Origin: Bacteroidota bacterium
Lineage (GTDB): Bacteria; Bacteroidota; Ignavibacteria; Ignavibacteriales; Melioribacteraceae
Direction: 5' to 3'
NCBI GenBank assembly: GCA_023381535.1
Contig: JAMCSN010000269.1
Span: 7,972-71,971 of the forward strand
Length of the DNA: 64,000 bases
The notes beneath the pieces are model-generated. The model saw nothing but the letters and a program-made list of their open reading frames with translations, made no database searches and was not told where the DNA came from. The first letter of the stretch is position 1. Every line of letters starts with the position of its first letter. Made by a program: the position numbers and the translations under genes. This document shows, in pieces, positions 1 through 64,000 of the stretch.

Positions 1-587
1 GCTGGCTTCATGTTGTCGATCTGATCGCTTCCAAAAGCGGAACAATCAGCATTCTCCCAACACTTAAGTTGATTAAAACAAAAACAAAACTCAATGTTGA
101 GTTCGGCGGAGGAATTAGAAATGCCGATCAAGTTGCCGAACTATTGAAAATTGGTGTCGATAAAATTATCATCGGTTCCATTTCCATAACCGACAAAACC
201 GAATTTGAAAAAATTGTTACGTCAAATAATCCGGACGCATTTATTGCTGCCATCGATTCCAACTTCGAAACAATTTTTACAAAGGGCTGGACCGAAAACA
301 GCGGCATAAGCATTTACGACCACATCGATTATTGCTCGAAGCTCGGCATCAATACTTTCCTGTGCACAGATATCAGCAAAGACGGAACGTTGAGCGGACC
401 GAGCCACGGGCTGTATCAGAAAATCTTGAAGAAGTATCCCAAAATAAAACTCGTCGCTTCCGGCGGCGTTGGAAGTCTGCACGATATTTTGAAACTGCAT
501 GAGTTGAATCTTCACGCAGTTGTTGTCGGCAAAGCAATTTATGAAAAGAAAATCCGTTTGGAGGACTTGATTAGTTTTGGTAAGTAA
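1..587 (+). CDS. hisA: HisA, phosphoribosylformimino-AICAR ribotide isomerase (5' end outside window)
   Basis: The frame is open to the left edge and reads WLHVVDL before the first possible internal start (TTG at 69), so this is the C-terminal ~194 residues of a longer gene. It is a (beta/alpha)8 barrel enzyme that converts ProFAR to PRFAR in histidine biosynthesis. Family signatures seen are VEFGGGIR (phosphate-binding strand), TDISKDGT (carrying the second catalytic Asp) and LVASGGVGS near the C-terminus. The first catalytic Asp would lie outside the window. Where many homologues have DLDGA the sequence has DLIAS. The gene overlaps hisF by 11 bp, the normal hisA-hisF-hisIE order. Confidence 0.93.
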   Translation, partial: WLHVVDLIASKSGTISILPTLKLIKTKTKLNVEFGGGIRNADQVAELLKIGVDKIIIGSISITDKTEFEKIVTSNNPDAFIAAIDSNFETIFTKGWTENSGISIYDHIDYCSKLGINTFLCTDISKDGTLSGPSHGLYQKILKKYPKIKLVASGGVGSLHDILKLHELNLHAVVVGKAIYEKKIRLEDLISFGK

Positions 588-1332
588 AAGAATTATACCG
601 TGTCTTGACGTTAAAGACGGCAGAGTTGTTAAAGGAACAAATTTTGTAAACCTGCGCGATGCCGGTTCCGCAGTTGAACTTGCAGAAAGATATTATAAAG
701 AAGGCGCCGATGAGCTTGTGTTTTTAGACATTACGGCAACAGAAGAGAAACGAAAAACTTTGGTTGAACTTGTTACAGCAGTTGCAAAAGCGATTAGAAT
801 TCCATTCACGGTCGGCGGCGGAATTTCCACTCTGGAAGATATCGACATTCTGCTAAAAGCTGGCGCAGATAAGGTTTCGTTAAACTCGTCTATTGTTAAA
901 AATCCGGAATTGATTACGCAAGCAGCAAGACGGTTCGGAAGCCAAGCGGTCGTTGCGGCAGTTGATGTGAAGACGATAAACAATTCGTACAAAGTTTTTG
1001 TAAAAGGCGGGAAAGAAGAAACAGCGCTTGAAGGAATTCAGTGGTGCAGCCGGGTAACCGAACTCGGAGCCGGAGAAATTTTGCTCACATCGATGGATAG
1101 AGACGGAACACGTAACGGTTACGATTTGAATTTGCTGACTACAGTCGTAAAAAATGTTTCGATTCCGGTGATTGCCAGCGGCGGTGCCGGTTCGCAAAAA
1201 GATTTCCTCGATGCATTCGTTACGGCGGACGTTGATGCATGTCTCGCTGCCGGGTTGTTTCATTACAACGAGCTCAGCATCGCAGATTTAAAAAAATATC
1301 TAACCGAAAATAATATAAGAGTGAGAACGTGA
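577..1332 (+). CDS. hisF: HisF, imidazole glycerol phosphate synthase cyclase subunit
   Basis: 251 residues, full length for the family. With the HisH glutaminase it converts PRFAR to imidazole glycerol phosphate plus AICAR in the cytoplasm. Visible signatures are IIPCLDVKDGRVVKG at the N-terminus (first catalytic Asp), TVGGGI, and TSMDRDGT (second catalytic Asp). The start is a TTG: upstream in frame there is a stop at 568 and no ATG or GTG between, and a GGAGG lies about 12 bases upstream, so the TTG is effectively forced. It overlaps hisA by 11 bp, and its stop overlaps the GTG start of hisIE, consistent with translational coupling. Confidence 0.95.
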   Translation: MVSKRIIPCLDVKDGRVVKGTNFVNLRDAGSAVELAERYYKEGADELVFLDITATEEKRKTLVELVTAVAKAIRIPFTVGGGISTLEDIDILLKAGADKVSLNSSIVKNPELITQAARRFGSQAVVAAVDVKTINNSYKVFVKGGKEETALEGIQWCSRVTELGAGEILLTSMDRDGTRNGYDLNLLTTVVKNVSIPVIASGGAGSQKDFLDAFVTADVDACLAAGLFHYNELSIADLKKYLTENNIRVRT

Positions 1333-1937
1333 TAGACGTAACTAAGATTGACTTTTCGAAATTGGATGGATTGGTGCCGGCTGTTGTGATTGACGCATTC
1401 ACAGAGCAAGTGTTGATGCTCGGTTTTATGAATCAAGAATCGTTGAGGAAAACTATCGATTTAAAGCGTGTAACTTTTTTCAGCAGATCGAGGAAAGCCC
1501 TATGGACAAAGGGCGAAACCTCCGGCAATTATCTTGATCTCGTTGACATGAAATTGGACTGCGATAACGACTCGCTAATGGTTTACGCAAAACCGGCTGG
1601 CAACACTTGTCATACCGGCAGTTACTCATGCTTCGGTGTAGAAAAAAACGACGCGAGATTTTTAGAGTACCTTTTTAAGTTCATTCAAAAAAGAAAAAAC
1701 GAATTGCCGGAAAATTCTTATACGACAAAACTTTTCCAATCGGGTGCTGATAGGATTATTCAAAAGGTTGGCGAAGAAGCTATCGAAACCGTCGTAGCAG
1801 CAAAGAACAGAAACAAAACCGAGATCCTAAACGAAGTATCGGATCTCGTCTATCATCTATTCGTTCTTCTTGCGGAACAGAACATTACAATCGAAGAGAT
1901 TGGCAAAACCCTAAAGAGCCGTCACATTCAAGAATAG
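1329..1937 (+). CDS. hisIE: HisIE, bifunctional phosphoribosyl-AMP cyclohydrolase / phosphoribosyl-ATP pyrophosphatase
   Basis: 202 residues. The N-terminal HisI half (about 1-115) has the metal-binding signature DCDNDS followed by NTCHTGSYSC, plus FFSRSRKALWTKGE. The C-terminal HisE half (about 115-202) has the alpha-helical nucleotide pyrophosphatase pattern KVGEEAIETVVAAK and EVSDLVYHL. It catalyses steps 2 and 3 of histidine biosynthesis. The start is GTG at 1329, in a GTGA overlap with the hisF stop. It is the last histidine gene here; the next gene is on the opposite strand and no clear terminator hairpin is visible in the 43-bp gap. Confidence 0.95.
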   Translation: MIDVTKIDFSKLDGLVPAVVIDAFTEQVLMLGFMNQESLRKTIDLKRVTFFSRSRKALWTKGETSGNYLDLVDMKLDCDNDSLMVYAKPAGNTCHTGSYSCFGVEKNDARFLEYLFKFIQKRKNELPENSYTTKLFQSGADRIIQKVGEEAIETVVAAKNRNKTEILNEVSDLVYHLFVLLAEQNITIEEIGKTLKSRHIQE

Positions 1938-1980
1938 TTTGTTGAGAAGCTAATAATTCTGATTCGACAGTTAAAGCGGG

Positions 1981-2385
1981 TTACGGATACTTATCAAAAA
2001 CAATTTCTCCCCATGCATGCCCGTCTTTATACTCTTTATATATGACCACCGCCGAAACGTTATCGTCAAATCGTTTCATGATATAGTTATAATACGATTC
2101 CGGAAAATAAAATCTTAGGATGCTTCCTCGTCTCGTAAATGTCGGTTCGAGATATTGATTGCGGAAAAAAATGTAAGCGGTGTATTTCGAATCTTGATCC
2201 GTTAACCTTATCCCGTATTCATTTGCATACGGTCTGGCGCCCTCGCCGAAAAAAGGATAGTGCTTATCAACGGAAAAAGTAATGTCGTTTAGAATCGGGG
2301 CAACGGTTCCGTTCGGATCGCTTGCGGGAAACTTCTGCGCGAATAGCGGAAGCGAAATCAAAAACAGAATTAAAAATTTCTTCAT
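1981..2385 (-). CDS. Small exported protein of unknown function
   Basis: About 134 residues from the ATG at 2385; an alternative TTG four codons upstream is less likely. The N-terminus is a clear signal peptide (MKKFLILFLISLPLFAQ), so the product should be periplasmic or outer-membrane associated. The mature part is rich in aromatic residues (FFGEGARPYANEYGIRLTD, RFYFPESYYNYIMKRF) with no cysteine or known catalytic motif. It lies about 70 bp downstream of the 5'-nucleotidase gene on the same strand and could be co-transcribed. I do not recognise the family. Confidence 0.7.
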   Translation of the reverse strand: MKKFLILFLISLPLFAQKFPASDPNGTVAPILNDITFSVDKHYPFFGEGARPYANEYGIRLTDQDSKYTAYIFFRNQYLEPTFTRRGSILRFYFPESYYNYIMKRFDDNVSAVVIYKEYKDGHAWGEIVFDKYP

Positions 2386-2455
2386 TCGGTAAATCAAAAA
2401 TTATTTGATGATAAGATACAACCGTTAATTATGAAATTAAATAGTCCGCCTTCGG

Positions 2456-4246
2456 TTAATTACCCTTGTATAAAAGCTTGTAGTCTTTTTCTTTTCCTTT
2501 TTCCCACCAGGTCTCCGGTATTACTTTCCAATTGCCCATCGCCTTGGGAGTAACGGTTTTCTTTTTCTCAATCCACTTCATCATGTAATAACGAAGGTCT
2601 TTATCGGTAGAATTAATTATTCTCTTTTCCAACTGATCTTTCGGTATGTGAGCGCCTTGAGTCAAATGGTATCCGCCGCCGTTTCCTCTGTATGAATTTA
2701 CCGCAACCTTGTACGTTTTGTTGATATCGAACGGTGAACCGTTGGACATGGATGATATTTGAACTCGCTCTCCTGCCGGCTTGGAAACATCAACGGCGTA
2801 ATTAATTCCCGCAGCGCTATCGAAGTTATAGTAAACACCTTTGAGTACCGGACGGTTATTTCTTTTGTCTATCTGAACATTTCCGTTTGCGTCGCAGCTG
2901 AAATTTATGAGGTGATCATTTTCATCTTTCATTTGATTGAACCACAACCCGTAAGAAAATTCCAAATAGTTTTTAATTTCTTTTCCGGTAAGTTCCATCG
3001 TGTAAAGTAAATTTTCATAGCGGTATAAATCGAACATGTTGCCGACAGTTATCGGTCCCTTGGGGATCTCCGTATCGAACGACAACGGAGCGGTAAAGGA
3101 AATATCTGCGCCGGTTAGTTCCAGTTGTATTTCTTGAATCAAATCTACGAATGCGGAGTTTCCAAAAATCGATTCACGTGTTGAAATGGAATTGGTAAAG
3201 TATCCAAGCGGCTGCTCAACATATTTTTTTGTGGCATCGAAAGCATATTGAAATTTTTTCATGAACTCCGGATCGGGCGCATAGTTCTTCATTTCAACAA
3301 TCTTGCCTTTAATTTCTTTCGCCCAGTTATGATGCAGCGAGTCATAACTCATTGTTACGTTCGCAACTGCGGCATCAATTGCAGAATTTCTTCCGCCGAG
3401 AATATGAACAGTTTTGCCTTCAGAGTTATTCACTATAAAATTCCACCCGTGATGATCATGACCAACAAACACAATATCAAAACCGGGGACTTTTTCGGCA
3501 ACCAGTTTAGAAGCATTTTCGTTTTTGTATGTGTCCGCCGATTGATTTCCGTAAGTGTATTCAACGCCGGAATGAAATAGTCCAATCAACAAATCCGGTT
3601 TTTCTTTTTCCTTAATTATCTTCACCCACTTTTGCGCACATTCTATCATGTCTTGAAATTCCATGCCCGACCAAATATTGCGCGGAAGCCAATTCGGAAT
3701 TGCCGGTGTGATCATTCCAAGAACGGCAATCTTAATTCCTTCGCGTTCAATAATCGTATAAGGTTTGAAATACGGCAATCCGGTGGAAGTATAAACTGCA
3801 TTTGCCGCCAACCACGGAAAATTAATTTCTTTGTTGAATCTATCATACACTGCGTGACCGGTTTCAATATCATGGTTGCCGACTGAACCGGCATCGTACT
3901 TCATGTAGTTCATCACTTCCGCAAAGACATGCGGCACGTCGGGTTTTTCAAAATTATAATAATAAACGAGCGGAGTTCCTTGCAGCAAATCTCCGCCGCT
4001 CAACAGAATTGTCTCCTGATCTTTCTTTTCTCTTTCACTTCTCACGTAAGTCATTACCTGAGCTAGCGAATGATTGCTCTCCCTTTGATCAGTAAAGCTG
4101 TACGGAAAAACTTGACCGTGTTCGTCGGTAGTTTCAATGATTTTAAATTTTACAGTTTGAGCAAATATGCTGATGCTTAAAAAGAAAAAAAATAAACCGG
4201 CAAAAAGAATATTCTTGAAAAACCTATTCGATGCTTTCATTTTCAA
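2456..4246 (-). CDS. Exported 5'-nucleotidase / 2',3'-cyclic phosphodiesterase family metallophosphoesterase (UshA-like)
   Basis: 596 residues with a long hydrophobic signal peptide ending near residue 30. The metallophosphoesterase domain shows the family metal ligands in order: TTDEHG (D41, H43), GGDLLQG (D86), VGNHD (N123, H124), an FHSG histidine and VGHDHHGW. The C-terminal third (about 345-560) matches the 5'-nucleotidase C domain that binds the nucleoside, including the NSYRGNGGGYH segment. The enzyme should hydrolyse extracytoplasmic nucleotides to nucleosides for phosphate or purine salvage. It starts 16 bp after the ndh stop, so the two are probably one transcript. Confidence 0.88.
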   Translation of the reverse strand: MKMKASNRFFKNILFAGLFFFFLSISIFAQTVKFKIIETTDEHGQVFPYSFTDQRESNHSLAQVMTYVRSEREKKDQETILLSGGDLLQGTPLVYYYNFEKPDVPHVFAEVMNYMKYDAGSVGNHDIETGHAVYDRFNKEINFPWLAANAVYTSTGLPYFKPYTIIEREGIKIAVLGMITPAIPNWLPRNIWSGMEFQDMIECAQKWVKIIKEKEKPDLLIGLFHSGVEYTYGNQSADTYKNENASKLVAEKVPGFDIVFVGHDHHGWNFIVNNSEGKTVHILGGRNSAIDAAVANVTMSYDSLHHNWAKEIKGKIVEMKNYAPDPEFMKKFQYAFDATKKYVEQPLGYFTNSISTRESIFGNSAFVDLIQEIQLELTGADISFTAPLSFDTEIPKGPITVGNMFDLYRYENLLYTMELTGKEIKNYLEFSYGLWFNQMKDENDHLINFSCDANGNVQIDKRNNRPVLKGVYYNFDSAAGINYAVDVSKPAGERVQISSMSNGSPFDINKTYKVAVNSYRGNGGGYHLTQGAHIPKDQLEKRIINSTDKDLRYYMMKWIEKKKTVTPKAMGNWKVIPETWWEKGKEKDYKLLYKGN

Positions 4247-4262
4247 TTCCAGTGAGATATTG

Positions 4263-5504
4263 TTAGTCTTTTTGAATTATCAAACGTATTCCGTGACGGT
4301 AAGTTATGTAATACCAAATCCATTCCGCCAGAACTTTGTATCTGTTCCGGAAACCGATTAAATAAAGTATATGAATAAACACCCACGCGAACCATGCTAT
4401 AAGTCCCCACACTTTAATTCTGCCGATTTGCATGATGGCTTTCGCACGACCAATTGTTGCCAGGTTTCCCTTATCAAAATATTTGAACGGCTTTCTTTCT
4501 GATTGCTGAATGTTTCTTGAAATTATTTTTGCAAGATATTTTCCTTGCTGAATCGCTACAGGCGCTACACCAGGCAAAGGTTTGTTTTCATGAAACATCA
4601 ACGCGGCGTCTCCAATTACGAAAACATCCGGGTGTTTCTTTACACTGCAATCTTTTTCAACTACCACTCTGCCGGCTTTATCAAGCTCGGTGTTCAATGA
4701 TTTTATTAACGGGGGGATTTCATTCCCAGCAGCCCAGATCACGTTCGATGTTTTAATAAAGTCGGAATTGAGTTTGACTCCGGTTTCATCGATGTTTTCA
4801 ACCTTCGTATTCAACCTGACTTCTACCCCTAATTTCTCAAGCGAGAGTTTTGCCTTCTCACTTAAGCCGGGATCGTAAATCGATAGAATTCTGTCTTGTG
4901 CTTCGACCAATATTATTTTCGTTTTGGCGGGATCGATTTTTCGAAATTCTTTTCGAAGAGTGCGTTTCGTTATTTCTGCTATAGCTCCGGCAATCTCAAC
5001 ACCAGTTGGTCCGCCGCCGACAACAACGAACGTGGTATATTTTTTTATTTCATTTTCGTCACGGCTGATTTCAGCTTTTTCGAACGACAGCAAAATTTTA
5101 TCACGAATGGTTATAGCATCATTCAGTGTTTTAAGTCCCGGCGCAAAAGTTTCCCAATCATTTTTTCCGAAATACGAATGACGCGAACCGATGGCAACTA
5201 TCAGGTAATCATACTCAAACTGATCATTGGTCAAGAAAACTTTTTTAGCTTCGACATCAATCTTGGTTACCTCTCCCATAATAACCGTAACATTTTTCTG
5301 TTTGTGAAGCACACCACGTATCGGCGCAGCAATGTCCGCAGGCGACAGTGCCGCAGTTGCAACCTGATATAACAGCGGTTGAAACAGATGATGATTCGTT
5401 TTATCTATCAACGTGATGTCAACATTGGCATTCTTTAATGTTTTAGCAGTGGTCAATCCGCCGAAGCCGCCGCCAATAATTACAACTTTCTTTTTCATTC
5501 TCAT
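4263..5504 (-). CDS. ndh: Type II NADH dehydrogenase (NDH-2)
   Basis: 413 residues. Two dinucleotide folds are visible: an N-terminal FAD-binding GGGFGG with TLIDKTNHHLFQPLLYQVA, characteristic of NDH-2, and an NADH-binding VVGGGPTGVE near the middle. The C-terminal FAD signature is VFVIGDAA. The last ~45 residues are hydrophobic and aromatic (WGLIAWFAWVFIHILYLIG), forming a monotopic membrane anchor. It oxidises NADH with quinone without pumping protons. The ATG at 5504 is used; a second ATG two codons downstream is equally possible. It shares a 268-bp divergent upstream region with the tricorn gene. Confidence 0.92.
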   Translation of the reverse strand: MRMKKKVVIIGGGFGGLTTAKTLKNANVDITLIDKTNHHLFQPLLYQVATAALSPADIAAPIRGVLHKQKNVTVIMGEVTKIDVEAKKVFLTNDQFEYDYLIVAIGSRHSYFGKNDWETFAPGLKTLNDAITIRDKILLSFEKAEISRDENEIKKYTTFVVVGGGPTGVEIAGAIAEITKRTLRKEFRKIDPAKTKIILVEAQDRILSIYDPGLSEKAKLSLEKLGVEVRLNTKVENIDETGVKLNSDFIKTSNVIWAAGNEIPPLIKSLNTELDKAGRVVVEKDCSVKKHPDVFVIGDAALMFHENKPLPGVAPVAIQQGKYLAKIISRNIQQSERKPFKYFDKGNLATIGRAKAIMQIGRIKVWGLIAWFAWVFIHILYLIGFRNRYKVLAEWIWYYITYRHGIRLIIQKD

Positions 5505-5772
5505 TCTACAATTAAAAAAATTTCGCCGAAATTAATTTTTACCCGTAACTTTTTGTGTTTAAGTTAGTCAAATAAGAGTAAATCTGCCTCTTATATGGTT
5601 ATAGCTATCTTCTTAAACATATTTTTCGGAATAAAATTCCAGAGGACTTGGAATTATAGTTCGAATCTTTGTAAATATGTCTCAAGATAAAATGAACTCC
5701 ACCGCACATCATAGAAAGGCAAACACTGAATCATCTCCATCTCATAAATCGACAAAAAATAACGGAGGCTTC

Positions 5773-8700
5773 ATGAGAAGATTAATATCAATTCTTCTCC
5801 TTGCAATATTTTTTCTACCATTAACTAAATCAGCCGCACAAATCAGCGCGCGTATGCTTCAGTATCCCGATGTTTCCCAAACGCACATTGTATTCGCGTA
5901 TGCCGGTGACATTTGGATAGTTTCCAAAGAAGGCGGAACCGCGTACAAATTAACTTCCGCAAAGGGGGAAGAAATGTTTCCGAGGTTTTCACCCGATGGA
6001 TCGCAAGTTGCATTCGACGGCAACTACGATGGGAATGTTGATGTTTATGTGATGCCGTCAACCGGAGGACTTCCTGAAAGAATAACGCACCATGGAATGT
6101 TGGACAGAATAATCGATTGGTATCCCGACGGCAAAAATCTTCTTTATGCTTCTTCGATGAACAGCGGGAAGCAACGGTTCAATCAATTCTACGAAGTTTC
6201 TGCAAAAGGCGGATTGCCGGAAAAACTTCCCGTGCCATACGGTGAAATGGCATCATTATCACCTGATGGAAAAATGATTGCTTACACTCCCGTAACTCAA
6301 GCATTCAGAACCTGGAAAAGATACCGCGGCGGATGGGCGGCAGACATTTGGATTTATGATTTAATAAAACAAACTGCGGAAAATATAACCAACAATGTTG
6401 CAGACGATGAATTTCCAATGTGGTACAACAATAAAATTTATTTCTTGTCCGACCGTGGCTCAAATGAAAGAGCAAATATTTGGTGTTACGATACGAAGAC
6501 AAAACAAACCAAACAAATCACAGACTTCAATGATTACGATATTCATTTTCCGTCTTTAGGTCCGTCCGACATTGTTTTTGAAAACGGCGGCAGACTTTAT
6601 TTGTTAAGCTTAGCCGATGAAAAGTATCACGAAGTTGCAGTCAAAGTTGTAACCGACGAAATTACTCTTATGCCGAAAGTTGAAAACGTTTCTAAGCTGA
6701 TCCAGAATACAAGCATTAGTCCCGACGGCAAAAGAGCAATGTTTGAAGCGCGCGGAGATATTTTCTCCGTACCGGCAGAAAACGGTCCTGTATTCGATTT
6801 AACAAAAACTTCAGGCGTAGCTGAAAGATATCCCGCATGGTCACCCGACGGAAAGACCGTTGCGTATTGGAGCGACAAATCCGGAGAATATGAATTGACA
6901 ATTCGCGACTTAGAAAAACCCGAAACCGAAAAACAACTAACCACATACGGTCCCGGTTATCGTTATCGTTTGTTCTGGTCGCCAGACAGCAAGAAGTTGG
7001 CATTCATCGATAAGGCAATGCAGGTTTACATTTACGACCTCGCCGAAAATGAAACATATAAAGTGAACAAAGAACTTTTTATGTATCAGGGCGCTCTGGA
7101 TAATTTTGACGTAAGCTGGTCGGCAGATAGTAAATGGCTTGCTTACCCGGAAGAAATGACTAACCGCGCCAGTGCAATTTTCGTTTTTGATACACAGCAG
7201 AAAAAAAATTATCAATTAACTTCGGGTTACTATCGCGATATAGAACCTAAATTTGATCCCGACGGAAAATATTTATTCTTCTTGACGAACAGAACTTTCA
7301 AACCAACTTATTCCGACATCGACAATACCTTCATCTATGCAAACACAACGAACATCGCTCTTGCAACTTTGACCGATGAGATACTTTCGCCTTTAGCTCC
7401 GAAGAACGATACGACTTCCGTAAAGAAGGAAGCTGAGAGGAAGGATGAAAAAGATTCGAAGAAGAGTGATTCAAAAGAGAAAAAAGATGAGAAGGAAAAA
7501 GTAAAGGAAGTTAAAATTATTTTTAAAAATTTCGACGATAGAGTGGTTATCCTTCCACCCGAAGCAGGCAACATTTCGCATATAGAAGCCGTTAGCGGAA
7601 AAATTATTTCCCATCGGCTGCCTAACACGGGCTCTGCCGATAAGAAAAAACCGGTAATGTATTACGATCTCGATAAGAGGGAAACAAAAACCATTGTTGA
7701 TAACGCCGATGCGTTCTCCGTCAGCGCGGATGGAAAGAAAATTCTGATCAAACAGGAAAAAACTTATTCGATAGCCGATATTGCAGAAAATCAAAAACTC
7801 GAAAAGAAAATGCCCACGGCTCAGCTTGAAATGACTGTGAATCCGCGCGCGGAATGGCAGCAGATATTCAACGATGTCTGGAGATTCGAGCGTGATTTCT
7901 TCTACGACCCCAATATGCATGGCGTTGACTGGAATGCAATGAAAAAGCAGTATGAAAAACTTTTGGAACAAGCGGTAACCAGATCGGATGTTAATTATGT
8001 CATCGGAGAATTAATCTCCGAGTTAAGTTCGTCTCATACTTATCGCGGCGGCGGAGACCTCGAAGAGAGCCCACATCGAAGTGTTGGTTACCTTGGAATT
8101 AATTGGGAGATCACAAACGGATATTACAAAATCAAAAAAATAATTAACGGCGCTCCATGGGATACCGAAGTGCGAAGTCCTTTGCTAACGCCGGGTCTCA
8201 AAGTAAAAGAAGGCGATTACATCCTTGCTGTGAACGGTGAAGCGCTGGATACTTCGAAAGATCCGTGGGCAGCATTCGACGGCTTGGCAGATAAATCAGT
8301 TGAACTAACCGTGAATGACAAACCAAGCCTTGACGGCGCACACAAAATATTAGTCAAGACACTTTCCGATGAAACTCGTTTACGAAACCTTGCATGGATA
8401 GAATCCAACCGTGAACAAGTTGATAAAGAGACGAAAGGAAAAATCGGTTACATATATGTTCCGAGCACAGGAATTGACGGACAAACGGAATTGGTTCGGC
8501 AGTTCGCTGCACAATTTGATAAACAAGGATTAATAATTGACGAGAGATTCAACAACGGCGGTCAAATCCCGGATCGTTTCATTGAACTTCTTAACCGCAA
8601 GTCGTTGGCGTTTTGGGCGGTTCGTGACGGAAAGAATTGGCAGACGCCTCCATACGCAAACTTCGGCCCGAAAGTAATGTTGATAAATGGCTGGAGTGCT

Positions 8701-9036
8701 TCCGGCGGCGACGCATTTCCCGACTTCTTCAGAAAAGCCGGATTGGGTCCGCTAATCGGCAAACGAACTTGGGGAGGATTAATTGGAATTACCGGCGCAC
8801 CAAATCTAATCGACGGCGGTAACGTTACAGTTCCGACTTTTAGAATGTATGATCCGGACGGCAAATGGTTTAGAGAAGGTCACGGTGTGGACCCTGATAT
8901 TAAAGTTGAGGATGATCCTTCACAGCTTTCAAAAGGTGTTGATCCTCAATTGGAAAAAGGAATCGAAGAAGTAATGAAACTTCTTGCCGAGCATCCGCCC
9001 GTTAATCCGAAACAACCGCCTTACGAAAAAAGGTAA
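5773..9036 (+). CDS. Tricorn-like protease (S41 family, periplasmic)
   Basis: 1087 residues from the ATG at 5773, preceded by GGAGG five bases away; this start gives a clean signal peptide. An upstream in-frame ATG at 5677 would add 32 hydrophilic residues and is less likely. Layout: two N-terminal beta-propellers (about 30-590) with repeated WSPDGK/FSPDG blades, a lysine/glutamate-rich linker, the C1 helical domain, a PDZ domain (about 780-860) and a tail-specific protease domain. Candidate catalytic residues are the SSSH motif (H755), the nucleophile in SASGGD (S977), and a Glu in the C-terminal REGHGVDPD. It is predicted to degrade peptides in the periplasm. A strong terminator follows. 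Confidence 0.93.
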   Translation: MRRLISILLLAIFFLPLTKSAAQISARMLQYPDVSQTHIVFAYAGDIWIVSKEGGTAYKLTSAKGEEMFPRFSPDGSQVAFDGNYDGNVDVYVMPSTGGLPERITHHGMLDRIIDWYPDGKNLLYASSMNSGKQRFNQFYEVSAKGGLPEKLPVPYGEMASLSPDGKMIAYTPVTQAFRTWKRYRGGWAADIWIYDLIKQTAENITNNVADDEFPMWYNNKIYFLSDRGSNERANIWCYDTKTKQTKQITDFNDYDIHFPSLGPSDIVFENGGRLYLLSLADEKYHEVAVKVVTDEITLMPKVENVSKLIQNTSISPDGKRAMFEARGDIFSVPAENGPVFDLTKTSGVAERYPAWSPDGKTVAYWSDKSGEYELTIRDLEKPETEKQLTTYGPGYRYRLFWSPDSKKLAFIDKAMQVYIYDLAENETYKVNKELFMYQGALDNFDVSWSADSKWLAYPEEMTNRASAIFVFDTQQKKNYQLTSGYYRDIEPKFDPDGKYLFFLTNRTFKPTYSDIDNTFIYANTTNIALATLTDEILSPLAPKNDTTSVKKEAERKDEKDSKKSDSKEKKDEKEKVKEVKIIFKNFDDRVVILPPEAGNISHIEAVSGKIISHRLPNTGSADKKKPVMYYDLDKRETKTIVDNADAFSVSADGKKILIKQEKTYSIADIAENQKLEKKMPTAQLEMTVNPRAEWQQIFNDVWRFERDFFYDPNMHGVDWNAMKKQYEKLLEQAVTRSDVNYVIGELISELSSSHTYRGGGDLEESPHRSVGYLGINWEITNGYYKIKKIINGAPWDTEVRSPLLTPGLKVKEGDYILAVNGEALDTSKDPWAAFDGLADKSVELTVNDKPSLDGAHKILVKTLSDETRLRNLAWIESNREQVDKETKGKIGYIYVPSTGIDGQTELVRQFAAQFDKQGLIIDERFNNGGQIPDRFIELLNRKSLAFWAVRDGKNWQTPPYANFGPKVMLINGWSASGGDAFPDFFRKAGLGPLIGKRTWGGLIGITGAPNLIDGGNVTVPTFRMYDPDGKWFREGHGVDPDIKVEDDPSQLSKGVDPQLEKGIEEVMKLLAEHPPVNPKQPPYEKR

Positions 9037-9050
9037 TACTAATTTCTAAT

Positions 9051-9088
9051 AGGTGAGGATACTTTTTTGAAGTCTCCTCACCTTTTTC
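9051..9088 (+). terminator. Rho-independent terminator after the tricorn protease gene
   Basis: A perfect 9-bp stem (AGGTGAGGA at 9051-9059 with TCCTCACCT at 9075-9083) is followed by a T-rich tail. It starts 14 bp past the tricorn stop and insulates it from the convergent cytochrome operon. On the opposite strand the hairpin lacks a good T tract, so it should mainly stop plus-strand transcription. Confidence 0.85.
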
Positions 9089-9125
9089 CTTTTAATTTCA
9101 ACTTGATAAAATTTTCTTGTAGAGA

Positions 9126-10751
9126 TTAGAACCGGGTGTTCAAACCGCTATAGACGTGTAAGTAGCTTTGCTTTTCTTGAAACATTCCTTCGTAACTCAA
9201 TGTGAAAAATGTCGATGCCAGAACACGCCACGATAAGTCAATGGAAGCAATGGTCTGAATCAGCTTGGTAGAGCTTTGAGGGAAAGTGTAATCAGCCTTT
9301 CTGTACCCTAAACCAAGATTAAGATAACCGCCAAACAAGTCTTTGTTAATACTTCCGCCGTAATAACTTCCTTTTACGTACCCGTTTTCAATTCTGTTAT
9401 AATTTAGATAAAGCGAAGAATAAATTATCGGGAGCTGAATGTAACTTAGTGAGCCTCCGAAATTCCTTGACGGCTGCGGATCTGCCGCGCTGAAGCGGTA
9501 ATTGAAATTGGTGCTCAGCCATAAATTATTAACCGGTCTTAGATTCAATCTAACTCCCAAGCCCTGTCTTGTAGCCGAATCTAAAATACTATCGGCAATA
9601 TTCTTGAACGTTTCATAATAGACGACATTTCTTCTTGCATCGTAAGTTGCGCTTAAACTCAGCCAGTTGCTGGGGGTATAACTTGCCATGCAGAATATGC
9701 TCGACATATCAAAAACATTTTGCCCGACTCCTTTTTTGCGTTTGTACAACTCGAACTCCGATGAGAAAAACAAACCAAAACTTTGAGAAAAATTGCTAGT
9801 GTGTTGGAAGTACAAAAATCTTCTATCGGTTTTGAAATCGTTTGTCTGTTGAAATACGCCAACTGTGTTCTGCATGGACGTACTTGTTGAAAGACTGTCG
9901 TCTCTACTGATATAACCGCCGTACTCGAATAATTTTGCATTTAATCCGTAATTGGAGAAATCAGGTCGAGAACCAACAATCGCTCCGAGAGTAAATTTCT
10001 TGATTGCTGTTTCAAATTGAAGTCCGTCTATAGCGCCAAGACTTGAAGTTTTAGGATTAATTTTTCTGCCAAAAATCATACTGGTCTTTTTGCTGAATGC
10101 ATATTTGAACGCAAGATCATAAATTTTTATTGCATCACCCAAATGGCTCGTTACGCTAGCCCATTGATCTGCTCTGTAAACAAAATTAATGTAACTTGAA
10201 AACGATACCGGCGATCTAAACAGCGAGTCCGCATCCATCGATAAAGTGTAACGCCAGTTCTGAAGGTTTGCCAAACCGGGAGTGTTGGACATACTTGTGT
10301 AGGACGCAATCGAAAGTCTTCCGCTCACTCTTCTTGCAAACGCGCTTCCTTTTGATATTTTCAGCTTAGCCGGTGCCGGTATTAACTCCTGTGCAGGAAT
10401 CTTTTCTTCGGTTTTCATTTCTCCTTGAGCAGATTTTTCTTTCGTCTCAGTTTTCTCAACGATCACAGCGATCATGGGATCATTCACTTTCAGTTGAGTG
10501 CTTCCAATTAAAATTCCTGAACATGAATTTGACGAGACATACTTAACCAACACTGTAGGAACAAGTTTTTTATTCGAACGAACATATAACGTATCATTAG
10601 CCGAAATACCGTCGGTGTTTTCGAAACGGACGTAAATGTTTTGCGAAGTCAGAAATGTTACCTGACCGATTTTTCCCTTCTTAGCCGCAGTTTGGCCCAA
10701 AAGATTTATCTGAAATAAAACTACCACTAACAAAATGCTTCTCTTAACCAC
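9126..10751 (-). CDS. Predicted outer-membrane beta-barrel protein of the cytochrome operon
   Basis: 541 residues from a GTG at 10751 that overlaps the stop of the 37-heme gene and has GGAG about 9 bases upstream. This start gives a signal peptide (MVKRSILLVVVLFQINLLGQ). A longer in-frame start at 10829 would run deep into the upstream gene. After a ~90-residue small beta domain and a charged Glu/Lys linker, residues about 150-541 are alternating hydrophobic/polar strands rich in Tyr, Ser and Asn. The protein ends in Phe (GLNTRF), the usual outer-membrane assembly signal. It has no CXXCH. From context I infer a porin-like sleeve for the upstream cytochromes; no sequence similarity to MtrB is evident by eye. 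Confidence 0.75.
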   Translation of the reverse strand: MVKRSILLVVVLFQINLLGQTAAKKGKIGQVTFLTSQNIYVRFENTDGISANDTLYVRSNKKLVPTVLVKYVSSNSCSGILIGSTQLKVNDPMIAVIVEKTETKEKSAQGEMKTEEKIPAQELIPAPAKLKISKGSAFARRVSGRLSIASYTSMSNTPGLANLQNWRYTLSMDADSLFRSPVSFSSYINFVYRADQWASVTSHLGDAIKIYDLAFKYAFSKKTSMIFGRKINPKTSSLGAIDGLQFETAIKKFTLGAIVGSRPDFSNYGLNAKLFEYGGYISRDDSLSTSTSMQNTVGVFQQTNDFKTDRRFLYFQHTSNFSQSFGLFFSSEFELYKRKKGVGQNVFDMSSIFCMASYTPSNWLSLSATYDARRNVVYYETFKNIADSILDSATRQGLGVRLNLRPVNNLWLSTNFNYRFSAADPQPSRNFGGSLSYIQLPIIYSSLYLNYNRIENGYVKGSYYGGSINKDLFGGYLNLGLGYRKADYTFPQSSTKLIQTIASIDLSWRVLASTFFTLSYEGMFQEKQSYLHVYSGLNTRF

Positions 10752-13536
10752 CTGAACTCCCAGCCGGATGGCATGTATAGCAAGACGTTGCAGAATAGAC
10801 ATAACCGCTGACACCTTTATGATCTCCATCTACCTTTGTTTTGTCACTGTGTTCGTGACAATTAATACATGTAAAGACTTTAAAATTCGATTGATCCGTA
10901 TGACAATCCGAACATAGTGACCACTTGCCGTTATGTTTTCCGCTGTATATCGGGAAGTATTGTCCGTCGTGATTAAAAGTAGAAGGACTCCACGCCGTAG
11001 TGTTGTGGCATTGCTCACATGCGGTCGGGAATTGCGCCGACGCATGATTTGGATTTGTCGTGTTGTTGTAATTTGTTTTATGACATCCGTAACACGTGTT
11101 TGGCGTTTGGCCAACATTGTATCCCACCGTGTGACAACTTGCACATGCAACCGAAGTATGAGCGCCGGTTAACGGGAATGGTGTAGTAGAATGATTGAAA
11201 GTAGCACTCGTCCAATTTGTTGTAGAATGACATGTTTCGCACGTTGTTGGAAAGCCTGACGAAACGTGATTCGGGTTTGTCGTGTTGTTGTACGTAGTCT
11301 GGTGACAACCGTAACATGTGTTCGGTGTCTGACCGGCACTGTATCCAACAGTATGACAACTTGAACACGCTACCGAAGTATGGGCACCGGTTAACGGGAA
11401 CGGTGTTGTTGCATGATTAAACGTTGACGGCTGCCATGCTGTTGCTGAATGACATTGTTCGCACGTCGTCGGAATTTTTGACGTCGAATGATTCGGGTTC
11501 GTCGTGCTGTTATACGTAGTTTGATGACATCCGTAACACGTGTTTGGTGTTTGACCAACATTAAAACCAACAGTATGACAGCTTGCACAAGCAACCGTAG
11601 TATGCGCGCCGGTTAACGGGAACGGTGTTGTTGCATGATTAAACGTTGACGGCTGCCATGCTGTTGTTGAATGGCATTGTTCGCACGTCGTTGGAATTTT
11701 GGAGGTTGAGTGATTTGGGTTCGTCGTGTTGTTATACGTAGTTTGATGACATCCGTAACACGTGTTTGGTGTTTGACCAACATTAAAACCAACAGTATGA
11801 CAGCTTGCGCACTGAACAGTTGTATGCGCACCGGTTAACGGGAATGGCGTTGTTGAATGATCAAATGTTGCGCTTGTCCAAATAGTTGTTGAATGACACA
11901 TTTTGCAATCGGTTGGATAAGATTGAGCTGCATGATTTGGCGCAGAATTATATTTATCCTGATGACAGCTTATACAATCGGTGGATAATCCGGCTAACTT
12001 CGTTGCGTGACAAGTTTGACATGTTACATTAACATGCGCGCCCGTCAGAGGAAAAATTGTTGACCCATGGTTAAATGTAATCTGCTTCCAATCAACCGGA
12101 GTATGACATTCCTTGCAATCTTGCGGATAATTTTGAGCCGTATGATTTGGTGCCGTTGTATATTTTGCCTGATGGCATGAAACACATTCGGTCGATGTTC
12201 CGGCATAACCTGATGCGTGACATTGTTGACACGCTACATTTACGTGCTGTCCAACCAATGGAAAGTTTGTAAGCGAATGATCAATTACACCATCTTTACT
12301 TCCCTTTGGATGACATGCGTAACATGCTGTGCTCTGATAAACATATCCGTTGATACCGCTGTGATGAGAATCGGTATCTGCCTTGTTGTGTGTGTGACAA
12401 TTTATACATTCGAAAACTTTCAAGTTGCTTGAGTTGGTGTGACAATCCGAGCACAGACTCCATTGACCAAGATGTCTGCCGGAATAAATCGGGAAAAATT
12501 GCCCGTCATGATCAAACGTTGAGGGCTGCCATGCAACTGAAGTATGACATGTAGCGCAATCGGTCGAAAATCCGGCAGCTTTATGATTTGGATTCGTCGA
12601 GTTATCATAATTTGACTGATGGCATCCGACACATTCTTTCGGCGTTCCCGCATAACCTGCAGCGTGACATTTATTGCAGTCATTCCGAATCGCATTATGT
12701 GCACCGACAAGCGGATAGATCGAATCATGAATTGTAAATGTTGCCGGTTTCCAGCCTGGATCGGTTGTATGACACTGTTTGCAATCTTTCGGAAAATTCA
12801 AACTCATGTGATTCGGCGATGCAGTTGCTTCATAATTTTTTTGATGACATGAATAACATTCCTGAGTTAATCCTTTGTAAGTGGTTTGGGAATGACATTC
12901 AAAACAATTTGCTATTGCATGTCCTCCAACCAAAGGGAAAAATGAGTGAACTACCGTCGTCGTTGCCCAAACAGGTGAAGAAATTGAATGACATTGCTGG
13001 CAGTCTGTTGAGAACCCGCCTTGAACATGATTTGGATTCTGCGCAGACATGTAATTCGCCTGATGACAGTCATAACAACTAATCCCCAAAGGATCAAATC
13101 GTAATTTCGATGCCGACTTATGACACTGCGAGCAATCTGCTTTTGCATGGTTGCCCAACAAGGGAAATCTTCCCATCCGATGTATATCTGAAACATCCTC
13201 AACAATCCAAGTATTGGGACTATGGCATTTAGCACAATCGTTTCCAACAGTATTCTCGTGAATGTCTTTGTGGCAATTGTTACATGTTGTTTTTTCTTTT
13301 TGATCGCTGAATACTAAAGTCGGATGACATGATCGGCATTGAACGGTTTGATGCTGTCCGGCCAAATTGAATCCGGTCTCGCTGTGCTTAAACGTAATCT
13401 TAGCGGGAATTACTTTCCAATTTTCTTCGGAATGACATTGCTTACAATCGAGGTTAAAGTTTTTACCGTGTGGAGATTGTGCAAAGCTAACCGAAGAAAA
13501 AATCAGAAATACAATTAAGAGTGGCAGAGCGCGCAT
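10744..13536 (-). CDS. Giant secreted multiheme c-type cytochrome, 37 CXXCH motifs
   Basis: 930 residues with a signal peptide (cleavage after SFAQ near residue 20) and no later membrane segment, so periplasmic or surface exposed. I count 37 CXXCH heme-attachment motifs, about one per 25 residues. A recurring module has the form F-x-H-x(4)-FPL-x-G-x-H-x(4)-C-x-x-C-H; its extra histidines are candidate distal heme ligands. Four modules in the C-terminal half are near-identical 74-residue tandem repeats. The gene overlaps the 20-heme gene by 22 bp and the downstream barrel gene by 8 bp, so it is translationally coupled. The likely role is long-range electron transfer to or beyond the outer membrane; the acceptor cannot be read from sequence. 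Confidence 0.92.
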   Translation of the reverse strand: MRALPLLIVFLIFSSVSFAQSPHGKNFNLDCKQCHSEENWKVIPAKITFKHSETGFNLAGQHQTVQCRSCHPTLVFSDQKEKTTCNNCHKDIHENTVGNDCAKCHSPNTWIVEDVSDIHRMGRFPLLGNHAKADCSQCHKSASKLRFDPLGISCYDCHQANYMSAQNPNHVQGGFSTDCQQCHSISSPVWATTTVVHSFFPLVGGHAIANCFECHSQTTYKGLTQECYSCHQKNYEATASPNHMSLNFPKDCKQCHTTDPGWKPATFTIHDSIYPLVGAHNAIRNDCNKCHAAGYAGTPKECVGCHQSNYDNSTNPNHKAAGFSTDCATCHTSVAWQPSTFDHDGQFFPIYSGRHLGQWSLCSDCHTNSSNLKVFECINCHTHNKADTDSHHSGINGYVYQSTACYACHPKGSKDGVIDHSLTNFPLVGQHVNVACQQCHASGYAGTSTECVSCHQAKYTTAPNHTAQNYPQDCKECHTPVDWKQITFNHGSTIFPLTGAHVNVTCQTCHATKLAGLSTDCISCHQDKYNSAPNHAAQSYPTDCKMCHSTTIWTSATFDHSTTPFPLTGAHTTVQCASCHTVGFNVGQTPNTCYGCHQTTYNNTTNPNHSTSKIPTTCEQCHSTTAWQPSTFNHATTPFPLTGAHTTVACASCHTVGFNVGQTPNTCYGCHQTTYNSTTNPNHSTSKIPTTCEQCHSATAWQPSTFNHATTPFPLTGAHTSVACSSCHTVGYSAGQTPNTCYGCHQTTYNNTTNPNHVSSGFPTTCETCHSTTNWTSATFNHSTTPFPLTGAHTSVACASCHTVGYNVGQTPNTCYGCHKTNYNNTTNPNHASAQFPTACEQCHNTTAWSPSTFNHDGQYFPIYSGKHNGKWSLCSDCHTDQSNFKVFTCINCHEHSDKTKVDGDHKGVSGYVYSATSCYTCHPAGSSGG
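10980..11870 (-). repeat. Four tandem 222-bp repeats within the 37-heme cytochrome gene
   Basis: The landmark CCGGTTAACGGG recurs at 11165, 11387, 11609 and 11831, exactly 222 bp (74 codons) apart. Each unit encodes one PFPLTGAH...CxxCH...CYGCH...CxxCH block with three heme motifs. The two central units are the most alike at the DNA level. The outer boundaries given are approximate. The exact period and high identity point to recent unequal recombination, which would change heme number in steps of three. Confidence 0.9.
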
Positions 13537-15089
13537 TTTACCTCACCGAATTTATATTTAACATATCTGCCTTTTCCATCCACAACCGACTTGTGGCACT
13601 TGTAACAAGGTACTCCTGAATGCGCTCCTTCTAATGGAAATGCAGTTTTGCTGTGATCAAATAAATTCGGCTTCCAGTTGTCAAAGTTATGACATCTCCG
13701 GCAATTTGCAGTCCCATTTTCTGTGAACTGTCCCGCGTGAATATCTTTGTGACAGGTAAGGCATTCTGATTTTGTAATGAAGTCAATTTTTATACCGGCA
13801 CTTTCGTTTTTTGAAGTGTGACATTTATTGCAGTCTTGTTTTAAGTGCATTCCTAACAATTCATAACCGGTAATTTTGTGATCGAAAGTTACGGCATTCC
13901 ATTTTTCGGTTGAATGGCACAACTCACAATTTTGCCCGCTCTTTATTTTTCTTTCGATTGAATCGCCGTGAACGTTTTTGTGACAATTCAAACATTTTCT
14001 TCCTTCGATTCGGAATTGCCACTTCTCATTTTTCTGATGACAACTTTGGCAAGGAATAGCTAAATGACTTCCTGTAAGCACAAAACTCGTAGTGGAATGA
14101 CGCTGTATCGTGTACGACGTGAACAAAAAGTTTTCGACAGTGTGGCATTCGGAACAGTCGGTTAGAATATTATTCTTGGTAAACTCTCCTTTGTGATAAT
14201 CAGTATGGCAGCTGATGCATTTATCATACTTTGGTTTTACATTCAATCCGCCCTTGTGACAGTCCAAACATTTCACTTCAAGGTGTTTGCCAAGCAGCGG
14301 ATAGTTTGTTTTCGAGTGATCGAACCGGTCAATATTTTTTATCACCTTGAAAGATTCCGTTACGTGACACGAAGTACAATTGTTACCAAACTTTCCTTTA
14401 TGAAAATCTTGATGACACGGCGTGCAGTTTCCAAAATTTAGACCGGTAAATTTCTGAAAGTTTTTTCCGTTTCTTTGTTCCGTGATGTGACATTTGGCAC
14501 AATCAACTTTTTGATGCGCGCCGGTTAAAGCAAACTTTGCGGTTTTATGATCAAACTTTGAAGCCGGCTTGAATGAATCGTTTGTGTGACATTTTTGGCA
14601 GTTTGTCCCAAGTGTTACTTGATGCACATCGGCATGACAAGAATTACAAGAAGTGCTCAAACCAAGGTAAGTATTTTTCCGGTTTTTGATTTTTGAGTCG
14701 GCGATAAAATCCGCTTTATGACATTCGTTGCATTTCAGTTTTGCATGTTTGCCTACTAGCTCAAATCCGGTTTTAGAATGATTAAACCCGTCCGGATTGA
14801 AATTCACAATTCTAAAATTTCTGCCGTGGTGTTCGCTGTGGCATTCGCTGCATTTCTTCTGTAAAACTTCGGCGGTGCCGTGAAAACCGTTTCGGCTCTT
14901 TTGGCGGAGTCCAATTTCGGTATGACAGGCTAAGCATTCGTCGTTACGAATCTGGTTCCCAAGAGCGTGACACTTTGTGCAATTGCTCATGCCTTCGAGA
15001 TTTGCGTGGAAGGTTGTCAAATCCCCCGGAGATATTTGAGCTAGAACAGTTCCGAAAGAAATGCTCAGTAAGATTATGGTCAATATCAA
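13515..15089 (-). CDS. Secreted multiheme c-type cytochrome, 20 CXXCH motifs
   Basis: 524 residues with an N-terminal signal peptide ending near VLAQ (residue 18). I count 20 CXXCH motifs spread over the whole length. The same FDHSKT-x-FPL-x-G-x-H module as in the 37-heme protein appears about five times, so the two are related by duplication or shared modules, but here the copies have diverged. It is probably a soluble periplasmic carrier that bridges the inner-membrane module and the 37-heme protein. The start lies 2 bp after the oxidoreductase stop and the end overlaps the next gene by 22 bp. Maturation would need the Ccm or Ccs system, not in this window. Confidence 0.9.
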   Translation of the reverse strand: MILTIILLSISFGTVLAQISPGDLTTFHANLEGMSNCTKCHALGNQIRNDECLACHTEIGLRQKSRNGFHGTAEVLQKKCSECHSEHHGRNFRIVNFNPDGFNHSKTGFELVGKHAKLKCNECHKADFIADSKIKNRKNTYLGLSTSCNSCHADVHQVTLGTNCQKCHTNDSFKPASKFDHKTAKFALTGAHQKVDCAKCHITEQRNGKNFQKFTGLNFGNCTPCHQDFHKGKFGNNCTSCHVTESFKVIKNIDRFDHSKTNYPLLGKHLEVKCLDCHKGGLNVKPKYDKCISCHTDYHKGEFTKNNILTDCSECHTVENFLFTSYTIQRHSTTSFVLTGSHLAIPCQSCHQKNEKWQFRIEGRKCLNCHKNVHGDSIERKIKSGQNCELCHSTEKWNAVTFDHKITGYELLGMHLKQDCNKCHTSKNESAGIKIDFITKSECLTCHKDIHAGQFTENGTANCRRCHNFDNWKPNLFDHSKTAFPLEGAHSGVPCYKCHKSVVDGKGRYVKYKFGEVKCALCHS

Positions 15090-15091
15090 TC

Positions 15092-16429
15092 TTAATGTTT
15101 TAATACCGCCTCGCCGAATTTTTTAGTAATTGTAATTCCGATCTGTTCCAGAAACTTATTCGGCAGCTCGCCGCCGGCAAAAACATAAACCAAATCGTTC
15201 TTCATTTCCTCTTCAGTAGCAGAACCATTTTTCTGAGTTGAAAGAATTACCGATTCATCTTTTATTTCTTTTACGTTCGAATTGAAAACGAGGTTGACAA
15301 TTCTTTCTTCTGATGCCTTCTTAATCTTTTCATAATTGCCGGGTTTGATTCGCGAAAAAGATTCTCCGCGGTAAGAAAGCGTAACTCTGTTTTTTTCGTC
15401 GGCTAGCAAAAGAGCCGATTCGATTGCCGAATCACCGCCACCGACTACCAGCACGTCTTTGTTGTTTATCAGCTCCGGTTCAAGAAGTCTGTACATTACC
15501 TTTTCTTTATTCTCGCCGGGCACACCAAGCTTGCGCGGAGATCCCCTTCTACCTATTGCAAGAAGAACATTGGATGATGTTATGGCGCGCTGATTGGTTT
15601 GTATTGCAAAGTAATCCTGACACGGATTTATCGAAACAACTTTTTCACTTTCGCGAACGGCAATGTCGTTTTTGTTCAGCACCTCATGCCATAGACTAAG
15701 CAATTCTGTTTTTGATGTCTCAACAAGTTTCACTTTGCCGTACAACGGCAGGTACATTGGGGAAGTCATTACTATCTTAGCTCTCGGGAACGAATAAACT
15801 GTTCCGCCAAGCGTATCTTGTTCCAACGTTAAGAACTTAATATTTTTTTGTTTTGAAGTAAGCGATGCAGATATTCCCGCTGGACCGGCGCCAACGACTA
15901 CCAAGTCGTAATCCGGTTTAGTAGAGCGAACTAATTTTCGTGTGATGTTTTCAACGGCTTGTCTGCCCTGTTCAACCGCATTCTTTATCAAACCCATTCC
16001 GCCTAATTCACCCGCGATATAAATTCCCTTAACGCTGGTTTCAAAATCGGGGCTGATATGTGGCAGCTCAACACCTCTTTTTTCGGTACCAATCACAAGT
16101 GTAATCGCACCCAATGGACATGCATGAAAGCACGCACCGTGTCCCACGCATCGCGATGCATTGATTGTTACTGCCTTCCCGTGAACAATTCCAATGATAT
16201 CTTTTTCCGGGCAGGCAGTAATGCACGCACTGCTGCCGATACATGTGCTTAAACTTACTACTGGGTGAAGCGAGACTGGTTCGTGAAAGCCTAGTTCTTT
16301 AGCCTTCTCGATTTTTTTCTGAGAGACTTTGGTTTGTTTCTTGTTCTTCCTGAGATAAAAGAACATGATCACGGTGATCATTAGAAATACAAATCCATAC
16401 GATATGAGATTTTCTAAAGTGACTTCCAT
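15092..16429 (-). CDS. Membrane-anchored FAD/NAD(P)-dependent oxidoreductase fused to a two-cluster ferredoxin domain
   Basis: 445 residues. An N-terminal transmembrane helix (about 10-26) is followed by a bacterial ferredoxin-like domain (about 55-115) and a thioredoxin-reductase-like flavoprotein (about 175-440). The flavoprotein has GAGPAG (180-185, FAD) and a second VVGGGDSAIES nucleotide site (NAD(P)H). It lacks the CxxC redox pair of true thioredoxin reductases. The ferredoxin motifs are unusual: each has only three cysteines, with Ser66 and His97 where the second Cys normally sits (C63-S66-C69-C73 and C94-H97-C100-C104). It sits between the cytochrome b and cytochrome c genes, so a role in passing electrons between NAD(P)H or quinone and the hemes is inferred. 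Confidence 0.85.
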   Translation of the reverse strand: MEVTLENLISYGFVFLMITVIMFFYLRKNKKQTKVSQKKIEKAKELGFHEPVSLHPVVSLSTCIGSSACITACPEKDIIGIVHGKAVTINASRCVGHGACFHACPLGAITLVIGTEKRGVELPHISPDFETSVKGIYIAGELGGMGLIKNAVEQGRQAVENITRKLVRSTKPDYDLVVVGAGPAGISASLTSKQKNIKFLTLEQDTLGGTVYSFPRAKIVMTSPMYLPLYGKVKLVETSKTELLSLWHEVLNKNDIAVRESEKVVSINPCQDYFAIQTNQRAITSSNVLLAIGRRGSPRKLGVPGENKEKVMYRLLEPELINNKDVLVVGGGDSAIESALLLADEKNRVTLSYRGESFSRIKPGNYEKIKKASEERIVNLVFNSNVKEIKDESVILSTQKNGSATEEEMKNDLVYVFAGGELPNKFLEQIGITITKKFGEAVLKH

Positions 16430-16451
16430 TTACATGCATTACATTGTCTTT

Positions 16452-17327
16452 CTAAAATATCCAAGTATAACCGAATGCAACCGCAACGCCTACGTGAATC
16501 AACATGATTATCAGCATTACAAGCGCAAACGGAAGGTGAATAATATGCCAGTACTTAAAAATTCTTTGGACAGAATGTAACAGAATTATTCTTCGTGTCA
16601 ACACCAATTTCGATTTGCAAATTTTTATTATCTCATCAATGGATTTATGGGAGATGTTTCTTTTAATAAGTTCTTTTCTTATTTGATGAATCAGAGATGC
16701 GTTTTCAAAATAATCCTGAATTATGATTCCCATTACAGAAAAAAAACCGAGCGTTTTGTATGACTCGACCGATCTAAAATGATCCAGCCTTTTGAGCAGA
16801 TCATCCTGCAGATTATAATCTTTTCGTAGTGTTTCAGTATAACCAAAATTCAAGAGTTTTAGTTCATCCAACGAATATTCCTGCCCGTGTATTGATCTCG
16901 GAATCTGAATGTAAATAAACCTTCCGACAACACCGCTTACAACTACAGCCACCATACTCCAAAAACTAACGGCAACTATTCCGCCAAATTTAAAAGATGT
17001 GTGATAGAGAACTAATATAGGACCAACGCTGCAAAGAAAAATATGCATTTCAAGCCAGTGCTTCAGAAGTCCCAGTCTTAACATCTTGCGGGATCTTTTT
17101 CTTACCATGTACATAGCGACGCCAAGTAACATCATTATGGAACCGATGATACCAAAGCCATGGCCTAGTAAGCCGCTCGGTTTCAGCAATTTGTCCAGTG
17201 GGTTAAAAAAACGATCCTCGTAAGGAGTCAAATAGTAATGGTATCCATAAATTCCAACTGCTATTAATACGAACGATCCTACTAATAGTAAAATTGACAG
17301 GTAGATTCGGTGCTGAACTTTAGTCAT
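16452..17327 (-). CDS. Integral membrane cytochrome b-like protein
   Basis: 291 residues with about five predicted membrane segments (near 11-31, 54-75, 91-110, 113-138 and 264-286). Histidines positioned in or beside helices (H56 in GHGFG, H90 and H95 in HWLEMH, H109 in LYH, H264 and H278 in the last helix) could ligate two b hemes. A soluble ~110-residue segment separates the last two helices. It is the first gene of the electron-export operon, 22 bp ahead of the oxidoreductase, and is the natural candidate for exchanging electrons with the quinone pool. A specific family (b561, NarI or ferric-reductase type) cannot be fixed by eye. Confidence 0.75.
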   Translation of the reverse strand: MTKVQHRIYLSILLLVGSFVLIAVGIYGYHYYLTPYEDRFFNPLDKLLKPSGLLGHGFGIIGSIMMLLGVAMYMVRKRSRKMLRLGLLKHWLEMHIFLCSVGPILVLYHTSFKFGGIVAVSFWSMVAVVVSGVVGRFIYIQIPRSIHGQEYSLDELKLLNFGYTETLRKDYNLQDDLLKRLDHFRSVESYKTLGFFSVMGIIIQDYFENASLIHQIRKELIKRNISHKSIDEIIKICKSKLVLTRRIILLHSVQRIFKYWHIIHLPFALVMLIIMLIHVGVAVAFGYTWIF

Positions 17328-17444
17328 CTATAGTATAATTGATTTGAATTTCAGTGGTAAAAAGTGACTCTCAATCCCTGCAGCAGGCTGTAAGTTTGTT
17401 TCTGCAAGAATTTCGGATTGAAGATAGGATTTTTTTATATTCAA

Positions 17445-17472
17445 CAAAAGTATGTGCATAATTTTTAGCAAA
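17445..17472 (-). promoter_or_regulatory. Candidate Bacteroidota-type promoter of the cytochrome operon
   Basis: On the minus strand TACTTTTG (17445-17452) fits the TAnnTTTG -7 box of Bacteroidota housekeeping promoters, and TTTG lies upstream at 17469-17472. The 16-base spacer is a little shorter than the usual 19 or so. A start near 17438 would give a leader of about 110 nt before the cytochrome b gene. Confidence 0.35.
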
Positions 17473-17515
17473 GCTTAAGAAAAGATCATGCCATGGATCA
17501 CAAACCATCTTGAAG

Positions 17516-17609
17516 GGGGTGTGTGAAAATAGGGCATCAAGCAAATTTCGGTTTCGTTTTTAAAACGACATAAAAAATTTTTCTAAAAAAATGAATTATC
17601 ACACACCCC
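17516..17609. repeat. Long-range inverted repeat between typA and the cytochrome operon
   Basis: GGGGTGTGTGA (17516-17526) and its exact complement TCACACACCCC (17599-17609) flank 72 bases of A/T-rich sequence that holds a small inner hairpin around CGTTTTTAAAACG. The typA stop lies 25 bp beyond one arm. It could fold as a typA terminator-like structure or be a paired operator for the downstream operon. The rest of the 306-bp gap 17328-17633 shows only the candidate promoter. Confidence 0.5.
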
Positions 17610-17633
17610 TCTGAATGCAGATGTTAAGAAGGG

Positions 17634-19442
17634 TTACGCCAGTTTACCAAGATTGAATCTCTTTCGTTCATTTGCATCCAGATGAAGCTTTCTTAAACGG
17701 ATAGATTTTGGCGTAACTTCCACCATCTCATCTTCCTGAATATATTCAAGCGCTTCTTCTAATGTGAACTTTATTGCCGGAGTAATTTTAACTGCCTTAT
17801 CCGAACCGGATGCACGCATGTTGGAAAGTTTTTTTCCTCTTTGAATGTTCACTTCGATATCGTTTTCTTTGCTGTGTTCGCCGATGATTTGACCTTTGTA
17901 AACAACTTCACCCGGATCGATAAAAAATTTGCCACGGTCTTGCAGTGAATCGATTGCGTAAGCCGTTGAGGCGCCTTCATCCATCGAAATCATTACGCCG
18001 TTCGTAGATTTGTTGATTGCACCTTTAAAATATTCATACTGGAAAAATCTGTGGTGCATTACTCCCTCGCCAGAAGTCGCGGTTAGAATTTTTGTACGCA
18101 GACCAACTATTCCTCGTGTCGGAATATGGAATTCTAATTTGTTCATGTTCCCTTTGTTTTCCATCTTCACCATTTCGCCGCGGCGCTGACCAACAAGTTC
18201 GATAACTTTGCCGGCAGATTCGGTAGGAACATCAACAACCAAGACTTCAATCGGCTCGGCTTTCTTGCCATTGATTTCTTTGTAGATCACCTTTGGGTCA
18301 CGGACTTGAAGTTCATATCCTTCGCGTCTCATGTTCTCAATCAAAATTGAAAGATGCAGAATTCCTCGTCCCGAAACTTTGTACGAATCCGGCGAACTTG
18401 TATCGTGAACACGCATCGCAACATTGTGCTCGAGCTCTTTGTACAATCTATCTCTCAGTTGGCGGGACGTAACATACTTTCCTTCTCTACCGTAGAACGG
18501 TGAATTGTTAACGGTAAATGTCATACTGATAGTCGGTTCATCAATTTCGATAAACTCTAACGGCTCCGGATTGCTTGCATCGGCAATCGTATCGCCAATA
18601 TCTATATCTTCGATGCCGACGATTGCACAAATATCTCCGCACTGAACTTCTTCAACTTCAACTCTACTTAATCCATCGAAGACGAACAATTGTTTTGGAC
18701 TCGTTTCATGAATCGATCCGTCGCGCTTGATGATAGAAAGTTTTTCCGTTTTTCTCAACGTTCCTCTAAAAACTCTTCCGATGCCGATTCTGCCGACATA
18801 GTCGCTGTAATCTAAAGTCGTGATTTGAATTTGAGTGTCGCCTTCCGTAACCGGCGGAGAAGGCAGATCATTAATTATTGATTCAAGAAGCGGATCGAGA
18901 TTTTGTTTTTTGTCTTTTAAATCCTTAACTGCCCATCCGTCACGACCGCTTGCATAAAGTACGGGAAAGTCAAGCTGATCTTCGTGAGCATCGAGTTCAA
19001 TAAACAGATCGTAAATTTCATCGAGAACTTCTACCGGTCTGTTATCGGGTCTGTCAATTTTATTTATAACAATAATTGGTTTGAGATGAAGACTCAACGC
19101 TTTCTCTAAAACAAATCTTGTCTGCGGCATCGGACCTTCGAACGAATCGACAAGAAGAAGAACTCCATCCGCCATTTTCAGCACGCGCTCAACTTCGCCG
19201 CCAAAATCCGCGTGACCCGGAGTATCAATCAAATTTATTTTGTAGTCTTTATAAGGTATGCTGATATTTTTTGCAAGAATTGTAATTCCTCTTTCTCGTT
19301 CGAGATCATTCGAATCCAAGAATCTTTCTCTTACAACTTGGTTCTTTCTGAAAACTTGACATTGCTTAAGTATCTGATCAACTAAAGTTGTTTTGCCATG
19401 ATCTACGTGTGCAATGATGGCAATGTTTCTAATTTCTTTCAC
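17634..19442 (-). CDS. typA: TypA/BipA ribosome-associated GTPase
   Basis: 602 residues, the usual length. The translational GTPase core has all G motifs: AHVDHGKTT (P-loop), RGITI (switch I), [14 protein letters not shown] (switch II), NKIDRP, and a later G5. An EF-G-like domain II, the domain III/V pair and the BipA-specific C-terminal domain follow ([14 protein letters not shown], and [17 protein letters not shown]). It binds 70S ribosomes and supports 50S assembly and growth under cold or stress. It is monocistronic by spacing: 144 bp to the kinase gene downstream of its start side and 306 bp to the cytochrome operon. Confidence 0.96.
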
Positions 19443-19586
19443 TAATTCTCCGCTCTGCCTGTTGTAGGCAATAAATGTTAAAAAATGGCTGGTAAATTTA
19501 CGAAATTGAAAGTTACCTTGAAAAGAAATGATTCATGCAGCAGATTGGTAGATGTAATAAATTTGGTTTTGAATTCATTGTTATAT

Positions 19587-22500
19587 TCAACTCATAGTTG
19601 GTCCTTTCTCAAACGTAACAGTAAATTTTGATCCCTTACCTTTTTCCGACTGAACGGAAATCTTTGCTTTGTTGAGTTCGCAATACTTCTTAACAAGCGA
19701 TAACCCCAAACCGTTGCCTTCGTATCTTCTTGAATAACCTCTTTCTTCCTGCATAAACGGTTCAAACATGTTAGCCATAAATTCTTCCGACATTCCAATT
19801 CCCGTGTCTTTAACAATTACCTCTATGCATTGGTCTTGACTGCGGTTAATTGTCAATTCGACTTCGCCTTCTCTTGTGTACTTAATCGCATTGTCGATAA
19901 GATTAACAAAAATTTGATTAAGACTATACCTATCGCCAAGCACAGTCGGTTCAGGAATGTTGCAGAAGATGTTGAAGTTGAGCCCTTTCATTTTTGCCGT
20001 AATACCGTATTCGGTTCTAATTGAATCAAGAACATCCGTCATCAAATCTAACTTTGTCCATGTCGGTTCATATGTTCCGACTTGTATTTCCGAGGAATTC
20101 AGTATCAATCCGATTGTTCTTGTCAATCTTTTGCCGGCGGCTTGTATCCCGTCAAAATATTCGATGATCTCAGGAGTTAGATTTTCGCCAAGTTCATCTT
20201 TAAGAAGATTGGCGAAGTTCATCGTAATGTTCACCGGCGATCTTATTTCGTGAGACATTTGAGCAAGGAATTCGGATTTCAGTTTATTGGCATGTTCGGC
20301 TCTATCTTTTGCAGCAAACAGTTCTTCAATTAATTTCTTCATCTCGGTAATATCTTCTTTCACCGCAATGAAGTGAGTGATGCTGCCTTGAGCATCTTTT
20401 ATCGGCGAGATCGATGCTTGTTCCCAATACAATTCGCCATTCTTCTTCTTGTTATGAAATTCGCCGCGCCACTCTTTTCCTGCTTTGATAGTCTGCCACA
20501 TCAGTTGATATTCCTCCGAAGATTTTTCTCCGGATTTCAGAATACGCGGGTTGTTACCAATTGCTTCTTCGAAAGTGTAGCCTGTAGTTTCCGTGAACTT
20601 CGGATTTACATATTCGATTTTGCCGTTTAGATCTGTGATAATAATTGTTGCGGGGCTCTGTTCTACACCGCGCGAAAGTTTTCTAATTTCTTCTTCCGCT
20701 TGTTTTTGTTGTGTTATATCCCGTGCGACACCAAGAATTGAAATGATCTTGTTCGACTCATTCCGCAGAGGAACTAACGAAGTGCCGAGCCAAATCTCTC
20801 GATTCCCAAATTTCAATTTTGATTCCTCATACAACGGGTTACCGCTTTCTATAACCGCTCTCAAATTTCTCTCTTGTTTTTCGAAAGTTTCTTCAGGGAA
20901 CAAAGTATTCACATGCATGCCTAACAGATCTTTCGGACTTTTCGAAAACTGCTGCGCAGCATAACTGTTTACGTATTCAATCTTCCTATCGATACTCAAG
21001 ACAAAAATCATTTCCCGTGCAGCTTCGGCTAACGTGCGATAACGTTCTTCGCTTTGAGCGAGCGCCTGTTCAGCAAGCCTTCGCTTTTCTTCATCCTCTA
21101 TGTGTTCAAGCGCAAATGAAATATCTTTGGATAACTCATCAAGCAGCGCAATCTCTTCCGTATCGAAGAATCCTTTTTCATCGGAATATACCGAGAACAC
21201 GCCGAACGTTTCTCCATGAACAACAAGCGGCAGCGCGGCGCTAGAGCGTATTCCAAAGCCCAGCAGTTTATCTTTCCATGGCAACATTCTCGCATCACTT
21301 TCAACATCATTGCAAATATTGTATTTCTTTTCGCGTATTGCCGTTCCCGTCGGACCTCTGCCTTCGGGAATGTTAGAATTGACGGAGATTTTGATTTGAT
21401 CCAAATAATCTTTAGCCGAACCGCAAAGGGAGGCAACGTTTATCCAATCGCTTTCCTTATCCGGTATGCCGATCCACGCCAATACAAACTTCCCTTTTTC
21501 AATTGCAACACAACAACTTTTCTCCAACAAAATTTCTCTGTTATGCTCTCTTACAATAAGCTGATTAATATCGCTCAGTGTAGCGTAAACTCTGTTAAGT
21601 CTCTGAATTTTGAGATCTTTGGTTTTTCTTTCGCTTATGTCTCTTACGATTCCTTGAAAGAACTTCTTGCCTTCGATTTCTATAAGTCTAGTGCTCGCTT
21701 CAACCGGGAAAACGGTTCCATCTTTTTTACGGTGCATTGTTTCGAAAACACCGCTTCCGAATGTTTCCACTTCGTTGAAAGCTCCCTGTGTACCTGCAGC
21801 CAAATCCGGACTTCCAAAATCATCCGCTCTCATGTTAAGTATTTCTTCTTTGCTGTATCCGTAAGTTTCCAATACTTTGTCGTTCGCGTCCACTATCCTT
21901 CTGTCTGCATCTATCATGAAGATCATATCGTTTGCATGTTTGATTAAAAGCTCTACATGCTTTGAAAGCAGCTTCTTTTCCGTTTCTAACTCGTACTTGG
22001 TTTGGTAGAATTTCTTTTGTTCATGTTTCCAAACTAATATTAATATAACGGCAACTATCACCATCAAAAGAACAACTACAGTCCCAGTTACAAAAGCTCT
22101 AAACCTCAGAGGCGCATATATTTCATCCGCATCCTCTTTGGTTATTATGAACCAGTCGGTACCTTCAATTTTATTTAGGTACGATAGGACTGTTATTCCT
22201 CTATAATCTTTACCTTCAAAGAATCCCTCCTTGCCAAGTATAAGTTTTGTAGCAGGTAATAAAGTATCCTTCATAGATAATTTAAAATTCAGCGGTGCAT
22301 TTTTTTTGAAACGCAGCTCGTTTAAGAAAACAACGGAATCCCCTTCGCGTCTGACTAATGCCGTCTCACTGCTTTTTGCATATCCTTCCCAGTTTTGTAT
22401 CAAAGGAAACAAAAACTTCCGGGGTTCAATCCGGATAAATAAAATGCCTGCCAACGGTTGTCCGGTTTGTTCTATGTCAAACAATGGAATAGCCATGTCA

Positions 22501-22991
22501 ATATGTGCAATATTTGCAGTTTCAGACCGGTGAATATCTGAAATTATTATAACCCTATTGCTTACTGCTTCGGCTATTAGCTGCTTTCCCAGGGAACCGG
22601 GTGGCGCAAATGGTTTTGCTGAAACCACTTTTTGGAGATTATCGCTGAAAAAAGCTGCCTGTGCAAAATTGCTGTCCTTGCTAAACGCTTCCAACCAATT
22701 GATAATTCTTTTTTTTGAACCAGCTTTGCCGGCAAATACCAATTTCAGATCTGATATTAACGATTGGTCATTGCGTATGAAGTCTGCTATTTCCAAACGT
22801 TCTTTATACCAATCCTTAATCTGTTTCTCTTTGAGCAAAGAGATCGCTTGAAGTTCAGAATAGATTTTATTGGTTATTTCATCTTTTTGAAGATCAAAGA
22901 AAATATAACCGAGCAGCAGCAACACTCCCGATGATACCAAAAATATGAACAGCAAAATTCGTGAGGTCTTTTTTTCTGCCACTTTACACAC
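19587..22991 (-). CDS. Membrane-bound multi-PAS/GAF sensor histidine kinase
   Basis: 1134 residues. Order: TM helix (about 11-31), a ~260-residue extracytoplasmic sensor that looks Cache-like, a second TM helix (about 295-317), PAS (345-465), GAF (480-640), two more PAS domains (650-770, 775-895), HisKA with H-box MSHEIRSP (phosphoacceptor H914) and a HATPase_c domain (about 1015-1130) with intact N, G1 (DTGIGM) and G2 (EGNGLGL) boxes. No receiver domain is fused and no response regulator is adjacent, so it is an orphan. The start is GTG at 22991; another GTG three codons later is possible. The ligand is unknown. Confidence 0.9.
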   Translation of the reverse strand: MCKVAEKKTSRILLFIFLVSSGVLLLLGYIFFDLQKDEITNKIYSELQAISLLKEKQIKDWYKERLEIADFIRNDQSLISDLKLVFAGKAGSKKRIINWLEAFSKDSNFAQAAFFSDNLQKVVSAKPFAPPGSLGKQLIAEAVSNRVIIISDIHRSETANIAHIDMAIPLFDIEQTGQPLAGILFIRIEPRKFLFPLIQNWEGYAKSSETALVRREGDSVVFLNELRFKKNAPLNFKLSMKDTLLPATKLILGKEGFFEGKDYRGITVLSYLNKIEGTDWFIITKEDADEIYAPLRFRAFVTGTVVVLLMVIVAVILILVWKHEQKKFYQTKYELETEKKLLSKHVELLIKHANDMIFMIDADRRIVDANDKVLETYGYSKEEILNMRADDFGSPDLAAGTQGAFNEVETFGSGVFETMHRKKDGTVFPVEASTRLIEIEGKKFFQGIVRDISERKTKDLKIQRLNRVYATLSDINQLIVREHNREILLEKSCCVAIEKGKFVLAWIGIPDKESDWINVASLCGSAKDYLDQIKISVNSNIPEGRGPTGTAIREKKYNICNDVESDARMLPWKDKLLGFGIRSSAALPLVVHGETFGVFSVYSDEKGFFDTEEIALLDELSKDISFALEHIEDEEKRRLAEQALAQSEERYRTLAEAAREMIFVLSIDRKIEYVNSYAAQQFSKSPKDLLGMHVNTLFPEETFEKQERNLRAVIESGNPLYEESKLKFGNREIWLGTSLVPLRNESNKIISILGVARDITQQKQAEEEIRKLSRGVEQSPATIIITDLNGKIEYVNPKFTETTGYTFEEAIGNNPRILKSGEKSSEEYQLMWQTIKAGKEWRGEFHNKKKNGELYWEQASISPIKDAQGSITHFIAVKEDITEMKKLIEELFAAKDRAEHANKLKSEFLAQMSHEIRSPVNITMNFANLLKDELGENLTPEIIEYFDGIQAAGKRLTRTIGLILNSSEIQVGTYEPTWTKLDLMTDVLDSIRTEYGITAKMKGLNFNIFCNIPEPTVLGDRYSLNQIFVNLIDNAIKYTREGEVELTINRSQDQCIEVIVKDTGIGMSEEFMANMFEPFMQEERGYSRRYEGNGLGLSLVKKYCELNKAKISVQSEKGKGSKFTVTFEKGPTMS

Positions 22992-23129
22992 CCGTTATCT
23001 TTCTTTTTTGATTACGAATTGTTGTGCAGGAAACTTGTTGGGAAACTAATTAATTTTTTTCAATAAAAATAATAGAGAAAAAAACTTAGTACTGAGACTG
23101 AAACTGCAAAATATTTTATAGCGTAAAGT

Positions 23130-24272
23130 CTATTTAACGGCAAACTTATAAATTGTTGTCTGTCTGTAAACTTGTCCCGGCTTAATTACAACTGATGGGA
23201 AATTCGGTTTGTTGGGCGAATCCGGAAAATGCTGCGCTTCCAAACATAAACCGGTTCTGTATTGATACATCACACCGTTTTTACCTTTTACTTTTCCATC
23301 AAGAAAATTTCCGGTATAAAATTGCACTCCGGGTTGGTCAGTCCACATTTCCATAAATCTTCCCGAGGAAGAATCATACACGCTGGCAATTTTCGGAATT
23401 AATTCATGATGTTTATTCAAAACAAAATTGTGATCGTAACCGCGGCCAAGTTTCAGCTGCTCATAATCATCATTGATGCGGGCACCGACTTTTGTTGGCT
23501 TACGAAAATCCATGGGAGTACCTTTCACATCAGCGAGCTCTCCCGTGGTGATTAACCCTTTATCAACCGGAGTAAATTTATCCGCGTCAATCCACAATTC
23601 CTCGTCGAGAATTGTTTTGTTCGGATCGCCTGTTAAGTTAAAATACGAATGATGAGTTGGATTCAGAATTGTTGTCTTATCGGTTGTCCCGGTGTAATTA
23701 ATCTTCAGTTCATTCTGATTGGTCAACTGATAATTTACTGTCAATTTTACCGTTCCGGGAAAACCTTCTTCTCCATCTTTGCTAACGTAAGACAAAGTAA
23801 TAGAGGTGCCCAAATTTGATTCATCGGTAGCATCAACAGCCCATACTTTTTTATTAAATCCTTCCTTTCCGCCGTGAAGCTGGTTTTCGCCGTTGTTGAT
23901 TGACAGCTGATATTCTTTCCCGTCAAGTTTAAATTTTCCTTTGCCGATTCTGTTTCCATATCTTCCGATAATAGCACCGAAGTAAGATTTATCGGCAACA
24001 TAGCCTTCAAGGTTATCGTAACCAAGAACAACATCGGCAAATTTTCCGTTTCTATCCGGCACTTCCAAAGAAACAACAGTTGCGCCGTAATTAATAATTT
24101 TCGCTTTCACTCCGTTGACGTTGGTTAAAGTATATTCATACACTTCTCTGCCGTCGGCAAGTTTTCCGAATAATTTCTTTCCAACCATTTGAGCTTCTTC
24201 TTTTTTTGATTGGCAGAAAAGGACTGAAACAGCGGCAAAGAAAAATATGATTTTTGAAATGTGTTTTAACAT
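23130..24272 (-). CDS. galM: Exported aldose 1-epimerase (galactose mutarotase)
   Basis: About 380 residues. The ATG at 24272 is chosen because AGGAGG lies six bases upstream; longer in-frame readings run into transketolase. The N-terminus is a signal sequence ending in LFCQ, possibly a lipobox although Phe at -1 is atypical, so the product is periplasmic or membrane attached. Family signatures: GRYGNRIGKGKF, the catalytic His in NPTHHSYFNL, the GRGYDHN loop and the catalytic Glu in CLEAQHFPD. It interconverts sugar anomers. It follows transketolase by 23 bp as the third gene of a sugar-phosphate operon. Confidence 0.9.
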   Translation of the reverse strand: MLKHISKIIFFFAAVSVLFCQSKKEEAQMVGKKLFGKLADGREVYEYTLTNVNGVKAKIINYGATVVSLEVPDRNGKFADVVLGYDNLEGYVADKSYFGAIIGRYGNRIGKGKFKLDGKEYQLSINNGENQLHGGKEGFNKKVWAVDATDESNLGTSITLSYVSKDGEEGFPGTVKLTVNYQLTNQNELKINYTGTTDKTTILNPTHHSYFNLTGDPNKTILDEELWIDADKFTPVDKGLITTGELADVKGTPMDFRKPTKVGARINDDYEQLKLGRGYDHNFVLNKHHELIPKIASVYDSSSGRFMEMWTDQPGVQFYTGNFLDGKVKGKNGVMYQYRTGLCLEAQHFPDSPNKPNFPSVVIKPGQVYRQTTIYKFAVK

Positions 24273-24295
24273 TTGGAACCTCCTGTAATGAATGC

Positions 24296-26299
24296 TCAAA
24301 GCCATTTTCTAATTTTATCGGCAACTTGTTCGCCGGTGAAGCCGAATTTTTCCGCCAATGTTTGGTACGGTGCAGAAGCGCCGAACCGCGTCATGCCGAT
24401 TGTTAACAATTTACTTCTGAACAGATCGCCCCAGCCGGTCATCGATGCTGCTTCAACAACAGCAACGGGAACGCCGTTTGGTACAACGCTGTTTTTATAT
24501 TCTTCACTTTGTTTTTCAAAAATTTCTTTTGAAAGAATGGAAACGACACGAACGGAAAGTTTTTCCTCAAGAATTTTCTGCGCTTCCGTGGCAACTGGTA
24601 ATTCGGAACCGGTTGATGCAATCACGAGATCAACCTTCTGACCCTTCTCTTTCGATAAAACGTAACCGCCTTTCAACATATCGCTCGATTTAAAATCAGC
24701 TTCGCGCGGAATCGAATTAATTTTTTGGCGGGTCAAAATCAACGCAACCGGTCCATCTTTATGCGTTAACGCAAAGTACCATGCGGCAGCTGTTTCCAAT
24801 CCGTCAAAAGGTCTTAACACTGTAACGTTGGGAATCGCGCGAAGAACCGGAACGTGTTCAATCGGCTGATGCGTTGGTCCGTCTTCGCCAACGAAAATAC
24901 TATCATGCGTGAAGACATAAGTAACCGGCAGTTGCATAATTGATGCTAGACGAATAACGGGGCGCATGTAATCGGAAAAAACTAAAAATGTTGCGCCGAA
25001 TGCTTTGAATCCGCCGTAGAGAGTTATTCCGTTTAGAATTGAACCCATTGCATGCTCGCGAATTCCAAAATGGAAATTTCTTCCGCTGAATTTTCCGGGC
25101 TCGATTGCATCGTATGCTTTCATAAATGTGTTTGTTGACGGCGCAAGATCAGCCGAACCTCCGACAAAGTTTGGAACCAGTTCGCCGATTTTCTGAATTA
25201 CTTTGCTCGATAAAACTCTTGTTGCGTTCGCTTCCTTCGGTGCAGCAGCCAACAATTCTTCAAACAAATTATCGGGAAGCCAGCCGGTTGCAAATTTATT
25301 GTAGAGTTCAGCTTGCTCGGGATTTTCTTTCTTCCATGAATTGAAATCATTCACCCATGAATTGTATTCGGCGATCAAGGATTTTTTTCGCGCGGCAAAT
25401 AAATCTTTCACTTCATCCGGCACATAAAAATCTTTATCATACTGCCATCCTAAATTTTTCTTTGTCTCAATTAGCTCTTCTACTCCCAACGGTGAGCCGT
25501 GAACTTCCGGCGTATCAACTTTGTGCGGACTTCCGTAACCGATGTGAGATTTGGTAATGATGATCGTCGGTTTTTCTTTTTCAACCTGGGCTAACTTAAT
25601 CGCTTTACGTATCGCTTCGTGATCATACGCATCGGTTCGTAAAGTTTGCCAACCGTAAGCTTCAAATCTTTTTTCTATGTTCTCTGAAAAAGTAATTTCC
25701 GTTTTACCTTCAATCGTAATGCTGTTATCATCATAAAAATAAATTATGTTGCCGACTTTCAAATGTCCGGCAATGGAAGCTGCTTCGTGAGAAATTCCTT
25801 CCATCAGATCGCCGTCACTAACTATTCCGTAAATAAAATGATTTCCGAAAAGTTGTCGTTTATCATTATTGAATCTCGCAGCCATCATCTTTGATGCAAT
25901 TGCCATTCCGATTCCGTTTGAAAAACCTTGTCCAAGCGGACCGGTAGTTGTTTCAACGCCGGGTAAATGACGGTACTCCGGATGACCGGGAGTTCTACTT
26001 CCCCATTGTCTAAATGATTTCAAATCGTCAATCGTAACGGCATAGCCGCTTACATGCAGCAGCGAGTAAAGAAGCATCGACCCGTGACCCGCGGATAAAA
26101 CGAAACGGTCTCTGTTCGCCCATGTCGGTTCGTCGGGATTGTGTTTTAGAAATTCACTCCAGAGTATCGCGGCAACATCTGCCATTCCCATCGGCATTCC
26201 GGGATGACCGGAATTTGCTTTCTGAACACCTTCCGCAGAAAGTATCCTAATCGTGTTGGCTGCTAATTTTTTAATATCTGTTTGAGAATTATTATTCAT
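24296..26299 (-). CDS. tkt: Transketolase
   Basis: 667 residues, full length. Signatures: ANSGHPGMPMG near residue 30 (thiamine diphosphate and substrate binding), GPLGQG, SDGDLMEG...DDN (Mg-ThDP motif), and FGIREHAMG (the catalytic Glu of the Pyr domain). A C-terminal transketolase domain follows from about residue 530. It transfers two-carbon units between ketose and aldose phosphates in the non-oxidative pentose phosphate pathway. It starts 28 bp after gnd, which links the oxidative and non-oxidative branches in one transcript. Confidence 0.96.
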   Translation of the reverse strand: MNNNSQTDIKKLAANTIRILSAEGVQKANSGHPGMPMGMADVAAILWSEFLKHNPDEPTWANRDRFVLSAGHGSMLLYSLLHVSGYAVTIDDLKSFRQWGSRTPGHPEYRHLPGVETTTGPLGQGFSNGIGMAIASKMMAARFNNDKRQLFGNHFIYGIVSDGDLMEGISHEAASIAGHLKVGNIIYFYDDNSITIEGKTEITFSENIEKRFEAYGWQTLRTDAYDHEAIRKAIKLAQVEKEKPTIIITKSHIGYGSPHKVDTPEVHGSPLGVEELIETKKNLGWQYDKDFYVPDEVKDLFAARKKSLIAEYNSWVNDFNSWKKENPEQAELYNKFATGWLPDNLFEELLAAAPKEANATRVLSSKVIQKIGELVPNFVGGSADLAPSTNTFMKAYDAIEPGKFSGRNFHFGIREHAMGSILNGITLYGGFKAFGATFLVFSDYMRPVIRLASIMQLPVTYVFTHDSIFVGEDGPTHQPIEHVPVLRAIPNVTVLRPFDGLETAAAWYFALTHKDGPVALILTRQKINSIPREADFKSSDMLKGGYVLSKEKGQKVDLVIASTGSELPVATEAQKILEEKLSVRVVSILSKEIFEKQSEEYKNSVVPNGVPVAVVEAASMTGWGDLFRSKLLTIGMTRFGASAPYQTLAEKFGFTGEQVADKIRKWL

Positions 26300-26327
26300 C
26301 AGTTATACCTGTTCAGTTTGAAATAAA

Positions 26328-27860
26328 TTAAACATTATAAGTTGTTGAAGCAGTTGACCCGCCGTGTCCCGTCCAGTTGGTATGGAAAAACTGTCCGCGT
26401 GGTTTGTCAACTCGTTCATAAGTGTGAGCACCGAAATAATCACGCTGCGCTTGAAGCAGATTTGCAGGCAGTCTCCCGTTTCTAAATCCGTCAAAATAAT
26501 TCAGCGCCGTTGTTAATGCCGGAGTCCAAATTCCATTCATAACTGCTGCTGAAATTACTCTTCTCCAAGAATCTTGCGAAGCTTCAATTTTTTCTTTGAA
26601 GAACGGATCGAGTAATAAGTTCGATAGATTCGGATTCTTATCGAATGCTTCTTTTATTTTTCCCAAGAAAGCCGAACGGATGATACAACCGCCGCGCCAC
26701 ATCAATGCGATTCCACCGTTGTTCAAGTTCCATCCGTTTTCTTTTGCTGCGTACTTCATCAAAACATAACCTTGCGCATACGATACAAGTTTGGATGCGT
26801 ACAATGCTTGTTTCAAATCTTCGATGAATTTCTTTTTGTCGCCGTCAAATTTCGGTTTCGGCCCGCTAAGAATTTTTGATGCTTCAACTCTTTCTTCTTT
26901 TGACGCCGAAAGTGTTCTTCCGTAAACGGCTTCACCAATCAATGTAAGCGGCGCACCGAAATCAAGAGAAGCCAGAACAGTCCATTTGCCCGTGCCTTTC
27001 TGTCCGGCTGTATCAAGAATCTTTTCGACAAGAGGTTTTCCATCTTCGTCTTTATATGCAAGAATGTCTCTCGTAATTTCTATTAGGTAACTATCCAGCT
27101 CTCCTTCGTTCCAATCTTTGAAAACTTGGTGCATCTCGTCATAGCTCATTCCAAGAAGGTCTTTCATAATCTGGTATGCTTCGCAGATGAGCTGCATATC
27201 GCCGTATTCAATTCCGTTGTGAACCATCTTAACAAAATGACCCGCGCCGTTTTCACCAACCCAATCGCAGCATGGAGTTCCGTCTTCTCCCGAAGGGATG
27301 TCCGAATGGACTCCTTTGTCCGAAGGACTCCTTTCGGAGGAGGATTCCCACACTTTAGCAGCGATTGATTGGAAGATCGGTTTAACAAACTGCCATGCAG
27401 CGGGTGAACCGCCGGGCATAATTGATGGACCTTTCAACGCACCTTCTTCTCCGCCGGAAACACCCGTTCCGATAAACAGAAATCCTTTGTCTTCCAAATA
27501 TTTTGTTCGTCTTATTGAATCCGGATAATGCGAGTTGCCGCCATCTATTATAATATCACCTTTATCCAAATGAGGAATCAGAAGTTCAATAAAATCATCA
27601 ACTGCTTGTCCGGCTTTAACCATCAACATAATTTTTCTTGGCGCTTTCAGACTTGCAACGAGTTCTTCAATGGAATGTGTTCCGATAATCTTTTTGCCTT
27701 TTGCACGACCGCTAACAAAGTGATCGACCTTATCAACCGTTCTGTTGAAAACTGCGACGGTAAATCCGTGGCTTTCCATATTCAAAACTAAATTCTCACC
27801 CATCACGGCAAGACCAACCAATCCAATATCCGCTTGGTCAGACGAATTTGTATTACCCAT
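26328..27860 (-). CDS. gnd: 6-phosphogluconate dehydrogenase, decarboxylating, with an in-frame insertion
   Basis: 510 residues, longer than the usual 470-490. The N-terminal Rossmann domain (GLAVMGENLVLNM, VFNRT) binds NADP+. The substrate and catalytic segment GTGVSGGEEGALKGPSIMPGG and the KMVHNGIEYGDMQ helix with its catalytic Lys are intact. It oxidises 6-phosphogluconate to ribulose 5-phosphate and CO2. Residues about 171-191, between the AAKV helix end and EDGTPCCDW, are an extra hydrophilic stretch encoded by a hairpin-rich 63-bp segment. It is the first gene of gnd-tkt-galM. Confidence 0.95.
   Translation of the reverse strand: MGNTNSSDQADIGLVGLAVMGENLVLNMESHGFTVAVFNRTVDKVDHFVSGRAKGKKIIGTHSIEELVASLKAPRKIMLMVKAGQAVDDFIELLIPHLDKGDIIIDGGNSHYPDSIRRTKYLEDKGFLFIGTGVSGGEEGALKGPSIMPGGSPAAWQFVKPIFQSIAAKVWESSSERSPSDKGVHSDIPSGEDGTPCCDWVGENGAGHFVKMVHNGIEYGDMQLICEAYQIMKDLLGMSYDEMHQVFKDWNEGELDSYLIEITRDILAYKDEDGKPLVEKILDTAGQKGTGKWTVLASLDFGAPLTLIGEAVYGRTLSASKEERVEASKILSGPKPKFDGDKKKFIEDLKQALYASKLVSYAQGYVLMKYAAKENGWNLNNGGIALMWRGGCIIRSAFLGKIKEAFDKNPNLSNLLLDPFFKEKIEASQDSWRRVISAAVMNGIWTPALTTALNYFDGFRNGRLPANLLQAQRDYFGAHTYERVDKPRGQFFHTNWTGHGGSTASTTYNV
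27288..27350 (-). repeat. Hairpin-rich 63-bp in-frame insertion in gnd
   Basis: The segment contains a run of short imperfect palindromes: TCCCGAAGGGA, GTCCGAATGGAC, GTCCGAAGGAC and CTCCTTTCGGAG. It encodes about 21 extra residues (W171-G191) at a point where the family joins directly. Size, structure and in-frame position resemble small palindromic repeat elements known inside genes of some bacteria. I did not see a second copy in this window. Confidence 0.65.
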
Positions 27861-28174
27861 TTATTACTCCTCGTTCAATTAAAAACTTTGCCGACTAATC
27901 AACATTGTAAAAGTTACGTGTGCAAAGGTAACACTTTATATTTTTTTTTGCGTTAAGAGTCTCATGCTTTTTGTTGGTCGGGGATTGCCTGTTTGAAGTA
28001 TCAACATCAAAGCTGAATTTGCCGATGACCCGTATTGGAGAATGTTAACTTGCTGTAAACTATAGTAAATGGATGCGAAATTATTTTAACCAAGAAAGCT
28101 TGAACAAGCTCTGTGAGGTATATAGGTAAGTTAGATTTAAGTTTGCAGTTGGATTTTTTCCAAGCAATAATTTT
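27861..28174. other. Intergenic region upstream of gnd
   Basis: This 314-bp gap holds no credible gene. It has a candidate -7 box at 27923-27930 for gnd and a small 6-bp stem (AGCTTG/CAAGCT at 28097-28110) about 65 bp past the end of the glycosyltransferase gene. That stem might act as a weak terminator, but its T tract is poor. Nothing else was recognised. Confidence 0.5.
27923..27930 (-). promoter_or_regulatory. Candidate -7 box for the gnd-tkt-galM operon
   Basis: TACCTTTG on the minus strand matches the Bacteroidota TAnnTTTG element. Its position predicts a leader of roughly 55 nt before the gnd ATG. No clear TTTG lies at the -33 position; an A tract is there instead. Confidence 0.35.
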
Positions 28175-31100
28175 TCAACTCACCGAAACATGGTGCACAT
28201 TATAACCAAGCAGTTCATTTACTTTTGCAAGAGAAGAAATTGCGGTTAAGTTCTGAGGATTATTTTTCACCGCCCATTCAAACATAATTTTAGCATTATC
28301 ATACATCTCTTGAATAAAGAATACTTCTCCCAAACCCACACAAGCCGACGACGATCCGGGGACCAACCCCAATTCCTCTTCGAAACATGTCTTTGCTTTT
28401 TCAGTATCCCCTGTTATCAATGCAATATTGCCGGTCAAGTTTAACAATGCGTCATATTCAATTTTGGATCCGCTTGCCGGTGCTGAACTAAAATTTTCCA
28501 GAGATTCATCGAGGGCGTTCAACGCTAATAAGAATTCCTGATCTGCAATGTGCACGCGCGCCCTTTCAAAATATTGAGTAAAAAGATTTTTGTTGATCGG
28601 ATAAAAGATTTGCCGAGATTGGATATTCTTGTTCTGTAACCAAATCTCATCCGGAGTTGTACCCCACTTTTCAACAAATTTTTTCTTATTGACTTCCAAT
28701 CGTTCTGCATATTTTTTTTCACCATCGGCTTTAAAACTTTTAGAGCCATAGTGATGAATGAAAACATCTTTTGCAATTACGGTTTTAAACCCAGCTAGCT
28801 GCGCACGTAGACAAAAATCATCATCTTCATAATTGCCGGGAGAAAATCTTTCATCGAGTCCGCCGATTTTATCAATTACTTCTTTCTTAATTAATGTGCA
28901 CAAAAACGCGATGCGGGGGAAGAATAGTTTTTCATTTTTATTTTTGGCAGAGATTGAAGAAGCATACTCATGCATTCCATCGAGAGAGGTGTACTTTGCA
29001 TCTTTATCAATCTGCACACCGCTAACAATATTGCTGATGGGTCCTACCATTCCTATTTTTTTATCAGAAGCTGTCGATTCAATCATCTTCTCAAGCCATT
29101 GATCGGTAAAGACAATATCGTTATTGGCAACAACGATATATTCACCTCTGCTCTCTAAGATTCCCTGGTTAACTGCGGCGGGGAATCCCTTGTTCTCATT
29201 GTTCAAAACTATTTTTATGTTCTCATACTTCTTACCGAGACCGTCCAGATAACTTTGGGTTCCATCTGTACTGCAATTATCAATCACGATTAATTCATAG
29301 TCACCAGTGGTATATTTCTGGAGCGAGGCGATAAATTCTTTCGTATAGTTGAGAGCATTATAGGTCAAGGTTATGATCGAAACCTTTGGTTTCTTATCTT
29401 CATTCAACTCACTAGTTACGCTCGGGGAAGTTTTCAAATGCTTACCGTTTTTTCCGTTAAGCATATCGAGACGCAACTCATAATTTTTTAGAAGAGGATC
29501 ACTGGGCGCAAACTTTTTCAAATCATGCAGCAGCTTCTCTGCTTCTATATACCTCGAGGATTCAATCATAGCAGATAAAGTTTTTTTGTTGGCTTCAATC
29601 AACTGTGTTAGAGTAAAAGGTAAATTGTTGTTGACAATCTCTTCATTTTCTCTCTTCATCACGGCAAGTCTGGCAATTTCATTTTTCCATTTTGTATAGA
29701 ATTTAACCGCCGCACTTCCACTCATTTTATAGCGCGACGCTTCATCCGGAGTAGATTTCCCTTCAAAATGAATTACAACAGATTTCGGTTCATAATAAAT
29801 TTTCTTTCCAGCTTGTAATATTTTAAAACATAAATCCAGGTCCTCGAAGTACATAACATACTCTTCTTCGAATCCATGAACTGATTTGAATAGATCGGAA
29901 GAAATGAATAAACATGCGCCTGTAACCGCTTCTACAAACCCAGGCTGATTAACAATCGGATCATCTTCCTTTAACCCTAGGTATCGATGTACCGGCCAAA
30001 GCGGATATTCAGGATGAACATTTAATAAGTATTCAACGCCGCTATGCTGAATTGTTCTATCCGGATATAAAAGTTTTGAGCCAACTATCCCGATGCTCTC
30101 ATCCATCAATAATCTGTTAATGCCATACGAAAGCCAATTCTCCCGCACCATCGTATCGTTGTTGAGAAATACCAGAACTTTACCTTCTGCAGCAGCAACG
30201 CCTGCATTGCAAGCTCCCGCAAATCCTTTATTCGTTTTATTGTTCACAACTTTTAGATCATGATACTCTTCGCATGCCGAGATTAAAAACTTTTCTGTTT
30301 CATCAGAGCTTGCATTGTTAACAACAATAACCTCAAAGTCCTCCCTGCCGTTATTAACAGAGTAAATTGTTTCCAAACATTTCTGTGTGAACTCAACTTT
30401 ATTATAAACTGGAATAATAACGGATGCAGAATAGGAGTTGTGGTGTTTCACTTTTGAAGTAATAATAGAGTAATCTTTCTCTTCAGCCGAAACGGGTGTT
30501 TCCGTTAGCGGCTTACGCGCAATGAATCTTATTTCTTCTCCATTACCATTCAATTCCACTTTGCTTATGATATCGGAAGAGATTCCTTTCACCGCGGGGC
30601 GGTAATACTTTTCAATTGTATCTGCGAGCTGAGTGCGGTTGTAATCTCCCGAGGCAGTATACAATCTCTCGATTATGAATCCGGCATTTTCCAAATGCTT
30701 TCTTAGCGTAACTGGAGAGTAGTGCACATAATGATAGAACGGATCGAGCCATTCCCATCCTTCTCCCATTAAGAATGAACAGATAGATTCAATGTTGGGA
30801 ACAATCCCGCATAATAATCCTCCCGGTTGAAGTAGTCCATAAATTTTTTCAAGCGCTAATTTTGGTTCCGGCAGATGTTCAAGAACATGATTCAAAGTAA
30901 TCACTTTAAAAGATTCTTTCTCAAGAGACGTATCAAGGAACTGTTCGCTCGATGCTTCTATCTTCAACTTTGTTTTGGCAAACTCCACACCCCTCTTTGT
31001 TATTTCGATTCCACGGGGAACAAAACCGTAAGAGCGCGCATTATCTAAAAATGCTCCCCATCCGCAGCCGATATCCAAAATCTTCCCTTCCGGTTTTGTG

Positions 31101-31423
31101 TACTTCATTATTTCTTTAATCCAATAATCTCTTCTGAGCAGACTATTTTTTATCTCGGTCTGATCCTTCGGTAAAAACATCTGCGGGGCATCGGTGTTGT
31201 AAGTTTGGTAAAGCTGTTCCATCGCATGTTTATTGAGCCGTGTTCTCAAATAGATCGTTCCACAGTTGCCGCATTTAACAATGTCCGCAGATTTTCTATA
31301 AGCATCCGCCCTGCTGCTTCCGCAGTAAGGGCATTGAATCACTTCATAGTTCTCCTGCATCATTTTAACTTTTTCATTGTTTTCAGCCAGTTTGGAATTT
31401 TCTTTATTCATTAAATCATCCAT
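28175..31423 (-). CDS. Methyltransferase plus two GT2 glycosyltransferases with a TPR tail
   Basis: 1082 residues. An N-terminal zinc ribbon (CPYCGSS...CGNCG, about 32-54) leads into a class I SAM methyltransferase (LDIGCGWGAF near 118-127; about 90-300). Two GT2 family A-fold domains follow: about 330-570 with VIIPVYN, NNASSDET and FLNNDT, and about 683-920 with SIITLTYN, IDNCSTDGT and VANNDI. The C-terminal ~110 residues look like TPR helices. The two GT cores suggest sequential sugar addition. The next gene upstream (31452-36125) has the same zinc-ribbon/methyltransferase start, and flagellin genes lie beyond it. Flagellin or surface-glycan modification is an inference from position. Confidence 0.85.
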   Translation of the reverse strand: MDDLMNKENSKLAENNEKVKMMQENYEVIQCPYCGSSRADAYRKSADIVKCGNCGTIYLRTRLNKHAMEQLYQTYNTDAPQMFLPKDQTEIKNSLLRRDYWIKEIMKYTKPEGKILDIGCGWGAFLDNARSYGFVPRGIEITKRGVEFAKTKLKIEASSEQFLDTSLEKESFKVITLNHVLEHLPEPKLALEKIYGLLQPGGLLCGIVPNIESICSFLMGEGWEWLDPFYHYVHYSPVTLRKHLENAGFIIERLYTASGDYNRTQLADTIEKYYRPAVKGISSDIISKVELNGNGEEIRFIARKPLTETPVSAEEKDYSIITSKVKHHNSYSASVIIPVYNKVEFTQKCLETIYSVNNGREDFEVIVVNNASSDETEKFLISACEEYHDLKVVNNKTNKGFAGACNAGVAAAEGKVLVFLNNDTMVRENWLSYGINRLLMDESIGIVGSKLLYPDRTIQHSGVEYLLNVHPEYPLWPVHRYLGLKEDDPIVNQPGFVEAVTGACLFISSDLFKSVHGFEEEYVMYFEDLDLCFKILQAGKKIYYEPKSVVIHFEGKSTPDEASRYKMSGSAAVKFYTKWKNEIARLAVMKRENEEIVNNNLPFTLTQLIEANKKTLSAMIESSRYIEAEKLLHDLKKFAPSDPLLKNYELRLDMLNGKNGKHLKTSPSVTSELNEDKKPKVSIITLTYNALNYTKEFIASLQKYTTGDYELIVIDNCSTDGTQSYLDGLGKKYENIKIVLNNENKGFPAAVNQGILESRGEYIVVANNDIVFTDQWLEKMIESTASDKKIGMVGPISNIVSGVQIDKDAKYTSLDGMHEYASSISAKNKNEKLFFPRIAFLCTLIKKEVIDKIGGLDERFSPGNYEDDDFCLRAQLAGFKTVIAKDVFIHHYGSKSFKADGEKKYAERLEVNKKKFVEKWGTTPDEIWLQNKNIQSRQIFYPINKNLFTQYFERARVHIADQEFLLALNALDESLENFSSAPASGSKIEYDALLNLTGNIALITGDTEKAKTCFEEELGLVPGSSSACVGLGEVFFIQEMYDNAKIMFEWAVKNNPQNLTAISSLAKVNELLGYNVHHVSVS

Positions 31424-31451
31424 TCTTTTTGTTAGCAGCCGTTAAATATTT

Positions 31452-34400
31452 TTATTTGAGAACCGGCTGTGCTTGAGAAATATTTTGTTCAGAGATCAGA
31501 TTTTTAATTGCATGAGCAAATTCATTCTGTGGTTCAATTTCCAGAACCCTCATTACAAGTTTTTCGGCAGATGAAAAATCGCCGAGCGTTAGTTGCAGAT
31601 TTGCAATCGAAAGCAGAAGCGGGCAGTTATTCGGCTCGGCAATAAGAAGCTGTCTATAGATATCAATTGCATTTTTATAACTGCCCATATCGGAATACAA
31701 ATCTGCAAGTATCTTAATCAGTTGGGTATTATTCGGTTCAATTGAAATTGCTTTGAGCATGTTTTCAATCGCGGCTTTATCGTCTCCGAGCTGCTTGAGT
31801 ACAATTGCTAAACCGGCAAAAGATGTTGCATGCTTCGGTAAATAAGAAATTGCTTCTGCGAAACATTGCTTTGCATCCTCAAGATTTCCTTCGTTTAGAT
31901 AAACATTCGCTTGCCTGTAAAATGATATTCCTTTCATTACCTCTAATGCAATGCCGGTTGATATTCCAAACTGAATTTGATTCAGCGTTCCAATCAGTTT
32001 TAAATCGTAGTATGAAATTTCCTCCACATTATCCGGATGAATACTATAGTCAAACGCAGATTTAATAAATAATGATGCATGTTCGTTTCCCATAAGGTCA
32101 AGAATTCTTCCGGCGCTAAGTAGAATTTTTGTTTGGTCGTCAAGCAAGAATAAATTTTGATAAGTAATAGATACTCTCTCGCTCATGTTGTATTTGCTGC
32201 ATAGATCGGCATTGCAAATAGCTGCCGTTACATTTTCTTTATTGAATGCAATTGCATGCCCGAAATGGAGGAGCGCTTTCTCATCATTTCCCTTTAGCCG
32301 TTTTATTACTCCGAGCAGCAGATGAATTTCTGAAAATTGCGATTCGTAGCTCTTCCTTGAATCGAGATAACCGGATTGATCTGATTTCGATAATTCTTTG
32401 AAGCTGTGTAAACTTTTTGCTTCCAATTCAGCATAATTGAAGAGAGCCATCTTACAATAAATTTCCGCACTCTCAAGATCGCCGTCGAGTAATTTTACTT
32501 TAGCAAGTTTTTCTAACGAATCCACGACTGCATTTTTTGTCGCGAGTAGATAACCATGCCCGAACTTCATATCGGGTTCAAGGTGATTTCCTTCAGCCCA
32601 TTCATTCCATGCATTAATGAACACAACGCGTTTATCATCTTCTCTTTCGAGTACACGATCCATTTCCTGCATTAACCATTTCTGATACTCTTCGGGAGTT
32701 GAGTTGTGAAGAATCCATGCGCCTATCTTTGCTCTTCGTGCGGTGTTATCCCAAGAAGGAACCACGCATGCATAACCGTTATCCTCTTTTGATAACTCGG
32801 AAGCCATAATCGGCCAAGCTTTTGCGTAGTCAATCACTATCGCCTGGTTGTTGATAAATTCTTCTCCCCCTAAGCTTGCAATGCTCTGCCACTTATTCAG
32901 TTTATTAATCTCGCCTGAACCGGGTTGAAAAACTACTTCGGCGTCAAATCCTTTTTCCAACCAATAGTTCTTAGAATATTTTTCGAATCCTGTTTTCATT
33001 GCAACGAGATAAATTCCTCCAAGTCCCGATTGTTCTGCAAGATCGCGCCAAATTGATATCAATCTTTCCAATTCCGGAATAGCGGCAGGCCTGTAAATCA
33101 TGAAGAGAGGTTTATTATCAATTCTTATATACCGTTTATCTGCGAATGCTTTGTAGAGCCATTCAAAATGTTGAACTGCATCTTCATCGCCGCCGTAAAC
33201 CTGCTCTTGCAGCATTTCAGATTCTCTCCCATCCCATCGCTTTGTCCAATTCTCATTTGCCCATGCAAGACAGAATGGAAATTCGGGTTTACCTGATTGC
33301 AACACTTCATTGAATGGTCTTTCCAATAATCTCTTTCCGTTAAACCAGTAGTGGTAATAACAGAATCCTTCAATGCCATACTGCTTTGCAAGTTCAGCTT
33401 GAGCAATTCTTGATTCTTCAAGACGTAAGTCATAGAATCCGAGATCCGACGGAAGATGGGGTTGATAATGCCCAGGGAATAATGGTTTTGCTTTGGTAAC
33501 ATTCGTCCACTCGGTAAAACCCTTTCCCCACCAGCTATCATTTTGCGGAAAAGGATGAAATTGGGGAAGGTAAAGTGAAATGAGCCGGAAAGGATTTTGT
33601 GCAAGAAAATTATTAATCAAGTCTTGATTGCGGTTATACTCGAACAAAGCAGCCGTTTGTATCTCGTCATTCTTCTTGATTCCATCAACTGAAATTTTCT
33701 CAAGCGCTTTTTCTACGGCAAACAAAACACGATTCACCGGAATTTCGGATGCCGGTCCATGCGCAGCATAAATTATTTCCGAATTTATCCCGTTTGCATA
33801 ATTGCCGCTGTAAGGTAAATACTTTTTAAAGGCGCGGTACTCGCCAAGTAGAATAATTCCGTAAGTATTAACTGCATTGGCTGCGTGTGCAATAGCACTG
33901 TCAATCCCAACAAATACTTTTGCCCTCTTAACTACTTCCGCAGTTTCAAGAATTGTGAGCGCTCCGCATAAATTAACAGCGTTAAGAGCTTTATCTTTTG
34001 ATAAAACCGAACGGTGTCCAACTTCTACAATTTGCAGATTCCACTTTGCTTTTATTCTGCGTGCTAATGCAATCCAATTATCATCATTCCAATCGCGCGT
34101 GTACTCATTAGAGAGACAATGAAATACTACATAGTTCTCCTGCAGTTTTAAATTATCGACACTTTGCTTTTCATAATCTCTGATGTAGAGCTGCGGTGCA
34201 TCGGTTAAAATCGGCAGCCCTGCATTCTGACAAAATGCGGAGAGCAGATTTCCATGATTGTAATAGTTCTCAAGTGTTATATCAATTCTGCCGACATTCT
34301 TTTCGAGTGGAAGCTCACATGTAGGGCAAACTCTTTTTTGAATATGAAGATCAAACACTTCATCGAACAATCCGCTGTTCTTCAGAAATATCCATTCGGT

Positions 34401-36125
34401 TAGGCAGCTTACCGTATATGTTTCGTTGATATAAGGATTTGAATCAATAATATCCCGGTAAGCCGGTTTGGTAACCCAAACAATGTATGAATCGGGATAT
34501 AAATTTCTTACGTAGCGCGCAACCGGCTCGCATGCAATAATATCACCTATATGTTCTACCAATCCAATTGCAATCAAATTTTGCGGAAGCGCATTCAGTT
34601 TCTTATTTGCATCTACTCTCGGTCTGACTGCATGCTTAACTATCTTCTGCTTTGCCAGTTTAAATTTGGCTATACAGAAACCAAATTTTTCCTTTGATAG
34701 TGCTATAATGTCAAACCGAGGATCAGATTCAATTAATTGTAAACTTTTTCTATGTTTTACATGAAAAACATCATCCAAAGCTATTATACATTCACTTTCC
34801 AAATTTTCTATCAGATAACTAAACTCTACATATCCCATATGTCCGCCACTATCGAGCAGGACAAAATCCGGTTTGTAATTAAACTTTCGTAAAAGTTCAC
34901 CTAACAAATCATCTTTAATTCCCGGGAAATCGGTTTCTTTATAGTAAAGATTGGGGCGTTCTTCTTCTTGATGATCGACAAAAATTTCAGAAAAACCGAC
35001 TTCATCAACAGTTGTACGTCTTATTTCTTCAAGATTGGGTAATAAACTTCTAGGAATAGATAATCCGTTATGAAGATTAACATAACGAATCAGTCTGTAA
35101 TCCATAAGATTTTCGATAGCACATGAATGAAATGCCGGATTAATTTCTATCGAGTGGAATTCAGCATCTTCCATTTCTAATGATTTTAGAGTTGACGCTA
35201 TTATTTTAGTAGTTCCTTTACCGAGAAATGTACCCGTCTCAATTATTCTTTGAGGTCGCTTCCATTGGAATACTCGCGAAATAGTTTGAGCAAAAAGGGA
35301 TTGCTCTCCAATTTTTACTACTTCATGTCCCTCACCATATTGTGATGTAATTTTAATTTCTGATTTAGGTTGAGTAACATGTTCAGTAAGGCTTTCTTCT
35401 TTCTTAGCGACGATAAACATATCATCAGGATTGATTCCAAGAAGTATTTCAATTACAGTAAGATTATGTGAATTGAAAAGTTTTGTAATTGCTCGTGGGT
35501 TAAATAAGTACAAATGTTCCTTGGGACGGAATTGTAACCATTCCTCATTTTCATGTCGGAAAGAAGGAGTTTGAAAAATACAGACCCCTCCGTCAGTCAA
35601 CAATTCACTTATCCTTATAGTTGCTTTAACCGGATCAGCAAAATGTTCAAACACATCAAAGCCAACAATTGCATCAAATTTTTTAATTGGCAGATCAACG
35701 TCAGGGAATAATCCGGGAATGACATCAGTTAGGTTGAATTTTTGTTTGGCAAATTGACAAGTGTCTTCGCCTACTTCGATTCCAATAACTTTTTTTACTC
35801 CTTTAGAAGCAGTATAATGAAGAAATCCGCCATGTGCACAGCCAATCTCCAATAAGGATTCAACATTGCTATTATGTTTCTCCAGTATGCCAAACCATGT
35901 TTGAATTCTTCCCTCAAAATCTACGGCAGATCTTTCTTCAATAGATGGTCCTTTAGATACATTCACAACATGATTATTCCAATAATTATCAAGTGTGTAA
36001 AAACTCTTTAAATTCTCTGCATCAAGATTTTCTTCGTAAACTAACGTTCCACAAAGAGAACATTCTAAATAAAGTTTATGAACAGATTTATGAAGTTTTC
36101 CACCACACCAGCAAGTGTCTTTCAT
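31452..36125 (-). CDS. Giant glycan-modifying fusion: two methyltransferase-like domains, GT9, WbsX-like domain, TPR
   Basis: 1557 residues. Order: zinc ribbon (CWCGG...CSLCG, 5-25); class I methyltransferase (LLEIGCAHGGF near 91; about 60-240); a second Rossmann-like domain resembling the cephalosporin-hydroxylase/SAM type (IIETGTFLGKGTT near 295; about 270-490); a heptosyltransferase-like GT9 domain (IGLVEHIGDIIACEP and FVGIDSAIAHAAN; about 510-840); a WbsX-type domain (SLYLPQFHP, WWGKGFTEWTNV, AWANENWTKRWDG, NAWNEWAEG; about 848-1190); and TPR-like repeats to the end. No membrane segment is visible. It probably acts as a cytoplasmic multi-step glycan assembly enzyme. Proximity to fliC makes flagellin glycosylation a candidate; O-antigen synthesis is the main alternative. 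Confidence 0.85.
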   Translation of the reverse strand: MKDTCWCGGKLHKSVHKLYLECSLCGTLVYEENLDAENLKSFYTLDNYWNNHVVNVSKGPSIEERSAVDFEGRIQTWFGILEKHNSNVESLLEIGCAHGGFLHYTASKGVKKVIGIEVGEDTCQFAKQKFNLTDVIPGLFPDVDLPIKKFDAIVGFDVFEHFADPVKATIRISELLTDGGVCIFQTPSFRHENEEWLQFRPKEHLYLFNPRAITKLFNSHNLTVIEILLGINPDDMFIVAKKEESLTEHVTQPKSEIKITSQYGEGHEVVKIGEQSLFAQTISRVFQWKRPQRIIETGTFLGKGTTKIIASTLKSLEMEDAEFHSIEINPAFHSCAIENLMDYRLIRYVNLHNGLSIPRSLLPNLEEIRRTTVDEVGFSEIFVDHQEEERPNLYYKETDFPGIKDDLLGELLRKFNYKPDFVLLDSGGHMGYVEFSYLIENLESECIIALDDVFHVKHRKSLQLIESDPRFDIIALSKEKFGFCIAKFKLAKQKIVKHAVRPRVDANKKLNALPQNLIAIGLVEHIGDIIACEPVARYVRNLYPDSYIVWVTKPAYRDIIDSNPYINETYTVSCLTEWIFLKNSGLFDEVFDLHIQKRVCPTCELPLEKNVGRIDITLENYYNHGNLLSAFCQNAGLPILTDAPQLYIRDYEKQSVDNLKLQENYVVFHCLSNEYTRDWNDDNWIALARRIKAKWNLQIVEVGHRSVLSKDKALNAVNLCGALTILETAEVVKRAKVFVGIDSAIAHAANAVNTYGIILLGEYRAFKKYLPYSGNYANGINSEIIYAAHGPASEIPVNRVLFAVEKALEKISVDGIKKNDEIQTAALFEYNRNQDLINNFLAQNPFRLISLYLPQFHPFPQNDSWWGKGFTEWTNVTKAKPLFPGHYQPHLPSDLGFYDLRLEESRIAQAELAKQYGIEGFCYYHYWFNGKRLLERPFNEVLQSGKPEFPFCLAWANENWTKRWDGRESEMLQEQVYGGDEDAVQHFEWLYKAFADKRYIRIDNKPLFMIYRPAAIPELERLISIWRDLAEQSGLGGIYLVAMKTGFEKYSKNYWLEKGFDAEVVFQPGSGEINKLNKWQSIASLGGEEFINNQAIVIDYAKAWPIMASELSKEDNGYACVVPSWDNTARRAKIGAWILHNSTPEEYQKWLMQEMDRVLEREDDKRVVFINAWNEWAEGNHLEPDMKFGHGYLLATKNAVVDSLEKLAKVKLLDGDLESAEIYCKMALFNYAELEAKSLHSFKELSKSDQSGYLDSRKSYESQFSEIHLLLGVIKRLKGNDEKALLHFGHAIAFNKENVTAAICNADLCSKYNMSERVSITYQNLFLLDDQTKILLSAGRILDLMGNEHASLFIKSAFDYSIHPDNVEEISYYDLKLIGTLNQIQFGISTGIALEVMKGISFYRQANVYLNEGNLEDAKQCFAEAISYLPKHATSFAGLAIVLKQLGDDKAAIENMLKAISIEPNNTQLIKILADLYSDMGSYKNAIDIYRQLLIAEPNNCPLLLSIANLQLTLGDFSSAEKLVMRVLEIEPQNEFAHAIKNLISEQNISQAQPVLK

Positions 36126-36258
36126 GTTGTACCTATCTATTTGCTAAAAAATATTGTTTATAGAAATATTTGATAGGAGAAACATTCTAATTTTGTACCA
36201 ATCCGGAATGAAATGTTTTGAATAAATTCATAGTGTCTTGTGATGGGTATTGGCATAA

Positions 36259-36333
36259 TGGCTATTAATAGCCACTGAGATTTCTAGCTAATTTTCTTTT
36301 TTTGAAGTTGAACAGAACTTGCTTATAGCAAGT
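36259..36333. promoter_or_regulatory. Palindrome and hairpin in the 36126-36457 intergenic region
   Basis: A perfect 16-bp palindrome TGGCTATTAATAGCCA (36259-36274) and a 7-bp hairpin ACTTGCT-TAT-AGCAAGT (36317-36333) lie in the 332-bp gap between the response regulator and the giant glycan fusion gene. The first has operator-like symmetry; the second could be a weak terminator for the fliS operon. No gene is seen in the gap. Confidence 0.35.
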
Positions 36334-36457
36334 GTACAATAAGTGGGAATGATATGGTTTCGATAAGACATCTGATGGAAAGTTTTATCAGGTGATGAAA
36401 TTAACATACACCGAATGCAGCATCGGAATCTAAATTTTCTCGCAGGCAAGCACTGCG

Positions 36458-36844
36458 CTAAACCACATTCTTCTCTGCCAAGACTTTGTCTATCGACTTC
36501 ATCAGTATCTTCATGTCTATGGGTTTGGTGAGGAACTGATCGGCTCCGGCATCGGATGCCATTTTCATTTCTTTGGTGGTGTTGTATGCGGTGATAATAA
36601 AGATAGCTACATTTTCGTACTTCTTGGATGCTTTAAGTTCTTTGGTAAGCTGTATTCCGTCTTTCGCGTCCCGCAGCGATATATCCATCAATATTATATT
36701 GAAATCCAGCTTTGCGATAATATTATAGAAAGCGTTAACTGTGCCAACAGTATAAACTTCAAATCTTTGAGAAAGAAAAAAACGAAGAAAGTCCTGAGAC
36801 AGCTCTTCGTCATCTACAACAAGAACTCTGGGTTTTCCATCCAT
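36458..36844 (-). CDS. Single-domain response regulator (REC only)
   Basis: 128 residues, a lone receiver domain. The acidic pair D11/D12, phosphoacceptor D54 (ILMDISL), the conserved Thr in IITAYNT and the Lys in FLTKPID are all present. No output domain follows, so it acts by protein contact like CheY or Spo0F. It is the last gene of the fliS-fliD-fliT-flgM group, 36 bp after flgM. A role in switching, motor control or flagellar gene regulation is inferred from place only. Confidence 0.9.
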   Translation of the reverse strand: MDGKPRVLVVDDEELSQDFLRFFLSQRFEVYTVGTVNAFYNIIAKLDFNIILMDISLRDAKDGIQLTKELKASKKYENVAIFIITAYNTTKEMKMASDAGADQFLTKPIDMKILMKSIDKVLAEKNVV

Positions 36845-36880
36845 GGAATTTTTCTCGTAAGTGTTCTGTTTTAAAGGTAA

Positions 36881-37132
36881 TTAAAACTGAAATTCTTTCA
36901 AAATCTTTTCAGTAATTTTATTTAGAACCTCATCAGAGTTGTAGAAACCCGATGCAATTTTTTGGCGAATTGCACTGATCCACTGTGAGTTTGATTCGCT
37001 TTTGTTCAACTCTTTGGCTTCGCCGGAGATTTCAATTTTGTCTCTTTGCTCAGAGACCGGATTGCTTTCAGCTTTATTAACTTTGGCTGAACCAACCATA
37101 TTAGTATTGTTTGATATCCCTTTGATTTCCAC
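36881..37132 (-). CDS. flgM: FlgM, anti-sigma-28 factor
   Basis: 83 residues. The N-terminal half is polar and probably disordered. The C-terminal half has the FlgM pattern DKIEIS-x-EAKEL followed by IRQKIASGFYNSDEVLNKITEKIL, the helices that clamp sigma-28 and keep it off core polymerase until the hook is finished and FlgM is exported. It lies 4 bp after the FliT-like gene in a late-filament gene group. Its expected target FliA is encoded at 63272-63904. Similarity is short, so the call rests on motif, size and context together. Confidence 0.8.
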   Translation of the reverse strand: MEIKGISNNTNMVGSAKVNKAESNPVSEQRDKIEISGEAKELNKSESNSQWISAIRQKIASGFYNSDEVLNKITEKILKEFQF

Positions 37133-37136
37133 GTAG

Positions 37137-37472
37137 TTACCTTTTATATAAAGTTAATTTTTTTCTTTGTAAAGTTGCCGATAATTCTTTCTCCAGTCTT
37201 TTTTCTTCACTGGAGAAAACCTTAACTATATTATCGAACTTTTCTTCAATTTGTTTAGCCTTGGGAAAAAGTTCTTTTTCATACCGCTTTAGCTGTGAAG
37301 AGCCAAATTCTTCCAACATTTTTCCCTTGAGTTCATGAACCTGCTTCATAGCGTTTACTGTTCGCGGAAAAACAGTGTCAAAACTTTCAAACGTTAATGA
37401 ATCCAAAGCGTCTGCAACAGATATAAGCAAACTATTAAGATTCTCGATTTGTACGTTGATAGTGTTCATCAT
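37137..37472 (-). CDS. FliT-like flagellar chaperone (tentative)
   Basis: 111 residues, all helical and highly charged, with no catalytic motif. It starts in an ATGATGA overlap with the fliD stop and is followed by flgM at 4 bp. Position directly after fliS-fliD, size and predicted helical hairpin fit FliT, the FliD export chaperone. The sequence itself is too divergent to be sure by eye, so the gene symbol is left blank. Confidence 0.6.
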   Translation of the reverse strand: MMNTINVQIENLNSLLISVADALDSLTFESFDTVFPRTVNAMKQVHELKGKMLEEFGSSQLKRYEKELFPKAKQIEEKFDNIVKVFSSEEKRLEKELSATLQRKKLTLYKR

Positions 37473-39241
37473 CCAAACAAACTGCTCCCTGATGAGAAAT
37501 AACTTTGCATTGAAAGTAACTGACTCAGTTGAGATTGAAGCTGAATATATTGTTTCCGTAACGAATCCGCACTGGAATTTATCATAGTCTGTTTAGATGA
37601 AATAGAATCGCTAAGATTTTGAATTGCCGAGCTGAACCCATTTCTTGCAACAGCTATATAACCTGTAGATGCAGTAAGATATGGCGAAGTGTTATTATAC
37701 AAAACCGAAGCAACGCCGCTGGTGGAATTAAACACGGCGGCAACTTGATCAAGGTTGCTTGAAATTGCATTATCAAGTTGTGTAGAATTGGTAACACTTA
37801 AACCGTTGTTTATGTCAAAAGTGATTCCAATCTTGGAAAGCGAGTTAATTTGTGTGGTACTTAGCCCGGCAACATCGGAAGTTGTGGTTGAATACAACAT
37901 GCTCTGTAGAGAAGTCGCATTCGAATCACCAACCAACACTCCTCTTGTGCCGTTGGTGGAAACAGTTTGGCTCTTGATGTATTTGTATAGATCGTTAAAA
38001 GTATCTATAAAAGATTGAATCTTACCTTTAATCTTTGTCGTGTCATTTTGAACTGTAACGTTTACAGTTGGGTCCGTTGCTTGCATTACCGATTTCAGAT
38101 TTAGCGTAACGTTGGAAACCAAATCGGTAATAATATTACTGTTCCTTTCAATATTAATTCCGTTAAACTGCAGCATTGCATTAAGCTGGGTTGTAGCGTA
38201 AACATAACCCGGCGTGTCAAGACCTGCATTCTGTGCAAAACTCTGGCGCGTTGCACCTAGGTTCAAACCAACGGAAGCAAGTGCTTGACTGCCAACCTGA
38301 TCGGTTAAAGACTCAATCCTGTAATCATAACCCGACTGCTTTGCCGTAATCGAAAGCTGCGATGTGGTTGTAGTTGGCGAAAATACCGAAGCGGTAACCA
38401 TTCCTGCTGCGCTGATTTCTTTTGTATTCGCTATTCCCAGTTCAGTCAACAGCGTACCGGTATCGCTTCCAAGAGAAATATATTTCGAATTATCATTAAC
38501 CGTAACTTGAAGCTGAACATTTGAACCGTTAATTATTTTTTGTGCCGTGATTCCCGAAATTGCATTGAGTTGCGTAACAATATTATCCATTACCGCGCTG
38601 TATGTACCGGCAGTGTAGTTAATTGTAGTTTTTGTTCCGCCGAGATCAACAGTGAATGAACCGCTGCTTGCCGTTGAACCGGTTACCGAAGCTGAATTTA
38701 CAACCGCAGTATCATTATTAACTGCGCTGGCTATCTTCGACATCAGGCTGGCGTTGGTGATTGCACCGTTTACAAAATCTGTCGGATCAAATACAACCGA
38801 CACGTTGCTTGTCAAAGTGCCGCCGGCTCCGTCGCCCGATGTTAACACAAAGTTGTGTGTGCCTGCGGCAGTTATAACTGTAGAATTTGAAGTTGAAGTC
38901 GGGTCCTGAGATAGCACCAAATCGTTTTGAGCAAGTTGATTAACACGCATAGAATAGCTACCGGCTTGTGCCGTGCCTGAAACCGTTGCAGCAACAAATT
39001 TTTCGTTTGAAGATGTGGATGATTTATCTAAAAACGCTGAAGAAGTACCGGTACCTTTCAGTGTATAAAGAAGAGAATTCAGCGTGTTAAGTTTTCCGTT
39101 CAAAGTAACGTACGCTGCATCCAGATTCTGATACTTGGTCATCCTCGTGTTGAGCGGTGTAATTTTATTTTTCGTCTCGATGCTGATGTAAGAGCTTATG
39201 AGACTATTGATACCCGATGTTGTTAGAAGATCATATGCCAT
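37469..39241 (-). CDS. fliD: FliD, flagellar filament cap protein
   Basis: 590 residues. The N-terminus (LTTSGINSLISSYISIE, then a helical stretch and GSYSMRVNQLAQN) and the C-terminal helical region (about 530-585, heptad-like Gln/Ser/Leu) are typical of FliD. The middle is Thr/Ser/Ala-rich, as expected for the exposed cap domains. It caps the growing filament and helps flagellin fold. It begins immediately after the fliS stop and overlaps the FliT-like gene by 4 bp. Confidence 0.92.
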   Translation of the reverse strand: MAYDLLTTSGINSLISSYISIETKNKITPLNTRMTKYQNLDAAYVTLNGKLNTLNSLLYTLKGTGTSSAFLDKSSTSSNEKFVAATVSGTAQAGSYSMRVNQLAQNDLVLSQDPTSTSNSTVITAAGTHNFVLTSGDGAGGTLTSNVSVVFDPTDFVNGAITNASLMSKIASAVNNDTAVVNSASVTGSTASSGSFTVDLGGTKTTINYTAGTYSAVMDNIVTQLNAISGITAQKIINGSNVQLQVTVNDNSKYISLGSDTGTLLTELGIANTKEISAAGMVTASVFSPTTTTSQLSITAKQSGYDYRIESLTDQVGSQALASVGLNLGATRQSFAQNAGLDTPGYVYATTQLNAMLQFNGINIERNSNIITDLVSNVTLNLKSVMQATDPTVNVTVQNDTTKIKGKIQSFIDTFNDLYKYIKSQTVSTNGTRGVLVGDSNATSLQSMLYSTTTSDVAGLSTTQINSLSKIGITFDINNGLSVTNSTQLDNAISSNLDQVAAVFNSTSGVASVLYNNTSPYLTASTGYIAVARNGFSSAIQNLSDSISSKQTMINSSADSLRKQYIQLQSQLSQLLSMQSYFSSGSSLFG

Positions 39242-39580
39242 TTATTGCCCCTTTCGTAAAGCCGCCTGCCATGTTTCTCTTAGTTCGCCTAATATTTTTT
39301 GAACAGCTTGAAAATTTTTCTTTCGCATTTGATTCTGGCAAAAGATATAAAGATTTAACAGACCAACGGAAATTTCTTTTGCTCTGGCGTCTTCAAAATT
39401 GAGCGAGTTGATAAGAACCTGCAGCGCGTCGTTGGTCTTCAACATATCCTGTTTCAAACAACTTGAAATAGCAAAATCATACACCTTTAAAATCAGTTGT
39501 TCAGGCGTTGAAGCCGATACCTGGTTAATTAAATATTGATTGATTTTTTCTTGAGGATATTTTGCAGTAGCTGTATGCAT
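39242..39580 (-). CDS. fliS: FliS, flagellin export chaperone
   Basis: 112 residues, four-helix type. Features matching FliS are the N-terminal INQYLINQVSASTPEQLILKVYDFAI and the later LLNLYIFCQNQMRKKN. It binds the C-terminal helix of flagellin to prevent premature polymerisation. It lies 71 bp downstream of fliC across a terminator hairpin and directly abuts fliD, so fliS-fliD-fliT-flgM-REC may be transcribed by read-through or separately. Confidence 0.92.
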   Translation of the reverse strand: MHTATAKYPQEKINQYLINQVSASTPEQLILKVYDFAISSCLKQDMLKTNDALQVLINSLNFEDARAKEISVGLLNLYIFCQNQMRKKNFQAVQKILGELRETWQAALRKGQ

Positions 39581-39613
39581 ATTTAGTAACCTAATTTATA
39601 AATTATAATAAAC

Positions 39614-39636
39614 GCCCCCGGAATAGAACCGGGGGC
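39614..39636 (-). terminator. Terminator hairpin after flagellin gene
   Basis: GCCCCCGG (39614-39621) pairs perfectly with CCGGGGGC (39629-39636) around a 7-base loop, 15 bp past the fliC stop. The sequence after it on the minus strand (GTTTATTATAATTT) is only moderately T-rich, so partial read-through into fliS is plausible. It would also protect the abundant flagellin mRNA from 3' decay. Confidence 0.8.
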
Positions 39637-39651
39637 TTAAACCGCTCTCAA

Positions 39652-40440
39652 TTAACGGAAGAGTGATAAGAGTTGCTGTGGAGCCGCATTCATTTGTGAT
39701 AACATAGCTGTTGCTATTTGACCGGAAATCTGGCCTTTGGTTGAGTTCAACTGTTCAGCAGCCATATCAGCATCGAACAATTGCGAAATTAATGCTGTGT
39801 TATTGGCTACTGATGCTGTCAAGAAATCTTGACGGGAATTGAAAGTCTGCGTTGAATTACCAACGTAGGAAAGAGATGTTCTTACATTGCTTTGGAATGT
39901 TGTGATATCCGTAGTCATAGAAGCGGCATCACCGACTCGCAGAGCTGTCAATGCGGTGGAGTTATCACCAAGTTGATTGCCAATGTTAACTACAACGGCA
40001 GTTGCACCCGCACCAAACGAATTGCTGGCACTTGCTAACAAATCTGTACCATTAATCTTGGTGTTTGAAAGAATGGAACTAACTTCATCTGCAAGAGTTT
40101 TTACATCATTTTGAAGTGCAGTCTTATCTTTCAACGGATCCTTATAGTCTTCTTGTTTTGCAAGAATCTGGTTTAATTTGTCATAAACTTGCTGAAGAGC
40201 AGATTCTGCAGTTGACAAGAAGTTCTGAGCAGACGAAATGTTTGATAACTGCGATTTCATCTGTAAGTTGGATGCTTCAAGTTTCTTACCTACGTTCCAG
40301 CCAGAAGTGTCATCTGCCACACTGTTAATTCTTTTTGTGGTAGCAAGACGTAATTGAGCTTTTTGGGTTTCGGCAGTAACTTTTGCTAATGCGTTGTAAG
40401 CCTGAAGAGCTCCGAGATTTGTGTTAACTGAGAAAGCCAT
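39652..40440 (-). CDS. fliC: Flagellin
   Basis: 262 residues, a short flagellin. The conserved N-terminal D0/D1 (ALQAYNALAKVTAETQKAQ, INSVADDTSGWNVGKKLEA) and C-terminal D1/D0 (SQLFDADMAAEQLNSTKGQ, ending QQLLSLFR) are joined by a small middle with no long D2/D3 insertion. The ATG at 40440 follows CGGAGGT at 6 bases. Its own sigma-28-type promoter, a CsrA-like leader hairpin and a terminator make it a separately controlled unit. The upstream gene is a glycosyltransferase that could modify it. Confidence 0.95.
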   Translation of the reverse strand: MAFSVNTNLGALQAYNALAKVTAETQKAQLRLATTKRINSVADDTSGWNVGKKLEASNLQMKSQLSNISSAQNFLSTAESALQQVYDKLNQILAKQEDYKDPLKDKTALQNDVKTLADEVSSILSNTKINGTDLLASASNSFGAGATAVVVNIGNQLGDNSTALTALRVGDAASMTTDITTFQSNVRTSLSYVGNSTQTFNSRQDFLTASVANNTALISQLFDADMAAEQLNSTKGQISGQIATAMLSQMNAAPQQLLSLFR

Positions 40441-40445
40441 AATAT

Positions 40446-40488
40446 ACCTCCGTGTGTTTGGTTTTGTTTATCAAGCATCCTTGCTTGA
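40446..40488 (-). promoter_or_regulatory. Candidate CsrA-binding leader of flagellin mRNA
   Basis: The leader has a perfect 7-bp stem TCAAGCA/TGCTTGA (40482-40488 with 40471-40477) presenting AGGA as its tetraloop, the shape CsrA prefers; CAAGGATG matches the core of the known consensus. A second GGA lies in the Shine-Dalgarno CGGAGGT (40446-40452). The two sites are about 27 nt apart, matching the two-site bridging layout described for flagellin leaders under CsrA/FliW control. Confidence 0.7.
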
Positions 40489-40523
40489 CTGTTATTAATT
40501 AAGAGATTTAATTCTCACTTATA

Positions 40524-40550
40524 TTATCGGAGGGCACTAAAAATTGTTTA
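40524..40550 (-). promoter_or_regulatory. Sigma-28 (FliA) promoter of flagellin
   Basis: Minus strand reads TAAACAAT (40543-40550), an 11-base spacer, then TCCGATAA (40524-40531). The FliA consensus is TAAAGTTT-N11-GCCGATAA, so the -10 box matches 7 of 8 positions and the key TAAA of the -35 is exact. The predicted start near 40517 gives a leader of about 77 nt that includes the CsrA-like hairpin. Confidence 0.8.
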
Positions 40551-40571
40551 GCACTATTGCTGTTTACCGGT

Positions 40572-42101
40572 TTAGAGCGGCACCTTTGTAAGCATTAATA
40601 ACTTTCGTTTGAGAGTTTTTACTCTCGTCATAACATCGGCTACATGAGAAAATTTCTTCTCGAGAAGCAAAACTATCGGTCTAATCTTTTCATCAAGACC
40701 TTGCTTCAAATAAAAAGAAATTAGATAGAAAAGGATGGACGGATCATCGTCGGCTTTGTTGGTTAATTTTTCAAGTACTAGTGTAGCTTCTTCTACTCTT
40801 CCCAATTCATCAAGAGTTTTTGCATACAATTTTTCAATGTCGATTGAAGCGGTAAACCGTGCTCTTATTTTTTCAACAATTTCCAGAACATGTTGTTTGT
40901 ACGGATTGTTTCCGAGTATAAGCATTATGAAACTTAGATTGTTTCTGTTCGTCATTTTAGGAAGCAAATTGATTTCTTCTTGCGTGAATGATGAATTGGA
41001 AAAAAGTTTATTCATCACATTGAACTTAGTTAGTTCGTGTTGTCCCCCCATCTTTTTAAAATAAGAAAACAATTCATTTTGATAGAACTGGTAGTTGGAG
41101 TTATTTCTATTTTGTATGGAGAGCGTGAGACCGTAATAAATAACTTCTTCGGTATCGAGCATAATAGAGAGAGAGTAATACAACCGCTTATTCAGCATTT
41201 CTTGATTCAACAAATACGCTCTTTTGCATCTCTCTTCCGCCATTACAAGCTCGCCTTTCCTAAGAGCAATCTTTGAAGCAAGCATATGGGCGAACGGCTG
41301 TTTATCATCTACTTTTAGTGAATACTGAATATATTTTTCTGCGTCGGTTATTCTATGATTTTGCTGCGAGATTAGTGCGAGAGACGTATAACATTGTGCT
41401 CTGTATTGTCTATCCAACTTTCCGGATTCCGCCGCAATATGAAAATAGTTTACGGCATTTTCATTATCCTTCAGCACACTGTAGGTTAATCCTAACTGAA
41501 AAGCGCAGTATGCCGATTTGTTCGCCTCATAATCTTCCAGCAGAAGAAACAGATTCCGTTTAGCTTTCAACTTTTTTTCTTCAGCCGAGACATTGTACCC
41601 TAAGTGTTTTATCAAAACTTTGGATTGAATTAATGCAAGCCCTTTATTCAGCAGCGAAGGTTCGATTTGCTCATGCACTTTCCCGGAAAACTTAATATTC
41701 GAATAGTTTGCAAATAATCTAACGTAGCGAATATAATTGTCTCTGCCATTCTCTTCGTCAATGCTCAATACGGTGCAGTAATATCCTATCTTTTGCTTGG
41801 TATTCGTCAACTGCTTTAGTTCTTGAATAGAATTGGCGTCAAGCCTTTCATCGGCATCAAGATACAAAATCCAATCGCCGGTAGATTTGCTCAAGGCATA
41901 GTTTCGCGCTGCAGAAAAATCATTTATCCATCCAAAATTATAAACCTGTGCACCGTAACTTTTCGCTATCTCAACGGTTGCATCGGTAGAACCGGTATCC
42001 ACAATTACAATTTCATCAACCACATTCTTTACCGACTCCAGACATTCTTTAAGATGCTTCTCTTCGTCTTTAACGATCATTGAGAGAGTTATCGATTTCA
42101 T
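40572..42101 (-). CDS. TPR-containing GT2 glycosyltransferase
   Basis: 509 residues. The N-terminal ~230 residues are a GT2 A-fold: LSMIVKDEEKHLKECLES, IVDTGSTDAT, NFGWINDFSAARNYAL and the metal-binding LDADER. The rest is helical repeat (TPR-like) sequence. It resembles the SunS/WaaE-type subgroup of protein or lipid glycosyltransferases. It lies just upstream of the flagellin promoter on the same strand, a common place for filament-modifying enzymes, so flagellin glycosylation is likely but inferred. The upstream gap of 213 bp suggests its own promoter. Confidence 0.82.
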   Translation of the reverse strand: MKSITLSMIVKDEEKHLKECLESVKNVVDEIVIVDTGSTDATVEIAKSYGAQVYNFGWINDFSAARNYALSKSTGDWILYLDADERLDANSIQELKQLTNTKQKIGYYCTVLSIDEENGRDNYIRYVRLFANYSNIKFSGKVHEQIEPSLLNKGLALIQSKVLIKHLGYNVSAEEKKLKAKRNLFLLLEDYEANKSAYCAFQLGLTYSVLKDNENAVNYFHIAAESGKLDRQYRAQCYTSLALISQQNHRITDAEKYIQYSLKVDDKQPFAHMLASKIALRKGELVMAEERCKRAYLLNQEMLNKRLYYSLSIMLDTEEVIYYGLTLSIQNRNNSNYQFYQNELFSYFKKMGGQHELTKFNVMNKLFSNSSFTQEEINLLPKMTNRNNLSFIMLILGNNPYKQHVLEIVEKIRARFTASIDIEKLYAKTLDELGRVEEATLVLEKLTNKADDDPSILFYLISFYLKQGLDEKIRPIVLLLEKKFSHVADVMTRVKTLKRKLLMLTKVPL

Positions 42102-42314
42102 AAAAACCTTTTTTAATTTATGATTGCTTCAAATTTTTTTCTGAAGACAAAGAAGACATGGTCCAAGACAAACTGGGCAGTATTGTTCATCTGAGCTCCA
42201 AATAATTTTTAGGAAGTAGGCATTTTTTGTACCATGTGAAAAAACCAAAAGTGGTGGAAATTTAGCGGGATTCTTGTTGCTTATTGGTCGCTTGGCTATT
42301 ATTGACCAGAGACG

Positions 42315-44150
42315 TTACTGAACCAGTTTGATGAGGTCTTTGGTTGTCTCTTCAATCTTTTGATTGGCTTCGTTCATCATTTCATTTTCGTTATTGGTTC
42401 GAAGCGCCTTCAATTCTTCAACGCGTTTTCTATGATGAGTAATACTTATGTTGATATTTTCAGCCATAATTTTTTCTTTATTCTCGAAACTATTTTTTGT
42501 TTCGGCTATCAACGATTCCTTTTCCACTTTCAGGTAATGAAGTCGCTTCTGGAGTTTCAATTTAACATCGTAGCGTTCAATCACAACAACTGCGGAGAGG
42601 AGAAGCGTGATAACTACTCCGACAAGAAAACTTATAGCTCCCCATTTTGAACCAGTAATAAGTAAATAAGAAAATATGGAATTGTATTCGGAGGTATCCG
42701 TTAACGATCGATTCGAATAACCCGCCACACCGCCTATAAAAAATACAACCAGAGCAATGATAATATTGTAAGTCATGTTGTTAAAAAGCGACGTACGGGG
42801 ATTGTAGCGGTCTATGTGCGGTAAATCATTTATCCGCTCTTCAACTGCGAGCGCTTCGTCGTTGAAGTTTTCATTTATGTGCTGAACAGAAGTATTTAAG
42901 CTTTCTTTCATTCTCGTTTTAAAATTCTCTAGTTCTTCAGCCAGTTGTTTTTCGGTATTCATATTTTCAATTATTGATGAATCAAGACTCTGAAGTTTCT
43001 CTCGAACTTTTCCGTAAAAATCCTCTTTAACTCTTGAAACTATTTTTTCCACAACCTCGTTAATTCTGTCGCGAATTTCCGGAAACGTTGCATAAAGCAG
43101 AGTATTTGCTATGGTCGAATAACCGGCAAATATTTTTCCAAAGAAATCGAAAGACTTCTTTATCTCGTCGTCATAATATCCATCTAAATGTTTGGACCTT
43201 ATCTCATTGAGATTGTCTCTGAAGACCGTGAACGAAGTTTGTTCTTTTGCATGAAATTCTTCCAGTATAACTTGAATTGCATCGATAGCTTTGCTGAAAT
43301 CGTTTTCATGAAAGACATTATAAATGAATGCATTCTTAAAAAAGTAATTGAACATTCCAAAATTATTTGTCCTTAAAGCAATACCCAATCTGTGAACATC
43401 GTATTGCATTACTTCGCGTAAATAATAAATCACCAATTCTTCGTTGCCAAGGTGTAATTCCGTTAAAGCGGAATAAATTTTTGCCGTGCATCCGTTCGAT
43501 CTTATTTCCAGAGCTTCTTTGAAAGCTGCATTGGCTTCGGAATAATTGGATTCCTTCAAGTGAACAAATCCAACATAAAGTTTAAGAATGTATTGGAGTT
43601 CAAGCTTCGTCTGGTCGTTCAGTCTAAGCGTGCTTATTATATCAATCGCACCCTTGAACGATTCAAGCGCACGAGCCGGATTGTAAAAAGTAATCTGGTA
43701 AGTTAGAATGATTCCTTTCAAGATCAGTTTGAAAAAGTTGTGTTTGTTTATATCGCGTTCAATAAAGTTAACAGTCAGGGTCGAATAATATTCTTTCTCG
43801 CTCTTTAGTCTAGTTGTTGCCCATCGGGAGTAGTTTTCCTTGATCTGCTTATGAAGTTCGTTATGGACCATCCCTTTGAAATGAAGTTTCATATATTCTT
43901 CAATCTGAAGAAGCAGAGAAGAATCGTAAACCCAGAAGAGCGGAGCGTTATTATAAGGAATAAATATTTCTTTCAGTTCGGCAGGCAAATCCAAAGAGAA
44001 AAATCTTACACTCTCTTTGATGATACTTATCGGATCGGTATCATTTTTAACGGTAATCTGAAAATGCTCTTTCGCAAGTTTATAGAACTTGGAAATGAGC
44101 ACCTCATTACCGATAGTTTGATTGCCGTATTTTTCTGCCAACACTGTCAT
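42315..44150 (-). CDS. Membrane protein with TPR-like N-terminus and coiled coils, unknown function
   Basis: 611 residues. About 1-360 is helical, with TPR-like repeats around 160-230 (LKESNYSEANAAFKEALEIR). A coiled-coil region (about 380-450) leads into two transmembrane helices (about 459-479 and 503-525) separated by a short loop with NRSLTDTSEYN. A second long coiled coil (about 530-611) ends the protein. It is the last gene of the long flagellar/phosphorelay run, 12 bp after the PAS kinase. The layout suggests a membrane scaffold or a motor- or pole-associated factor. I do not recognise the family. Confidence 0.75.
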   Translation of the reverse strand: MTVLAEKYGNQTIGNEVLISKFYKLAKEHFQITVKNDTDPISIIKESVRFFSLDLPAELKEIFIPYNNAPLFWVYDSSLLLQIEEYMKLHFKGMVHNELHKQIKENYSRWATTRLKSEKEYYSTLTVNFIERDINKHNFFKLILKGIILTYQITFYNPARALESFKGAIDIISTLRLNDQTKLELQYILKLYVGFVHLKESNYSEANAAFKEALEIRSNGCTAKIYSALTELHLGNEELVIYYLREVMQYDVHRLGIALRTNNFGMFNYFFKNAFIYNVFHENDFSKAIDAIQVILEEFHAKEQTSFTVFRDNLNEIRSKHLDGYYDDEIKKSFDFFGKIFAGYSTIANTLLYATFPEIRDRINEVVEKIVSRVKEDFYGKVREKLQSLDSSIIENMNTEKQLAEELENFKTRMKESLNTSVQHINENFNDEALAVEERINDLPHIDRYNPRTSLFNNMTYNIIIALVVFFIGGVAGYSNRSLTDTSEYNSIFSYLLITGSKWGAISFLVGVVITLLLSAVVVIERYDVKLKLQKRLHYLKVEKESLIAETKNSFENKEKIMAENINISITHHRKRVEELKALRTNNENEMMNEANQKIEETTKDLIKLVQ

Positions 44151-44162
44151 TGTAAAATTAGT

Positions 44163-46022
44163 TTATCCGTTTCTATGCGAAGACTGAAACGTTAGTTTTA
44201 TTTTTGTGCCTTTGTTCTTTTCACTTTCAATTTCAAAATTGCCGTTCATCAACCGCGTTAACTTGTAAGCAATGGTAAGCCCAAGCCCGGCTCCTTCGAA
44301 GGGACGAGTGTATCCTTCAATTTCTTGCGCAAACGGTTTGATCAATCTTTCAAGCTGCGTTTGGTCGATACCTACGCCTGTATCGGCGATAGTAATTTCC
44401 ACAAATCCATTGCTCGATTTCGTACCAACGATTATATGCCCGTGGTTCGTGTACTTAATCGCATTATCCACCAGTGCCTGGACTATCTTTTCAAACTTTA
44501 CCCAGTCCACTTCAATCATGCAGTCGTCAGCGGCTATATCAACAACAAAATTCAGATTCTTTTTTGCCGCGTCGCTCATCATCTTCCCGGAAACGTTTCT
44601 AATAACCTGGTTGCAGTTCAGATCAACTTTTTCCAGTTCAACCTCGCCCGATTCAATCTGCGAGACATCAATAATATTCGTGAACAAATTCAGTGCTCTG
44701 CCGAGAACCTCTTTCATGGAATCCATCAATTCTTTTATCGAGTCTATATCCCCCGTTTCAACACTTTCGTTTATGATTTCCGAATAACCGAGAATTGCGT
44801 TGTATGGTGTTCTAATTTCGTGCGACATGTTGGCGAGAAAATCCGATTTCATTTTGTTAAGCTGAATTTCTTTATGATATGCTTTCTTCAGCTGTTCTCC
44901 GTATTGAATTTCTTCCGTAATGTCTTTCATACCAATGATAAAGTACGACGACGGTTTTTCGTATTCGGGAATCGAGGTGATTTTGCATTTGTACACGCGA
45001 TCGTCATCGTGTTTATACGGGAACTCATCTACTGCGGTCGAGTTTACCGTATATTTTTGAATCGAATCATGAATATCGGACGTCAATTGCTTCGGTAGTA
45101 AATCGTCAATTCTTAAAGAACTGATTTTATTTCTGTCTAAATGAAATGTTCTGAAAAAATTATCATTCGCATTCTCAAAAAGAAAAGTCGGACCGATTCT
45201 TTCGACAATAAGAAGCAAGTCGCTTATGTTTTCTATAATTAACTTTTGCTTTTTCTCCGATCTTTCTATCGCTCGCGTTTGATTTATCACCTCGGTAAGA
45301 TTGGTGGCGATGAAAATAAAACTAACGGCATTTCGCTCGTTATCAAATATCGGATTGAGATGCAGTTCCCAATATTCCTCCGGAAATAACCAATGGAAGT
45401 TTACTATTTTTTTCCACGGCACCGGCGCATTTAAGCAGCCTGTTAAATCTTCAAGGTCTCTTGCATCTAAAGCGTTTTTCAATATCTCGATTATGTTTTT
45501 CCCGAAAATATTTTCGGCTTCTTTTGCCAACACATCTTCAAACGATTTAGAAACGTACGTTACTTTTTGCGCTTCATCTAGAATCATTAAAGGAAGTTTC
45601 CCATGATCGAGCGCGTTATGAAGCGATGTTATTTTATTTTCGAGTTTCTTCTGCTGATCTAACGACTGAATGGACAAAACAAAATATTGTGTGCTGTTAA
45701 CGATTACCCGTTCGATCCTGATGAAGTAGCCCTTAACAACATTTTCCTTGTCGAGAGTTAGATTGATATCGACGGAAATATTTTTGTATTTGCTTTCATG
45801 AAACCCTTTCACGAGATAAATGAATTCCATGTTGGAATGCATCTGTATAATATTATCGCCGATATCCAGTTTGAAAGTGCTCTTGAATGCATCGTTGCAG
45901 TAAACGATTGCAAGCGAAAGGTCAATAATTACCAGGGGACTGCTGTTGGGCAGTTCAGTATAATGTCGAAAATCCGGTTTCGATTCGACGAACAATAGTG
46001 GCTGATTTCTCAAGTCTGTCAT
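44163..46022 (-). CDS. Cytoplasmic PAS-domain sensor histidine kinase
   Basis: 619 residues with no transmembrane segment. Three PAS-like domains (about 20-130, 135-255 and 262-375) precede HisKA with H-box MSHEIRTP (H401) and HATPase_c with intact N box (DNAIKYT), G1 (DTGVGID) and G2 (EGAGLGL). It lies within the motor gene run together with REC and REC-HPt genes, so it is the likely phosphodonor of a local relay. It starts 4 bp after the unknown 216-residue gene. Confidence 0.9.
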   Translation of the reverse strand: MTDLRNQPLLFVESKPDFRHYTELPNSSPLVIIDLSLAIVYCNDAFKSTFKLDIGDNIIQMHSNMEFIYLVKGFHESKYKNISVDINLTLDKENVVKGYFIRIERVIVNSTQYFVLSIQSLDQQKKLENKITSLHNALDHGKLPLMILDEAQKVTYVSKSFEDVLAKEAENIFGKNIIEILKNALDARDLEDLTGCLNAPVPWKKIVNFHWLFPEEYWELHLNPIFDNERNAVSFIFIATNLTEVINQTRAIERSEKKQKLIIENISDLLLIVERIGPTFLFENANDNFFRTFHLDRNKISSLRIDDLLPKQLTSDIHDSIQKYTVNSTAVDEFPYKHDDDRVYKCKITSIPEYEKPSSYFIIGMKDITEEIQYGEQLKKAYHKEIQLNKMKSDFLANMSHEIRTPYNAILGYSEIINESVETGDIDSIKELMDSMKEVLGRALNLFTNIIDVSQIESGEVELEKVDLNCNQVIRNVSGKMMSDAAKKNLNFVVDIAADDCMIEVDWVKFEKIVQALVDNAIKYTNHGHIIVGTKSSNGFVEITIADTGVGIDQTQLERLIKPFAQEIEGYTRPFEGAGLGLTIAYKLTRLMNGNFEIESEKNKGTKIKLTFQSSHRNG

Positions 46023-46025
46023 TGA

Positions 46026-46676
46026 CTATATCTTTGAAATATTCAGTTTAGATAATGATAGATGTTTTCCTTGGTTTTTATCGGTCAATGAAAAAACAAA
46101 TTTCTTTGAAAGATACATCTCAAGAAAATTCACGATGCAAGAATTCAAATATTCAAATTCCGATTTCAGCGGCTCGGCTTCTTTTTCAATTACATTTTGC
46201 ACTAAAGGATGATTTTCGGAAAGTTGCAAAACATAAGTGCTGATTTCGGTTAAATCATTAAAGAAATTATTAAGATGCGGTAAGGTTAACCGCGGATCCA
46301 GTTTCCGTGCCGTATCAGCCGAAACGAAACTAATGAACTGAACACGAACTGAAATTTTGTGTTTAGTTGTCTCAACATTTTTTGTTACGCCGTATTCAAT
46401 GTCCTGATGTTTTACTAAATCTATTTCGTTCACTTTGACTAAGAATCTTATTCCATCCAATTCAAAATCAATTACGGTCTTATCATTTTCTTTTTCGAAG
46501 ACGTTTAATTTCCAATGATGGCTCGTCATAAATGCAACAGCGGGTGAAAAAGAAATTGAATCGCTAAGTGAGAAATTGGCATGGCGAAAAACACCGGATT
46601 TCGATCCGTGTTTCCCGGATTTCGGCGGGTTCTTGTACTCAGAACTCGAAGTTATATTTATAATTTTTTCCAACAT
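46026..46676 (-). CDS. Unknown protein of the motor/phosphorelay block
   Basis: 216 residues, no signal peptide or membrane helix. The start is supported by GGAGG seven bases upstream. The first ~45 residues are Ser/Lys-rich and probably flexible; residues about 50-125 look like beta strands (WKLNVFEKENDKTVIDFELDG, KISVRVQFISF) and about 130-195 are helical. No catalytic motif is visible. It sits between a REC/H-box protein and the PAS kinase; an adaptor role is possible but unproven. Confidence 0.75.
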   Translation of the reverse strand: MLEKIINITSSSEYKNPPKSGKHGSKSGVFRHANFSLSDSISFSPAVAFMTSHHWKLNVFEKENDKTVIDFELDGIRFLVKVNEIDLVKHQDIEYGVTKNVETTKHKISVRVQFISFVSADTARKLDPRLTLPHLNNFFNDLTEISTYVLQLSENHPLVQNVIEKEAEPLKSEFEYLNSCIVNFLEMYLSKKFVFSLTDKNQGKHLSLSKLNISKI

Positions 46677-46722
46677 GCCTTTTCCTCCGCATTATTATCG
46701 AAGGAAAAGGAAGAATTTTGAA

Positions 46723-47376
46723 TCAGTCGGTCTTAATCATTTTACTTTCTTCGGTGTAATTCACAGACTCCGGATTTTGCAGATGGATAAGTTCGTTTAC
46801 GAATTTCTTGATGCGTTCGACCGATTCTTTCAATGTGGCAATATCTTCCCCTAGTTTTTTCTTCTCAGCTTCTTTCAACTCATTTTCGATATTGCCGAAT
46901 GAAAGCAAAAGACTGCTGAGCGGATTATTTATTTTATGACCGATTGTGCATGCCATTTCCACAACGGCTTTCGAATATTCGATATTTTTTAATTCGGATT
47001 GCAAATTAAAAATTCTAATACCGGATCTGATTCTTGCGAGCAGCTCTTGATTCTCGACGGGCTTAACAAGAAAATCATCTGCGCCAACGTCCAACCCCAT
47101 GATTCGATCTTTCAGCGAGGAGCGTGCGGTAAGAATTATAAAATAAACCAGCTTATACTTATCATCGCTCTTAAGAATATTGCATAGAGCCAATCCATCC
47201 AGTACAGGCATCGTCCAATCTGCAACAATCACTTTCGGTTCAAACTTTTTAAGAACTTCCAAAGCGTCCTGTCCGTTCAGCGCCGTCATAACATCGTAGT
47301 TATTTCTAAGAAGAAGTTTCTCAAGAATGAAGCGCGTGTCTTTTTCATCTTCTACAACTAAAACTTTATCTTTCAT
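46723..47376 (-). CDS. Response regulator fused to an H-box stub without kinase domain
   Basis: 217 residues from the ATG at 47376 (a TTG three codons upstream is possible). Residues 1-120 are a receiver domain with D10, phosphoacceptor D53, LTA Thr and VKP Lys. Residues about 130-205 look like a HisKA two-helix hairpin with an H-box-like TIGHKINNPL (H147) and then a charged helix, but there is no ATP-binding domain. It might be phosphorylated in trans, act as a histidine phosphotransferase, or just dimerise. It overlaps the preceding REC gene by 11 bp. Confidence 0.85.
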   Translation of the reverse strand: MKDKVLVVEDEKDTRFILEKLLLRNNYDVMTALNGQDALEVLKKFEPKVIVADWTMPVLDGLALCNILKSDDKYKLVYFIILTARSSLKDRIMGLDVGADDFLVKPVENQELLARIRSGIRIFNLQSELKNIEYSKAVVEMACTIGHKINNPLSSLLLSFGNIENELKEAEKKKLGEDIATLKESVERIKKFVNELIHLQNPESVNYTEESKMIKTD

Positions 47377-47773
47377 TTTGACCAAACACTAATTTGTTAA
47401 TCTTTTCGACAAGTTTATTATAGTCTGCAATCGGCTTTAAAAGGTAATCATCCGCCATGCTTTTCTCAAGAAGCGGGTCTCCAAATCCGCTTAACGGATA
47501 TGCTGTGACAAGCAAAATAGGAACCTTTAGATGCGCATAATTTTTTTTAATATGTTGAGACAACATGATACCGTCAATCCTTTTTGAAAAAAGCATCATG
47601 TTTCTAAGATTAATATCCAATATTATCAAATCAACATTACCGCTGTGAAGTTCGCGAAGTATTTCATCTACATCTTCCATAATCAACACTTCGGCGCCGA
47701 ATCTCTTGAAGAAAATTCTGTAGAAGTCTTGAAGAAAGACGTCATCTTCGACTATAATTACTTTTTTCAGCAT
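47366..47773 (-). CDS. Single-domain response regulator (REC only)
   Basis: 135 residues. Receiver features: EDD (10-11), phosphoacceptor D53 in LIILDIN, VTA Thr and LLKPI Lys. A short insertion after D53 (RNMMLFSKRIDG) lengthens the loop next to the active site compared with most receivers. It starts one base after the motB stop, so it is coupled to stator expression. Confidence 0.9.
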   Translation of the reverse strand: MLKKVIIVEDDVFLQDFYRIFFKRFGAEVLIMEDVDEILRELHSGNVDLIILDINLRNMMLFSKRIDGIMLSQHIKKNYAHLKVPILLVTAYPLSGFGDPLLEKSMADDYLLKPIADYNKLVEKINKLVFGQNER

Positions 47774-47774
47774 G

Positions 47775-48545
47775 TTATTTGGATTTAAATTTTACCGTTA
47801 TACTTATTCTTCTGTTGATAAAGCTGAACGGATTCTTTTTGTCTCTCAATCTGGTATCTGCGTAACCGTGAATTTCGTCAATTTGTTTCTCAGGCAATCC
47901 GCCCTCAACCAAAGCCCGTTTTGCAGCAAGAGCTCTTTCCGCGCTAAGTTCAAAATTTGTAAAGCCGGTTCCTTTGTTGTTAAACTGACGGGCATCGGTA
48001 TGCCCTTCAACAATTATTTTGTTGGATAACTTCGCAATTTCCAAACCGATTTTCTCTATCAATTTTTTTGCCTTCGCTTTCAACTCGGACGTTCCGATTT
48101 CAAAGAAAAGATCATTTGCGTTGTCAACCAATTCTATTCTCATTCCGTCCTGCGTCATTTGAATTTCAATTTGATGAGAGAATCCCAAAAGGTCGGTATC
48201 GGCTTTTAAATCATCCAATAGTTTTTTAGCCATCTTGTTGAATTCTTCCTTTTCGGCTTCCTTTCTTCTTTTTTCCTCTTCGGATTGAAAGCCTATTGAC
48301 GACAACTGCCCTTTACCGTCTATCAAATTTTTTGTTTTGCTGCTGAAGCCGATAGGGTCTTTAAAATATTCCGCAACAGCCCTTTGAACTGCTTCGCTTT
48401 GACTAAGCACCCAAAGAACAATAAACAATGCCATCATTGCAGTTACAAAATCTGCGTAAGCAACTTTCCACGCGCCTCCGTGGTGACCGCCGCCGCTTTT
48501 CTTAATTTTTTTTACTACGGGAGAAGATTCAGTCGTGCTTTCCAT
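47775..48545 (-). CDS. motB: MotB-type stator protein (set 1)
   Basis: 256 residues. A basic Gly/His-rich cytoplasmic tip leads into one TM helix with AYADFVTAMMALFIVLWVL; the ion-binding Asp is D32, the same number as in E. coli MotB. A linker with a coiled segment precedes the OmpA-like peptidoglycan-binding domain (about 130-255; EGHTDARQF, NFELSAERALAAKRAL). The TM sequence resembles proton-driven enterobacterial MotB. It overlaps the motA stop by one base (TAATG). Confidence 0.92.
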   Translation of the reverse strand: MESTTESSPVVKKIKKSGGGHHGGAWKVAYADFVTAMMALFIVLWVLSQSEAVQRAVAEYFKDPIGFSSKTKNLIDGKGQLSSIGFQSEEEKRRKEAEKEEFNKMAKKLLDDLKADTDLLGFSHQIEIQMTQDGMRIELVDNANDLFFEIGTSELKAKAKKLIEKIGLEIAKLSNKIIVEGHTDARQFNNKGTGFTNFELSAERALAAKRALVEGGLPEKQIDEIHGYADTRLRDKKNPFSFINRRISITVKFKSK

Positions 48546-49405
48546 TATTTTCCCTTTTTATTTCTCAATGCGGCTTCAAGTTCTTGGAAAGTCGGTCTCT
48601 CGTCGGAAAAAATTGTTCTGCGTGCAATTTCTGCCGCAACAAACGGCGGGTTGCCTTTTGAATAAGCAAGTATATAAGATTTTATGATTTGCAAATCTTG
48701 AACCTTCTCTTCAACTATGAGTCCAATGTTTGCAGCAATAGGATTTACAAATCCGTACGAGAGAAGAACACCAAGAAAAGTCCCGACCAATGCTGCGGCT
48801 ACATGATGACCGACAGTTTCAGCGCCTTCGCTGATTGACGCCATCGTAACAATGATGCCGAGAACCGCGGCAACAATACCGAGACCGGGTAATGAATCTC
48901 CAACTCTGTTCAGTCCTTCCGAGATAGGTTTGTGTTCTTTTTCAAAAGTTTCAATCTCCGAATCCATCAGCGATTCAAGCTCATGCGGCGGAACAGAACT
49001 TGCAAGCATTACTTTCATCGTGTCGCAGAAAAAATTTCTCCGGTATGCATCATCTGCGAATCTTGTTGCCTTTTTCAAGATTTCGCTTTTCTCCGGGTTT
49101 TCGATATGCTTTTCAATCGCCAGTAATCCTTCGCGCTGAGCGATGAAAAAAAGTTCGCTGAACGCTTTCAACATCTGGATGTAATCTTCTTTCGTATTCG
49201 GCTTATGCGAAAAAGTTTGAGGTATGTAGCCCGCAATTTTTTTCAGCAAAGGTAGAGGAGAAGCAATCAGCAAACTTCCGATTGCGGCACCGCCAATCGT
49301 TATGAATTCAGCTATCTGGATCAATAAAATTAGGTTGCCGCCGCCAAATGTGAACCCGCCTATAACAGCCAGTATTACTATTACAATTCCGATTATTACG
49401 AACAT
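48545..49405 (-). CDS. motA: MotA-type stator protein (set 1)
   Basis: 286 residues, close to E. coli MotA. Four TM helices: two at the N-terminus (about 3-22 and 32-52) and two in the MotA/TolQ/ExbB region (about 160-182 and 192-215; LPGLGIVAAVLGIIVTM, AALVGTFLGVLLSYG) with conserved prolines. The cytoplasmic loop carries charged residues that contact FliG. With MotB it forms the ion channel that drives rotation. Its start overlaps the end of the REC-HPt gene by 10 bp. Confidence 0.93.
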   Translation of the reverse strand: MFVIIGIVIVILAVIGGFTFGGGNLILLIQIAEFITIGGAAIGSLLIASPLPLLKKIAGYIPQTFSHKPNTKEDYIQMLKAFSELFFIAQREGLLAIEKHIENPEKSEILKKATRFADDAYRRNFFCDTMKVMLASSVPPHELESLMDSEIETFEKEHKPISEGLNRVGDSLPGLGIVAAVLGIIVTMASISEGAETVGHHVAAALVGTFLGVLLSYGFVNPIAANIGLIVEEKVQDLQIIKSYILAYSKGNPPFVAAEIARRTIFSDERPTFQELEAALRNKKGK

Positions 49406-50130
49406 AGTGTTGTCCTGGTTACGTGCTGAGATTCAATTTGCGATAAGCTTTGCAGCAGCGCTTCACATTTAGAGTTTATATCCACCCATGTTTTTGCCGG
49501 GTCATCAATTACAGTTTCCAGCTCCACACACTGATCGGTAATGTTGGCAAAACCGGCCGTTCCGCCGGAACCTTTCAGCTCATGAATAACCAGTTTCAGT
49601 AATTCCTTATTGCGGTGGTTTAATGATTGTCTTATCGATTCTTTTTTTGTAACGAGCGAACTAATAAAAAATCTTTTAACCTCTCTCAAAAATTGTTCTT
49701 TCTCTGTTGCAGAGAACGACGCATTTTTTTTCGTGCTCACAAGAAATGTTTTACCGAGTACATCGTCAATCGCTTTAATCATCGATTCCTTAGACAGCGG
49801 CTTAGACACAATTTTTTCTGCGCCGGCTTCCATTGCTGCCACTACGTTGTCTTTATTGGTGTGCCCGCTAATTACTATCACCGGAATCTGTTTAACATTT
49901 TCGAGAACTTTTAATACGCGCAGCATTTTTATTCCGTCCAGGTTCGGCATCATGAGATCTAAAATAATCAACTGCGGTTTGTACTCAACCGCTTTCTGCA
50001 AACCTTCCAGCCCGTCGTTGCAAGTAAATACGTCAATATTGTAGTCGGAGAGAAACTTCTTCAAGGAATTTCGAATCACATCCGAATCATCGATTACAAG
50101 TATCTTCACCTTGTCGTTTTCAACATTCAT
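49396..50130 (-). CDS. REC-HPt phosphorelay protein
   Basis: 244 residues. The receiver domain (about 8-128) has D14/D15, phosphoacceptor D58 (LILDLMMP), ISGHT and VSKPLS. A helical HPt domain (about 145-230) contains HELKGSGGTAG with phosphoacceptor H183. Such a fusion can pass phosphate from a kinase through Asp to His and on to another receiver; two REC genes and a kinase lie within 6 kb in the same run. It sits between csrA and motA. Confidence 0.88.
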   Translation of the reverse strand: MNVENDKVKILVIDDSDVIRNSLKKFLSDYNIDVFTCNDGLEGLQKAVEYKPQLIILDLMMPNLDGIKMLRVLKVLENVKQIPVIVISGHTNKDNVVAAMEAGAEKIVSKPLSKESMIKAIDDVLGKTFLVSTKKNASFSATEKEQFLREVKRFFISSLVTKKESIRQSLNHRNKELLKLVIHELKGSGGTAGFANITDQCVELETVIDDPAKTWVDINSKCEALLQSLSQIESQHVTRTTLCS

Positions 50131-50134
50131 AACT

Positions 50135-50368
50135 TTATACTTTTTTGATTTTATACTTTATTAAATCGACCGGCGGCTGCAGCTTTGTTTGCGAAGCTTG
50201 GATGGTATTTTCCTTCACCTTTTCGTAAATCTCTCCTCGCAAAATTTGGATGCTCTTTGCAGCTTCAATTCCGATCTTAACCTGGTTTTCGGAAATGGAA
50301 ATAATCTTTACCGTAATTTCCGTACCCAGTTTGATTTCTTCGTTTATTTTTCTCGTTAGAACTAGCAT
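50135..50368 (-). CDS. csrA: CsrA, post-transcriptional regulator
   Basis: 77 residues. Complete CsrA sequence: MLVLTRKINEEIKLG, ITVKIISISENQVKIGIEAAKSI, LRGEIYEKVKENT. The key RNA-binding residues (Leu4, Arg6 and the second R-G-E-I-Y segment) are present. It forms a domain-swapped dimer that binds GGA hairpins and blocks translation or alters stability. It lies 4 bp after fliW. The flagellin leader in this window carries a matching site. Confidence 0.96.
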   Translation of the reverse strand: MLVLTRKINEEIKLGTEITVKIISISENQVKIGIEAAKSIQILRGEIYEKVKENTIQASQTKLQPPVDLIKYKIKKV

Positions 50369-50372
50369 AGTA

Positions 50373-50753
50373 TTATTCTGTAAATAAGTTATAGTCTATT
50401 TGATATTTGTCTGAATCAAGAATTTTTTGAACTCCCTTTTTATCCTCTTGGTTGATGTAAACGGGAGCTTTCAGATTGACCGTGATTTTCTTCGGATCGG
50501 CATTGAGAACAACAATCCCGAAAGCCTCGAAGTTTTCTTCTTGCGGGTAGCGTTCGTCAATTACCCGCATACCGAACATCGGGAAAGCAATGTCCGGATT
50601 GTCAATCGAGTTAAGCCAGTAGAAAAGACTGTCGTCGGGTTTGATAAACAAATATTTCTTAAGCTCTTCAAAACCGAAGAGACCTTTTTCGAACGTGATT
50701 ATTTTGTCTTCGGGAAATTCAATCTCCCCGAACCTGTATGTTTTTAGTTTCAT
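50373..50753 (-). CDS. fliW: FliW, CsrA antagonist and flagellin-binding assembly factor
   Basis: 126 residues. FliW signatures: FGEIEFPEDKIITFEKGLFGFEELKKYLFI, then the PDIAFPM and VVLNADPKKITVNLKAPV segments. It binds free flagellin or CsrA, so excess flagellin releases CsrA to shut down flagellin translation. It lies 6 bp after the second motB and 4 bp before csrA. Confidence 0.93.
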   Translation of the reverse strand: MKLKTYRFGEIEFPEDKIITFEKGLFGFEELKKYLFIKPDDSLFYWLNSIDNPDIAFPMFGMRVIDERYPQEENFEAFGIVVLNADPKKITVNLKAPVYINQEDKKGVQKILDSDKYQIDYNLFTE

Positions 50754-50759
50754 ATCAAC

Positions 50760-51569
50760 TCACTTAAGAATTACTAAATCTACTCTTCTATTTTTTGCCC
50801 GGTTTTCAGGTGTATCGTTCGGCGCAATCGGACGGTACTCGGCATAGCCGAGTATCGAAACCTTATCCGGATCAAGTCCGTCTTCCTTTATTAAATAGTA
50901 CGCTGTGCTCAGCGCGCGGTCCACCGATAAATGCCAGTTTGAAGGATACCGCGCCGTGTTAATCGGCACATTATCAGTATGACCTTCAATGCGAATATCG
51001 TTCGGAATATCTTTAATAACTTTCGCCAGTCTATCGAGCACCGTTCTTGAATTTTCATTTAAGCCGGCTTGAGCTGGCGCAAAAAGCACTTCATCCAAAA
51101 TATGAACCGTTATACCTTTTTCGTTTTCTTCAAGCTGAATTGTATTTGAGTAATTATATTCTTTAATCAACCGGTTAAGTTGAGTGCCCAGCGTTTCTTT
51201 TGGTCCGATGGAAGCGGTTTTCAATTCGGGCGCCGGATTTATTACCGCTTCATTTCCAAAATAGTTTCCCAAAGCGTGCGCTACATTTTTGTATTTCGCA
51301 GCATCAATTTTCGAGATTGCATAAAGGATAATAAAAAAACCCAACAGCAAAGTGATGAGATCAGAATATGTTATAAGGTATCTGTCCTCATCGTTTTTTT
51401 CCGGGAAAAGATTTTCTTCGGAGCTTAGGCTGCCAATCTGCCTTGCTGGTCTCTTTGCGGCAACATTCCTACCAATCTTGCTTTCATGATTGACGGGATT
51501 TCCCCGCTCTGTAATGTCAGCACCGCTTCCAAAGAAATCTCCATCATATTTTTTTCCTCTAAATGACAT
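50760..51569 (-). CDS. motB: MotB-type stator protein (set 2)
   Basis: Up to 269 residues. The TM helix is YLITYSDLITLLLGFFIILYAIS with the ion-binding Asp; an OmpA-like domain follows (about 165-268; EGHTDNVPI, NWHLSVDRALSTAYYL, NRRVDLVI). The only ATG/GTG/TTG start in frame is at 51569, but that makes a 145-bp overlap with the conserved end of motA. A start near the ATT at 51437 would give the normal ~20 residues before the helix. The coordinates given use the ATG; the true N-terminus is unsettled. This TM sequence differs from set 1 and is closer to Bacillus MotB/MotS types. Confidence 0.85.
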   Translation of the reverse strand: MSFRGKKYDGDFFGSGADITERGNPVNHESKIGRNVAAKRPARQIGSLSSEENLFPEKNDEDRYLITYSDLITLLLGFFIILYAISKIDAAKYKNVAHALGNYFGNEAVINPAPELKTASIGPKETLGTQLNRLIKEYNYSNTIQLEENEKGITVHILDEVLFAPAQAGLNENSRTVLDRLAKVIKDIPNDIRIEGHTDNVPINTARYPSNWHLSVDRALSTAYYLIKEDGLDPDKVSILGYAEYRPIAPNDTPENRAKNRRVDLVILK

Positions 51570-52204
51570 CTCTTTAATCTATCACCAATTGGTAACCAAA
51601 GTAAATTTGCGCTGAATACTCCCCACAATGTTGCGATGAACGCAGTTGCAATGCTTTGAATCAAAACATTGGGGTCTGTGCCGGCATTTGCGAGCGTTAT
51701 AATCAAACCCATAACGGTTCCGATAATACCCATCGTTGGAGCGTAGCCGCCCATTTTTGTAAATATCTGAATATTGGAAAAATGTCTTTCCTGCATTGCC
51801 TTAAGTTCCAGCTGCGCAAGAATCTGCAATGATTCGCCGTCGGTTCCGTCAAGAGCAAACTTCGTCATTTTTCGAGGGAACAGATAATCGAACTTCTTCA
51901 AATCTCTTTCTATCGAAAGTATTCCCTCTCTTCTTGCCTTCATCGAAAGTTCGACAAATGTATTAATCAGTTTTTCGATATTGTAAGTCTTGGGGAAATA
52001 TGCCAGCTGAATCAGTTTATAAACATTTGAGAATTTATCTAAGCCGAAGCCGATTATTACCGCCGAAAAAGTTCCTCCGAAAACAATTATCAAAGATGAA
52101 AGGATAAACAATGCGCGAAGCGACCCGCCTTCAAAAAGGAAGGAGCCGAAAATGGAGAAGACACCAATAATTAACCCGAATGTTGTGCCGAATTTTTTTA
52201 TCAT
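51425..52204 (-). CDS. motA: MotA-type stator protein (set 2)
   Basis: 259 residues, the shorter PomA/Bacillus MotA-like form. Four TM helices: about 5-24 and 30-50, then about 148-170 (GGYAPTMGIIGTVMGLIITL) and 180-205 (ATAFIATLWGVFSANLLWLPI). Cytoplasmic segment MKARREGILSIERDL is typical of the family. It overlaps flgL by 4 bp upstream and, depending on the MotB start, 13-145 bp downstream. Confidence 0.92.
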   Translation of the reverse strand: MIKKFGTTFGLIIGVFSIFGSFLFEGGSLRALFILSSLIIVFGGTFSAVIIGFGLDKFSNVYKLIQLAYFPKTYNIEKLINTFVELSMKARREGILSIERDLKKFDYLFPRKMTKFALDGTDGESLQILAQLELKAMQERHFSNIQIFTKMGGYAPTMGIIGTVMGLIITLANAGTDPNVLIQSIATAFIATLWGVFSANLLWLPIGDRLKRCHLEEKNMMEISLEAVLTLQSGEIPSIMKARLVGMLPQRDQQGRLAA

Positions 52205-53079
52205 AAATAATCGATCAGAGATTTTGGTAAGACGTTTGACAATATTTTATTAGATACTTGAAGCAAATAATCTTGCTGCTGAAGATCAACCACAAGCTTT
52301 GCGGTATCGATACCTTGTACCTTTGTCAGCATTGCTTGATAGTTATCCGACTGATTTTGCAGCAAATCGTGAATGTTCTGAAACCGATTTATTTTCGCAC
52401 CGTTTTCAGATTGCACATTTAGCAACGCATTATACGCAGTACTTAGATCGTTCAATTGTGTTTGAGTTGGAGCGTTACCACCTACGAGCGAATCTATAAT
52501 GTTGTTAACCGCGGTAAAAATTCCTGTACCGGATATTTTTGTACTGGGGATGTTAATTGTTTCAGTAACGTTATCAGAAAGTCTTAGCTTAACTTCTCCG
52601 GAATGATCAGTTGCAGAAACAACAGCTTTTCCGTTTACGTCTATCGAAACCGGATCATCGGAATAGTTGGTTCCTCCGAACAAATACATTCCGTTCTGTT
52701 TTGTATTAACGTTGTTAACAATTGCCGCCAGCGAATCTTTTATCGATTGAGCAATCGAACCGTAGTTCGAAGAATTCAAAGCATTCACAGCACTGTTCGA
52801 TGAACTAATTATGTTTTGAAGTTGGGTAGTAATTTGATCAAGTGAATTAAGCGACGACTGCATGAAGCTGGTTGCGCTGTCGGCATTTTTTATATATGAC
52901 AAAGTCTTGTTGTTCTGCGAATTCAACCTAATCGAATCCAGTGCGCCGGAAACATCGTCCGAGACATTCAAAATCTTGGTGTTTGCCGCAAGCTGAGATT
53001 GTATTTGAACTTCCTTCTGCGCAACTTTATCGTGGTTGTAGAGATATTGATCGGTCATCATTCCTTCGGTAACTCTCAT
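52201..53079 (-). CDS. flgL: FlgL, hook-filament junction protein (HAP3)
   Basis: 292 residues. Flagellin-like ends are present: N-terminal MRVTEGMMTDQYLYN with a helical segment to ADSATSFMQSSLNSLDQI, the NGMYLFGGT motif typical of FlgL near residue 130, and a C-terminal helix (LQQQDYLLQVSNKIL). It joins the hook to the filament together with FlgK. It lies 12 bp after flgK. Confidence 0.93.
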   Translation of the reverse strand: MRVTEGMMTDQYLYNHDKVAQKEVQIQSQLAANTKILNVSDDVSGALDSIRLNSQNNKTLSYIKNADSATSFMQSSLNSLDQITTQLQNIISSSNSAVNALNSSNYGSIAQSIKDSLAAIVNNVNTKQNGMYLFGGTNYSDDPVSIDVNGKAVVSATDHSGEVKLRLSDNVTETINIPSTKISGTGIFTAVNNIIDSLVGGNAPTQTQLNDLSTAYNALLNVQSENGAKINRFQNIHDLLQNQSDNYQAMLTKVQGIDTAKLVVDLQQQDYLLQVSNKILSNVLPKSLIDYL

Positions 53080-53091
53080 GATGCTACTCCG

Positions 53092-54483
53092 TTAAAACAT
53101 GTTTAATAATGTTTGGATCATATCGTCAGCTATCTTAATCATTTTTGCCGCAGCGTCGTAAGACCTTTGGTATTTCATAATATTCGTCATCTCTTCGTCA
53201 ATGGATACGCCTGAATAAGATTGTTTTTGCGTTTTAAGATTCAGCATAATCGTATTGTCGGATTGCACTTCATTATCACTCCGATTTTTATCCAGTCCGA
53301 TGCTGTTAAGTATCGAAGAATAACCGTCGCCAAAAGAAAGGTTGTTCAGTTCGGGAAATTTTGTGTTCACCAAGTCTGCAATCTTGTTGGAAACATTACT
53401 GTTGCCGTCGGCGCCCTGCACATCCGAAGCCGCTATGTTTCCGGGATCTGCAAGAATAGAAGAATTAATTTTCAGTTCACCGTCAACAACCGCATTAACC
53501 ACGCCGGAAGGACCGACTTCACCAAAAAATGGAATTCCGTTTGTCGAAGCTCCCGTGGTTGAAAGCGTGTATCCTTGCGTGTGAAGTTCATTCACTTTGG
53601 AAACAAAAGTATTTTCAAGATTTTCCAAATTGCTCAGGTAACCAGGAATCTTGTTCGAATAAAGATCCGAGAGAGCATTGAACTGACCGGAATTAACAAC
53701 CGCAACGGAGTTTGTATCGTTAACAGATACAAGGCGAAGCTGACCGTTTATATTTGCCAGTTGGAACTGATTGTAGCCTGATTGATCGGCACCGTAAGAA
53801 CCGCCAACATTTACCTGAACCGCACCGGAATCACTTTTCTGAACAGAGACATTCACAAGCTGACTTAATTGATCTATCAAAGAATCTCTTTGATCTTCAA
53901 GCTCGCTTGCTTTCACTCCCCGCGATTGAGCATCGTAAACCTGAAGATTCAAATCATGAATCTGTTTTAAGTAGCCGTTGATTTGATCGACCGTAGAATT
54001 CGCCTGCTGTTGTACCGAATATTGTATATAGGTGAGGCCGTCAACAGTCTGCTTGAATCTTTGACTTAGGTTTTGTGCTTTCTGAACTACATTCAATCTT
54101 AACTGTGAAGAAGTAGGGTTGGCGGATAATTCATTCCACGAGTTGAAGAAATCCGTAATGCCGGCAGATATGCCCGTGCTGGAAGGTTCTCCGGTGAGCG
54201 CTTCAATCTGCTGCAATACTTCCGATCTTTTGCCTGCATCGGAAAATGTTGATTGGTATTTTCTTATTTGAGTATCGAGAACATCTTGGCGAATGCGCTG
54301 CACATCCTGAACGTTTACACCTGCACCCTTTCCGTCAATATTCGATTCCGATGCAAGAACAACGCGCTGACGCGTATAGTCGGGATTTCCGGCATTTGAA
54401 ATATTATTGGACGATACACTAATGGCTTCTTGATAAGCGCTCATTGTCCGGACCGATATGTCAAACAATCCGCCGATACCCAT
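53092..54483 (-). CDS. flgK: FlgK, hook-filament junction protein (HAP1)
   Basis: 463 residues. The N-terminal rod/hook signature SVSSNNISNAGNPDYTRQRVV, the GAGVNV segment, and the C-terminal SGVSIDEEMTNIMKYQRSYDAAAKMI are typical of FlgK. Mid-region residues form the variable domain. It is the first junction protein added after hook completion. It lies one base after the flgN stop. Confidence 0.94.
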   Translation of the reverse strand: MGIGGLFDISVRTMSAYQEAISVSSNNISNAGNPDYTRQRVVLASESNIDGKGAGVNVQDVQRIRQDVLDTQIRKYQSTFSDAGKRSEVLQQIEALTGEPSSTGISAGITDFFNSWNELSANPTSSQLRLNVVQKAQNLSQRFKQTVDGLTYIQYSVQQQANSTVDQINGYLKQIHDLNLQVYDAQSRGVKASELEDQRDSLIDQLSQLVNVSVQKSDSGAVQVNVGGSYGADQSGYNQFQLANINGQLRLVSVNDTNSVAVVNSGQFNALSDLYSNKIPGYLSNLENLENTFVSKVNELHTQGYTLSTTGASTNGIPFFGEVGPSGVVNAVVDGELKINSSILADPGNIAASDVQGADGNSNVSNKIADLVNTKFPELNNLSFGDGYSSILNSIGLDKNRSDNEVQSDNTIMLNLKTQKQSYSGVSIDEEMTNIMKYQRSYDAAAKMIKIADDMIQTLLNMF

Positions 54484-54484
54484 T

Positions 54485-54937
54485 TCAAACTCTCTTGTTT
54501 ACAAGTAAATGTTTATTTGAACCCGCAGCAATCAGCAAAGTTTCTTTTATAAGACCGCGCGAAAATTCAACTATGTCTCTAAGCTGTGTATTTCTGTCCT
54601 TAACACTGTCTGCCTTTTCTTTCAAAACGTTTCTCAGCTGCAGCAGCTCTTTCGTTTCTTTTCCGAAAAGATTTTTTCCTTTGTCAATCATTTTATCAAG
54701 CGAATAATCCGTTAGACCAAGATTAAACTTCTTCCCAATTTCTTTAACGGCTTCAACACGAATTTTTTCTTCGTCTTGAAGTTTTCTCAGCAGCATCTGC
54801 TCGCTGCTAATTGTCTTTTCCAACGCCGCATAATCGTTCTTCGTTATTGCCAGTTTCTGATCTTCAAGAGTCTGAATGAGTTGATCAAGATTTTCAGCTT
54901 GAGCCTTCATCGAATCAATTAAATGTTGTGTACTCAT
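54485..54937 (-). CDS. flgN: FlgN-like export chaperone
   Basis: 150 residues, wholly helical and charged. The N-terminal LDQLIQTLEDQKLAITKNDYAALEKTIS and the later C-terminal helix fit the FlgN family, the chaperone for FlgK and FlgL. Its ATG overlaps the flgJ stop (ATGA) and it ends one base before flgK, its expected client, which supports the call. Confidence 0.85.
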   Translation of the reverse strand: MSTQHLIDSMKAQAENLDQLIQTLEDQKLAITKNDYAALEKTISSEQMLLRKLQDEEKIRVEAVKEIGKKFNLGLTDYSLDKMIDKGKNLFGKETKELLQLRNVLKEKADSVKDRNTQLRDIVEFSRGLIKETLLIAAGSNKHLLVNKRV

Positions 54938-55752
54938 TGTTCGCTCTCTTTAAAATGATCGAAATAAGTGAGAACCTTGTTTATGTAATTTTTGGTCTCA
55001 TCAAACGGCGGAACGCCGTTGAATTTATCTACATTTTGTGGCCCGGCATTATACGCCGCCAGCGCGAGCTTGATATCGCCACTATATTGTCGAAGCAAGT
55101 GGGCAAAATATTTAGTCCCGCCGAAAATGTTTTCTCGCGGATTAAATACGTCGTTTACACCCATATCTGTCGAGGTTGAATCCATTAATTGCATTAAACC
55201 TTTGGCATTGGCGCTTGAAACCGCGTTTTTATTTGCAGCGGATTCGGTTAGAATGATGGATCTGATAATATTTTTGTCAACTCCAAATTGATCGGCAGCA
55301 TCGTCAATGTGTCTCTCGTACATGTTTAATCTATCAATTGCGGTTTTGCTGGGTGCTATTTTTGTAGAATCCGCCGGCGCTTCTATATTGTACATTTTCA
55401 TGGAATTCATTCGTTCCGAAATTTTGTTGCGTATTTCGGGACTCATTTCTTCGCCGGTAATTTTCCGGTAAAGAAGTTCTGCAATGCCAAGACTATGCGT
55501 CTCGGAAATTTCGGAAGCAATTTTCTGTTCAAAAATTGAATCGAACATGTCGTTTCCGTAACCTTCCTCGCTGCCGAAAATTCCGTTCGTCGTTTTATTC
55601 ATACTTTTCAACATCATCGACGTGAGCAAACTTTCAAACTGCTTTGTTGCCGACGCAATTTTGTCTTTTTGTTTTTGATCGAACCGTGATTTTATTTCGA
55701 TCGGTTTCGATAGTTGCCTATCGTTATCTATTTTTAACGTTAACTCTTTCAT
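54934..55752 (-). CDS. flgJ: FlgJ-type rod protein fused to a lytic transglycosylase (SLT) domain
   Basis: 272 residues. The N-terminal ~105 residues match the rod-binding domain (ATKQFESLLTSMMLKSMNKT, then GYGNDMFDSIFEQ). Residues about 145-265 are an SLT-type lytic transglycosylase with catalytic Glu170 in ILTESAANKNAVS, then AKGLMQLM and ALAAYNAGP. Classical E. coli FlgJ instead carries a glucosaminidase domain. It opens peptidoglycan for rod growth. Confidence 0.9.
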   Translation of the reverse strand: MKELTLKIDNDRQLSKPIEIKSRFDQKQKDKIASATKQFESLLTSMMLKSMNKTTNGIFGSEEGYGNDMFDSIFEQKIASEISETHSLGIAELLYRKITGEEMSPEIRNKISERMNSMKMYNIEAPADSTKIAPSKTAIDRLNMYERHIDDAADQFGVDKNIIRSIILTESAANKNAVSSANAKGLMQLMDSTSTDMGVNDVFNPRENIFGGTKYFAHLLRQYSGDIKLALAAYNAGPQNVDKFNGVPPFDETKNYINKVLTYFDHFKESEQ

Positions 55753-55753
55753 A

Positions 55754-56851
55754 TTACATTATGATTAGTTCCGCCATCAAAGCTCCGGCTTCTTTAAGAG
55801 CCTGGAAAATGGAAATTATATCTCTCGGAGAAACTTTTAGCGAATTCAACGCAGCCGCAACTTCCTGCACATTGCTTGCACCCTGTATAGCAACGGTATT
55901 TGTCGAATCCTGATCTACATACGGAATAACATTGTTGAACAAAGTTGTTCTGCCCTGGGAAAACGGTTCGGGCTGAGAAATCATCGGGTACGAACGGATG
56001 GTAATATTCAAATTGCCGTGAGTAATGGTAACAGGCTGAATTTTAACACCCTGACCCGATACGACTGTTCCGGTTCTTTCGTTAAGAACTACTCTGGCAA
56101 CTTCATCGACGGTTACATTTACATTTTCAACTTCGGCAAGAAAGCCCATTAAGTTTTTTTGTTGAGCAGGCGGAACAGTAATTTTTATTTCCGCTGCATC
56201 AACAGCCTGCGCTGTGTTGTTTCCAAATTTGGTGTTCAAAGCAGTCGCGACATTTTCAGATGTTGTGATGTCCGGGTCTTTCAAATAAACCGAAACACTG
56301 TTGGGATTAATTTTAGAAGTACCGATAGATTCCCTCAACGAACCGCCGCGCGGAACTCTGCCTGCAAGCGTGTGATTCTTGGAAATTCTGTTCCCGCTGA
56401 AAGTATTTATATCGTATCCGCCAACAGATAAAGGGCCTTGTGCAAATCCGTAAACTTCCCCGCCGATTCCGGAAAGCGGCGTCATCAAAAGCGTTCCGCC
56501 TTGCAGACTTGTAGCGTCGCCGAGCGATGAAACTACAACGTCAAACTCTGCTCCGCCTTTAAGATTGCCGTCGAGAGTTGCAGTTACAATTACCGCCGCA
56601 ACATTTTTCGTTTTCAAATCCGTCTGCGGAACGGTAATGCCGAATCTTTTCAGCATACTCGATACAGATTGTATCGTAAAAGATGAACGGTAACTGTCGC
56701 CAGTACCGGCTAATCCCACAACTAATCCGTAACCGATAATCTGTTCCGAATTCTTACCGCTTATGTAGCCAATATCTTTTATCCGTTGCGCAAAGATCAA
56801 ATTGCCGGCAAACAAAAAGATAATTGACCATACAAAAAATTTTGTTTTCAT
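55754..56851 (-). CDS. flgI: FlgI, flagellar P-ring protein
   Basis: About 365 residues. The ATG at 56851 is preferred because AGGA lies six bases upstream and a signal peptide follows at once; the ATG at 56857 and a longer reading overlapping flgH are possible. Signatures: RIKDIGYISGKNSEQIIGYGLVVGLAGTGD, KNVAAVIVTATL, and VVSGQGVKIQPVTITHGNL. It forms the periplasmic P ring around the rod. It follows flgH closely. Confidence 0.95.
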   Translation of the reverse strand: MKTKFFVWSIIFLFAGNLIFAQRIKDIGYISGKNSEQIIGYGLVVGLAGTGDSYRSSFTIQSVSSMLKRFGITVPQTDLKTKNVAAVIVTATLDGNLKGGAEFDVVVSSLGDATSLQGGTLLMTPLSGIGGEVYGFAQGPLSVGGYDINTFSGNRISKNHTLAGRVPRGGSLRESIGTSKINPNSVSVYLKDPDITTSENVATALNTKFGNNTAQAVDAAEIKITVPPAQQKNLMGFLAEVENVNVTVDEVARVVLNERTGTVVSGQGVKIQPVTITHGNLNITIRSYPMISQPEPFSQGRTTLFNNVIPYVDQDSTNTVAIQGASNVQEVAAALNSLKVSPRDIISIFQALKEAGALMAELIIM

Positions 56852-56859
56852 TTTCATTC

Positions 56860-57435
56860 CTAGAACAACCAATGTAGAAATTTTGTTATCCAGCCCGGCT
56901 TCTGAACGTTGTCTATAATTCCGTTTCCTTCAAAAGTAATTTCCGCTTGAGAAACGTTATATGAGTAAACCGAATTGTTGGAAGAAATATCCGACGGTCT
57001 TACAACTCCTTTTATACGAATGGTCTGGTCTTCACCGTTAATACTAATTTTTTTGCTGCCGCTTATTACCAAATTTCCGTTAGCAAGAACAGTATCTACG
57101 GTTGCGCTGATTTTTGTGCTGATGTTTCCAGTGGTTTTTGTCGATCCGCTTCCTTGAAAATCACTATTCGTTCCTAAAGCAAGCTGAGTATTTGGTATGG
57201 TTGAAGTTCCTACATTGCCCGATGCGCTAAGTCCGATATCGCTCTTTCTGCCGGCAGACGTTTCGGAATTGTTCGATGCTGTTGTTGATTCAACCACAAG
57301 TATAGTAACCGCATCGCCAGGCTGAGACGCTTTATTATCGGAGAACAACGAGACCTGAGCATTTTTCCTCAAGTTCTGCGCAAACATCGATGAGACAAAT
57401 ACCAAAAAAAGAATTATCAAAATTGTGCGTTTCAT
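56860..57435 (-). CDS. flgH: FlgH, flagellar L-ring protein, without lipobox cysteine
   Basis: 191 residues. FlgH pattern: SLFSDNKASQPGDAVTILVVEST, then a Gly/Ser-rich strand region, VLANGNLVISGSKKISINGEDQTIRIKGVVRPSDIS and EITFEGNGII. It forms the outer-membrane L ring. The signal peptide (ending SSMFAQ) has no cysteine and the whole protein contains none, whereas classical FlgH is a lipoprotein. Its stop lies two bases before the first possible flgI ATG. Confidence 0.94.
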   Translation of the reverse strand: MKRTILIILFLVFVSSMFAQNLRKNAQVSLFSDNKASQPGDAVTILVVESTTASNNSETSAGRKSDIGLSASGNVGTSTIPNTQLALGTNSDFQGSGSTKTTGNISTKISATVDTVLANGNLVISGSKKISINGEDQTIRIKGVVRPSDISSNNSVYSYNVSQAEITFEGNGIIDNVQKPGWITKFLHWLF

Positions 57436-58077
57436 TTATTCCACCAATGATAGGTTGTACTTATCAATTACCTTTGCTTTGAAAATTTGGCTCCGGCACT
57501 GCACGCTAATTACCTGATCGATCAAACCGTCTTGACGCGCTATGCCTTCTACTGAAACGTCCACACCGTTTCCACCAGTATGAACTGTAACTTTCTCTCC
57601 GCGGTTGATGACAGGAATAGGTTCAATCATGTTTTGAAGCAACACAGATTTTTCGTTAATAATAATTTTGCTTCTGCAATCCTTCAAAGCGTTTTCTTCA
57701 ACGAGGTCGCCTTCCATTCTAGAAACGTCCATCAATTTTTTGTTGAACATCGACGGCGAGAGCGATTCATCTCTATCGATTTTTTGTTTCGAAACAAGAA
57801 CGTTTTTATAAAGCTTAACACGGAGCGTGATTATCGAACGACTTACATTCTTCTTGGAATCGTAAATTTTTACCGGGACGTACGCATACTCGCCGGACAC
57901 CCGAAAATTTTTATCGGTATCAATTTCCAAACGTTCGCCCTGAGGCGGACGGAGTATTTCATATTCGTATTTTTCGTACGAACTCAATTTATCGTGCAGA
58001 TATATTTTCAGACGTGAGTCAAAAGACTTCCCGTTTCCAAAAACAAATCCGAGCAATATCATCATTAAGATTTTCAT
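57436..58077 (-). CDS. flgA: FlgA, P-ring assembly chaperone
   Basis: 213 residues with a short N-terminal hydrophobic signal. The C-terminal SAF-like domain (about 85-210) shows RDESLSPSMFNKKLMDVSR, the IEPIPVINRGEKVTVHTGG segment and VISVQCRSQIFKAKVI, the FlgA pattern. It acts in the periplasm to assemble FlgI into the P ring. The gene is directly joined to flgH with no gap. Confidence 0.88.
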   Translation of the reverse strand: MKILMMILLGFVFGNGKSFDSRLKIYLHDKLSSYEKYEYEILRPPQGERLEIDTDKNFRVSGEYAYVPVKIYDSKKNVSRSIITLRVKLYKNVLVSKQKIDRDESLSPSMFNKKLMDVSRMEGDLVEENALKDCRSKIIINEKSVLLQNMIEPIPVINRGEKVTVHTGGNGVDVSVEGIARQDGLIDQVISVQCRSQIFKAKVIDKYNLSLVE

Positions 58078-58084
58078 TTCAAGA

Positions 58085-58885
58085 TTAAGATCTCTTTAAG
58101 TTGTTTGCCATTGTCATCATGTTTTCAACCGTCTGAACCGTTTTGGAATTAATTTCGTATGCGCGCTGCGCCGCTATCATTGCAATCATTTCTTCAACGA
58201 TGTCAACGTTGGATGCTTCGAGGTAGCCTTGATGAATGTCGCCGAATCCTTCCTGACCTGGCGTGCCGATTATCGGTTGTCCCGACGCGGGAGATTCTGC
58301 ATACAAATTATCGCCCAGTGCTACAAGTCCGCCGTTATTCATGAAGCGCGCTATCTCAATACTTCCAAGCTGAACAACACTGCCGTTGCCTTGATGCGCA
58401 GTAACAGTTCCGTCCTGTCCGATGGCAATGCTGGAAATATCGCTTGTGAGTGTAAAGCCGGGGTCTAATTCGTTTCCGCCTGAAGTAACAATTTTCCCGT
58501 CGGCATTAACCTTGAACGAACCGTCGCGCGTGTATGCAATTGTTCCATCGCTTTTGCGCACTTGAAAAAATCCTTCACCTTGAATTGCAAGATCGAGCTG
58601 ATTGTTCGTCGGCGTGATGTCGCCTTGAGTAAAAATCTTTGTAGATGCGGCGGGTTTAACACCGTTACCGATTTGGATTTTCGACGTCGAAGTTTCTTCA
58701 ACTCCAGGTGCGGAGGAAGTTAAAGGATTAACATGAACTTCCTGGTACATCAAATCCTGGAACTCAGCTTTGTTTTTCTTAAAGCTGGTTGTGTTAATGT
58801 TTGCAATATTGTTGGAAATAACCTCTATGTTAATTTGTTGTGCATACATTCCGGAGGCTGCCGTTCTTAAAGCTCGTGTTGACAT
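58085..58885 (-). CDS. flgG: FlgG, distal rod protein
   Basis: 266 residues, typical length. N-terminal RTAASGMYAQQINIEVISNNIANINTTSFKK, NQLDLAIQGEGFFQV in the middle, and the C-terminal YLEASNVDIVEEMIAMIAAQRAYEINSKTVQT are diagnostic of FlgG. It builds the distal rod that passes through the L and P rings. It lies 7 bp before flgA and 11 bp after flgF. Confidence 0.96.
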   Translation of the reverse strand: MSTRALRTAASGMYAQQINIEVISNNIANINTTSFKKNKAEFQDLMYQEVHVNPLTSSAPGVEETSTSKIQIGNGVKPAASTKIFTQGDITPTNNQLDLAIQGEGFFQVRKSDGTIAYTRDGSFKVNADGKIVTSGGNELDPGFTLTSDISSIAIGQDGTVTAHQGNGSVVQLGSIEIARFMNNGGLVALGDNLYAESPASGQPIIGTPGQEGFGDIHQGYLEASNVDIVEEMIAMIAAQRAYEINSKTVQTVENMMTMANNLKRS

Positions 58886-58896
58886 TTATAGCTCCT

Positions 58897-59607
58897 TTAG
58901 ATTTTTCCTATTTCGTTTGCATACCCAAGCGACGTATCGAGAGTGGAAATTACTTTCTGTGCGGTTTCAAATTCTTTATTCAGCGAGATCATCGCTTCCA
59001 TTTCAACAATAGGATTTGTGTTTGATTCTTCAAGGAAACCTTGTGAGATAGCAAATTCATTTTCCGGTGCGTTCATTACCGTTTGGTCTCCGGGCAAGAA
59101 ATTCGAACCGTCCGTGCGCATCAAGTCACTTGGGCGCGGAACAGTTGCAACCATAATCTTATCAACAATTTTGTCGCCAACTTTAACTTCGCCGTTTTTC
59201 GAAATCATGATGCTGGAATTCTTGTTCAGCAAACTGTCTTCAAGCGATATGCTTCCGTTTTTACCCATCACTTTTTTTCCGTTCGAATCGGTAAGTGTTC
59301 CGTCTTCGCTTAATTTGAATCTGCCGTCGCGGGTAAGTTCAACGCTGCCGTCGTCACCTTTCACAACAAAAAAACCTTCACCGGAAATTGCAAGATCCAA
59401 CGGATTGGATGTTTGAAGAATTTCACCTTGCTGTTGACTTGTAACTTTTCTGATAACGACTTCACCCGCCTGGTTAATCACTTCCGAAAACGGAATCTCT
59501 CGTTTATATCCGGTTGAGTTAAGATTGGCAAGATTGTTGGCTATAACATCAATGTTTTTCAACCGCTGATCCAAACTTCTGCCCGCAGTATATATTCCCT
59601 TGATCAT
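58897..59607 (-). CDS. flgF: FlgF-like proximal rod protein
   Basis: 236 residues. N-terminal IYTAGRSLDQRLKNIDVIANNLANLNSTGYKRE, central NPLDLAISGEGFFVV and C-terminal QGFLEESNTNPIVEMEAMISLNKEFE mark a rod protein; being shorter than and preceding flgG, it is best called FlgF. The ATG overlaps the previous stop (TAATG) and is preceded by GGAGGT. Confidence 0.9.
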   Translation of the reverse strand: MIKGIYTAGRSLDQRLKNIDVIANNLANLNSTGYKREIPFSEVINQAGEVVIRKVTSQQQGEILQTSNPLDLAISGEGFFVVKGDDGSVELTRDGRFKLSEDGTLTDSNGKKVMGKNGSISLEDSLLNKNSSIMISKNGEVKVGDKIVDKIMVATVPRPSDLMRTDGSNFLPGDQTVMNAPENEFAISQGFLEESNTNPIVEMEAMISLNKEFETAQKVISTLDTSLGYANEIGKI

Positions 59608-60200
59608 TACACCTCCTGCATTTCTTTGACTTCAAAAAATTTCAAGCGCGCCGCCAATATTAATTCACCTTTAGAAAGATTCATTTTCCGCGCTGCTTTG
59701 CTCAGCTGAATTTCAGAAACATTGAATACTTCAGGTTTACTTTTCAAAACCCTTCTGGATTTGTTTAACTTGGAATCAGTTTTCGATCCGCCGATTTTTT
59801 CTTCGCGCATCAATCCAATTCTCTCTTTCAATGAACGTAACGATTTACTGTTAAACCCGGCGACGTACCTTTTTCCCAAAATGAAAAACATTATCAAAAA
59901 CGAAATGGCAGCGTACGCCTTGTATATAAAGGGTATCTGCGAAAACAAAACTAGAAGAGCATTCGCGCCGGATGATTTTGGTTCGGCTGTTTCAACTGCG
60001 ATGTCACGCTGCATTTCAACCTGTGGTGCCAAATTGCTCAAAGACAAAGATTGTTTTCTGCGCGCTTCATCAATCTGTCTTTGAACCATCGCGTGAATGT
60101 CAATCGAATCACCCGCAGCAGTTAACAGTGAATCGGCGGTCTGACCTTTTGCATTCAGAGCAAAACAAAAAATTATTGCCGCGAACAAAATCTTTTTCAT
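59607..60200 (-). CDS. Membrane protein of the flagellar operon, unknown function
   Basis: 197 residues. A signal peptide (ending AKGQ) is followed by a ~75-residue polar extracytoplasmic part, a TM helix (about 85-108) and a basic cytoplasmic tail. The last ~40 residues (SEIQLSKAARKMNLSKGELILAARL) resemble a small helix-turn-helix like that of DUF2802-type proteins of flagellar operons. FliO is another possibility by topology. It overlaps the pseudokinase gene by 4 bp and flgF by 1 bp. Confidence 0.7.
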   Translation of the reverse strand: MKKILFAAIIFCFALNAKGQTADSLLTAAGDSIDIHAMVQRQIDEARRKQSLSLSNLAPQVEMQRDIAVETAEPKSSGANALLVLFSQIPFIYKAYAAISFLIMFFILGKRYVAGFNSKSLRSLKERIGLMREEKIGGSKTDSKLNKSRRVLKSKPEVFNVSEIQLSKAARKMNLSKGELILAARLKFFEVKEMQEV

Positions 60201-61510
60201 AATGAAAGTTTTCTCTTCAATGGAAATATCAAGTGAATCATAGTGCCTTTGAGCGGCAGCAAATTAAATTCCGCCGATCCTTCATTCTTCTTCATCAATT
60301 CGTTGATCAATCTTACAGTTACATTCGATCTGTATTCGTTTTCGTTGGCAATGCCGGCAATCTGTTCTGTAGTGAAAACTGAAAGCACAATTTTCTCTTT
60401 GATATACTTTGTTTGAATTACGAATGCGCCGCCTTTTCTTGACGCGGACTTTAGCAACGAAAAAATACTGGTTAAAAGCTGCTTGATTTCGCCTGCATCG
60501 GAAAGAATTGTTGGAATATTTTCTTCTAGATCAAGTTCGCATTCCAAACCAAGATTCTGAAGCGTGGCATTGATGATGTTTCTAAACTCTTTAACGATTT
60601 TATTCAGGTCGCATGCCTGGCTATTTTGGTTTTTGGGTTTGTTCAAACCCGAAAATCTTGTAAGTCCGGCAATTAAGCCTCTTACTTTGTCAATTTGATT
60701 TTTGATATTACTTGTTGTCTGACGATCAATTGCAGCATTTTCACTTTCCAGCAAATCGGTTAGAGAAAGAATTACCTGAAGCGGCTCGCCGATCTCTTCC
60801 AAAATTCCTTCGGCAATATTTCCGATTGCGTAAACACCGGAGTCGTTTTTCAGTTTAGATTGATAAACTTGCAACTCTTGATAAAGCTTGTTGATACTGT
60901 CTTTTTGCTTGAGTTTCATAATTACCGGAATCACTATTCCAAGAATAATTTGTACTGATCTGTTCTCAAGCGAGACTTCGGAAACTTTTGTGATTGGCGT
61001 GTAAAGCGAAAGTATGCCGTGCTTCAATCCTGAATCGTAAATGGGGAAAATGAGCTGATTGACTTTCGAACCGCTGGCGGTGTACGTATCCAAATCCGGA
61101 ACTATCGTTGGTTTTTTTGATTCGAATATCCAATCAAGAATTCCGTCTCTGTGAATTTTGTTAACAGTGTTAACGTGCTGCGCGTTGGCTTTTTGATTTA
61201 GCGGAATAAGATGACGCCCGGAATCGTTGAATAGAAACAACTCAACTTCTTTCGCCTGAAGAATTCTTTTAACGAATGAAAGTATTAGCGCATGAATTTC
61301 TTCAATCTTTTTTGCTTCTTCAATTTTTTGTTGGAACGACCATAAGTTCTGAACGAAAAAGGTGTACTTCTCAAGCAGATTATTATTGTTCTGGTGATTT
61401 TCAAAACTGATTAACCTGAGATCGCCTCTCACATCGGAATTTTTGGTGAAGTACTGAAGCGATTTATGGAACGATTCGTATGATCGAGTTTTTTCTTTTA
61501 TTAGTCTCAT
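60197..61510 (-). CDS. GAF-domain histidine-kinase-like protein lacking key catalytic residues
   Basis: 437 residues, soluble. Residues about 70-205 look like a GAF domain; about 225-290 is a HisKA-like helical hairpin; about 325-432 is a HATPase-like fold. In the H box (EGILEEIGEPL) Glu238 is where the phosphoacceptor His should be. The N box (LTSIFSLLKSA) has no conserved Asn and no DxGxG G1 box is visible. It is probably a pseudokinase. It lies between HDOD genes and rod genes, overlapping both neighbours by 4 bp. Confidence 0.8.
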   Translation of the reverse strand: MRLIKEKTRSYESFHKSLQYFTKNSDVRGDLRLISFENHQNNNNLLEKYTFFVQNLWSFQQKIEEAKKIEEIHALILSFVKRILQAKEVELFLFNDSGRHLIPLNQKANAQHVNTVNKIHRDGILDWIFESKKPTIVPDLDTYTASGSKVNQLIFPIYDSGLKHGILSLYTPITKVSEVSLENRSVQIILGIVIPVIMKLKQKDSINKLYQELQVYQSKLKNDSGVYAIGNIAEGILEEIGEPLQVILSLTDLLESENAAIDRQTTSNIKNQIDKVRGLIAGLTRFSGLNKPKNQNSQACDLNKIVKEFRNIINATLQNLGLECELDLEENIPTILSDAGEIKQLLTSIFSLLKSASRKGGAFVIQTKYIKEKIVLSVFTTEQIAGIANENEYRSNVTVRLINELMKKNEGSAEFNLLPLKGTMIHLIFPLKRKLSL

Positions 61511-62388
61511 ACCAAATACTTTAATGATTCCAGTTGCAGTAGAAGAGGTTCTCGGTAACCGTCTATAAAATGACCGAGCTCGGCTAAATCTTTCACGTGC
61601 AGGGTTGTGAACACTACGTTATCCAGCTTCAAAGATTTTTCATAATCCAGATCACCGATTTTCAGCATCTGCGTCATGTAATCGGCAAGATGTACAACTG
61701 AAGAAAGGGTCGGAGTATATGAGTTAAGAACCGGCGCATGATGATATCGAACAGTCTCGGTAATTATTTCGGGAATGTTCCAACTCTTCAGCAAAGTTTC
61801 CGCAATTTCACCGTGCGTCATGCCGAAGACTTGCATTTCAGCTTCGGAAAAATCCATTCCGGCATTAATTAATTCATAAACATTTACGAAATCAGAATGC
61901 ATGAATTTATGAACAATGGATAAGCCGACATCGTGAAGGAGTCCGGCAATAAATGTCTCGTTGCTTTTTTCAAGTCCGAAATCGTAAGCAAGCTTCTTTG
62001 AAATTGTTGCCGTTATATATGAATGCAGCCAAAAACTTTTTTGATCTAAATATTTATCGGTTTTATTTTTTATAGTCTCCATTAACGATAGCGCGGAAAC
62101 AATGTTCCGTATTTCATTGAAGCCGAGTATCATAATCGCAAACTCTATTGACGAAACGCGTTTTGCCAAGCCGTAAAAAGGAGAATTTGCAATCGTCAAT
62201 ATTTTCAACACAACACTTTGATCTTTCGAAATGGCTTTTGCCAGTGCGTGTGGACTCGTATTTATATCGTTTAACAGTTGCAGGACCTCGTTCAAGATTT
62301 TCGGTATCGGTGCCAGCGTATTTACTTTTTTTAGAATCAGTTCCGTCCTGTAACGGTTCTTACTGGTATCTGCTACTAGTGTTGTCAT
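61507..62388 (-). CDS. HDOD-domain protein (second of tandem pair)
   Basis: 293 residues. HDOD pattern: LAKAISKDQSVVLKILTIANSPFYGLAKRVSSIEFAIMILGF, then HSYITATISKKLA, FIAGLLHDVGLSIVHKF and MTHGEIAETLLKSWNIPE. HDOD proteins are regulators that usually lack phosphodiesterase activity. It is clearly paralogous to the neighbour at 62395-63279. It overlaps the pseudokinase gene by 4 bp (ATGA). Confidence 0.92.
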   Translation of the reverse strand: MTTLVADTSKNRYRTELILKKVNTLAPIPKILNEVLQLLNDINTSPHALAKAISKDQSVVLKILTIANSPFYGLAKRVSSIEFAIMILGFNEIRNIVSALSLMETIKNKTDKYLDQKSFWLHSYITATISKKLAYDFGLEKSNETFIAGLLHDVGLSIVHKFMHSDFVNVYELINAGMDFSEAEMQVFGMTHGEIAETLLKSWNIPEIITETVRYHHAPVLNSYTPTLSSVVHLADYMTQMLKIGDLDYEKSLKLDNVVFTTLHVKDLAELGHFIDGYREPLLLQLESLKYLV

Positions 62389-62394
62389 ATTTTC

Positions 62395-63279
62395 TCACTT
62401 AGTTGTTTTCTCTAATAGTGATTCCATGTGCCCTCTGAACAAAGGCTCATAGCTTGCTATAAAGCCGTCGAGATAATCCATGCTTCCGAAACCGAGTATC
62501 TCGATAATATTTTCGTCGAAGATATAATTGTCGTCCCATTCAAACGTTCCGATGCCGATTCTCTGCGTCATATAATCCGCTAAGTGAATCAGTGATGAAA
62601 GAACTTTTCCGTTGTCCGAAAGCGAAGGCGTATGATGATTTGAAACAGCTTCTGTGATGTATGTGGGGAAATTCCATTTCTCTAAAAGGTACTCTGCAAT
62701 TTCCTGGTGAGTGAATCCCAAAACTATTTTTTCAGCGTTGAAATATGATATTTGCTGCTCTTGAACAAGTTTTACAATATTGTTGAAATCGTAATTCATG
62801 TAGCGCTGCAACACAACAAGACCCAAATCATGCAGCAGCGCGGCTGTAAAAACTTCGCCGGATTTTGGGTATCTTAAATCGTCTGCAATTCTTTTGGCAG
62901 CGGTTGCAGTTAAAAGCGAATGCATCCAATAAGAATCATGGTTCCAATTGGCGCCGCTTCGGCTTTTGAATGCATCTACCAGCGACAACGCAACTAAAAC
63001 ATTTCTCATGTGTTCGAACCCGATTATAACAATTGCAAACTCCACCGTAGCAACTCTTCGCGGCAATCCGTACAAAGGTGAATTAGCAATCGCTAAAATT
63101 TTTGTTACAATTGCCTGATCCCGTGAAATCACTTTGCACAAATCGGCGGCGCTGGTTCTTTCGTTATCCAGAAGGCTGGAGACTTCAGTTATTACATGAG
63201 GAACAGATGGTAAAGTACCGATGTTCGAAAGTTGCCTTCTAATCCGTTCCTTAGATTCCGGAGTTTTTACTTCATGCAT
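62395..63279 (-). CDS. HDOD-domain protein (first of tandem pair)
   Basis: 294 residues with the same architecture as its downstream paralogue: LCKVISRDQAIVTKILAIANSPLYGLPRRVATVEFAIVIIGF, HSLLTATAAKRIA, TAALLHDLGLVVLQRY and FTHQEIAEYLLEKWNFP. It overlaps fliA by 8 bp. Position between a sigma factor and the pseudokinase suggests a regulatory role in flagellar gene expression; the ligand is unknown. Confidence 0.92.
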   Translation of the reverse strand: MHEVKTPESKERIRRQLSNIGTLPSVPHVITEVSSLLDNERTSAADLCKVISRDQAIVTKILAIANSPLYGLPRRVATVEFAIVIIGFEHMRNVLVALSLVDAFKSRSGANWNHDSYWMHSLLTATAAKRIADDLRYPKSGEVFTAALLHDLGLVVLQRYMNYDFNNIVKLVQEQQISYFNAEKIVLGFTHQEIAEYLLEKWNFPTYITEAVSNHHTPSLSDNGKVLSSLIHLADYMTQRIGIGTFEWDDNYIFDENIIEILGFGSMDYLDGFIASYEPLFRGHMESLLEKTTK

Positions 63280-63904
63280 TATAGTTCAATAGTTTTTGTT
63301 TAAGAGCGTTTAATATTCTTGAATGTATCTGCGATACTCTCGAAACGGTTATGTTCAACACTTGTGCAATCTCTTTGTAATTCAGGTCTTCGTAATAGTA
63401 TAAACTGAGAATAGTTCGTTCTCTTTCTTTTAGATTTTTAATCAGATCGATTAATTTTTGCTTCAATTCATTTTTTTCCAGAAGCGCATCCGGTATTTCG
63501 GAATCGCCGGGCAATATTTCGTAAAGCTGCACACTGTTGTCTTCGTTCGATGAATGATTAATCGAAAGCGTCGATGTTGCTGTAGATGTTACGTTTTCGG
63601 AAAAGACCGGCACCGAAAGTTTTTCGTTATATTTGCGAAGCTCGTCATAAATTTTTCCGCGAATTCGCTGAATGGCATAAGTTTCGAACTTTGTACCGTA
63701 ATCCGGATCAAAACGATCTATCGCCTCGCTTAATCCTTCTATCCCAAACTGAAAATAATCTCGTCTGTCCAGCAGATTATCCGGAACCAAATTCGTTTTA
63801 TGAATTACGTAATGAACAAGATTAATGTAGTTGAGAACGATTTGTTTTTTAAGTTCGGAAGTAGGCTTTTGTTTGTAGGAAGCCCATAAAATTGAATTAT
63901 TCAT
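63272..63904 (-). CDS. fliA: FliA, flagellar sigma-28 factor, short form
   Basis: 210 residues, about 30 shorter than E. coli FliA. Sigma region 2 (RRDYFQFGIEGLSEAIDRFD, FETYAIQRIRGKIYDELRK; about 47-91) and region 4 (LKERERTILSLYYYEDL, YKEIAQVLNITVSRVSQIHSRIL; about 158-203) are clear. Between them, residues 92-150 are Ser/Thr/Asn-rich and show no recognisable region 3. It should direct transcription from TAAA-N15-CCGATAA promoters such as that of fliC. FlgM at 36881-37132 is its likely inhibitor. Confidence 0.9.
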   Translation of the reverse strand: MNNSILWASYKQKPTSELKKQIVLNYINLVHYVIHKTNLVPDNLLDRRDYFQFGIEGLSEAIDRFDPDYGTKFETYAIQRIRGKIYDELRKYNEKLSVPVFSENVTSTATSTLSINHSSNEDNSVQLYEILPGDSEIPDALLEKNELKQKLIDLIKNLKERERTILSLYYYEDLNYKEIAQVLNITVSRVSQIHSRILNALKQKLLNYNA

Positions 63905-64000
63905 TTTCTTTGTGTCCCGCTGAGTGATCTGACAAAGAATTAAGCTTATTGAGCGAGTTACTGTTTATTGCTTTTATTAATCCAATGGTAATCAGGCTGA
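63897..64000 (-). CDS. 3' end of a gene upstream of fliA (5' part outside window)
   Basis: On the minus strand an open frame enters from the right edge and ends at TAA 63899-63897, giving 33 visible residues ending SAGHKENE. Its stop overlaps the fliA ATG by 8 bp, the same spacing style as the rest of the operon. In other flagellates flhG/flhF often precede fliA, so it may be the tail of such a gene, but too little is visible to identify it. Confidence 0.45.
   Translation of the reverse strand, partial: SLITIGLIKAINSNSLNKLNSLSDHSAGHKENE

Follow-up and report, generated by a model that had tools for sequence, protein, structure and literature searches.

The conduits closest to the locus analysed here combine a barrel with multiheme cytochromes to cross the outer membrane. 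In MtrCAB, MtrA and MtrC carry 10 hemes each and MtrB has 28 predicted strands (available passages of PMC5566968 and PMC4245776). The Geobacter-type Pcc systems (OmbB-OmaB-OmcB) are credited, in the available passages of PMC4245776, with porins of 18-22 predicted strands, a periplasmic partner of 5-14 hemes and an outer partner of 1-15, and OmbB-like and MtrB-like clusters have both been attributed to the Ignavibacteria (passages of PMC7399161, PMC4245776 and PMC6137239). PCC3, a system of iron bacteria, comprises, according to the available passages of He et al. (2017; PMC5566968), a porin, two very large cytochromes and an inner-membrane protein of approximately 300 residues, and is found in Alpha-, Beta- and Gammaproteobacteria; the inner-membrane protein has two WX3HX13H motifs and SGXXG, was likened by these authors to the FRE/NOX proteins and was proposed to exchange electrons with quinones. 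In the Gallionellaceae the periplasmic cytochrome of PCC3 is given as carrying 21, 24 or 27 hemes and the extracellular one 10-35 (passages of PMC10734462), and PCC3 was termed functionally unverified in 2025 (passages of PMC12442390).

PCC3 is the closest described system to a set of five genes found in the window, by which is meant the whole 64,000-nucleotide stretch of DNA analysed, and whose named close relatives are MAGs of the Bacteroidota, Ignavibacteriales and Melioribacteraceae. The five ORFs all lie on the minus strand (17327 to 9126; Table 1) in the order cytb-FAD-MHC20-MHC37-barrel, with CXXCH counts of 0, 0, 20, 37 and 0, a sum of exactly 57, and with intergenic gaps, as called, of 22, 2, -22 and -86 nt; this agrees with an initial annotation, which had proposed a tightly spaced and partly overlapping cluster of five genes with 57 heme motifs. 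We consider it probable that these genes encode a PCC3-like trans-envelope conduit of the Bacteroidota with a cytosolic flavin/Fe-S input, taking electrons from NAD(P)H or a ferredoxin and probably running outwards.

Table 1. Features of the five-gene set, in window coordinates.
Feature	Position	Strand	Basis
cytb: inner-membrane di-heme cytochrome b-like protein, 291 aa	16452..17327	-	ORF, alignment, motifs, relatives
cytb WX3HX13H motif 1 (W91, H95, H109), predicted b-heme ligands	17001..17057	-	invariant columns
cytb WX3HX13H motif 2 (W260, H264, H278), predicted b-heme ligands	16494..16550	-	invariant columns
FAD: membrane-anchored NAD(P)H-type flavin/Fe-S oxidoreductase, 445 aa	15092..16429	-	family matches, alignment, hydropathy
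FAD Fe-S sites C63-S66-C69-C73 and C94-H97-C100-C104 (second Cys replaced by His)	16118..16243	-	alignment
FAD segment like the C-terminal FAD-binding stretch of TrxR-like enzymes, ahead of GAGPAG; possible circular permutation	15914..16096	-	weak profile evidence
MHC20: exported cytochrome, 20 CXXCH, 524 aa	13515..15089	-	motif count, signal peptide, alignment
MHC20/MHC37 overlap, 22 nt	13515..13536	-	ORF coordinates
MHC37: exported cytochrome, 37 CXXCH, 930 aa	10744..13536	-	motif count, signal peptide
MHC37-internal tandem array, 222-bp unit (74 residues, three hemes), 3.8 copies, 83% matches	11045..11898	-	DNA repeat analysis
Barrel ORF, called at 567 aa; start probably the GTG at 10751 (541 aa)	9126..10829	-	ORF and alignment
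Barrel protein N-terminal small beta domain (residues 50-124), presumably periplasmic	10458..10682	-	AlphaFold2
Barrel domain, 22-stranded (residues 168-566)	9132..10328	-	AlphaFold2, structural neighbours

The distribution of the set was examined in two samples. When species genomes were scanned with an alignment of cytb from the window and 24 of its 120 listed relatives, 506 relatives were confirmed; among the best 80 of these 506, on which the analysis was carried out, 79 bore titles of Bacteroidota, Chlorobiota or Ignavibacteria-group organisms and one (L053) was titled simply as a 'bacterium'. Fifty-two loci, the window and an Emticicia plasmid included, had at least 8.2 kb downstream of cytb, and all five genes stood together in 47 of them, 42 in the window's order, four with an additional third cytochrome ORF and one (L067) with FAD last; at three of the other five the set was not found intact (L012, L034, L039) and at two the fetched sequence ends (L038, L054). 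In the second sample, an even draw of 395 Bacteroidota genomes, cytb was found in 41 (in G112 as a weak fragment only), and the 33 genomes with a barrel match were without exception cytb genomes (hypergeometric 6.7e-41, kinship ignored), so that none of the 354 draw genomes without a cytb match had a barrel match. In eight cytb genomes the barrel was not matched, and some of these may lack the gene; the one inspected, G354, has a divergent barrel (E 2e-7). Twenty of the 41 loci, hand-picked as mainly unseen ones with a barrel match and including only G354 from the eight, were fetched, and 18 were complete, seven with the gene order of the window and 11 arranged cytb-MHC20-MHCn-barrel-FAD; one of the remaining two ends with its contig (L115) and in the other (L109) the set is broken, with the barrel some 20 kb away. 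No complete locus, whether among the 47 of the first set or the 18 of the second, lacks the FAD gene. The five genes are thus a conserved unit whose co-conservation across the phylum is beyond chance, and the neighbourhood proposed initially recurs in two gene orders, with barrel and cytochrome genes side by side. Cultured hosts are Maribellus sediminis and Emticicia oligotrophica DSM 17448, whose plasmid pEMTOL02 bears a complete copy; the Emticicia record annotates the genes as 'hypothetical protein' and 'cytochrome c3 family protein'. Directly ahead of the plasmid operon stands a gene with ResB and Cytochrom_C_asm domains (L081:8899-11985), and this copy may therefore travel with its own heme-attachment machinery.

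The two cytochromes differ in how far they vary. Among 79 loci, the first carries 20 hemes in 67, 23 in nine, 19 in two and 26 in one, a count from which L023, L071 and L073 (split or short ORFs) and L052 and L064 (a smaller cytochrome first) are omitted. A complete 20-heme MHC20 was available from 52 loci and 49 were aligned, L002, L018 and L029 being left out by hand; none of the 20 CXXCH motifs varies, and outside them exactly 20 His reach a conservation of 98% or above, a number which fits bis-His ligation of 20 hemes. All 40 Cys of MHC20 and all 74 of MHC37 lie within CXXCH motifs. The AlphaFold2 model of MHC20 is irregular (pLDDT 76.7, pTM 0.41), gave no convincing structural match and is too uncertain for a straight-wire shape to be claimed.

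In contrast to the first cytochrome, the second ranges from 10 to 61 hemes over 66 loci with a complete ORF (L023, L052, L064, L071 and incomplete ORFs omitted, and L114 entered by hand as 19). The counts are of the form 3k+1 in 48 loci, 3k in 14 and 3k+2 in four (chi-square p 3e-11, kinship ignored), with some noise from a few loci in which this position is split over two ORFs, and in the window the triheme unit is visible in the DNA itself as the tandem array of MHC37 (Table 1). Cytochrome ORFs overlap by 19, 22 or 25 nt in 58 of 65 two-cytochrome loci. Variability of cytochrome size is not in itself new, since the larger partner in Burkholderiales varies by insertion or deletion of CXXCH domains and gain or loss in pairs or multiples has been suggested for Chloroflexi cytochromes (passages of PMC7399161). 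The constancy of the first cytochrome and the freedom of the second may reflect, respectively, a fixed gap, the periplasm, and an open end outside the cell.

MHC20 and MHC37 carry ordinary signal peptides with neither a lipobox nor the long C-terminal tail suggestive of type IX secretion; these features offer no explanation of how the two would reach the surface and weigh against the conduit. Plain signal peptides of this kind, together with the capacitor role suggested for large multiheme cytochromes (passages of PMC10734462 and PMC7399161), would also suit a periplasmic electron store or buffer, with both cytochromes inside the outer membrane, no electrons reaching the outside, and the barrel a porin for something else. 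We regard this as very unlikely, as the barrel was matched in none of the draw genomes that lack a cytb match and the two cytochromes behave as if under different spatial limits.

The existence of a barrel, claimed initially from the sequence, was borne out by structure prediction: the AlphaFold2 model (mean pLDDT 80.6, pTM 0.59) has 22 strands between residues 168 and 566 and its solved structural neighbours are outer-membrane barrels. Neither Pfam nor NCBIfam gave a match to this protein. The terminal Phe, also remarked upon at the outset, falls in a column that shows at least 90% conservation across an alignment of 30 sequences. The ORF probably starts later than called, at the GTG at 10751, because this start leaves an 8-nt overlap and gives the same beginning (MVKR) as in the relative P0122.

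A barrel with multiheme cytochromes, here presumed to cross the outer membrane, is a feature shared with MtrCAB and MtoAB, and MHC20 and MHC37 weakly resemble the DmsE/MtrA model TIGR03508 (43.8 and 38.8 bits, under the cut-off of 192.2). However, 20 and 37 hemes and 22 strands stand against the 10, 10 and 28 of MtrCAB, and membership of that group was rejected on the 20 hemes, the score of 43.8 bits and the 22 strands. The strand number does fall within the 18-22 of the Geobacter-type porins, as the available passages describe OmbB, whereas the presumed counterpart of their periplasmic partner, with 20 hemes, lies outside the range of 5-14. Some of the reported Ignavibacteria clusters may, on comparison by description alone, be this five-gene set.

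At the inner membrane, both WX3HX13H motifs and SGXXG are present in 25 of 25 aligned cytb sequences, in keeping with the original 'cytochrome b-like' assignment. No Pfam or NCBIfam family was matched above its cut-off; PF01794, the ferric reductase/NOX transmembrane domain, gave no match and DUF4405 alone appeared below its cut-off (E 0.029). A simple hydropathy scan found four membrane segments (8-26, 53-71, 116-134 and 267-285), as opposed to the five transmembrane helices of the PCC3 protein in the published passages, but the stretch H95-H109 fell under the threshold and a fifth segment is likely around it. Ahead of the last helix lies a loop of 132 residues with 21 K/R against 14 D/E; this basic character suggests a cytoplasmic location, and one b heme may thus sit near each membrane face. 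Two HX13H pairs, one per helix, with a cytosolic flavin NAD(P)H domain feeding them are reminiscent of FRE/NOX; here, however, PF01794 is unmatched, and the flavin domain belongs to a protein of its own, which is TrxR/YpdA-like and has Fe-S sites.

A profile search with cytb also retrieved shorter, plasmid-borne homologues from Alteromonas, Methylophaga, Variovorax, Acetobacter, Bradyrhizobium (two) and Pontibacter, these seven scoring 26 to 59 bits as against 358 for Emticicia. In the four of the seven that were scanned, the flavin-type neighbour combines FAD_binding_6, NAD_binding_1 and Fer2. On the plasmids of L082-L087 the three-gene sets consist of a 2Fe-2S/FAD reductase, the short homologue and a cytochrome c3-type or hypothetical gene; they have no annotated barrel and several are near heavy-metal or copper resistance genes.

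The flavin/Fe-S subunit matches Fer4 and Pyr_redox in Pfam and has one N-terminal hydrophobic segment by hydropathy (residues 8-26), so the membrane-anchored FAD/Fe-S protein of the initial annotation stands. An alignment of 84 relatives, 79 of them distinct in sequence, shows His at the second-Cys position of a ferredoxin in the second Fe-S site of 84 of 84, and the same holds for 19 of 19 later loci; the corresponding position of the first site is Ser or Thr in 79 of 84, Cys in four and Val in one, and among the later loci is Cys in all 11 with FAD last. The best PDB match is Bdr (7a7b, E 2.9e-26), and the relatives are YpdA/Bdr and thioredoxin reductases, although the score against the YpdA family TIGR04018 (164.6 bits) is under the curated cut-off of 339.9. 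The FAD and NAD(P) domains are common to all of these; Bdr uses NADPH. The subunit differs from them by its membrane helix and two Fe-S sites, by the lack of a redox CxxC (C270, the seventh Cys, is isolated), and by a segment like the FAD-binding end which has apparently moved to the front, ahead of GAGPAG. The profile evidence for this last point is weak (best E 0.0056), and a circular permutation of the enzyme appears likely from the sequences.

In the conduit we propose, NAD(P)H or a ferredoxin would reduce the membrane-anchored FAD enzyme, the Fe-S sites of which would release electrons singly to the cytoplasmic-side b heme of cytb (H95/H264), from where they would pass to the periplasmic-side heme (H109/H278). 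MHC20 would then act as a periplasmic wire of fixed length, handing electrons to the second cytochrome, variable in length and held in or threaded through the 22-stranded barrel, which would present its hemes outside. Genes, motifs, heme numbers, the predicted barrel and co-inheritance are direct results of this analysis; formation of a complex, ligation of the hemes, surface exposure, donor, acceptor and direction are what we infer from them. Outward flow is favoured, since the potential of NAD(P)+ is too low for its direct reduction by donors such as Fe(II). NAD(P)H is preferred to quinol as the presumed donor mainly because cytb pairs repeatedly with two kinds of NAD(P)H reductase.

The published motifs and quinone hypothesis for the PCC3 inner-membrane protein (passages of PMC5566968) lend themselves to a different arrangement, in which cytb would exchange electrons with the menaquinone pool, possibly inwards with oxidation of Fe(II) or Mn(II), and the flavoprotein would be an accessory or second entry. 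A relative is indeed found in the MAG Mn-Melioribacter-1 (L004), the name of which, however, says nothing about activity. We judge this arrangement unlikely: a spare accessory would vanish more often than a gene kept in every complete locus of both sets, and the shorter cytb homologues pair with another type of NAD(P)H reductase. Of the route from NAD(P)H/quinone to the surface put forward initially, the trans-envelope conduit survives as the best reading, and neither a non-barrel model of the last protein nor a barrel apart from the cytochrome genes, outcomes that would have spoken against it, was observed; NAD(P)H over quinol is our own preference.

A bolder version of the NAD(P)H-fed conduit, which we advance only tentatively and hold to be doubtful, is a quinone-independent NAD(P)H-to-surface reductase. 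Here a circularly permuted, membrane-anchored FAD enzyme with a Cys3His [4Fe-4S] site would feed a NOX-like di-heme cytb, a 20-heme 'ruler' spanning the periplasm and a surface cytochrome whose reach would evolve by gain and loss of triheme cassettes; electrons might even be split at the two Fe-S sites, some going to a low-potential carrier and others to the outward wire. Were this true, a phylum seldom counted as electroactive would possess a widespread outlet for redox balancing or respiration.

By description and motifs the five-gene set appears PCC3-like, both in composition (porin, large and presumably periplasmic cytochrome, larger variable cytochrome and inner-membrane protein of about 300 aa) and in the motifs that the window's cytb shares with those published. 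Heme numbers are comparable, 20, 23 or 26 (19 at two loci) and 10-61 in the Bacteroidota set against 21, 24 or 27 and 10-35 in the Gallionellaceae. The claim that the system was unlike those already named thus holds for MtrCAB and the Geobacter Pcc, from which it differs in heme numbers and inner-membrane module, but PCC3 is a precedent. Relative to the available passages on PCC3, the gene order differs, the barrel has 22 predicted strands rather than the up to 42 reported, so that the large-porin trait is not shared, the hosts are Bacteroidota rather than Proteobacteria, and the flavin/Fe-S gene with its invariant Cys3His site has no counterpart in the descriptions (PMC5566968), from which Bacteroidota hosts are likewise absent. 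Among the titles, abstracts and passages covered, with subscription papers and preprints outside this scope, no paper describing the five-gene set was found.

If the proposed conduit is correct, roughly one in ten of the Bacteroidota genomes sampled (cytb 41/395; barrel 33/395) has an electron outlet that is almost without annotation, and the functionally unverified PCC3 idea would reach another phylum with a defined electron input. Cultured hosts would be at hand for tests in Maribellus sediminis and in Emticicia oligotrophica with pEMTOL02, and the constant 20-heme partner with a second cytochrome that varies in triheme steps offers a natural series on how wire length is set and used.

Several further observations were made around these loci. 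Matches to MHC20 included similar cytochromes on many Sphingobium plasmids, adjoining DUF1622 genes. Between cytb and FAD in L005, L011, L013, L049 and L060, and absent from the window, is a protein of approximately 200 aa with an N-terminal hydrophobic segment, of which the copy in L011 matches TPR families, though TPR_CcmH_CycH stays under its cut-off; comparably sized ORFs come after cytb in L119 and L128. Downstream of the barrel of the complete operon in L114 are a gene for a cytochrome with 34 hemes and another cytb-like ORF, which is short (195 aa, E 4e-12), and upstream of cytb in L008 a 529-aa ORF with 20 CXXCH lies divergently on the opposite strand. The third cytochrome ORF of L054, cut by the end of the locus, has at least 62 CXXCH, the highest count in this analysis. 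Elsewhere in the window, ORFs at 47366-63279 resemble, by eye, what we take to be a flagellar and motor gene cluster, and the host is therefore probably motile.
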